Both the position numbers and the translations under genes were made by a program. A stretch of 32,336 bases of DNA from a virus: positions 1-32,336 of IMG/VR virus record IMGVR_UViG_3300046804_003546; one strand, 5' to 3'. The notes under the pieces were generated by a model. It was not told where the DNA came from, made no database searches, and saw only the letters and a program-made list of their open reading frames with translations. Shown piece after piece: positions 1-32,336 of the stretch; position 1 is the stretch's first letter; each line of letters opens with the position of its first letter.

Positions 1-2
1 CA

Positions 3-134
3 TTCTTCCCACCGTTCTTCCCATTATTCCCTCCATTCTTCCCACCTTCCTTCCCATTCTTCCCATTCTTCCCACCGTTCTTCCCGTTCTTCCCGTTCTT
101 CCCATTCTTCCCACCGTTCTTCCCATACTTCCCA
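3..134 (+). repeat. Pyrimidine-rich tandem repeat encoding (F-F-P)n
   Basis: Units of TTCTTCCC(A/G), sometimes with an extra CC(A/G/T) codon, are repeated about a dozen times and encode FFP or FFPP. The tract probably extends left of the window. Identical 9-12 bp units in tandem could change copy number by slippage or recombination. The opposite strand reads as an apparent Trp/Glu-rich ORF, which is only a shadow of this repeat. Confidence 0.85.
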
Positions 135-656
135 GTATTCAGCGCCTATTTCATCCCTTGGTTTGGACCACCATGCGTTGAAGAAAATACATTGATCGAT
201 ACACCTAATGGACAGATTCCTGTAAAGAATCTTCAAGTTGGAGATGTAGTTTGGTCAACACCAATCTCTGAACTCGATCCTTCAGACCCAGATTGGCAGA
301 AGTATGCTTGGTTTAGCAATACTTTGAACACTGGCGAACTGGTTGAGACAACTATCACAGCGATTGAATCTGTAGAAGAGTCAGATATCATATGTTTCAA
401 TGGAAACTCAGATATTAGACTAACCTTCACACAGCCAATCTTCGTGAAGACAGTCAATAATCAGTACAAGATTAAAGAAGCATACTACGTAGAAGTTGGA
501 GAAAGTCTCATAGTTGTAGACTCAACTGGTCAAAAGGTTGAAGTCCCTGTAACAAGTATCGAGCACTTCACAGATGAAGTAGTAAATGTATATCAGTTAT
601 CTTGTGAACCGTACGACTGGTTCTTTGTAAGTGGTATACTAGTACACAACAAGTAA
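3..656 (+). CDS. Tail-type protein, C-terminal part: Phe-Phe-Pro repeat plus C-terminal Hint (intein-like) domain (5' partial)
   Basis: The reading frame is open through the left edge, so the gene begins outside the window; 217 residues are visible. Residues 1-44 are Phe-Phe-Pro units, followed by a Phe/Trp/Pro linker ending in FGPP. At Cys58 a Hint domain starts (CVEENTLIDTPNG, then IPVKNLQVGDVV, the usual intein block A layout) and runs about 160 residues to a C-terminal block SGILVHNK and the stop. His215-Asn216 match the intein C-terminal pair, but only Lys217 follows, so there is no Cys/Ser/Thr nucleophile and no C-extein. Block B reads LTFTQP, with Gln144 where inteins have the conserved His. 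Splicing is therefore unlikely; self-cleavage or attachment to another molecule, as in bacterial intein-like domains, is possible. A structural or tail-fibre role is inferred from the repeat and the virion gene context. An internal ATG at 192 lies inside the Hint domain and is not a credible start. Confidence 0.8.
   Translation, partial: FFPPFFPLFPPFFPPSFPFFPFFPPFFPFFPFFPFFPPFFPYFPVFSAYFIPWFGPPCVEENTLIDTPNGQIPVKNLQVGDVVWSTPISELDPSDPDWQKYAWFSNTLNTGELVETTITAIESVEESDIICFNGNSDIRLTFTQPIFVKTVNNQYKIKEAYYVEVGESLIVVDSTGQKVEVPVTSIEHFTDEVVNVYQLSCEPYDWFFVSGILVHNK
632..640 (+). promoter_or_regulatory. Extended -10 promoter for the oxygenase operon
   Basis: TGGTATACT lies inside the last codons of the Hint gene, 38 nt upstream of the first oxygenase start. 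It is the same nine-base word found directly in front of the genes at 17523 and 26091. No convincing -35 box sits 16-18 bp upstream. Because it lies in coding sequence it could be chance. Confidence 0.45.
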
Positions 657-664
657 TCTAGTAG

Positions 665-717
665 AGAGTAGGGAGTATATGTCAGTCGAAAATAACGACG
701 GTATACTCCCTACCTCT
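665..717 (+). promoter_or_regulatory. RNA hairpin covering the ribosome-binding site and start codon of the first oxygenase
   Basis: TAGGGAGTATA (669-679) is exactly complementary to TATACTCCCTA (702-712). G668-C713 extends the stem, and AGA/TCT (665-667 with 715-717) extends it further past one bulged C. Inside the loop GTCG (685-688) can pair with CGAC (696-699). The stem contains the GGGAG Shine-Dalgarno sequence and the A of the ATG at 679, so folded mRNA should hide the translation start. It could also act as a weak terminator for the upstream gene, but no T-run follows it. Confidence 0.6.
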
Positions 718-1347
718 ATATTGGATAAACATGTTCTATTTCCTGGGCTTGTGCTTTATAAAAATATAATTAATCAGGGCAATGAAATAATATCAAAATT
801 TGAAAATATTTTATCTGATAATGGAAATTATAAATGGAATCCAGCAATGGTTGGCAACAGGCAAAGAATTCCAGATTATAGAGATTGTCTAGATTTTAAA
901 TTTAAAAAATCTACAATAGTAGGAACAGATGAAAATTCAGAAATAATTAAAGATTCGTGGCAGTATTTATTTGATGTAATGAATGTAGCAGTAATGGATT
1001 ATTGCAGCATGTATCCTATGGAACCATTAGAATATTGGGAGTCTATAAATCTTGTAAAATATTATCCAGGTAATCATTTCCAAACTCATGCAGATGACGG
1101 AGCATCTTATAAGTCAGTGGTATCTCTAGTTGGATATTTAAATGATGATTATGATGGAGGAGAACTATCCTTTGATGCACATGGAATTAAAATTAAACCA
1201 GATGCTGGAGATCTGGTTATTTTCCCATCAAATTATTTATTTATGCATAAAGCATTGCCAGTAACTAGCGGGGTAAAGTATTCAATTGTAACTATGCTAG
1301 ACTATAGTGATAAGTTTCACACACAAAGGTTTTATTATGGTAAGTAA
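679..1347 (+). CDS. 2OG-Fe(II) dioxygenase, prolyl-4-hydroxylase type (array member 1)
   Basis: A 222-residue protein of the P4H-like 2-oxoglutarate/Fe(II) oxygenase superfamily, which couples 2OG decarboxylation to substrate hydroxylation. Iron ligands are His137 and Asp139 (QTHADDG) and His190 (FMHKALPV); Lys200 (SGVKYS) is the expected 2OG carboxylate ligand. The family signature LNDDYDGGEL lies between them. It shares RDCxDFKFKK and a closing MLDY-xx-K(F/Y)HT stretch with member 5, its closest relative here, and the RDC motif with member 4. The start has GGGAG upstream, held in a predicted hairpin. It is the first gene of the array and its 3' end overlaps member 2. The substrate is unknown. 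Confidence 0.85.
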   Translation: MSVENNDGILPTSILDKHVLFPGLVLYKNIINQGNEIISKFENILSDNGNYKWNPAMVGNRQRIPDYRDCLDFKFKKSTIVGTDENSEIIKDSWQYLFDVMNVAVMDYCSMYPMEPLEYWESINLVKYYPGNHFQTHADDGASYKSVVSLVGYLNDDYDGGELSFDAHGIKIKPDAGDLVIFPSNYLFMHKALPVTSGVKYSIVTMLDYSDKFHTQRFYYGK

Positions 1348-1882
1348 TGAGTTGGCTTTAGGTATAAGATTATACAAAAATATAAATCTTCCATGTAGAG
1401 ATCAAATTCTTTCATTAGATTTTTCAAATGCTACAAGCGAAAGCATAATGAGTAATAGTGAATCAAGAATAGATTATTCTTCTAGAATAACACTTTCTAT
1501 TGATATTCCTTATACAAATAATAATCAAAATGAATTTACAGATATTTTTAGAGAAACATTTGATCCAGTAGAAAAAGACTATATGTCATATTTTGGCATA
1601 TCTTTAAAGTCTCATAATCCATATAAAATTTTAAAATACGAGGTGGGTGGAAAATTTGAAAATCATATGGATGATGGGGGAGGAAACTTTAGAAGAGTTT
1701 CAACAGTGTATTATTTAAATGACGACTACGAGGGTGGAGAGTTATGTTTTCCACAATTTGGGATTAATTTAAAACCAGATGCTGGCGATATGATAGTATT
1801 TCCATCATCATATGTATATTCTCATAGCGTAAAGCCAGTAATTTCTGGAAATAGGTTTTCTATAGCAAGTTGGTTAAAATGA
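1337..1882 (+). CDS. 2OG-Fe(II) dioxygenase, prolyl-4-hydroxylase type (array member 2)
   Basis: 181 residues, one of the two shortest array members. His110 and Asp112 (ENHMDDGG) and His163 (YSHSVKP) form the iron triad, and Arg173 (SGNRFS) is the likely 2OG ligand; LNDDYEGGEL is present. I place the start at ATG 1337 rather than an in-frame ATG at 1307, because AAAGG lies 7 nt upstream of it and a start at 1307 would overlap member 1 by 41 nt. The N-terminal IRLYKNI resembles member 1 (LVLYKNI), yet this is the only protein of that N-terminal type with Arg instead of Lys. The stop overlaps the next start (ATGA), implying translational coupling. Confidence 0.83.
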   Translation: MVSNELALGIRLYKNINLPCRDQILSLDFSNATSESIMSNSESRIDYSSRITLSIDIPYTNNNQNEFTDIFRETFDPVEKDYMSYFGISLKSHNPYKILKYEVGGKFENHMDDGGGNFRRVSTVYYLNDDYEGGELCFPQFGINLKPDAGDMIVFPSSYVYSHSVKPVISGNRFSIASWLK

Positions 1883-2370
1883 TTAAAGTCATAAGTACTC
1901 CAGCAAATGAGACAGACTTAGTTGGTATAACTTCAAAAATAGATGCCGTATGTCCATTAAATAGGTTTGGAGATAAACCACACTGGTCATCTGATTGTGT
2001 AAGTGCAGACCAGGTTTATAGAATTCAAAAGTTTGTTCAAAGAGTTATAGAGGAAACTGGGGTTATTTTGCAGGGACAAATTGTAGAGTTATTTAGTCCA
2101 ATAGAAAAAGTTTTTCCTTATAATATTCAATTAATTAAAATAGATAGAAATATATTCAATACAGATATTATTGTTGAAAAACAGTTATGTCAAACAATAA
2201 CACCACTTAAAGAAGAATGCAAAACATATGTATTGAACAATAACTCTGGTGATGTAGTAATAGATGAATTAGTCATGGGAGAGTATGCCATAGCAACTTA
2301 TTGGGCTGAGTACAGAGATCCTAGATATAAAAATTGGTTTATTGGAAAGTATATGGTTCGTTATGTCTAA
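1879..2370 (+). CDS. Hypothetical protein within the oxygenase array
   Basis: 163 residues that I do not recognise. The ATG at 1879 overlaps the previous stop (ATGA) and is preferred over a TTG at 1870. The N-terminal third contains CPLNRFGDKPHWSSDC, with two Cys flanking a His/Trp-containing loop; the rest alternates short hydrophobic stretches, suggesting beta structure. There is no signal peptide or membrane segment. It does not carry the H-x-D...H triad, so it is not another oxygenase. Its last 8 nt overlap the next gene. A partner or substrate role for the oxygenases is only a guess from position. Confidence 0.7.
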   Translation: MIKVISTPANETDLVGITSKIDAVCPLNRFGDKPHWSSDCVSADQVYRIQKFVQRVIEETGVILQGQIVELFSPIEKVFPYNIQLIKIDRNIFNTDIIVEKQLCQTITPLKEECKTYVLNNNSGDVVIDELVMGEYAIATYWAEYRDPRYKNWFIGKYMVRYV

Positions 2371-3154
2371 AAAAGATTTATCTAATCCAACAATCCGTGT
2401 AGTAGAAAATTTTATAGATGATGAAACATGTGACTATCTTATAAGTTATGCGGAAAAAGAAAACCTCTGGCACAATTTTAATAATTCAATTAAGAGTTAT
2501 GTATTTAAAGATAAACAAGAATATACTTCTGCAGGCAATCAATGGAATGATAGAAGGGTTGATATTAATGAGTTATACCTTCAAGGAATGGAAAATAGAA
2601 AAGATTTATTTGATATAGTAGTTCCACTACAATATAAAATGCATGATGAAGTTGTAGATTTTTTTTCTCCAGATTTTGAGTTGCATAGTGAACTGTGGGA
2701 AATTGTAAGATGGAGAGAAGGAAACTTTCAAGAACCCCATGTTGACCATATTGATCCAAACTTTGATTTAAATTCTATAGATTTATCAAATATACCAGAA
2801 GAGTGTCAGTATTTTTTTGAAGAAAGAAACATAGAAAAATATAAAAAACTTTTTACAAATAAGGCTTTTACGTCTATCATATATTTGAATGATGACTATG
2901 TGGGTGGAGAGTTATACTTTCCACAGCATAATAATTTTGAAATAAAACCAAAAAAGGGTACGATGTTAATTTTTAGTGGAACTATTGATAACATGCACGG
3001 AATTAAAGAAATTACTAATGGAACAAGATATACTCATGTAACATTTTGGTCTAACAACATATCCAAATCCAGCAAAATTGCTTTTGATAAAAAAGTCAAT
3101 AGGCTATTAATTGACAAAGACAATAAACCAATAATGAGTGTTAGCCCTATCTAA
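2363..3154 (+). CDS. 2OG-Fe(II) dioxygenase, prolyl-4-hydroxylase type (array member 3)
   Basis: 263 residues. The N-terminal RVVENFIDDETCDYLI is the helix that opens many P4H-like proteins (ENF-type, shared with members 6, 8 and 9). The iron triad is His126, Asp128 (EPHVDH) and His212 (NMHGIKE); Arg222 (NGTRYTH) should bind 2OG. A longer insertion of roughly 25 residues rich in acidic residues and Tyr/Phe lies between the HxD motif and LNDDYVGGEL. The start is ATG 2363 rather than an in-frame TTG at 2342, with GGAAAG about 13 nt upstream. The C-terminal 30 residues are Lys-rich and lie beyond the double-stranded beta-helix core. Confidence 0.85.
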   Translation: MSKKDLSNPTIRVVENFIDDETCDYLISYAEKENLWHNFNNSIKSYVFKDKQEYTSAGNQWNDRRVDINELYLQGMENRKDLFDIVVPLQYKMHDEVVDFFSPDFELHSELWEIVRWREGNFQEPHVDHIDPNFDLNSIDLSNIPEECQYFFEERNIEKYKKLFTNKAFTSIIYLNDDYVGGELYFPQHNNFEIKPKKGTMLIFSGTIDNMHGIKEITNGTRYTHVTFWSNNISKSSKIAFDKKVNRLLIDKDNKPIMSVSPI

Positions 3155-3168
3155 TAATGAAAAAATAT

Positions 3169-3197
3169 TTGATATATTGCAACAACTATGCTATACT
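3169..3197 (+). promoter_or_regulatory. Sigma-70-like promoter with extended -10
   Basis: TTGATA (3169-3174), a 17-bp spacer and TATACT (3192-3197), with TG at 3189-3190 forming an extended -10. It lies in the only sizeable gap of the array (3155-3215), 18 nt upstream of the start at 3216. It is the one promoter in the window with both boxes at standard spacing. Confidence 0.65.
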
Positions 3198-3215
3198 TAA
3201 TAAAAGGAGAAAACC

Positions 3216-3983
3216 ATGAACAATATAATGTCTTTTATGTCTAATAGACCTTGGCTTAAAAAAGATAGTAAGTCCGCACCAACTCCAATGATTAAAACAA
3301 TTCCAGATTGGTATAGAGAAGCAGATAGATTTGCGAAAATGCCTAATGGAGAATATTATAAAGCACCAAAAACAATTTGTCCTTATCCAAAAGAAGGAAC
3401 AACAGATGACTATGGTTTAATTCCTACATGGAAAGCGTGTCCATCGGTTTTTGATATTATGGGAACTGGATACTCATTAAATCTTCCTTGTGATGTAGAA
3501 TTTATTCAAAAAGACAACGGTATGCTTGAAGTAAATATAGCAGATAAACAATATAAAGATTTTGTTACCCCTAGACCTCCAATGCCACAGTTTAAGCATC
3601 CTATGGGTTACCACGAACATCATTTTGCTTGGTTTTATGATTGGGGCATGAAAACTCCAGAAGGTTATAGCACATTAGTTACTCAACCATTTAACAGATT
3701 TGAATTACCATTTCTAAACACCTCTGGTATAATTGACACAGATAAAGTACATTTTCCAGGATCTTTACCATTTTTTATTGTAAAAGGTTGGTCAGGAGTT
3801 CTTGAGGCTGGAACACCATTTGCACAAGTGATGCCTTTTAAAAGAGAAGACTGGTCATCAGATATAGTGATAGAAAATCCAATGAATATGTATACAAAGA
3901 ATAAAGAAAATTCTGAGTTTTATAGAGTCCCAGATGGAGGAGTTTATAAAAACAAAGTATGGAGCAGAAGGAAATACGAATAA
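3216..3983 (+). CDS. Conserved phage protein of unknown function (paralogue of the protein at 5384)
   Basis: 255 residues with a strong AAAAGGAG ribosome-binding site. It contains TIPDWYREADRF near the N-terminus, KACPSVFDIMGTGYSLNLP in the middle and EAGTPFAQVMPFKRE near the C-terminus. From memory this layout (W-rich start, Cys-Pro, 'G-(Y/F)-x-(L/I)-x-(L/P)P', then GTP-x-AQ-x-(I/M)PF) is shared with uncharacterised phage-encoded proteins. The protein at 5384 matches the same scheme (GWSLSCTKD; AGTPVATIIP), so I regard the two as distant paralogues. A small beta-rich enzyme or binding protein is possible. It lacks an H-x-D...H triad at the usual spacing despite a YHEHHFAW stretch. Its stop overlaps the next start (TAATG). 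Confidence 0.75.
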   Translation: MNNIMSFMSNRPWLKKDSKSAPTPMIKTIPDWYREADRFAKMPNGEYYKAPKTICPYPKEGTTDDYGLIPTWKACPSVFDIMGTGYSLNLPCDVEFIQKDNGMLEVNIADKQYKDFVTPRPPMPQFKHPMGYHEHHFAWFYDWGMKTPEGYSTLVTQPFNRFELPFLNTSGIIDTDKVHFPGSLPFFIVKGWSGVLEAGTPFAQVMPFKREDWSSDIVIENPMNMYTKNKENSEFYRVPDGGVYKNKVWSRRKYE

Positions 3984-4711
3984 TGACAACATATAATGAA
4001 AACGATAACCACTGGTTTACAAAAGATAGATCAGAAACTGCATCAAACAGAATAGCACCAAGACAACTGGCTGATGGTGTAATTGCTGAAAATCTTGGAC
4101 TAGGGTTACATGTATATCACAATACATTTTCCAAAGAGGATGCTGATAGATATATTAATATTCTTGAATCTAATTTAACAAATGGTCCTAAATATAAATG
4201 GTCAGAAGCACAAGTAACTAATTCTCCGACTCCAATTAAAAGAGCAAGAGACTGCGTTGATTTTAAATATAAGCAAGAAAATCTAGGGCCAAGAGATGAA
4301 AATAATGCAGAACTTTTAGATTTGCATGAAGAAATTTATCAAAAGTTAAAGCGTTGTGTTGATGATTATGCCGCTTATTGGGGCATCAATGTTGTTTATT
4401 ATGAAGCATTTAATTTTGTTAAGTATGAAGGAGAAGGAACTCACTTCAACATTCATGCGGATCATGGACCAGCATATAATTGTACAGTCTCTGCAGTTAT
4501 TTATATTAATGATGACTATGAAGGCGGGGATCTAAAGTTCCCAAGATTAGATAATCTTGTATATAAACCAAAAGTTGGAGATATTGCAGTGTTCCCATCT
4601 AACTATATATATGAGCATGCATCGTTGCCAATGGTATCAGGAACAAAGTATTGTGTTGTTATCATGACAGATATTAATGATTTAAGTCACAAGCAAGTTA
4701 GGAGTATGTAA
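3983..4711 (+). CDS. 2OG-Fe(II) dioxygenase, prolyl-4-hydroxylase type (array member 4)
   Basis: 242 residues. Iron ligands are His158, Asp160 (NIHADHG) and His212 (YEHASLP), with Lys222 (SGTKYC) for 2OG and INDDYEGGDL as family signature. It shares RARDCVDFKYKQ and EAFNFVKYEGEGTHF with members 1 and 5, making a three-gene subfamily. The start is ATG 3983, overlapping the upstream stop and preceded by AAGGA at 3968-3972; an in-frame start at 3959 would add eight residues and overlap the upstream gene more deeply. About 30 extra N-terminal residues precede the LHVYHN strand. The stop and the next ATG share one base. Confidence 0.85.
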   Translation: MTTYNENDNHWFTKDRSETASNRIAPRQLADGVIAENLGLGLHVYHNTFSKEDADRYINILESNLTNGPKYKWSEAQVTNSPTPIKRARDCVDFKYKQENLGPRDENNAELLDLHEEIYQKLKRCVDDYAAYWGINVVYYEAFNFVKYEGEGTHFNIHADHGPAYNCTVSAVIYINDDYEGGDLKFPRLDNLVYKPKVGDIAVFPSNYIYEHASLPMVSGTKYCVVIMTDINDLSHKQVRSM

Positions 4712-5382
4712 TGCAAACATGGACAGATAAACAAGATCTTGGCAATGGAATTTTTTGCTATAAGGGTGTAATAAAGAAAGAAATAGATGTTGTCAATAGG
4801 CTTGAAAGCACCCTGGGATCTGTTGCTGGATACGGAGAACTATCGTCTGAAGGAAAAAGATATCACTGGATGCCAGCATATGTGGGATATCAACAACTTA
4901 TGCCAGACTATAGAGACTGCGTTGACTTTAAATTTAAGAAAACTGATATAGAGTTAGATACAAGCGAAGACTCGCTAAAGTTACAATCCTTATGGCAAGA
5001 TCTTTATGATGTAAAATTGCCAGTTGTACAGGATTATTCTAGAATGTATAATATAAATAATCTTCAGTATTGGGAAGCGTTTAACTTTATTAAATATGGT
5101 CCAGGTCAACACTTTATGGAACATCACGATCATGGATTCTCCTATAATTGTACAGTTTCTCTAGTTGCATATCCTAATGATGATTATGAGGGTGGCGAAT
5201 TATATTTTAGATTACAAAATCTAAAAGTAAAGCCAGAAGCGGGAGACTTATTTGTTTTCCCATCAAACTTTATGTATCCACATCAAGCAATGCCAGTTCA
5301 TTCAGGAACGAAGTATTCTATAGTAACAATGCTTGATTATAATAAAAAGTATCATACCCCAGAAATGTATCAAGGAGATTAA
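4711..5382 (+). CDS. 2OG-Fe(II) dioxygenase, prolyl-4-hydroxylase type (array member 5)
   Basis: 223 residues and the closest relative of member 1: both share RDCxDFKFKK, a Y-W-E-(S/A) stretch, SYxxxVSLVxY and a terminal MLDY segment, and they are nearly equal in length. Iron ligands are His138, Asp140 (FMEHHDHG) and His191 (YPHQAMP); Lys201 (SGTKYS) for 2OG. The family strand reads PNDDYEGGEL, with Pro where the other nine have Leu, Ile or Phe. It starts at ATG 4711 in a TAATG overlap. The similarity to member 1, with four genes between, points to duplication inside the array followed by divergence. Confidence 0.85.
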   Translation: MQTWTDKQDLGNGIFCYKGVIKKEIDVVNRLESTLGSVAGYGELSSEGKRYHWMPAYVGYQQLMPDYRDCVDFKFKKTDIELDTSEDSLKLQSLWQDLYDVKLPVVQDYSRMYNINNLQYWEAFNFIKYGPGQHFMEHHDHGFSYNCTVSLVAYPNDDYEGGELYFRLQNLKVKPEAGDLFVFPSNFMYPHQAMPVHSGTKYSIVTMLDYNKKYHTPEMYQGD

Positions 5383-5383
5383 A

Positions 5384-6091
5384 GTGTTTAATATTAAAGT
5401 AGAAAAAACTCCAGATTCATTATTTAATATTAATCCAATGTCAATTAAAAGAGATTGGATGGATAAAACATCTGAAAATCATGCCTATAGATGTTTTCCA
5501 GTAACACAGGCAAATGTGATTGGGTGGAGTCTTTCATGTACAAAAGACATATCTTTTGAATGGAATGGCATTAATGATCAAACTCCAGATACAGTTAAAA
5601 TTTTTAGTCCAGAAGGTTCGTACTCTGGAAGAGGTCAATCATCAATAAGTTTAAGTACGGGTTTAATATTTAGAACCGATGAAGATGTTAGTTTGTTTAC
5701 TATAAATCCTGTTAACTATTTTAGTAATGAATTTGAAACTATGTCCAGTCTAATCACTACATCTTTTTATGATAATCCAATACCATTAGCATTAAAGGCT
5801 AAGGTTGCAAATAAAGTTGTTACAATTCCAGCAGGTACGCCAGTTGCAACAATAATTCCAATATCTTTAACAAATTTAAATAATAGCGTGATTGAAATTG
5901 TTAAATATTCTGATCCAGACAGAAAAAGACATGATGCAAATATTTCATATGGAAATGCATCTCAGGTTGTTAATTCATCTGGAGAGTGGACAGACTGGTA
6001 TAGAAATGCTGTAAATGAGAAGGGCGAATCTCTTGGACACCATGAAGTAAAAACATTAAAACTTGAAGTTAGACAGGGTGATATAATATGA
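5384..6091 (+). CDS. DUF6065-like protein of unknown function
   Basis: 235 residues from a GTG start. The GTG at 5384 has AAGGAG 6 nt upstream and follows the previous stop by one base; a start at 5333 would overlap member 5 by 50 nt. The segment KRDWMDKTSENHAYRCFP followed by ANVIGWSL looks like the DUF6065 family as I remember it (RDWMD, AYRC-P, GW), but I could not run a profile search. AGTPVATIIP near residue 165 matches the EAGTPFAQVMPF segment of the protein at 3216. No signal peptide or membrane helix is visible. Being embedded twice among oxygenase genes suggests that this family works with them, perhaps binding the same substrate. Confidence 0.7.
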   Translation: MFNIKVEKTPDSLFNINPMSIKRDWMDKTSENHAYRCFPVTQANVIGWSLSCTKDISFEWNGINDQTPDTVKIFSPEGSYSGRGQSSISLSTGLIFRTDEDVSLFTINPVNYFSNEFETMSSLITTSFYDNPIPLALKAKVANKVVTIPAGTPVATIIPISLTNLNNSVIEIVKYSDPDRKRHDANISYGNASQVVNSSGEWTDWYRNAVNEKGESLGHHEVKTLKLEVRQGDII

Positions 6092-6774
6092 TTATGGAAG
6101 ATAATAAGGGTGAATATAAGGTAGTACATAGAAAACCTTCAATTACTCCGTCTGGATGGTTTGGTAGTGGTAAAGAGATGATTGTTGAGTTAGAAAATTT
6201 TATGACTCAAGAAGAAATGGACTTTTTAGAAAAGGCTGCAAAATCTATAACAATTTGGGATGTAACAGAAAGCCATGTAAACGAAAATGGAACAGTTGTA
6301 TATGAGTCAAGTTATTGGAAAGACAGAGTAGCAACAAGCCCATCACTAGATAAAAATGACCCTACAATTGCTCCAGTGATTGCTGGCTTATTTCAAAGAT
6401 TAAAGCCAATAGTTGAAGAATTTTATAAGGTAAAGGTTACTCCAACTGGTACAACTATTGTTAGATGGCTTCCAGGGCAGTTTCAAAAGCCTCATGCAGA
6501 TAAAGAATTACATGAAGGACCAGATGCTGGATTACCAAATGATTTCCCAAATTATGATCTTTCAAGTCTTTTTTATTTAAATGAGGACTATGAAGGTGGA
6601 GAGTTATATTTCCCAAACCAAGGAGTTCAGTTTAAACCTAAAAAGGGTGCTGCTTACTTTTTCCCAGGGGATATGAATTATATTCATGGAGTAACAGAAA
6701 TTAAGAGTGGTATTAGATATACCTGCCCATTCTTTTGGGAGATTACTGAACATACGGGAGATAGAAAGCCGTGA
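6088..6774 (+). CDS. 2OG-Fe(II) dioxygenase, prolyl-4-hydroxylase type (array member 6)
   Basis: 228 residues (a second ATG two codons in is an alternative start). ENF-type N-terminus: VELENFMTQEEMDFLEKA. Iron ligands are His136, Asp138 (KPHADKE) and His200 (YIHGVTE), with Arg210 (SGIRYT) for 2OG; the strand motif is LNEDYEGGEL. An eighteen-residue acidic/Pro/Asn loop follows the HxD motif, similar to that in member 3, and the C-terminus also ends PFFWE where member 3 has VTFWS. Members 3 and 6 are therefore likely sister genes. It is joined to its neighbours by ATGA and GTGA overlaps. Confidence 0.85.
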   Translation: MIMEDNKGEYKVVHRKPSITPSGWFGSGKEMIVELENFMTQEEMDFLEKAAKSITIWDVTESHVNENGTVVYESSYWKDRVATSPSLDKNDPTIAPVIAGLFQRLKPIVEEFYKVKVTPTGTTIVRWLPGQFQKPHADKELHEGPDAGLPNDFPNYDLSSLFYLNEDYEGGELYFPNQGVQFKPKKGAAYFFPGDMNYIHGVTEIKSGIRYTCPFFWEITEHTGDRKP

Positions 6775-7655
6775 TAGCAATGACCTCAAATAATTTAAAA
6801 GTGACTGAAATATATCCAAAGGTTTTTGTATATAAGAATTTATATAAGAATATTGATGAAACATACAATATTTTAAAAGATTCTAATGGAGAAGATGATG
6901 GATTTTTTAGCCCATGGACAAGATGGTCACATTTTGGCGAGTATCTTTCTCCAACATTTAAGGGTCATGATTATGTTTTAACAATACAAGATCTTGAAAA
7001 GATGGAAGCAAAAACAGAAAAAGAAATTAAACATAAGGAAATTCTTTTAGAAATACTTAATAATTTTTTTATAGCAACAAAAGATTATATTAATAAAAAT
7101 AATGTTGATTTTGATGATACAAAATATCTTGAGGGTACAAAAGATCAAAATGGAAACTTAGTAAAAGAGTGGGAGTTTACTGGCCCTTCCATAGCAAGAT
7201 ATAGAACAGATATAGAAGATATAGTTGCAATGACATATCACTCTGATTATATTAGAGAACCTATTATAAGTCCAGGACATAAGTTTGCAATAACAGCATT
7301 AACATATTTTAATGATGATTATACTGGCGGGGAAATAGATTTTATTGCGAATGGAGAAGCCTTTATGTATAAGCCAGAAGCGGGCGATGTTTTAATATTC
7401 CCATCTGGGCATCCAGAACTTTTAATGGGTGAAAAATCTATATATTTACATGGGGTAATGCCTGCAAAGAATAGTTCAAAATATTTGGCTAGAATGTATT
7501 GGACAAAATATTCAAAAGGTGACGAACTCTGGTTTGAAAAAGAGAAAGAGTTTGGTAAGGAAGAATGGGCATCTATGCAACCAGAAATTATGCAAAAATT
7601 TAGGGATGAAAATCCAAACAAGATTAGTGCAGAAAAAGAAAGAAGGATATCATGA
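6771..7655 (+). CDS. 2OG-Fe(II) dioxygenase, prolyl-4-hydroxylase type (array member 7)
   Basis: 294 residues, the longest of the ten. Iron ligands are His157, Asp159 (TYHSDYI) and His227 (YLHGVMP), with Lys237 (SSKYLA) for 2OG and FNDDYTGGEI. Two insertions stand out: a Lys/Glu-rich helical stretch around residues 75-110, and a GEKSIY loop before the distal His. About 45 Lys/Glu-rich residues follow the core, probably helical. The chosen start is GTG 6771, overlapping the previous stop (GTGA) with GGGAG 10 nt upstream; ATG 6780 is a reasonable alternative that would remove three residues. Confidence 0.83.
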   Translation: MIAMTSNNLKVTEIYPKVFVYKNLYKNIDETYNILKDSNGEDDGFFSPWTRWSHFGEYLSPTFKGHDYVLTIQDLEKMEAKTEKEIKHKEILLEILNNFFIATKDYINKNNVDFDDTKYLEGTKDQNGNLVKEWEFTGPSIARYRTDIEDIVAMTYHSDYIREPIISPGHKFAITALTYFNDDYTGGEIDFIANGEAFMYKPEAGDVLIFPSGHPELLMGEKSIYLHGVMPAKNSSKYLARMYWTKYSKGDELWFEKEKEFGKEEWASMQPEIMQKFRDENPNKISAEKERRIS

Positions 7656-8398
7656 ATCTAGAAAATAAAAAAAGACTAACTAAAGATATTGTTGTTTATG
7701 AAAACTTTATCAGCAAAGAAGAATGTGAAAAAATGATAAAGGCATTAGATGCTCAGGCAGAAAATGGAAAGTTATCTTGGATGCCAATTTCTTTTTATGA
7801 GTCATACTCATCTGTGCTACCACAAGATAATGATCAAGAAATTTTAGATGCTGGACTACCTCCAACAATATTTTCAGATATTGAAAACAAGATGCCAGAG
7901 GCTATTGCTTCTGTTCATGACCTTGATCCTAAAATAATTGCAAAAATTGGATACCATACACAAAAATGGGAACCAGGAGCATATGCAAGAATTCACTCAG
8001 ATAATACTGATGAGAAAGGAAAGTCTGGAGCATTTACTAGAAGTAGATACGCTGGATTCTTATATTTAAATGATGATTTTGAAGGAGGTCTTTTAAGATT
8101 TCCAAGTAATGATATAGAGATTAAACCTCAAGTAGGCATGCTTGCTGTTTTTGACGGGGGATTTAATAATATGCACGAAGTAACTCTAATTACTAAGGGC
8201 GTTAGATATACGATAGGATCTTTCTGGGATGATAGAGAAGAAGACGCATATCCACAAGAACTGAGAGATGCTTGGGCTGAAGAAATGAAGCAAACAAGAG
8301 CAAATCAAGAAATAGAAAGAGCAGAATGGCAAGAGTTACTAAAGCAAGGGTGGAAACTTGATGACAAAGGAAATAAGTATAAGGTTGAAGAATTATGA
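7652..8398 (+). CDS. 2OG-Fe(II) dioxygenase, prolyl-4-hydroxylase type (array member 8)
   Basis: 248 residues, ENF-type (VVYENFISKEECEKMI). Iron ligands are His115, Asp117 (RIHSDNTD) and His175 (NMHEVTL), with Arg185 (KGVRYT) for 2OG. The strand motif is LNDDFEGGLL. After the FWDDRE end of the fold comes a 55-residue charged, probably helical tail finishing with the WxLDDKGNKYKVEEL segment. The start overlaps the previous stop (ATGA), with GAAGGA nine nt upstream. It resembles host-type prolyl hydroxylases more than members 1, 4 and 5 do. Confidence 0.85.
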   Translation: MNLENKKRLTKDIVVYENFISKEECEKMIKALDAQAENGKLSWMPISFYESYSSVLPQDNDQEILDAGLPPTIFSDIENKMPEAIASVHDLDPKIIAKIGYHTQKWEPGAYARIHSDNTDEKGKSGAFTRSRYAGFLYLNDDFEGGLLRFPSNDIEIKPQVGMLAVFDGGFNNMHEVTLITKGVRYTIGSFWDDREEDAYPQELRDAWAEEMKQTRANQEIERAEWQELLKQGWKLDDKGNKYKVEEL

Positions 8399-9060
8399 CA
8401 ATTCCATTTCTTAAAAAAGAATTTGAAGACGCTGGTTTTGAATTTGAAATATCTCATGAACAGATACTTATTGTTAAAGATTTTCTATCAAAACAAGAGA
8501 TAGATTTTATTATGAATATAGTTGATACAACCCCAGAAGAAGATTGGTCAATAGAATATAAGAGAAGTCTAGCAGAATTCTGTATGGAAAAGTTTGGAAG
8601 AGATGATGTAGATAATCTTGTGGCAGAAGGTAAATATGAAATAACAAGAGGCTGGGATGATAAGAATTTAAATATTGGTAAATTGGAGATTAGTAGTAGA
8701 CTTCAAAAAAGACTTGGAGATCTACTTAGGTTGGCAGATGATAATCTAGAACTTGCTGGTTTTGGAACAATGCAAAGAATGCAAGAAGGCGTTGAGTTAA
8801 AGGCCCATACAGATCAACACACAGACCCATCTATTAAATATGCTGCTATACTATACATAAACGATGACTATGAGGATGGAACTCTATTCTTTAAGAATAA
8901 AGAGAATTCAGACTTAAGACCAAAGCCAGGTTCTTTACTTGTCTTTCCAGGCAATGAAGAATTTGAACATGGTGTTAGACATGTAGGTAAAGGACCAATA
9001 AGATATGTCATAGTTGGATTCATAAAAGTAAAAAATTTTTATGAGAACAATAAATACTAG
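8395..9060 (+). CDS. 2OG-Fe(II) dioxygenase, prolyl-4-hydroxylase type (array member 9)
   Basis: 221 residues and the most divergent member. The N-terminal IVKDFLSKQEIDFIM is a degenerate ENF helix. Iron ligands are His138, Asp140 (KAHTDQHTD) and His192 (FEHGVRH), with Arg203 (GPIRYVI) for 2OG. The strand motif is INDDYEDGTL, so the usual Gly-Gly-Glu is Asp-Gly-Thr. A second HxD (HTD, two residues further on) creates an alternative metal-ligand register; I chose the first by spacing to the beta strand. The start overlaps the previous stop (ATGA). Confidence 0.82.
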   Translation: MTIPFLKKEFEDAGFEFEISHEQILIVKDFLSKQEIDFIMNIVDTTPEEDWSIEYKRSLAEFCMEKFGRDDVDNLVAEGKYEITRGWDDKNLNIGKLEISSRLQKRLGDLLRLADDNLELAGFGTMQRMQEGVELKAHTDQHTDPSIKYAAILYINDDYEDGTLFFKNKENSDLRPKPGSLLVFPGNEEFEHGVRHVGKGPIRYVIVGFIKVKNFYENNKY

Positions 9061-9068
9061 GAGGAAAA

Positions 9069-9698
9069 ATGGAAAGAGAAATACTTGAAGAAAAGGTTTA
9101 TTATTACACAAATGTAATTGAAGACCCTAAGAGATTAGTCGATGCAATTGAGAATGACAACAAGGATCCGTGGGGTGAATGGATGGCTTGCTCAGGCATG
9201 GAATATGTTTATGGAACAGACAAGAGTATCTCTCCAGCAGATCCTAGTGATGAAAAAAATACATACATTTATTCAACATTGCAAAAGGCTTTTGATGATG
9301 TAGCAAGAGATTATGCAAAGGCTCAGGGAATTACAGAAGAACCAAAACTTTTCCCAATGTACCCAATCAAGAAGTATATGGCTGGAACCTTTATGGGTGC
9401 ACATTTTGATCAGCAAGAGGGAGACGAAAGACTTAAGGTGTCTTTTGTTATGTATTTAAATGACGACTACGAAGGCGGAGAACTTTCATTCACTATTGCG
9501 TCTCCAGAAGGCGTATTGACTCAACCAAGTCCAGAATCAGATTTTGCTGAGGCAGAAAAGAATGGCAATTATACTTTTGCAATTAAGCCAAAAGCAGGAA
9601 GCATGATTGTGTTTCCTCCATCACCACCATATCATCATACTGCTCACCTAGTAAAGAGTGGATATAAGTATATGGTTCCTCAACACTGGATTCATTAA
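9069..9698 (+). CDS. 2OG-Fe(II) dioxygenase, prolyl-4-hydroxylase type (array member 10)
   Basis: 209 residues and the last oxygenase. It has the strongest ribosome-binding site of the array (AGGAGG at 9059-9064) and does not overlap its neighbours, suggesting higher or independent translation. Iron ligands are His112, Asp114 (GAHFDQQ) and probably His190 (PYHHTAH; chosen because it lies seven residues before the SG of SGYKY, as in other members). Lys200 should bind 2OG. LNDDYEGGEL is followed by an insertion of roughly 30 residues containing SPEGVLTQPSPESD before the next strand, which may reshape the active-site entrance. Confidence 0.84.
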   Translation: MEREILEEKVYYYTNVIEDPKRLVDAIENDNKDPWGEWMACSGMEYVYGTDKSISPADPSDEKNTYIYSTLQKAFDDVARDYAKAQGITEEPKLFPMYPIKKYMAGTFMGAHFDQQEGDERLKVSFVMYLNDDYEGGELSFTIASPEGVLTQPSPESDFAEAEKNGNYTFAIKPKAGSMIVFPPSPPYHHTAHLVKSGYKYMVPQHWIH

Positions 9699-9704
9699 TC
9701 AACA

Positions 9705-10361
9705 ATGAATTCAATAAACAAAATTATAAGATACGATTACGATGGCAATTCGCATGAGTGTCCAAACTGGAGTGTTGATGATTTTGGTGATAATTTTCCA
9801 GTGCCATTATATTCAATAGTTGCATACAAATTAAATAATGATTTAAAAAATGGCCATTATGTAGAAATTGGATCAAACCATTTTCAAGAAGGTAGTAACA
9901 CATATTATTTAGAAAGTGAGCATAACTGGAAAGGCTTGTCTATAGATATTTCAGAATATTATTCAGATTTATTTAATGATAATAGAAAAAATAAATGTAT
10001 AACTGGAAATGCATTAAAAGTTAACTGGGAAAAATATTTTGAAGAAAATAACTTTCCTAAAATTATTGATTTTTTGTCAATAGATATAGACTCAGAATCT
10101 GGACCACACTCAAATACTTTAGCATTTTTAAATTTACCCCTAAGTAGATATAAATTTAATATTATTGTTATAGAACATAATGGCGGAATTGATTATAGAT
10201 TTGAAGATAGCAAAAATATACAAAGAGATGTTTTATCAATGTTTGGATATCATTTAATATATAGAGGACAAACTGATGATATATGGAGTAGGGTTGAACC
10301 AAATAGTAAAAATGGGTTTAATGATATTGGAAGTATATTAGGGAGAATAATAAATGGCTGA
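9705..10361 (+). CDS. FkbM-like SAM-dependent methyltransferase (copy 1)
   Basis: 218 residues. HYVEIGSNHFQEGSNTYYLE (residues 51-70) is the SAM-binding loop of FkbM-like methyltransferases, followed by WKGLSIDIS, where the acidic residue should hold the ribose of SAM, and DFLSIDID in the next strand. FkbM-type enzymes usually O-methylate sugars or related small molecules. The gene begins 6 nt after the oxygenase array without a clear Shine-Dalgarno sequence and overlaps copy 2 by 8 nt. The next protein shares its whole core (YVE-(I/L)-G; GSNTY-LE; YFEENNFPK), so the two arose by duplication. Confidence 0.75.
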   Translation: MNSINKIIRYDYDGNSHECPNWSVDDFGDNFPVPLYSIVAYKLNNDLKNGHYVEIGSNHFQEGSNTYYLESEHNWKGLSIDISEYYSDLFNDNRKNKCITGNALKVNWEKYFEENNFPKIIDFLSIDIDSESGPHSNTLAFLNLPLSRYKFNIIVIEHNGGIDYRFEDSKNIQRDVLSMFGYHLIYRGQTDDIWSRVEPNSKNGFNDIGSILGRIING

Positions 10362-10941
10362 AACACATCAAATTACACAGCAAGAAGATTTTTTAATTAA
10401 AGTTTTAAAAGAAAAAAGAAATGGTTATTATGTAGAACTTGGTGCTTTCCATTCAAGCAAGGGAAGTAACACATATTTATTAGAGAAAGAATATGGCTGG
10501 AAGGGCGTATCTTTTGAAATAAACGATGAGTGGAGAAAAGAGTTTAGTGAGAATAGAACTAACCCATGCATGGGTGATGCTTTAGACTTTAACTATATTT
10601 CTTATTTTGAAGAAAATAATTTTCCAAAACAAATAGATTATCTACAAGTAGATATAGATGCTGGATATGATTATTTAGGCAGACCAGTTGGAAATCCATA
10701 TCTAACACTGCACGGACTACTAGCAGTTCCACTAAACCAATATAGATTTTCAGTTATAACATTTGAGCATGATTCAAATATGTACTGGAGAAATACAGCG
10801 ATGAGAGATGCTCAGAGAGAAATTCTTGATTCGCTTGGTTATTCTTTAGTGGTAAGACAAATGCATGAAGACTGGTGGGTAGATCCAAATGTTATTAAAC
10901 TTGAAGACTATAGAGATTATTTTAAGTGGGACACACTATAA
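10354..10941 (+). CDS. FkbM-like SAM-dependent methyltransferase (copy 2)
   Basis: 195 residues, a paralogue of the preceding gene and shorter by about 25 residues at the N-terminus. YVELGAFHSSKGSNTYLLEK (residues 26-45) is the SAM loop, WKGVSFEIN supplies the acidic ribose-binding residue, and YLQVDIDAG is the following strand. GGGAG lies upstream of the ATG. The C-terminal part (MHEDWWVDPN, then DYRDYFKW) differs from copy 1, so the acceptor specificities probably differ. It is followed by the dehydrogenase with a TAATG overlap. Confidence 0.75.
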   Translation: MAETHQITQQEDFLIKVLKEKRNGYYVELGAFHSSKGSNTYLLEKEYGWKGVSFEINDEWRKEFSENRTNPCMGDALDFNYISYFEENNFPKQIDYLQVDIDAGYDYLGRPVGNPYLTLHGLLAVPLNQYRFSVITFEHDSNMYWRNTAMRDAQREILDSLGYSLVVRQMHEDWWVDPNVIKLEDYRDYFKWDTL

Positions 10942-11606
10942 TGCAAAAAACAGCAATAGTTACTGGTGCCAGCAAGGGTGTAGGCTATGCAACAGTAAAA
11001 TTATTATCTGAGAATGGCTATAAAGTTATAGCAGTATCCAGAAATTTATCAAAAATAATAGAGTTAGTTTCTGATAATGTTGAGGCATACCAGATGGATA
11101 TAACTAATGAAAAAGAGATTAAACGCTTTCATGAAAAATATCAGGATATTACTTTAGACCTTTTAGTTAATAATGCAGGTGGTGGCGCAGGTCCTACACA
11201 TATTATTAATGAAACAATGGATAATTTTAGAAGAGCCTACGACATAAATGTATCTGGCCCAATGTATCTTTCCCAATTATTTGTTCCATCAATGGAAAAA
11301 TCAAAATCTCCAACAATTATATTTATTAGTTCTCTTGGGGGAAAGTTCCCATACAGGTCTGGTGGAAATTATACAAATGCCAAAAGAGGTATGATGGCAC
11401 TTGTAGATACTATGAGATTAGAGTTTCCTCAGTATGGAATTAAAATAACAGAAATTTGTCCAGGTACAATAGATACACAAATAGAAAAAAGAGATATTGC
11501 GTTAACAGCAGAAGACATGGCAGAATGTATTAGATGGGTTGCAGAATTGCCAAGTCATGTTAATATTAATCATATAGAATTAAATCATTTACTTAGTGGT
11601 AAATAG
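10941..11606 (+). CDS. Short-chain dehydrogenase/reductase (classical SDR)
   Basis: 221 residues with every classical SDR motif: TGASKGVG (residues 8-15, nucleotide-binding loop), NNAG (77-80), Ser131, and Tyr144-x3-Lys148 in YTNAKRG. An Arg in AVSRNL after the second strand favours NADP(H). PSHVNINHIEL near the C-terminus resembles the YdfG-type (3-hydroxy acid / serine dehydrogenase) branch of the family. It oxidises or reduces a hydroxyl/carbonyl group. Coming after ten hydroxylases, it could act on a hydroxylated product; this is inference. The start is ATG 10941, overlapping the previous stop; a GTG at 10926 is less likely. Confidence 0.85.
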   Translation: MQKTAIVTGASKGVGYATVKLLSENGYKVIAVSRNLSKIIELVSDNVEAYQMDITNEKEIKRFHEKYQDITLDLLVNNAGGGAGPTHIINETMDNFRRAYDINVSGPMYLSQLFVPSMEKSKSPTIIFISSLGGKFPYRSGGNYTNAKRGMMALVDTMRLEFPQYGIKITEICPGTIDTQIEKRDIALTAEDMAECIRWVAELPSHVNINHIELNHLLSGK

Positions 11607-11639
11607 GTTTTTTATAAACTATCAACTCCAACTTTAGGT

Positions 11640-11664
11640 AGAGTTTTACTTTTTTGAAAACTCT
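11640..11664 (+). promoter_or_regulatory. Dyad overlapping the promoter of the ribonucleotide reductase gene
   Basis: AGAGTTTT (11640-11647) and AAAACTCT (11657-11664) are perfect inverted repeats around a 9-nt loop. The dyad ends at the first base of the extended -10 box, so it covers the -35 region. It could be an operator or a weak transcription stop for the upstream operon. It does not match the NrdR-box sequence as I know it. Confidence 0.4.
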
Positions 11665-11672
11665 GCTATACT
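11664..11672 (+). promoter_or_regulatory. Extended -10 promoter for the ribonucleotide reductase gene
   Basis: TGCTATACT, the same word as at 3189-3197, lies 33 nt upstream of the ATG in the 99-nt gap 11607-11705. No good -35 box is seen. AAAGGA at 11692-11697 is the ribosome-binding site. Confidence 0.55.
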
Positions 11673-11705
11673 TATACTTATTCCGTTTTAGAAAGGACGA
11701 AACAC

Positions 11706-13739
11706 ATGTCAGATTTTTTTAGTTTTAGACTTCCAGAGGATTTTGTAGAAAAATACAAAAATGTTGAAAGCCCATTTGGATTTAAGGATGCAGCAGAAAA
11801 CTCTCTAGGAGAAATTACATTTATACGTACATATTCTCGTATGAAGGAAGATGGAACTAAAGAACGCTGGCATGAGGTTTGTCGTCGTGTAATCGAGGGT
11901 ATGTATTCAGTACAGAAAAATCATGCTAAGGAAAATCGCTTACCATGGAATGACTATAAGGCTCAGAAATCAGCACAAGAAGCATTTCAAAGAATGTTTG
12001 AATTAAAGTGGACTCCGCCAGGACGAGGAATGTGGGCATTTGGAACTCCTATGACTATGGAGAAGAGAAACTCAGCAGCACTTCAAAATTGTGCAATGGT
12101 TTCTACTAAAGACCTAGACAAGAATGATCCAGGAGCATTATTTGCTTGGGTAATGGATGCTCTAATGCTTGGTATCGGTGTTGGGTTTGATACAGTAGGA
12201 CAGGACAAGAATTTTTCAATCTATGCTCCAACAGAGCCAGAACAGGTCTTTGAAATTCCAGACACTCGTGAAGGCTGGGTAGAGTCAGTCAGACTTTTAA
12301 TAAACTCTTACCTGAGACCTAATCAAAATATTCAAAAATTTAACTATGATTTAATTAGACCCCTCGGAGCGCCTATCAAGGGCTTTGGAGGCGTTGCTTC
12401 AGGTCCTGCACCTCTTATCAAGTTGCATGATCAGATTGACCGTGTAATCGGCTCCAGAGTGGGTGAAACACTAGATTCTCGTGCCATTGTTGACCTAGTT
12501 AACCTTATTGGTACTTGTGTAGTTTCAGGAAATGTTCGTCGCTCAGCAACCCTTGCTTTAGGTACTGCTGGAGATGAAGCATTTATGAATTTAAAAAACT
12601 CAGAGGTATTTCCAGAGCGTAACTCATTTGATCCAGAAAACCCTGGATGGGCATGGATGTCAAATAATTCTATTTCAGCAGAAGTAGGAACTAAATATGA
12701 AGACTATGTGGATTTGATTACAGAAAACGGAGAACCAGGGTTTATTTGGCTTGATGTTGCTCGTCAGTATGGAAGACTAAAAGATGCTCCAGATGGCAAA
12801 GATTATCGTGTAATGGGATTTAATCCTTGTGCAGAGCAACCACTAGAATCATACGAACTTTGTACTCTTGTAGAGGTTCACCTAAATAGACATGAATCTA
12901 AGGAAGACTTCCTTAAGACATTGAAATTTGCTTATTTGTATGGCAAGACAGTGACATTGGTTCCAACACATTGGCAACAGACAAATGGAATCATGCAAAG
13001 AAACCGTCGTATTGGCACATCACTTACAGGTATTGCTTCTTTTGCTGATCAAAAGGGTTTGCCAGTTGTCCGTGAATGGATGGATGAAGGTTATAATACA
13101 ATTCGTAAGTATGACAAGCAATACTCAGAATGGCTTTGTGTTCGTGAATCAATTCGTGTAACAACGGTTAAGCCATCAGGATCTGTATCAATTCTTTCTG
13201 GCGCAACTCCTGGAGTTCACTGGGGTCCTGGAGGAAACTTCTTCCTTCGTGCAGTTCGATTTGGAAATACAGATCCAATGATGCATTTGTTCAAAGCAGC
13301 AGGGTATACAATTGAAGACGATGTAGTATCTGCAAATACATCAGTAGTTTATTTTCCAATTAAGTCAGGTCACCCACGATCTGAAAAGGATGTAACGCTA
13401 TTTGAAAAGATTGCACTTGCTGCAACTGCCCAAAAGTACTGGTCTGATAATGGTGTTTCTGTAACTCTATCTTTTGATAAAGAAACAGAGTCAAAGCATG
13501 TTGTTCCAGCACTTCATATGTATGAAGGACAACTAAAAGCAGTTTCGTTTCTTCCAATGGGAAATACTGTTTATCCACAGCAGCCTTATACTCAGATCAC
13601 AGAAGAAGAATATGAGTCATATATTGGTAAATTAAAGCATATTGATTTTGGTGCTATATATGACGGAGTAGATAATCTTGAAGCACAAGGCGAATCTTAT
13701 TGCACAACAGACTATTGTGAGATTAAAATAAATAAGTAG
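11706..13739 (+). CDS. nrdJ: Adenosylcobalamin-dependent ribonucleoside-triphosphate reductase (class II, monomeric type)
   Basis: 677 residues, slightly shorter than the roughly 740 of the Lactobacillus leichmannii enzyme. It reduces ribonucleoside triphosphates to dNTPs, using coenzyme B12 as radical source and no oxygen. Cys375 (NPCAEQ) is the expected thiyl-radical residue with Glu377 two positions on, Cys129 (LQNCAMVST) and Cys386 (YELCTL) form the redox pair, and Cys666-x4-Cys671 (YCTTDYC) is the C-terminal thiol relay; the 11-residue Cys375-Cys386 spacing matches the family. VKPSGSVS is also conserved. It has its own promoter and ribosome-binding site. Arg codons are often CGT here, unlike the AGA-dominated oxygenase genes. 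It supplies dNTPs for phage replication and requires cobalamin in the host. Confidence 0.93.
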   Translation: MSDFFSFRLPEDFVEKYKNVESPFGFKDAAENSLGEITFIRTYSRMKEDGTKERWHEVCRRVIEGMYSVQKNHAKENRLPWNDYKAQKSAQEAFQRMFELKWTPPGRGMWAFGTPMTMEKRNSAALQNCAMVSTKDLDKNDPGALFAWVMDALMLGIGVGFDTVGQDKNFSIYAPTEPEQVFEIPDTREGWVESVRLLINSYLRPNQNIQKFNYDLIRPLGAPIKGFGGVASGPAPLIKLHDQIDRVIGSRVGETLDSRAIVDLVNLIGTCVVSGNVRRSATLALGTAGDEAFMNLKNSEVFPERNSFDPENPGWAWMSNNSISAEVGTKYEDYVDLITENGEPGFIWLDVARQYGRLKDAPDGKDYRVMGFNPCAEQPLESYELCTLVEVHLNRHESKEDFLKTLKFAYLYGKTVTLVPTHWQQTNGIMQRNRRIGTSLTGIASFADQKGLPVVREWMDEGYNTIRKYDKQYSEWLCVRESIRVTTVKPSGSVSILSGATPGVHWGPGGNFFLRAVRFGNTDPMMHLFKAAGYTIEDDVVSANTSVVYFPIKSGHPRSEKDVTLFEKIALAATAQKYWSDNGVSVTLSFDKETESKHVVPALHMYEGQLKAVSFLPMGNTVYPQQPYTQITEEEYESYIGKLKHIDFGAIYDGVDNLEAQGESYCTTDYCEIKINK

Positions 13740-13745
13740 TCTCTG

Positions 13746-13754
13746 TGGTAAAAT
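13746..13754 (+). promoter_or_regulatory. Probable leaderless promoter of the LamG-like protein gene
   Basis: TGGTAAAAT, a variant of the window's TGnTATA(A/C)T motif, ends 9 nt before the ATG at 13764. Transcription would start within a few bases of the start codon, and no Shine-Dalgarno sequence is present in the 25 nt upstream. Confidence 0.45.
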
Positions 13755-13763
13755 AGACCTATA

Positions 13764-16700
13764 ATGTCTACTCTATCAAACCTATATGCAGAAAAGGTGT
13801 TTTCGGAACACCCAACTGGCCTATGGGCGCTTGATGATAATGCAGACTATGTTTCTTTAATTTCAGAACAACAAAGGAACTTATCCTCATGGACAATATA
13901 TGGTGGAACGGCATCTACATATTCTGAATCTATAGGGGAACCTTTTATAAATAGTTATGTTGGGCGAATTGTTGCTAATCAAATACCCACAAAAACTGCA
14001 TCTATAACTGCAATAAGCCCAGAAATTATTGATATCCAAGATCTAAATGAATATCTTAAAACATTTTCTGTCGGTGGTTATTTTTATTCAGAAAGTTCTT
14101 ATATTTCTGGATTTTCAATCGGGTATCAGTATAAAGATAAAACCAGTGGAACAGATATAAGACATCTTAAAAATTTTGATACTGTTGTAAACAGCAATTG
14201 GTTGTTTATATCAGAAACCTTTGATACACCTCCAGATGATTCTGCAATTAGAATAGTTTTTAAAATTAACTTCGTTGGTGACACAGATGTGGAGCATGCT
14301 TTTAGAGTAAATGGAATAACGCTTGGCCAATGGTCAGAAGAGTTTGCATCTACATCTCTTGGAACAAATGTTATTGATATTCCTTCAACAATATCTATTG
14401 CACCACAAAAAGGTATTGTTGCAAAATGCTACGGCCTACAAGAATTAAATGGATACTATCTTGTATCAGATAATATGATAAAGGCAAAAAATGCTGGAAT
14501 TCCTTTAGTCTATGGAACTCCAGGCCATACAACATTGTCTGAAAATAAAGATTTGCCGTCATTAATAATTCCTGGCGTAGGAATGTTAAATCATGTAGGT
14601 CAGTATAAACAATATACTCTTGAAACATGGCTAAGAATAAATTCATATACAAATGAAAGAAAAAGAATTATTGGCCCTATTGCATCAACAGATGGAATAT
14701 ATGTAGACGGGCCATCAATAGGATTAAAAGTCGGTAACGAATATAAAACTAACTATATTGGAGAATGGACAAGGCCAATGCTTGTTCATATGAAAGTTGG
14801 AAAAGATAATGCATCATTATTAATTAATGGAGAAGAGGTTATATCTTTACCATATTCACAAACATCGGCAATTCTCCCATCCGAATTAAACTCAAGTGGT
14901 AAAAATCAAGACTGGATTGGCTTTTATGCTTATGAAGATGTGTCCCCAATAGATATAGACTGCGTTGGAATTTATCCATATTTAGTTGCTACACAGGTTG
15001 CAAAAAGAAGGTTTGTTTTTGGACAGGGTGTAGAGATACCAGAAAATATCAATACATCTTATAGTGGAACATCTATTGCAATTGATTATTCTTTTGCAGA
15101 CTATACTGCTAACTATTCATATCCTAAAACTGGATCTTGGAATCAAGGGTTTAGTGATAACCTTTCAACAGCAAATAAATCAATATCTGTAATATCGCAT
15201 CCATTACCAGAAATAGTTTTATCTTCAAAAACAGAAACAGAATTATTTACAGATAATAGAGCAGCAAATCTTATCTCAAATACAGAAAATTTTTTATATG
15301 ATGAAAGAGAATACTTTACTTTTAGGCCAACAACAGCGTGGGATTCTGTTAACGCCTATCTATTTTTTGAAAAATTTGATACATTAAAGACTCCTATTTC
15401 TGCATTCTATGGATGTTTCCAGTTAAAGTCAAATGTTACTGATCCTCAAATATTGTTTAAAATAGAAAAAGAAAACACATCTAACTACTTTAAAATACAA
15501 GTAAGGAATAATATTTTAGAATATATTATTCATGCTAATGGACAGTCAGAAACTTTATATAAGTCTGAAGTTCTCAATGCTAATGAATTTTTTGAAGTAG
15601 GCGTGAATATTCCAAGGTTTGTAGAAATTTTTGGTAATCCAACATCAGACTTCTTCGGCTCTTTAGCAGATTTAAGAATGTATGTTGGAGGAGATAGAAC
15701 AAGCAGTCAAACCTTTACGGGTAAAATATATAATGTTGGCTTTACAACCAAGTATAATTTTCAAAAAATAAAAAATCTTTTTAATGAAGTTGGAGTTCCT
15801 AAACTTAACGAAGACTTATTCTTTGCTTATCAAAATAATCAAATTATAAATATTGACGGAGGAATTGATACAACCTCTCAAGCACCACACGGAGGACTTA
15901 CTGATGTATCACCTGGAGCAATATCTGGTGGTGGCGTAATTCTTTTAGAAGAAGATTTCTTGATTGAGCATACAGCAAGTTATACTCTAGTTCCAGATAT
16001 CTTATTTGAAAAATATACTCTTGCTGTAGCATCAAATGCGTATTGGGAAGATAATATTCCGCTTACATATTTTGCAGAATCTGTTTTTGATAAAAGAGGT
16101 GATCAATATTTTGATCTTGATTTTATTCAGTTTAATGTTAATTATCCAATTCCAACAAAAACTATTGCAATAGAAACAGAGCCAATAGACTGGACATATG
16201 CAGAACTTGCAAATCAGTATGGTGTTCCAGTACAAAGAACCTACGAATCTCTGGACAACTATTTATTTACTGGATATAACGATTATGAAGATTTAAAAAA
16301 TAAAGTAGCAAAGGATTATAGATATGATACTGACGGCTCATTAGCAAAAACATATGTAACATTTCAATATACAGAGTTGGGGGCAAATGCTACTTCTGAA
16401 TATTTTACTAAGGTTGAAAGGCCTGCAAGAAACGGGGTATTGATTCCAGGAACAGATTGGATGACAACAAAGTATGAGGTTGTAGATAACATGATTATCT
16501 ATCCACCTTCAGGAGTTGATTTTAATGATTTGTCAATTGTTACTCATATAGATATTAATGTAAAAAATTCAGCAATCAATAATGTTAATATTAAAAAAAT
16601 GTCTTATGCTTCACAGGCATTAAATGAATCAGATGCAAGTCCAATAGGTACAAGATTTGGAACCCCAATTTATCCATACACAAAGTCTGGTATTTATTAT

Positions 16701-17504
16701 GACTTTAAAAAGAATAATCCATTTTCAATATATAACGCATCTTCTCCATACCTTTATTTAACAAAAACTAGCGGTATACAATTAAGAGGAGTTTATGATC
16801 CATTAGTTAATAGAGGACTTCTAGTTCCAATTAACTCAAGTCGTTCTGATGGATTTAAAGTAATTGCTATGCAACTTGCTGTAAGATTTGATGGAGATTA
16901 TTTCCCATATGCTCCAACTGAAATTTTTGAAATTGAAAGTAAAGGCTCGTATATAAAGTTCTACATGGTAGCCTGCGACCCTGAAGGAAGAAGAGCAAAA
17001 ATCTATGCAATTGATACAAAGACTGGTTTGGTACAAAATGGAATAGGTTTTTATTGGAATGGAAAGATTGTAAAGGAGCCAGTAATAACTTTACAAGACT
17101 GGGGGTTCCTAGGAATTAACTTCTCAGATAGTTTAGATTTTTCATATTTTGAAGGGGCAATAAGATTGACTGGCCCAATATTATTTAATAACATATCTTT
17201 CTATCAGTCTACAAACTTGCAAGAAGTCCAGAATGTATCAGAGCGACCATGGTTTAGAGTAAAGGTTTTAAATTCTAGTGAACTAGACTGGAAATTCTGG
17301 AATACTGGAACATTTAACTGGAATAAAGTGTTGGTTTTATCAGAAACCAGTTATTATGGAGTAAACCCAGCCGAAGTATATAAGAGTTATACGGGAACAA
17401 ATAAGATCATAGTAGATGATACTAAGGTTTTAAGGTTTGGTAAATACAAATATTCAGCATATTCGGATGTGACCTGGAACCAAATAGTAGTAGACCCAGT
17501 TTAA
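13764..17504 (+). CDS. Large structural protein with several LamG/concanavalin-A-like domains, probably a tail or fibre protein
   Basis: 1246 residues. The start GLWALDDNADYVSLIS is typical of phage proteins that begin with a short virion-binding segment. A jelly-roll-like domain (about residues 75-190) precedes a LamG-like domain (about 275-405; YTLETWLRIN, ASLLINGEEV, DWIGFYAYED). A second LamG-like unit spans about 510-670 and a third about 1030-1155 (VIAMQLAVRFDGDYFPY to RLTGPILFNNISFYQ). Such domains bind carbohydrates or proteins, so a host-recognition or fibre role is likely. No catalytic motif or signal peptide is seen. It lies between the reductase and the portal operon, away from the tail genes. 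Its start lacks a Shine-Dalgarno sequence but has a -10 box just upstream. Confidence 0.7.
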   Translation: MSTLSNLYAEKVFSEHPTGLWALDDNADYVSLISEQQRNLSSWTIYGGTASTYSESIGEPFINSYVGRIVANQIPTKTASITAISPEIIDIQDLNEYLKTFSVGGYFYSESSYISGFSIGYQYKDKTSGTDIRHLKNFDTVVNSNWLFISETFDTPPDDSAIRIVFKINFVGDTDVEHAFRVNGITLGQWSEEFASTSLGTNVIDIPSTISIAPQKGIVAKCYGLQELNGYYLVSDNMIKAKNAGIPLVYGTPGHTTLSENKDLPSLIIPGVGMLNHVGQYKQYTLETWLRINSYTNERKRIIGPIASTDGIYVDGPSIGLKVGNEYKTNYIGEWTRPMLVHMKVGKDNASLLINGEEVISLPYSQTSAILPSELNSSGKNQDWIGFYAYEDVSPIDIDCVGIYPYLVATQVAKRRFVFGQGVEIPENINTSYSGTSIAIDYSFADYTANYSYPKTGSWNQGFSDNLSTANKSISVISHPLPEIVLSSKTETELFTDNRAANLISNTENFLYDEREYFTFRPTTAWDSVNAYLFFEKFDTLKTPISAFYGCFQLKSNVTDPQILFKIEKENTSNYFKIQVRNNILEYIIHANGQSETLYKSEVLNANEFFEVGVNIPRFVEIFGNPTSDFFGSLADLRMYVGGDRTSSQTFTGKIYNVGFTTKYNFQKIKNLFNEVGVPKLNEDLFFAYQNNQIINIDGGIDTTSQAPHGGLTDVSPGAISGGGVILLEEDFLIEHTASYTLVPDILFEKYTLAVASNAYWEDNIPLTYFAESVFDKRGDQYFDLDFIQFNVNYPIPTKTIAIETEPIDWTYAELANQYGVPVQRTYESLDNYLFTGYNDYEDLKNKVAKDYRYDTDGSLAKTYVTFQYTELGANATSEYFTKVERPARNGVLIPGTDWMTTKYEVVDNMIIYPPSGVDFNDLSIVTHIDINVKNSAINNVNIKKMSYASQALNESDASPIGTRFGTPIYPYTKSGIYYDFKKNNPFSIYNASSPYLYLTKTSGIQLRGVYDPLVNRGLLVPINSSRSDGFKVIAMQLAVRFDGDYFPYAPTEIFEIESKGSYIKFYMVACDPEGRRAKIYAIDTKTGLVQNGIGFYWNGKIVKEPVITLQDWGFLGINFSDSLDFSYFEGAIRLTGPILFNNISFYQSTNLQEVQNVSERPWFRVKVLNSSELDWKFWNTGTFNWNKVLVLSETSYYGVNPAEVYKSYTGTNKIIVDDTKVLRFGKYKYSAYSDVTWNQIVVDPV

Positions 17505-17506
17505 TA

Positions 17507-17515
17507 TGGTATACT
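17507..17515 (+). promoter_or_regulatory. Leaderless promoter of the portal operon
   Basis: TGGTATACT ends 7 nt before the ATG at 17523, the usual distance from a -10 box to the transcription start. The alternative ATG at 17517 is only 1 nt downstream of the box and could not be within the transcript. There is no -35 box and no Shine-Dalgarno sequence. Confidence 0.6.
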
Positions 17516-17522
17516 TATGGTT

Positions 17523-17927
17523 ATGAATATTCAAAATCCAAACAAAAAGCGTAAGCCACTGCCTAAGATGAAGGGGCAAGTTGGAGAATCCCGTGCAAAG
17601 ATCATTGAAAAGCACTATGACTGGGGCCTTTATGTATATAAAAAGGCTAATGGAAAGTGGTTTACAGATGGAACAGGTTCAGTTCTTAACATTGAATCAA
17701 TGAAGGGCGATATTTCTCAGATTGCAAAATTGCGTGATGCAGCAATTTACTACGGTGATCCTGGAGATGGACAGTGTATATTTGTACCAGGATTAACCAG
17801 AATTTCAGAAGAAGAATATTCAGAGCAAAAGGAAAGACTTGCAGAAGGTCTTATTCCATCAATGAACGACCTTGGTGCATGGAAGGCTGCTCAAGATACA
17901 TTTAATAAGTACGGAAGTGATGAATAA
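17523..17927 (+). CDS. Hypothetical protein preceding the portal gene
   Basis: 134 residues, start chosen by the leaderless promoter (MNIQNPNKKRKPLP). The N-terminus is basic; the middle (DWGLYVYKKANGKWFTDGTG, then GDISQIAKLRDAAIYYGDPG) looks like a compact alpha/beta domain, and the end is helical and acidic. I do not recognise the family. Its place just before the portal, with a TAATG overlap, suggests a head-assembly or packaging accessory. Its length and basic start would also allow a DNA-binding protein such as a small terminase subunit, but no helix-turn-helix is evident and no large terminase gene is adjacent. Confidence 0.75.
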   Translation: MNIQNPNKKRKPLPKMKGQVGESRAKIIEKHYDWGLYVYKKANGKWFTDGTGSVLNIESMKGDISQIAKLRDAAIYYGDPGDGQCIFVPGLTRISEEEYSEQKERLAEGLIPSMNDLGAWKAAQDTFNKYGSDE

Positions 17928-19540
17928 TGAGCGAAGACATGGAATACAGAATTGGCGCAAGAATTGATGAGTTGCCAAAAGCAGATGATACTTTTGCAAA
18001 GCAAGATCCATTCAATAAAGATTGGGATGATCTAAAAACTCTTAGTGGGCTAGACAATAATTTTAAGCGTCGTGCACAAAGAATGTCTAAGGCTGATGCA
18101 ACTCCAGCATATATGGATAGCGCAATGGCAGTTAGCACTGGTATCAATGGTGCAGCATCAAAAGAAATTAATCCAGGACTTATATATAGAAATGGTTATG
18201 GGTTGTTTGATGTTATTACCCCACCATGGAATCTTTATGAATTAGCAAACTATTATGATACATCTTTTGCAAACCACGCTGCTATTGATGCAAAGGTAGA
18301 AAACATTGTTGGACTTGGTTATGACTTTGAAGTGTCTGCAAGAACAATGTTAAAACTTGAAGCATCAACAGATGCTGCAGCAACAGATAGAGCAAGAAAA
18401 AGAATTGAAAGAGCAAAGATTGAAGTACGTGATTGGATTGAAAGTTTAAATAGCGATGATTCATTTACCTCAACAATGGAAAAAGTTTATACAGATTTGC
18501 AGGCAACAGGAAATGCTTATCTAGAAGTTGGTAGAACAGTAAAGGGTGACATAGGATATGTTGGACATATTCCAGCAACAACAGTTCGTGTTCGCAGATT
18601 GCGTGATGGCTTTGTTCAAGTAATTGGAAACAAGGTTGTTTATTTCCGCAATTTTGGTGCAACAAATCCAAACCCACTTGGAACAGATCCAAGACCAAAT
18701 GAGATTATTCACTTTAAGCAATACTCACCACTAAATACATTCTATGGAGTTCCAGATATTATTTCAGCAATTAATTCACTCTATGGAGATGCACTTGCTT
18801 CACAATACAATATTGATTTCTTTAGTAATAAGGCTGTGCCTCGTTATGTTGTAACTTTAAAGGGTGCTAAGTTATCAGCAGAAGCAGAAGATAAAATGTT
18901 TAGATTTTTACAAACTGGGCTTAAGGGACAAAATCATAGAACACTTTATATCCCTCTTCCTCCAGATTCAGATACCAACAAGGTTGAGTTTAAAATGGAA
19001 CCAATCGAAAACGGTATTCAAGAAGGCTCTTTTAAAGAATATCGTAAACAAAACCGTGATGATATTTTGGTAGCACATCAAGTACCACTATCAAAACTTG
19101 GTGGAGGAGATTCTTCTGCTATTGCTGCAGCACTTGCACAGGATAGAACCTTTAAAGAGCAGGTTGCAAGACCATCACAAAGACAACTTGAAAAACACAT
19201 CAATAAGATCATTCGTGAAAAGACAGATATTCTTGAGTTTAAGTTTAATGAACTTACACTTACAGATGAAATTACTCAGTCTCAAATTCTTGAGCGATAT
19301 GTTAAGAATCAAATTATTGTTCCTAACGAAGCAAGAGAGCAATTGGGTATGCCTATGCGTCCAGGTGGAGATACGCCACTAGAACTTAAACCTCAGCAAG
19401 CAGCGGATGCTACAGCAAATCGTCAAAGAGATGGAGAAAGAGTTAATAATAATTCTGACAGTCCATCAACAGTCTCTGGAAGAAATCCAAAGGGCGAAGG
19501 ACGAAAGATGGACGACGAGTCCGATATGTCCATATTGTGA
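17927..19540 (+). CDS. Phage portal protein
   Basis: 537 residues, normal for a portal. It forms the dodecameric ring at the capsid vertex through which DNA enters and leaves. Family features: FANHAAIDAKVENIVGLG early in the protein, QATGNAYLEVGR in the wing, NEIIHFKQYSPLNTFYGVP (the common I-H-x-K/R...YG-(V/I)-(P/S) segment), a following long helix with SQYNIDFFSNKAVP, and VPLSKLGGGDSSAIAAAL with the Gln/Arg-rich helix typical of PBSX/HK97-type portals. The C-terminal 50 residues are polar and probably disordered. It is translated from a TAATG overlap with the preceding gene and is followed by the protease gene. Confidence 0.9.
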   Translation: MSEDMEYRIGARIDELPKADDTFAKQDPFNKDWDDLKTLSGLDNNFKRRAQRMSKADATPAYMDSAMAVSTGINGAASKEINPGLIYRNGYGLFDVITPPWNLYELANYYDTSFANHAAIDAKVENIVGLGYDFEVSARTMLKLEASTDAAATDRARKRIERAKIEVRDWIESLNSDDSFTSTMEKVYTDLQATGNAYLEVGRTVKGDIGYVGHIPATTVRVRRLRDGFVQVIGNKVVYFRNFGATNPNPLGTDPRPNEIIHFKQYSPLNTFYGVPDIISAINSLYGDALASQYNIDFFSNKAVPRYVVTLKGAKLSAEAEDKMFRFLQTGLKGQNHRTLYIPLPPDSDTNKVEFKMEPIENGIQEGSFKEYRKQNRDDILVAHQVPLSKLGGGDSSAIAAALAQDRTFKEQVARPSQRQLEKHINKIIREKTDILEFKFNELTLTDEITQSQILERYVKNQIIVPNEAREQLGMPMRPGGDTPLELKPQQAADATANRQRDGERVNNNSDSPSTVSGRNPKGEGRKMDDESDMSIL

Positions 19541-19546
19541 TATAAT
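19538..19546 (+). promoter_or_regulatory. Extended -10 promoter of the protease-scaffold-capsid operon
   Basis: TGATATAAT overlaps the last bases of the portal gene, 23 nt upstream of the ATG at 19570. AAAAGGGG (19551-19558) is the ribosome-binding site. No -35 box is visible. Confidence 0.55.
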
Positions 19547-19569
19547 TATAAAAAGGGGTTTATAATATA

Positions 19570-20970
19570 ATGGTGAGCAATATAACCAAAGCCCATTGGG
19601 ATTCCGATGGGGAAAATCTTCGTCTTTCTATGCCACTTACCAAGGTGGACAAGGAGCGTCGTATTGTTTCAGGTTTTGCTTCTTTGGATAATATTGATAA
19701 GCAAGATGACATTGTAACAGCAGAAGCATCAATGGATGCATTTGCAAGATTCCGTGGAAATATTAGAGAGATGCATCAGCCACTTGCAGTAGGCAAGATG
19801 GTTTCATTTAAAGCAGATAAGTATTTTGATCCAGAAACAAAAAAGTTTTATAACGGTGTTTTTGTTTCAGCATATGTATCAAAGGGTGCACAAGATACTT
19901 GGGAAAAAGTTCTTGATGGAACGCTAACTGGTTTTTCTATCGGCGGTAGAATGAACAAGTGGGACGATGGTTATGATGAGAAGTCAGATAAAGCAATTAG
20001 AATTATTAAGCAATATGATCTTGTTGAGTTGAGTCTTGTAGATTCCCCAGCAAATCAATTTGCAAATATTGTATCAGTTGAAAAAGTTGATGGCGTAAAT
20101 GTTATTAAGGCTGACGATACAGTTTTAGAAAATGTATTTTATGATAAAGAATCAGGACTTGTTATGGTTTCAGAAAATGAAGCAGAAGTAAGTCCAACAA
20201 CAGGTGTTCCAATGGAGAACATAGGTTTCGTTGAAAAAACGGATAACGAAAAAACAGAAATGATAAAATTCTTAGTTGATAGTGCTAAAGGCATTAATAC
20301 TTCTAAGATGAACAAGGAGGAAAACCTTATGGCAAAAGCAACAAAAAAGACAACAGATGAGATTGTTTCAAAATCAGATGTTGTAGTTGAAAATACAGAG
20401 GTCGCTCCAGAGGCAGATGCTAAGGCAGATACCATTGAGACAGCAGTAGAAGTTGAAACAGAAAAGGCTGATAAGCCATCTGATTCAGAAAACGCTGCGG
20501 AAGATGCAAAGGATTCAACAGAGAAGGCTGCAAAGCATCCTGATGAAGAGAATGCAGCAGAAGATGCAGCAGAGCCTGCAGATGCTGAAGCAATGGAAGA
20601 GAAGAAGCCAAAAGCATCTAAGTCAGATGAAGCAATTGTTGAAGCAGTTGCTGAAATCAATGACGGTCTTAATAAAGCCTTTAGCGATCTAGTAGAAGTA
20701 GTCAAGTCACTACAAGCAGAAGTAGAACTATTAAAGTCTACCAAGGTTGATATTGACGTGGCAAAGAGTTCATTTGAAGCAGTTGCAAAAGATATTGCAT
20801 CAGCAACAAATGCATTTAATGAGTTTGGTAAGCGAGTGGAACTTGTAGAGCAAGACACTGCTTTCCGAAAGTCTGGCGATCTCGGCGAGATAGTACAGAA
20901 TCAACCTGAAATGGTTGAAAAATCCCTATGGGGCGGTAGTTTCCTCAAAACAGCCGATCTATTCAGTTAG
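19570..20970 (+). CDS. Prohead protease (XkdF-like serine protease) fused to a C-terminal scaffold region
   Basis: 466 residues. Residues 15-165 form an XkdF-like protease domain: RRIVSGFASLDNIDKQDDIV, His69 in EMHQPLAVG, Ser123 in TGFSIGGRM, and DLVELSLVDSPANQ, with Glu153 or Asp158 as candidate third catalytic residue. It should cut scaffold and capsid termini during maturation. From about residue 230 the protein is highly acidic and Ala-rich with repeated NAAEDA motifs, then a coiled-coil-like helix (about 350-440), as expected for an internal scaffold. A strong in-frame internal start at 20329 probably produces this half separately. The layout resembles lambda C/Nu3. The capsid gene follows 21 nt downstream. 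Confidence 0.85.
   Translation: MVSNITKAHWDSDGENLRLSMPLTKVDKERRIVSGFASLDNIDKQDDIVTAEASMDAFARFRGNIREMHQPLAVGKMVSFKADKYFDPETKKFYNGVFVSAYVSKGAQDTWEKVLDGTLTGFSIGGRMNKWDDGYDEKSDKAIRIIKQYDLVELSLVDSPANQFANIVSVEKVDGVNVIKADDTVLENVFYDKESGLVMVSENEAEVSPTTGVPMENIGFVEKTDNEKTEMIKFLVDSAKGINTSKMNKEENLMAKATKKTTDEIVSKSDVVVENTEVAPEADAKADTIETAVEVETEKADKPSDSENAAEDAKDSTEKAAKHPDEENAAEDAAEPADAEAMEEKKPKASKSDEAIVEAVAEINDGLNKAFSDLVEVVKSLQAEVELLKSTKVDIDVAKSSFEAVAKDIASATNAFNEFGKRVELVEQDTAFRKSGDLGEIVQNQPEMVEKSLWGGSFLKTADLFS
20314..20320 (+). promoter_or_regulatory. Internal Shine-Dalgarno sequence for the nested scaffold
   Basis: AAGGAGG stands 8 nt before an in-frame ATG at 20329, inside the protease gene. Few places within coding regions of this window carry so perfect a site at correct spacing. 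Confidence 0.6.
20329..20970 (+). CDS. Nested capsid scaffold protein (in-frame internal start)
   Basis: 213 residues, identical to the C-terminal half of the protease gene and beginning MAKATKKTTDEIV. The evidence is the perfect AAGGAGG eight nt upstream of the ATG and the position of the start, exactly between the protease domain and the acidic, repeat-rich, helical scaffold region. The capsid protein has a Gly-rich N-terminus rather than a long helical delta domain, so a separate scaffold is needed. Known precedent is lambda Nu3 inside C. Whether both products are made has to be shown by protein data. Confidence 0.6.
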   Translation: MAKATKKTTDEIVSKSDVVVENTEVAPEADAKADTIETAVEVETEKADKPSDSENAAEDAKDSTEKAAKHPDEENAAEDAAEPADAEAMEEKKPKASKSDEAIVEAVAEINDGLNKAFSDLVEVVKSLQAEVELLKSTKVDIDVAKSSFEAVAKDIASATNAFNEFGKRVELVEQDTAFRKSGDLGEIVQNQPEMVEKSLWGGSFLKTADLFS

Positions 20971-20991
20971 AAAATCACAGGAGGTGACAAT

Positions 20992-22143
20992 ATGTCGGAA
21001 CAAAATATAGAAAAGAACCAGCCAGGTACTTCAGGTAACCTTGGCGGAACAGCACCAGGACTCTACCAGGGTCAGGGAGCATTTGCTTCAGGTTCAGAAG
21101 CAGGAGTTAACGTACCAGGTAACTACACAGACGGTGGTGTATTGGGTAATATCCCAACAGCACTTTCAGGTGTTACAACAGGTCCAAACGCAGTAAACCC
21201 TTCAGGTGAGGCTGGATCAGGTATCCTACGCCCAGAGCAGGCACGTCGTTTTATTGACTACGTGTGGGATGCAACCATTCTCGCCCAAGATGGCCGTCGT
21301 GTTACTATGAGAGCCAATACAATGGAACTCGAAAAGGTAAACGTCGGAGAGCGTGTAATCCGTGCAGCAGCGCAAGCAGTTGGCGACTACACAAACGCAG
21401 GTGCGACATTCTCAAAGGTGGAACTTACAACTAAGAAGATCCGTCTTGACTGGGAAGTATCTGCAGAAGCACTAGAAGATAACATCGAAGGTGCAGCACT
21501 CGAAGATCACATCGTTCGTCTTATGACAAATGCATTCGGTAACGATATCGAAGATCTTGCAATTAATGGTACAGGAGATTCAGCAGATGGATCATTCCTC
21601 GGAATCATGAACGGTTTCGTAAACCATGTCAAGGAAGATGGAGACGCACACGAAGCAGTAGTTACAGTTACAAATGATAACTGGACAACTGATGCAATGC
21701 AGAAGATCATCCTAGCAATGCCACGTAAGTATCGTGCTATCAAGTCTAACTTGAAGTTCTATGCTGGTACAGACGCATTCCAGGGCATCATTAAGAACAA
21801 TGGTACTTTGGCTGATGCAATCGCAGAAGCATTTGCTGGTACTCCAGCAGGTACACCTGCAAACCGTCAGGCATATCTTGATGGCGCAGCACAGACATTC
21901 GGTGGAGCACGTACAACTCGTGTTCTCGGTGTCGATGTGCAGGAAGTTCCATACTACCCTGCAGGTTATGTCGATTTGACATTCCCTCAGAACCGTGTAT
22001 GGGGATTCCAGCGTGACATCACTGTAAACCGTGAATACAAGCCAAAGAAGGATACTGTAGAATATACAGTCTTCGTACGCTTCGGTATTCAGTGGGAAGA
22101 GCAGGATGCAATTGCATTCGCTGACGCTGCAGCAGACGCATAA
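20992..22143 (+). CDS. Major capsid protein, HK97 fold
   Basis: 383 residues with the best ribosome-binding site of the window (AGGAGGTGA). Residues 1-75 are Gly/Ala/Pro-rich and low in structure; the HK97 core begins near GILRPEQARRFIDYVWD. Typical elements follow: VNVGERVIRAAAQAVG, KKIRLDWEVSAEALEDNI, LAINGTGDSADGSFLGIMNG (the P-domain spine helix and loop), FYAGTDAFQGI, and a closing YTVFVRFGIQWEEQDAIA strand. It forms the icosahedral shell. Codon choice shifts toward C-ending and CGT codons relative to neighbours, as expected for the most abundant phage protein. A terminator follows directly. Confidence 0.93.
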   Translation: MSEQNIEKNQPGTSGNLGGTAPGLYQGQGAFASGSEAGVNVPGNYTDGGVLGNIPTALSGVTTGPNAVNPSGEAGSGILRPEQARRFIDYVWDATILAQDGRRVTMRANTMELEKVNVGERVIRAAAQAVGDYTNAGATFSKVELTTKKIRLDWEVSAEALEDNIEGAALEDHIVRLMTNAFGNDIEDLAINGTGDSADGSFLGIMNGFVNHVKEDGDAHEAVVTVTNDNWTTDAMQKIILAMPRKYRAIKSNLKFYAGTDAFQGIIKNNGTLADAIAEAFAGTPAGTPANRQAYLDGAAQTFGGARTTRVLGVDVQEVPYYPAGYVDLTFPQNRVWGFQRDITVNREYKPKKDTVEYTVFVRFGIQWEEQDAIAFADAAADA

Positions 22144-22164
22144 TCTGTAAACAGTACACTTTAG

Positions 22165-22194
22165 GGGGAGTAGGAGTTAACGCTCCTGCTCCCC
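22165..22194 (+). terminator. Hairpin terminator after the major capsid gene
   Basis: GGGGAGTAGGAG pairs with CTCCTGCTCCCC (12 bp, one G-U pair) around a 6-nt loop TTAACG. A T-containing but not pure-T stretch (TTATCACTTAT) follows. It separates the capsid operon from the promoter at 22208. Confidence 0.8.
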
Positions 22195-22207
22195 TTATCA
22201 CTTATAA

Positions 22208-22216
22208 TGATATAAT
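22208..22216 (+). promoter_or_regulatory. Extended -10 promoter of the connector operon
   Basis: TGATATAAT, identical to the word at 19538, lies 18 nt before the ATG at 22235, with AGGAGG at 22224-22229 between. The -35 region falls inside the terminator stem and has no box. Confidence 0.6.
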
Positions 22217-22234
22217 ACTATTTAGGAGGCAACA

Positions 22235-22693
22235 ATGGAAAACACAAACAATAATCCAGTTGCAGAAGAAGCAGTTGTAGAAACTCCAGTTGTAGAGGCA
22301 CCAGTTGTCGAAGCACCAGCAGTAGAGGAAACACCTGCAGCACCTGTAATTGAAGAAGCACCAACTGAGGCACCAGCCCCAGTACAGGAAGTAGTAAACG
22401 CTCCAGCAGAAGAGTCAAAGCCAGAACAGGTACAGCACCTTGGCGCAGTGGCTAATGGAGTCATGGGAACTACATCAGTAACAAAGCCAGAGCCACGCTC
22501 ATATGAAAGAGTAAAGCCACAGGATTCTGAAGAAAAAGTAGCAATTCACTCATCAAAGAATGTAACCTGGGAAGGCGTTGGCAAGATTTATAAGGGCTAC
22601 AATATTGTTACAAAAGATGCATCAGAGAAGTGGTTAACACGACCACATGTTCGTCTAGCAACACCAGAAGAAGTAAAAAAGGCTATTGGGTAA
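22235..22693 (+). CDS. Head-associated protein with acidic Pro/Val/Glu repeat
   Basis: 152 residues. Residues 8-65 are a low-complexity Glu/Val/Pro/Ala tract built on V-(V/E)-E-(A/T)-P units and probably unstructured. The C-terminal 50 residues (NVTWEGVGKIYKGYNIVTK, then KWLTRPHVRLATPEEVKKAI) form a small basic domain ending in a helix. I recognise this only as a hypothetical-protein type in phage head regions. A capsid-binding or decoration role with an extended flexible arm is inferred from its place between capsid and connector genes. It has a strong AGGAGG site and its own promoter, pointing to high expression. Confidence 0.75.
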   Translation: MENTNNNPVAEEAVVETPVVEAPVVEAPAVEETPAAPVIEEAPTEAPAPVQEVVNAPAEESKPEQVQHLGAVANGVMGTTSVTKPEPRSYERVKPQDSEEKVAIHSSKNVTWEGVGKIYKGYNIVTKDASEKWLTRPHVRLATPEEVKKAIG

Positions 22694-22699
22694 CAATCA

Positions 22700-23608
22700 A
22701 TGGAGGTCATGAGAGTTCCACCCTATCCTATCACAACTACTTGGACATTACCTATACCTAACTATACGTATATCCAGTATGTTGAGGATTTGGTGGACCA
22801 CTCAGTAGAAGAAACGGAAGTTACATCAGATGCTAACGGCATTGTAGAATATGTGCTTCCACTATCTAAAGTTCAATACGATAGAAAATTTTATATTAAG
22901 TTTTATGACTCAGAGCACGAACACACACTTTATGAAGAAAACTTAGATATCATTAGGCCATATGTTAATGCCAATAAATTAGCAACAACTGCATCAGATG
23001 TCGCAGAATATAGAATGCTTGAGTTAGTTTCAAGATCTATTATTGATACAATTATTCCAAATGGATTTTACAACCATAAACAAATTGTTCAAACAGTAGG
23101 ACAGGGTACAGATTATTTTCCATTATGGTATGACACAAATAAAGTTTTAAAGGTGTGGGAAAATAACGTATTAGTTTATGATGTAGATAATCCATCAGAA
23201 AATATATATGACTTTGTAATTACATTAGATAACTCTGCAGTTCAAAAAGTAATACTAGATAGATATAACAGAGCAGAACAAACACCACCTAATCTTTTAT
23301 CAGCCAGAGGAGACCTTGGATATTATGGTTTTGATGCAATTGGTTTTCCAGCAGGGTATGACTATACATTTATTTTAGATACAGGATATAAGACTATTCC
23401 TACAGATGTTGAGTATGCAACGCAGACACTAATGGAAGATATTAAATGCGGTAAGTTAGATTACTATAAGAGATTTATAACAGGATATAACACAGATCAG
23501 TTTAGAATTCAGTTTGATAAGGCCATGTTTGAAGGGACTGGCAATCTTCTTGTTGACAAGATTTTGGATAAGTATGCAAATACAATCCTTAAGCCAGGGA
23601 TAATTTAA
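22700..23608 (+). CDS. Head-tail connector (neck) protein
   Basis: 302 residues, no enzymatic motif. An N-terminal beta region (TTTWTLPIPNYTYIQYVEDL) with an Ig-like look precedes a helical part (VAEYRMLELVSRSIIDTIIP) and a long C-terminal mixed region ending GTGNLLVDKILDKYANTI. The middle helical pattern followed by a beta-strand block is reminiscent of head-completion adaptors, and the position directly after the capsid genes supports this. The start is ATG 22700; ATG 22709 is possible but its GGAGG would be too close. The stop overlaps the next start (TAATG). Confidence 0.6.
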   Translation: MEVMRVPPYPITTTWTLPIPNYTYIQYVEDLVDHSVEETEVTSDANGIVEYVLPLSKVQYDRKFYIKFYDSEHEHTLYEENLDIIRPYVNANKLATTASDVAEYRMLELVSRSIIDTIIPNGFYNHKQIVQTVGQGTDYFPLWYDTNKVLKVWENNVLVYDVDNPSENIYDFVITLDNSAVQKVILDRYNRAEQTPPNLLSARGDLGYYGFDAIGFPAGYDYTFILDTGYKTIPTDVEYATQTLMEDIKCGKLDYYKRFITGYNTDQFRIQFDKAMFEGTGNLLVDKILDKYANTILKPGII

Positions 23609-24054
23609 TGATATGCGAAGCAACAGACTTCATGTTTCCAATGCAAGGATCCGTCTATTATCCAATAGTTGATCAAGGAGACTACGGAGCAATTAAAAAA
23701 AGATGGGTATTGGATAAAACATTTGCATGCGTATTTTCTTCTGGGGGAACAGCATTTAAAGAAGAAGTTCAGCCAAATGTAAATATAACACAAAACACTG
23801 TTCTTATAGGTAGAATTAAAACAGATATAAGAATATCATCTCTTGATAGCAAAAACTCTTTAACAAATATACTTGTAACAGATATTAAAGATAAAGATGG
23901 AAATCTGGTTTATATGGAAACATCTGGTCCAAGAGCAGGCAAAGGTACATTGTTTGAAATTGCAACCTATGAACCATTTGTTGGTCCTTTTGGTACAGTT
24001 GAGTTTTATCGTGCAGTTATAAGAAGATCTGAAAATCAGGCTGGTGACTTATGA
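23608..24054 (+). CDS. Head closure (stopper) protein
   Basis: 148 residues, mostly predicted beta strands (QGSVYYPIVDQGDYGAIKK, then NTVLIGRIKTDIRISS, then VEFYRAVIRR). Size, composition and place as the second gene after the capsid block fit a head-closure protein that plugs the portal-adaptor channel. No family motif is certain. It overlaps the following gene by 4 nt (ATGA), so the two are probably made together. Confidence 0.55.
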   Translation: MICEATDFMFPMQGSVYYPIVDQGDYGAIKKRWVLDKTFACVFSSGGTAFKEEVQPNVNITQNTVLIGRIKTDIRISSLDSKNSLTNILVTDIKDKDGNLVYMETSGPRAGKGTLFEIATYEPFVGPFGTVEFYRAVIRRSENQAGDL

Positions 24055-24725
24055 TAACAAAGTTTAACTCTAATCAATTTAAAAATGATATGACTAATAT
24101 AATTAATTATTCAATAGGATTTTTAGAAGGAGTTCAAAAAGGTAAAACTGAATTTTTAAAAAATGTAGGAATGCAAACTGTTGATCTAATGAAAGAATTT
24201 ATAGATTCGAATGCAAGAATTAATCCACAGATGTTGCACCACATATATGAATGGAATATGACTGGAAGTCCACAGGCACGACTATATGATATTTCTTATA
24301 CAACAAGTAACCTAGGTTTATCATTTAAATCATCTTTTAGTCAGTCAACATCAATTAAAAATGGATCAAGAGTTCCGTTTTATGATAAAGCAAGAATTAT
24401 GGAACAAGGAATTCCAGTTACAATTAGACCAAAATTTGCACAGGTTTTGGCATTTGATGATAATGGAGAACAGGTTTTTACACGAGGCCCAGTAGAAGTG
24501 CTTAACCCTGGAGGAACAGAAGTTGAAGGAGGATTTGAAAGAGTGTTTGATATGTTTTTTAATACATACTTTTCTCAAGCATTTTTAAGAACAAGTGGTA
24601 TTGCAAAGTATCTTGAAGATCCAAAGGTTTATAAAAAGAATTTGCCAGCAGGTAAAAAGATGGGTAAGGCAAAAGGTGTCTCAACTGGATATCGCTGGAT
24701 TGCTAATGCAGGGGTGATTGCATAA
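24051..24725 (+). CDS. Neck / tail-completion protein
   Basis: 224 residues. A long helical N-terminal part (NYSIGFLEGVQKGKTEFLKN) leads to a beta region containing GSRVPFYDKARIMEQGIPVT, which resembles the 'E-x-G' strand of HK97 gp10-like neck proteins, then a Lys-rich C-terminus. In comparable phages the protein in this slot joins the head to the tail. Assigned mainly by order between stopper and tail-terminator candidates. The stop and the next start share a base. Confidence 0.55.
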   Translation: MITKFNSNQFKNDMTNIINYSIGFLEGVQKGKTEFLKNVGMQTVDLMKEFIDSNARINPQMLHHIYEWNMTGSPQARLYDISYTTSNLGLSFKSSFSQSTSIKNGSRVPFYDKARIMEQGIPVTIRPKFAQVLAFDDNGEQVFTRGPVEVLNPGGTEVEGGFERVFDMFFNTYFSQAFLRTSGIAKYLEDPKVYKKNLPAGKKMGKAKGVSTGYRWIANAGVIA

Positions 24726-25300
24726 TGGCTCTTATTCATCATCCACCAACAATTATAAATAAATATCTTGCATCAAAAATAAATCCTAGTTTTGAATTAG
24801 ATACACAGGACTTAGTTTTAAGAGATGAAAATGGAAACATCGTTTCGGTAACACCTGGAACAATAGGAACAACCTATTTTTTCCCAACACTTCCAACAGA
24901 TATTGAAAACTTAACTACGACATTTCCACAAAGTAATGAGGTTTTTGCCGTATATGACAGAATGTTTAGAATGAGAAGAATGGCATTTCCACATATTAAA
25001 TGCGAACAACTCCTATATTATTTTTATGCTGTAGGTGAAAATGCAACTACAAAGATGGTAATAACCCAGCAACAGATAAGCGACCTTCTTGATAGGGCTG
25101 ATGAGTCAGCACAGGAGATAAACGAGTGGGCAAAGGCAAACGAGGACCTGTGGTCTGACGAGTCTAAACCACTATTTTTTCATAGTTTTAAGATTTATCA
25201 ATTAGAAGAAACCAGAGATATTGTCGATTTTGGCACAGCCCGAACTTATGCGGGAAATAAAATCATCATAGACTATGACTGGCATCCAGTAAACCCATAA
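24725..25300 (+). CDS. Tail terminator-like protein
   Basis: 191 residues: N-terminal IINKYLASKINPSFELDTQD, a beta region, a CEQLLYYFYAVGE segment, then an acidic helix (about 110-145; SDLLDRADESAQEINEWAKA) and a final strand pair. It is the last gene before the tail tube, the usual place of the tail terminator that caps the tube and joins it to the neck. I see no diagnostic motif, so the call rests on synteny. Confidence 0.55.
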   Translation: MALIHHPPTIINKYLASKINPSFELDTQDLVLRDENGNIVSVTPGTIGTTYFFPTLPTDIENLTTTFPQSNEVFAVYDRMFRMRRMAFPHIKCEQLLYYFYAVGENATTKMVITQQQISDLLDRADESAQEINEWAKANEDLWSDESKPLFFHSFKIYQLEETRDIVDFGTARTYAGNKIIIDYDWHPVNP

Positions 25301-25311
25301 TAAATGGACTG

Positions 25312-25317
25312 TATAAT
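25312..25317 (+). promoter_or_regulatory. -10 box (TATAAT) of the tail tube gene
   Basis: A consensus TATAAT preceded directly by TG, 48 nt upstream of the ATG at 25365. The 64-nt gap also holds GAGGTG at 25354-25359 as ribosome-binding site. No -35 box at proper distance. Confidence 0.45.
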
Positions 25318-25364
25318 TAAGGTGAGGAAACAAGCCCTTTTATTAAAAGAAAGAGGTGAAATAT

Positions 25365-26021
25365 ATGGCATACAGCCGTGGTTCAAGTAGTAACATTATC
25401 GTGGGTGCAGCAGCACTTTTTACACATAATGCAGGCCCAATCGGATACGATTCAGAAACTGGCAAGATTACTGATCTTCAAGCAGCATCAGATCTTCCAA
25501 CAATGGTAGCATCCACAACTTCCTATAAGGATACTTTGTCAAACAATTCAGAGTATAAGAATATAGGATACACATCAAATGGTTTGGAAATCGCATTTCA
25601 GCCAGACTTTGGTGATGTAGCAGTAGATCAACTTCTCGACGTTGCTCGTCTTTTCAAGCAAGGTATGACAGTTAATCTAAATACATCTTTCGCAGAAGCA
25701 ACACTAGAAAACCTTCTAGTAGCAATTGCAGGAAGCACAAACGATTTGCCAGGAGAAGTTGATGGTGTTAACGCACTTAAGATGTCTGCTGGAGATATCG
25801 GAGACGTTCCACTAGAGCGTGGTATCGTTGCAGTAGGACCAGGTTCTGGTTCTTCTCTAGATCCAAAGGAAAGAATCTATGTTGCATATCGTGCACTCTC
25901 AATTGAGAATGTTACAGTATCTGCAAAGCGTGATGAAGCAACAATGTTTGACGTTTCATTCCGCCTTCTTCCAAATGACAATGCTTCATATGGTAAGATC
26001 GTAGATCGTTCACTAGCATAA
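25365..26021 (+). CDS. Major tail tube protein
   Basis: 218 residues. Start at ATG 25365 (MAYSRGSSSNIIVGAAALF), with GAGGTG six nt upstream; a GTG at 25356 lies inside that site and is rejected. The protein is rich in short strands, with GLEIAFQPDFGDVAVDQLLD and a long loop before VTVSAKRDEATMFDVSFRLL, as in siphovirus tube subunits. Its position before two tail chaperones and the tape measure protein is diagnostic. Codons tend toward C-ending forms, as in the capsid gene, fitting high expression. It is the only tube-like gene and no sheath gene is present. A strong terminator follows. Confidence 0.85.
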   Translation: MAYSRGSSSNIIVGAAALFTHNAGPIGYDSETGKITDLQAASDLPTMVASTTSYKDTLSNNSEYKNIGYTSNGLEIAFQPDFGDVAVDQLLDVARLFKQGMTVNLNTSFAEATLENLLVAIAGSTNDLPGEVDGVNALKMSAGDIGDVPLERGIVAVGPGSGSSLDPKERIYVAYRALSIENVTVSAKRDEATMFDVSFRLLPNDNASYGKIVDRSLA

Positions 26022-26041
26022 TACAACTTAATAATACAGTT

Positions 26042-26070
26042 GGCCCAATCCCTTCGGGGGTTGGGTCTTT
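26042..26070 (+). terminator. Rho-independent terminator with UUCG tetraloop
   Basis: GGCCCAATCCC pairs with GGGGTTGGGTC (11 bp, two G-U pairs) closed by C-TTCG-G, a very stable tetraloop, and is followed by TTT then CTGTTT. It ends the tail tube transcript and lies 5 nt upstream of the next promoter. Confidence 0.9.
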
Positions 26071-26075
26071 CTGTT

Positions 26076-26084
26076 TGGTATACT
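26076..26084 (+). promoter_or_regulatory. Leaderless promoter of the long tail chaperone
   Basis: TGGTATACT, identical to the word at 17507, ends 6 nt before the ATG at 26091. The -35 position lies inside the terminator stem, so no -35 contact is possible. No Shine-Dalgarno sequence is present. Confidence 0.6.
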
Positions 26085-26090
26085 TATATA

Positions 26091-26768
26091 ATGGCAACAA
26101 AAGTTTATAATACCAAAAAAATATCATTAATAGATGACAGAGTAATAACTGCTGCACCCTTAAAAATAAAATATCTTAGAGAATTTTTAGAGGTTTTTGA
26201 AACAATTAAAGAGGCAAAAACAGATGATGAATCTATATCTGTACTGGCTCATTGTGCACTTATTGCAATGCAACAGTATTGTCCATCAATTAAAACAATA
26301 GAAGATTTAGAAGATAGCCTAGACTTACCCACAATATATGAGGTTATTGATATAGCAGCAGGGATTAAGATTAATCAAAAATCTGAAGAAACAGTTAAAA
26401 GCCAAGCCGTAGATAGTGGTTCAACATGGGAAACTTTAGATTTGGCAAAACTAGAATCAGAGGTTTTTCTGCTCGGAATATGGAAAGACTATGATCAATT
26501 AGAGTCATCAATGTCTATGCAAGAGTTAACAGCAACCCTACAAATAAAAAGAGAATTAGATTATAATGATAAAAAGTTTTCCGCTGCTATGCAAGGCGTA
26601 GATTTAGACAAAAACTCTGGAACAGGTAATGAATGGGAAGACATGAAGGCTAGAGTGTTTAGTAAAGGTGCAACAACAGATGGAAGAGATATTCTGGCTT
26701 TACAAGGCAGCAATGCTGAAAAGGCTGGTTTTGGAATAGGCATGGGGCTTGATTACGAAGTTTATTAA
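26091..26768 (+). CDS. Tail assembly chaperone, long form (G-T type)
   Basis: 225 residues; start at ATG 26091 because the leaderless promoter ends 6 nt before it, while a start at 26040 would lie in the terminator. Residues 1-100 match the short chaperone at 26827 (PLKI-x2-LR-F, IAMQQY-P, NLDLPT-like SLDLPTIYEV, A-GIK-I). Residues 115-225 are an extra domain (SEVFLLGIWKDYDQLESSMS, then KKFSAAMQGVDLD) resembling the T part of frameshifted G-T chaperones in siphoviruses. It binds the tape measure protein during tail assembly. Normally G-T is made by a -1 frameshift from G; here it is a separate, continuous gene placed before G. Confidence 0.8.
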   Translation: MATKVYNTKKISLIDDRVITAAPLKIKYLREFLEVFETIKEAKTDDESISVLAHCALIAMQQYCPSIKTIEDLEDSLDLPTIYEVIDIAAGIKINQKSEETVKSQAVDSGSTWETLDLAKLESEVFLLGIWKDYDQLESSMSMQELTATLQIKRELDYNDKKFSAAMQGVDLDKNSGTGNEWEDMKARVFSKGATTDGRDILALQGSNAEKAGFGIGMGLDYEVY

Positions 26769-26791
26769 TGATAAAAAATAAGCCCACGCTA

Positions 26792-26800
26792 TGGTATAAT
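26792..26800 (+). promoter_or_regulatory. Extended -10 promoter of the short chaperone and tape measure gene
   Basis: TGGTATAAT in the 58-nt gap 26769-26826, followed by AAGGAGG (26815-26821) and the ATG at 26827. The leader is about 20 nt, so this one is not leaderless. Confidence 0.6.
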
Positions 26801-26826
26801 TAACTAAACCTTATAAGGAGGAATAA

Positions 26827-27150
26827 ATGGCAACTGCCAGTGAAGACAAGACAGTAACACTAATTGATGGCACAAAGATCAAAGTTAGACCATTAAAGAT
26901 ATCTCTACTTCGTCCATTTATGAAGAAGTTTGAGGACATTGCAAAGGTTGCAGAAGACAATGAGAAGTCAATGGATTTGCTCATGGATTGCGTACAGATT
27001 GCAATGCAGCAATACAAGCCAGAATTGGCGGAAGACAAGGAAGCCCTAGAAGAAAATCTAGATCTTCCAACTGTATATAAGATCGTCGAAGAGGCTTCAG
27101 GAATTAAACTTTCTGATGCATCACTAATCGGTAATCTTGTAAATAATTAA
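26827..27150 (+). CDS. Tail assembly chaperone, short form (G type)
   Basis: 107 residues with a strong AAGGAGG site. Homologous to residues 10-100 of the preceding protein: both have VRPLKI/AAPLKI, a helix with IAMQQY, then (N/S)LDLPT and GIK. It ends in its own stop (TAA) without a heptameric slippery sequence near the 3' end, and no long -1 or +1 extension follows, since the tape measure gene starts 18 nt on. Strong ribosome-binding site versus leaderless start of the long form would give more G than G-T, which is the ratio phages normally obtain by frameshifting. Confidence 0.8.
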   Translation: MATASEDKTVTLIDGTKIKVRPLKISLLRPFMKKFEDIAKVAEDNEKSMDLLMDCVQIAMQQYKPELAEDKEALEENLDLPTVYKIVEEASGIKLSDASLIGNLVNN

Positions 27151-27167
27151 ATAAGAGGTGTTGATGG

Positions 27168-30100
27168 ATGGCTGATATTGAATCCAATATTCATGTAAAT
27201 ATTGATACGTCAGATGCTTTAGCAAGTCTAAAACTTCTACAGACTCAAATATCAGCCTTCCACACCCAGATGGCAAAGTCTGGTACTGCAGCAGCAGCAG
27301 TAGCAGCAAATCAAGCAAAAAACTTGATGAACAGCATCAATGCTACGGGACAATTCCAAGCATCGCTGAAAACAGTAACAACAAGTACAGAGCACTTTAC
27401 AGATGCCCTGGAAAGAAATAAATTAACATCCAGAGAATACTTTAGATATACTGGTGCTGCAACAAAGACATTTGGCAAACTTTTCAAGTCTGAATTTGAG
27501 ACAATTAATAAGGTTGCACGAGAGCGTGTAAAGGATATTCAGACTCAGTATATTAAGTTGGGTCGTGGTGCTAATGGTGCACTAGAAGCAATTGCTGTAA
27601 GACCTCTTACGCTAGACATGAAAAATCTTGGCACACAAACTGCCATTGCTGCACAAAGACAACAACTACTTAATCAGTTATTAAAGCAGGGATCTACAAA
27701 CCTTTTAAATTTTGGTAAGAATACTCAGTGGGCAGGCCGTCAGTTGATGGTTGGTTTCACTGTTCCTCTTGCAATGCTTGGATCTACTGCCTCTAAGACA
27801 TTTATGCAACTTGAAGAGCAGGCAATTAGATTTAAGCGTGTATATGGAGAAATGTTTACAAGCCAGGCAGAAACTGATGCAATGGTTAAACAAATTCAAA
27901 AACTTGCACAAGAATATACAAAGTATGGCGTTGCTGTTGAAGATACAATGAAGATGGCTGCAGATGCAGCAGCAATGGGCAAGCAAGGTGCAGAATTAAC
28001 CGCACAGGTTGCAGAAGCAACAAGACTTGCAGTACTTGGCGGAGTAGAACAAACTAAGGCTTTAGAAACAACTATCTCAGTAACAAATGCATTTGGAGTT
28101 GCATCTGATCAACTTGCAAATAAAATTGACTTTCTTAACGCAGTTGAAAACCAAACTGTTGTATCTATTGAAGATTTAACTACAGCAATTCCAAAAGCGG
28201 GACCAGTTGTTAAACAACTTGGTGGTAATGTAGAAGACCTTGCATTCTTCCTAACAGCAATGAAGGAAGGTGGAATCAATGCATCTGAAGGTGCCAATGC
28301 ACTTAAGTCTGGCCTTGCTTCATTAATTAATCCAACTAAAAAAGCCAGTGAAATGCTTGCTGGTATGGGTATTAATATCAAGGGTATTGTTGAAGCAAAT
28401 AAGGGAGACATTAAAGCAACTGTAGTTGGATTTGCTCAAGCACTTGATACACTCGATCCATTAAATCGTGCTCGTGCAATTGAACAACTATTTGGAAAAT
28501 TCCAGTTTTCAAGACTTTCTACATTATTTCAAAACGTAACTGCACAGGGTACACAAGCACAAAGAGTTCTTGCTCTTACACAAGCAACAACAGAAGAACT
28601 TGCGATCCTATCTCAACGAGAATTAGACAAGGTACAAAATACAACAACTTATAAATTTAAAAAGTCAATGGAGGATTTAAAGGTAGCAATTGCTCCAGTT
28701 GGAGAACAGTTCCTAAAAGCATTAACTCCTATTGTTGAGTTTGTAGGAAAAATATTAGATAAGTTTAATAACCTTGGTGAAGGAAGTAAAAAGTTTTTAA
28801 CCATTCTCACAGTTGCAGTTGCTGGAGTTGGACCAGTACTACTTATGACTTTTGGTTTGATTGCTAACGCTGCTGCAAATATTATTAAATTGTTTGCAAG
28901 TATGAAAGCAATGTATAACAAAACTGGCGATACAAGCAAGATTTTGGGAGAGCAAACATCCTATTTAACAAAAGAACAATTAGAAGCATCTGCAGTTGCA
29001 GCATCACTTGATCAGGTCCATGCTCAACTTCAGCAAACATTTACATCTGAGGCTACTGCGGTTGATAGATTAGCACGAGCATATAAGAGAGCAATCGCAG
29101 CACAATTAGGATTTACTGGACCAACAAAGGGCGCTCCAAAAACAAAGGGGCTCAAAAAGTATTCAACAGGAACAACACAAGTTCCAGGAGTCGGAAATAA
29201 AGATACAGTTCCATCAATGCTAACTCCTGGAGAAGCAGTCATTCCTGCACAGGCAGCACAAGACCCATCAAATAGACCAGTTATTGCACATATGGTTGCA
29301 GGTGGAACAGTCCAAGGATTTAATAAGGGAACTACCGAAGTAACAGAGTCAGGTAAAACAAACTTAACACACGTAGGTGGAAAGAGTGATGAAAAACTAA
29401 TTGCAGACATTATAAAAAATAATCCATATATGTCTGATGATCAAAAGGGTAAGTTAAGAGCAATTGAAGCAATTCTAAAATCACAAGGATTGGCTCCAAC
29501 AACAACCACACTTCATAAGTTGGTATTTACTTTCCCAGAAGATTTAAACAAGTCTATGACATCAAAGGACGGTGTTACTCCTAAGAGATTTATAGATGCG
29601 TGGGAAAAATTGGGTCCTGGCAAATGGAGCCCATCTAAACTTGATACAACAATGGCTGGTCCAATGGATCGTGCAATTGTTGACATTATTAAGAAAGATT
29701 TAGCAGATGGAAAAATTAAGGGTATTAACGATAATTATGTTCGTGAAATATTTACAGAGAGACTTCCTAAAGAAAGACCAGACATTGCTAAAAGTGCCGT
29801 ATACCAAGAAGCACAAAAACTATATCAAACATCTACAAAATTTTTGCTTGGAAAGGGATTAGGAACAACTCCTGAAGAAAGCAGAAGAATATTGCAGGAT
29901 GCCGTTGACAAGGGATTTATCAAAGACTTTAGCATAGTTGAAAGAACAAATAAAAAGGGTGTTGTAAAGACAGGTTCTTCTAGCGTAACACTAAATGACG
30001 GAACAGTTGTAAATATGAACAGACTTGGTTCTGGCCATAGAGTAAATATTAGCCAAGATGAAGCAAGCCAAAGAAGAAGTAATGAGGCTGCAAAACGAGC

Positions 30101-32336
30101 AGCAGACCCAAGTCAAGCAAAGCAAATTAAGCAATTAAAAGAAATTGCAAAAGAGGCTGCAAGAACACAATCAGGCAAGTTAGATCCTACAGATTTTGGA
30201 AAGCAGATATCTCCAACTACTGGATATAGTTTCCCAGTACGAGGTTTGGGTGGCCTATATCAAAAGCCAGATGGTACTAAAGTATTTGTAAAGCCAATGA
30301 TGGATGAAAGAGCAGCCCTTGCTGAAATGAGAGCAACTCAAATTGCTAGAGATGTTCATGGTCTTGATTCACCAGATCAAAAGATAAGAACAATGATTGA
30401 TCCAACAGATCCAGCAGGAAAAAGAAAGATCATTGTTTTAGAGTCTCCATTTAATCCAAAGTTTGATAGTGCTAACATGTCTAATACATTTAGCAAAGAA
30501 GAATATTTTAGACAACTAGTTGCAGCAAATCTTCGTGCAGATAAAGATCTTGGAAAGGGAAACCTTTCTGGCAATGTTCTTGCAGATGTTGGGCCAGCAG
30601 GAGTGTTTGGAACAGCCTCTGGAAAGAGAGATTTTGTTTCTGATCTTCCTTCAATGGAAGAACAAGCAAGAATAAATCTTGGAATTGATACACCAGTAAA
30701 GGGTCGTAAAAAGTTCTTTGCTGAAGAAACTGCAAAAATTGCACAAAGCATGACAGCAGAAGAATATGATAGAGCAATGAAGGCTGAAATTGATAGAGTC
30801 CTTCCAAAATTAAAAAAGACTATTGCAGGATTTGATTTAACTCCAGAAGAAAAGCCAATTTATCAAGCAATGATAGATAGACTTGAAGCAGGCAGAAGAG
30901 TTGACTGGAAGAAGATACATAAACTTCATTCATCTATTCTTATTACAAAAGATGAAGTACTTCAAGATAAGAAAACTAAGAAGTTGAGCAAGCCAAAGAC
31001 AGAGCCAAAGCCTGCTGGAGTTACATCATCATCTAAGAGTGCAAAAGATACAAGAATGACAACTCTTCCAGCAGGAAAAGAAGTTGTTCAGCGTCCAAAG
31101 AGATTATCAAGAACAGTCCTTCCTGGACATGCAAATGCTCCTGAAGCAGCAAGTTCTGTAGCAACAGCAATAGTTGATGGAGCAAGAGGATCTATTGCTG
31201 AGGCAAAAACAGTTGGAAGTACTATTGGAACAACACTATCTCAGTCAGCAGCAGCAGCCTCTAGAACAATGCTTTATGGAACTGGCCCAATAGATGCTGA
31301 CGCAAAATCTTTGCGTCGTCAAATAGAAAAACGTCAAAGAGAAGAAGCAAGAACACAGTCAAAGATTAATGCATCTAAAACATCATTATATGGAACAACT
31401 GGACCAGTAGATCCAGTTATGCGAGGAAGAAGAAAACAAGCAGCCTTAGCAGAAAAAAGAAGTAAGTTAGCAGCAAAGGTTGCTTACGAACAATCAATTA
31501 TTGATGCAAGAGCAGCAGAAGAAGCAAGAAAGAGAACTCCTAGAGGAAGAATGCAGACATTTTTCCAAAATAGGGCAGACAAGAGACAAGCAAGAATAGA
31601 TGCAGGAAAGAGCCCAAGAATGGGGCTTGGTGGAGCAGTAGGCATTGCTTCAGGTGCTGCAATGATTGGCTCTATGGCCCCAGGAACAGTTGGAGATATA
31701 TCGCAAAAATTAATGATGCCATTAATGGGATTGTCTATGGTTTTGCCAATGCTAAAGAGTCCAGCAGCAGCGGTTGCCGTTGGACTTGCAGCAACAGTTG
31801 GATCATTTGTTGCTTTAAGAATGGCATTCGATGGCGCACAGAAAAAGATTTTAGAAGAGAGTGACAAGTTTAGAGGATCTGCTTCTGCAATACAGTCTCT
31901 GGCAAAGTTTAGTGGTAAAGTAACAGCGTCAGAACAAATGGATTTAAGACGAAAGAATTCATTCTCAATGCTTGGACCAGCAACTGGCAAAACAACTTAT
32001 GGAGAAGCATTTACTCAAACTGCAGAAGGTAAAGCGTTAACAAAGAGAATTGCAGAACAAAATGCTGCAGGTAAGGGTAATGTAGCAGTAAAAGATTTGA
32101 GCGGACAACTATCTTCAGCGATTATGTCTGGCGCTATGGATATGGGACAAGCAAAGAGTTTAGCAATGAATGCAGCAAGACAAGCAGGAGATATGTCTAT
32201 TGGAATTAAGGTTATTGCTCAACTAGAAAGCCTGCTTGGACCAAATGGAGAAAACTTGCTTAATAGTCCTCTTGAAGTCAGAATGAAAATGATTCAAGAA
32301 AATTCTAAGAATATGAAAAATAGTATTTCAAATATT
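27168..32336 (+). CDS. Tail tape measure protein (3' partial)
   Basis: 1723 residues are visible in one uninterrupted frame and the gene runs off the right edge. The start is ATG 27168 (MADIESNIHVNIDTSDALAS) after AGAGGTG; the ATG at 27164 closes after three codons. The N-terminal 550 residues are helical with the tape-measure core (NTQWAGRQLMVGFTVPLAML, ALKSGLASLINPTKKASEML). A hydrophobic segment near 545-575 (TVAVAGVGPVLLMTFGLIA) and another pair near 1485-1555 could cross membranes. DTVPSMLTPGEAVIP (from residue 679) is a motif often found in tape measures. Residues about 1025-1255 look like an inserted kinase-fold domain: Lys1042 in VFVKP, Glu1053, Asp1127-x4-Asn1132, and DVG at 1140-1142. 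LYGT-GP-D units recur near 1369 and 1407. It sets tail length and passes DNA into the cell. Confidence 0.9.
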   Translation, partial: MADIESNIHVNIDTSDALASLKLLQTQISAFHTQMAKSGTAAAAVAANQAKNLMNSINATGQFQASLKTVTTSTEHFTDALERNKLTSREYFRYTGAATKTFGKLFKSEFETINKVARERVKDIQTQYIKLGRGANGALEAIAVRPLTLDMKNLGTQTAIAAQRQQLLNQLLKQGSTNLLNFGKNTQWAGRQLMVGFTVPLAMLGSTASKTFMQLEEQAIRFKRVYGEMFTSQAETDAMVKQIQKLAQEYTKYGVAVEDTMKMAADAAAMGKQGAELTAQVAEATRLAVLGGVEQTKALETTISVTNAFGVASDQLANKIDFLNAVENQTVVSIEDLTTAIPKAGPVVKQLGGNVEDLAFFLTAMKEGGINASEGANALKSGLASLINPTKKASEMLAGMGINIKGIVEANKGDIKATVVGFAQALDTLDPLNRARAIEQLFGKFQFSRLSTLFQNVTAQGTQAQRVLALTQATTEELAILSQRELDKVQNTTTYKFKKSMEDLKVAIAPVGEQFLKALTPIVEFVGKILDKFNNLGEGSKKFLTILTVAVAGVGPVLLMTFGLIANAAANIIKLFASMKAMYNKTGDTSKILGEQTSYLTKEQLEASAVAASLDQVHAQLQQTFTSEATAVDRLARAYKRAIAAQLGFTGPTKGAPKTKGLKKYSTGTTQVPGVGNKDTVPSMLTPGEAVIPAQAAQDPSNRPVIAHMVAGGTVQGFNKGTTEVTESGKTNLTHVGGKSDEKLIADIIKNNPYMSDDQKGKLRAIEAILKSQGLAPTTTTLHKLVFTFPEDLNKSMTSKDGVTPKRFIDAWEKLGPGKWSPSKLDTTMAGPMDRAIVDIIKKDLADGKIKGINDNYVREIFTERLPKERPDIAKSAVYQEAQKLYQTSTKFLLGKGLGTTPEESRRILQDAVDKGFIKDFSIVERTNKKGVVKTGSSSVTLNDGTVVNMNRLGSGHRVNISQDEASQRRSNEAAKRAADPSQAKQIKQLKEIAKEAARTQSGKLDPTDFGKQISPTTGYSFPVRGLGGLYQKPDGTKVFVKPMMDERAALAEMRATQIARDVHGLDSPDQKIRTMIDPTDPAGKRKIIVLESPFNPKFDSANMSNTFSKEEYFRQLVAANLRADKDLGKGNLSGNVLADVGPAGVFGTASGKRDFVSDLPSMEEQARINLGIDTPVKGRKKFFAEETAKIAQSMTAEEYDRAMKAEIDRVLPKLKKTIAGFDLTPEEKPIYQAMIDRLEAGRRVDWKKIHKLHSSILITKDEVLQDKKTKKLSKPKTEPKPAGVTSSSKSAKDTRMTTLPAGKEVVQRPKRLSRTVLPGHANAPEAASSVATAIVDGARGSIAEAKTVGSTIGTTLSQSAAAASRTMLYGTGPIDADAKSLRRQIEKRQREEARTQSKINASKTSLYGTTGPVDPVMRGRRKQAALAEKRSKLAAKVAYEQSIIDARAAEEARKRTPRGRMQTFFQNRADKRQARIDAGKSPRMGLGGAVGIASGAAMIGSMAPGTVGDISQKLMMPLMGLSMVLPMLKSPAAAVAVGLAATVGSFVALRMAFDGAQKKILEESDKFRGSASAIQSLAKFSGKVTASEQMDLRRKNSFSMLGPATGKTTYGEAFTQTAEGKALTKRIAEQNAAGKGNVAVKDLSGQLSSAIMSGAMDMGQAKSLAMNAARQAGDMSIGIKVIAQLESLLGPNGENLLNSPLEVRMKMIQENSKNMKNSISNI

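Follow-up and report, generated by a model that had tools for sequence, protein, structure and literature searches.

Known 2OG oxygenases of phages, large viruses and algae

Viral prolyl-hydroxylase genes have repeatedly been listed as auxiliary metabolic genes, and their use by viruses 'remains cryptic' in the words of a viromics paper (PMC9301287). In phages, the 2OG-Fe(II) oxygenases of T4-like Synechococcus and Prochlorococcus phages belong to the same PHROG (phrog_61) as the gene array described here. Up to five scattered copies per genome are reported from cyanophages (PMC3037559), and in cyanophage S-CAM4 three 2OG genes lie just behind a short tail fibre gene. In contrast to the array, the cyanophage genes are mostly scattered and occupy at most four places per record among the matches listed; DUF6065, a companion of the array, was not found in these phages, and the three annotated regions compared contain no tract of Phe and Pro (F/P tract). 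Virus-encoded peptidyl hydroxylases are also represented by PBCV-1 vCPH (5c5t) and the mimivirus lysyl hydroxylase (6ax7), both among the fold matches of the array member g7. These enzymes, however, come from viruses of eukaryotes, are encoded by few genes, act on collagen-type (Gly-X-Y) or lysine substrates and have no associated Phe-Pro tract, whereas the protein linked to the array is a Phe-Pro repeat with no Gly-X-Y collagen repeats. The top fold match of g7 is a Chlamydomonas P4H (3gze/2jig), which shares the superfamily and the metal- and 2OG-binding residues with the array; like algal and plant P4H, the array has a Pro-rich repeat protein as its candidate substrate. The two differ in that sequence identity is 15–17%, the candidate substrate is Phe-Pro rather than Ser-Pro or poly-Pro, and the phage carries many paralogues within one gene cluster.

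Gene content of the array

The window, a stretch of 32,336 nt (IMG/VR record IMGVR_UViG_3300046804_003546), is a fragment of an uncultured freshwater phage genome, and the genes described between 3 and 11606 all lie on its plus strand. The preliminary description reported a tandem array of ten 2OG-Fe(II) dioxygenase genes at 679–9698, coupled by overlaps of 1–12 nt. The ten genes are present at this location, but the array is not purely tandem: three other genes (u3, D5 and D8) intervene, and besides overlaps of 1–11 nt (up to 25 nt with 3959 as the g6 start) there are gaps of up to 61 nt. Assignment to the late region is borne out by the portal gene at 17927 and the major capsid protein gene at 20992.

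All ten proteins exceed the gathering cut-off of PF13640 (2OG-FeII_Oxy_3, 27 bits), with scores of 31.6–65.9 bits confirming the proposed superfamily. The array opens with g1 (679–1347; 54.4 bits, dN/dS 0.09), g2 (1337–1882; 65.9 bits, dN/dS 0.11) and, behind the 164-aa u3 (1879–2370), g4 (2363–3154; 38.8 bits, dN/dS 0.08). The u3 protein has no match in Pfam, PHROG or NCBIfam; its gene co-occurs with g1, g2 and g4, and all four are found only at loci where the F/P protein described below is of the Hint type. They are followed by the DUF6065-like D5 (3216–3983; phrog_7084, E 4.5e-33, DUF6065 itself below cut-off), g6 (3983–4711; 42.2 bits, dN/dS 0.06), g7 (4711–5382; 53.4 bits) and D8 (5384–6091), like D5 of the phrog_7084 type, a DUF6065 protein (92 bits) with a predicted dUTPase-like fold (Foldseek matches to dUTPases, E about 8e-4). 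Sequence comparison of DUF6065 with the PDB gave only weak, chance-like matches, and the family was not found in annotated phages. The remaining oxygenase genes are g9 (6088–6774; 39.4 bits), g10 (6771–7655; 31.6 bits, dN/dS 0.25), g11 (7652–8398; 36.2 bits, dN/dS 0.07), g12 (8395–9060; 47.1 bits, dN/dS 0.14) and g13 (9069–9698; 44.7 bits, dN/dS 0.07). Core members are g7, g9, g11, g12 and g13, and g10 is a variable member missing in some loci. Downstream lie two FkbM-like methyltransferase-type genes (9705–10941), which are variable among relatives, have no match in Pfam, PHROG or NCBIfam and are named by sequence resemblance only, and a short-chain dehydrogenase/reductase (SDR) gene (10926–11606; adh_short, 146.6 bits), a frequent neighbour of the array in relatives.

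An array of this size had been considered unusual. This was not borne out: related freshwater phages commonly carry such arrays, which number 6–11 genes and share about six or seven core members. This rules out that the array is unique to the window phage. The whiB-like genes present in two long relatives point to actinobacterial hosts. Streptomyces phages of the BillNye/Circinus/LukeCage type are virion relatives, since among annotated major capsid proteins theirs is the closest (43% identity over 78%), but are absent from the organisms with 2OG tblastn hits, among the matches listed.

Conservation of the ten oxygenases

In the alignment of the ten proteins (numbered after g1), positions G131, H137, D139, Y153, N155, D157, G161, F165, P174, G177, F182 and H190 are invariant. 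The HxD...H iron ligands and the distal Lys/Arg for 2OG are found in all ten proteins as previously listed; in g6 they are H158/D160/H212/K222 when counted from the ATG at 3983, and 166/168/220/230 from the start at 3959. Comparison with 10–80 full-length orthologues per gene (g6 positions being read in the window only) shows that H, D, H and K/R are kept throughout, barring a few alignment gaps; H137/D139/H190/K200 of g1 are invariant, as are the catalytic residues of g4 in 11 orthologues. Median dN/dS values of 0.06–0.25 indicate purifying selection on all ten genes. The earlier claims of selection, of the lack of degraded members and of non-redundancy thus hold: most members are individually orthologous across phages, position by position, yet share 17–51% pairwise identity with each other, and therefore are not redundant recent copies. 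The dN/dS values, intact residues and orthology rule out redundant or decaying copies. Ten separate positions or substrates, as the preliminary description proposed, would go further than these data. On this sequence evidence all ten genes encode complete 2OG oxygenases that are maintained by purifying selection and presumably catalytically active.

The nearest solved structures, by profile search and for g7 by Foldseek, are peptidyl prolyl hydroxylases (P4H/PHD). The AF2 model of g7 (pLDDT 87) supports the double-stranded beta-helix fold, with fold matches within the superfamily; algal P4H-(Ser-Pro)5 ranks first, followed by PHD2-HIF, the Pseudomonas putida P4H-EF-Tu complex and PBCV-1 vCPH.

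The Phe-Pro protein upstream of the array

Directly upstream of the array, at 3–656, is the 3' portion of a gene for a virion-type protein, whose 5' part lies beyond the window edge. The 3' part of a tract of (FFPP/FFP)n repeats composed only of Phe and Pro (3–173) is followed by a C-terminal Hint/intein-like domain (174–656; dN/dS 0.12). The preliminary description missed this gene, which we rate as the most informative fact about the locus. Matches of the domain to Hint_2 (24.4 bits, cut-off 28.4) and Intein_splicing (18.0 bits, cut-off 35.8) are weak and below cut-off, and Cys1 (encoded at 174–176) and the terminal His-Asn-Lys-stop were recognized by eye; the same part matches phrog_38766, a virion structural protein (E 4.9e-7). 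In relatives, the F/P protein combines Fn3-like domains with a tract of 30–180 residues, nearly all of them Phe or Pro; its C-terminus is formed by a Hint domain in some and by a short Cys-rich tail in others. A non-coding, DNA-level pyrimidine tract is unlikely, since the frame runs on into the Fn3-like and Hint domains, about 95–96% of Phe codons are TTC, and third positions of Pro codons are mostly A or G. The F/P gene is located among tail-fibre-type genes and shares the optimal TTC codons with the capsid gene, and its product is therefore probably an abundant structural component of the virion. Literature searches found no description of F/P phage proteins or of oxygenase arrays, and we found no earlier account of a Phe-Pro-repeat virion-type protein.

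Linkage of the array and the F/P gene

The F/P gene lies directly upstream of the array in 67/67 assessable relatives, these loci having been found via their 2OG genes. In an independent search by F/P pattern, 53/76 F/P genes were followed by a 2OG gene at a distance of no more than 1.5 kb, compared with 17/229 upstream control genes. Among viral records found by the Phe-Pro pattern alone, 47/50 contain PF13640 (median 6 copies) and three do not, compared with 2/50 random records. DUF6065 is likewise present in 56/58 multi-2OG F/P loci and in 0/119 random loci. The controls are upstream genes and random records; non-F/P genes of the same loci were dropped because the array genes among them biased the result. 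Re-checked F/P records without an adjacent 2OG gene carry 2OG genes elsewhere in 11/17 cases, and the 6/17 without PF13640 are mostly fragments. F/P loci are partly related, and significance statistics overstate their independence. The array and the F/P gene thus travel together in dozens of phages, suggesting that the enzymes chemically modify the F/P protein.

One array member also tracks the tract sequence. A recognizable g6 orthologue accompanies 65/65 tracts that contain the single-proline motif [F/Y]P[F/Y], compared with 0/10 tracts that lack it, whereas a g9-type gene occurs in 75/75 typed F/P loci. One array (L196) keeps g7, g9, g10 and g11, and lacks both g6 and F-P-F. Lineage confounds this covariation, truncation affects some of the loci, and FFPP-only loci contain divergent g1/g6/g7-like genes; the pattern is a hint of motif-specific enzymes.

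Possible substrates of the array

We consider the array to be a post-translational modification module, most likely hydroxylating the upstream F/P protein, with a probability of roughly 0.65. Being of the peptidyl prolyl-hydroxylase type, the enzymes would act on proline residues of the tract and its surroundings, perhaps also on residues other than proline; separate members may recognize separate motifs, such as F-P-F and F-P-P-F. Hydroxylation could allow the tract, otherwise very hydrophobic, to stay in solution or to fold, or alternatively ready it for binding or further decoration. Against this reading, the proline contexts of the tract (FPP, PPF, FPF and minor ones) are fewer than the ten enzymes, and adjacency could be inherited linkage. 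A more elaborate version is tentative: motif-specific enzymes, duplicated as the tract gained motifs, would form a hydroxylation assembly line turning an otherwise insoluble Phe/Pro protein into a modified virion fibre or adhesive, which in one lineage the Hint domain would release or covalently attach.

The array might instead tailor glycans or small molecules on the fibres or the host surface, in concert with the methyltransferase-like and SDR genes and, in relatives, with glycosyltransferase (GT)- and epimerase-like genes, the F/P protein being a mere neighbour. The FkbM-like genes and the SDR gene do lie next to the array, and GT- and epimerase-like genes, named by sequence resemblance, lie upstream in relative G001; but the methyltransferase-like genes in many relatives, and the SDR in several loci, were not recovered beside the array, the strict F/P linkage is left without explanation, and the closest structural relatives of the enzymes act on peptides, all of which makes this option unlikely. 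Slightly less probable still is that the main targets are other proteins, for example other fibre proteins with Pro-rich or collagen-like repeats or host EF-Tu, which bacterial P4H can modify. The EF-Tu complex among the top g7 matches is consistent with this, as are two features of G001: a collagen-like ORF located upstream, at a distance of about 15 kb from the array (in this relative only, as far as examined), and an APTPV-repeat ORF followed directly by another 2OG-like gene. The multi-copy arrays, however, track the F/P tract specifically, with the presence of one member following an F/P motif. Roles in metabolism, nitrogen sensing or DNA repair and modification, as proposed for cyanophages with scattered copies (PMC3037559), appear highly improbable: the array is part of the structural region and follows immediately on a fibre-type gene, its nearest relatives are prolyl hydroxylases and its multi-copy form follows F/P tracts. 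The Tet_JBP matches of two members, which would favour such a role, score 16.4 and 20.2 bits against a cut-off of 34.9, and DNA base modification of the TET/JBP type was rejected.

Implications

Large oxygenase arrays are linked here to a single defined candidate substrate, the virion-type protein with Phe-Pro repeats, which brings the question within direct reach of mass spectrometry and suggests a testable reason for the large number of such genes in phages. If the modification is real, phages would have their own equivalent of the systems of hydroxyproline-rich proteins in algae, plants and animals, the division of labour among the enzymes could be readable from natural motif variation, and with the F/P protein the low-complexity proteins of viruses would gain a new class.

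Gene content and conservation of the oxygenase array

Ten 2OG-Fe(II) oxygenase genes occupy the plus strand of the window at 679-9698. A profile search bears out this assignment in the preliminary description: all ten proteins match PF13640 above the Pfam curated cut-off, and their alignment shows the HxD...H and related residues to be invariant. The array has its ten members but is not the uninterrupted tandem run first described: one unknown 164-aa gene (u3, 1879-2370) and two DUF6065/phrog_7084 genes (3216-3983 and 5384-6091) interrupt it, giving the order 2OG-2OG-u3-2OG-DUF-2OG-2OG-DUF-2OG x5. Junctions are mostly small overlaps, and the biggest gap is 61 nt. The DUF6065 proteins are constant companions of the array, and a dUTPase-like fold is predicted for them with modest confidence.

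The array is followed 3', in order, by two FkbM-like genes (named by sequence resemblance alone, with no profile match), an SDR gene, a class II ribonucleotide reductase gene, and portal and capsid genes. Between the reductase and portal genes, 13764-17504 encodes a 1246-aa protein that matches neither Pfam nor PHROG; G001, a 113-kb phage relative, has a counterpart at the same place and of about the same length. Two adjoining ORFs before the tape-measure gene (26040-27150) resemble each other at the N-terminus, as a duplicated tail-assembly chaperone would. The window, a 32-kb fragment from IMG/VR, has a likely actinobacterial host, as we infer from the kinship of its capsid protein, nearest to Streptomyces phages, and from WhiB-like proteins, identified by their cysteine motif, in two long relatives (L093:10100-10378, L098:3209-3532). 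WhiB-like proteins are a marker of actinobacterial phages (PMC6802176; PMC10202952).

With member g7 (numbered by gene order) as query, relatives were found in at least 599 viral stretches. Complete arrays among the best 80 of these loci, which we compared, have 6-11 members, so a large array is not the rarity it had been taken for. By reciprocal best hits, core members g6, g7, g9, g11, g12 and g13 and the DUF6065 genes occur in nearly all loci, g10 is variable, and g1, g2, u3 and g4 are essentially limited to loci whose upstream protein ends in a Hint domain. When 160 proteins were placed in a tree, each of g1, g6, g7 and g9-g13 grouped with its orthologues from other phages in a clade of its own (support 0.81-1.0); g2 and g4 have weak support. 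Identity among the ten is 17-51%, median pairwise dN/dS is 0.06-0.25, and catalytic residues are kept in every full-length orthologue, alignment gaps aside (g6 positions were checked in the window). Clades, low identity, dN/dS and retained residues together indicate an old array whose members are intact and not redundant, in agreement with the earlier proposal that selection keeps all ten active.

A Phe-Pro repeat protein linked to the array

The end of a Phe-Pro (F/P) protein, a neighbour that the preliminary description passed over, is encoded directly upstream (3-656, plus strand), where a tract reading FFPPFFPLFPPFFPPSFPFFPFFPPFF... precedes a Hint-like domain. In relatives, the full protein comprises Fn3-like repeats (recognized by eye), a stretch of 30-180 residues that are almost all Phe or Pro, and then either a Hint domain or a short tail, in many cases rich in Cys; in G001 the gene sits among fibre-type genes. 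TTC makes up 96% of Phe codons in the F/P gene; the capsid gene uses it for 80% and most other compared genes for 12-43%. Such a bias fits an abundant structural protein whose gene also avoids poly-T runs. The Hint/intein-like domain (174-656) has Cys1 and lacks the normal C-extein nucleophile, since it ends in His-Asn-Lys-stop; it could serve to cleave the tract off or to attach it. Divergent Hint domains stand at the same place in four other F/P loci (L132, L144, L168, L213). G001 also encodes, in locus L089, a collagen-like ORF (7530-8264) and an APTPVAPTPV proline-repeat protein with another 2OG-like gene directly behind it (10062-12559).

The linkage holds in both directions, in counts that make no correction for relatedness. 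Starting from the oxygenase, the F/P gene lies directly upstream of the array in all 67 loci with enough upstream DNA. Searching by the F/P pattern alone gave 76 assessable F/P genes, 53 of which have a 2OG gene within 1.5 kb downstream; for upstream control genes the figure is 17 of 229. At 50% identity the nearest 2OG proteins form eight clusters, so the linkage does not stem from one near-identical clone. PF13640 is present in 47/50 F/P records (median six copies; whole records) versus 2/50 control records chosen by an unrelated DNA pattern, and DUF6065 in 56/58 multi-2OG F/P loci versus 0/119 random loci. Among 84,980 cellular genomes the pattern turned up in only 93 stretches, nearly all with one match each, so the long tract appears to be peculiar to viruses. 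Two matches each occur in L261, L293 and L295, bacterial MAG contigs (Gammaproteobacteria SP183, a Chitinophagaceae MAG) that are perhaps phage contigs inside bacterial bins.

Gene content also covaries with the tract. Of the 75 typed loci, 65 have a tract with single-proline [F/Y]-P-[F/Y] motifs, and every one of these has a recognizable g6; the 10 with a strictly FFPP-type tract all lack one. A g9-type gene is found in 75/75. Locus L196 retains g7, g9, g10 and g11, and both g6 and the F-P-F motif are missing. In most of the remaining FFPP-only loci there is a single generalized g1/g6/g7-like gene, placed near g6 by the tree in two of them. This pattern fits enzyme duplication and specialization as the tract gained motifs; lineage effects are possible, and some loci are truncated. 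Three FFPP-only loci from other phages (L136, L152, L174) carry additional 2OG genes that are very divergent, lie on both strands and also fall outside the core groups.

Function of the array

A profile of the ten matched solved structures of B. anthracis P4H, prolyl 3-hydroxylase 1, Chlamydomonas P4H and PHD2. The predicted g7 model (pLDDT 87) is closest to algal P4H with a (Ser-Pro)5 substrate, and also near P. putida P4H with EF-Tu, PHD2 with HIF peptides, PBCV-1 vCPH and mimivirus lysyl hydroxylase; these nearest relatives all act on peptidyl residues. Such structural kinship, like gene content, selection and linkage, is what the analysis shows.

Most likely, the array is a set of motif-selective enzymes that would hydroxylate the F/P tract, probably at proline, and perhaps nearby fibre proteins as well; substrate, modified residue, division of labour and benefit are what we infer. 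The enzymes might instead tailor fibre glycans or hydroxylate other proteins, but either activity explains the F/P linkage less well than tract hydroxylation does. Metabolic or DNA roles, of the kind suggested for cyanophages, whose genomes hold as many as five 2OG genes with proposed parts in nitrogen metabolism or DNA repair (PMC3037559), likewise account less well for that linkage.

A structure-based survey noted phage 2OG proteins similar to the human prolyl hydroxylase EGLN3 (PMC12774648), and a Baltic Sea study listed P4HA among viral auxiliary genes, terming its use cryptic (PMC9301287). The literature searched contained no account of the F/P-repeat protein, nor of any association between it and oxygenase arrays. 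The array and the F/P protein may represent peptidyl hydroxylases encoded by a virus together with their candidate substrate, a viral repeat protein.
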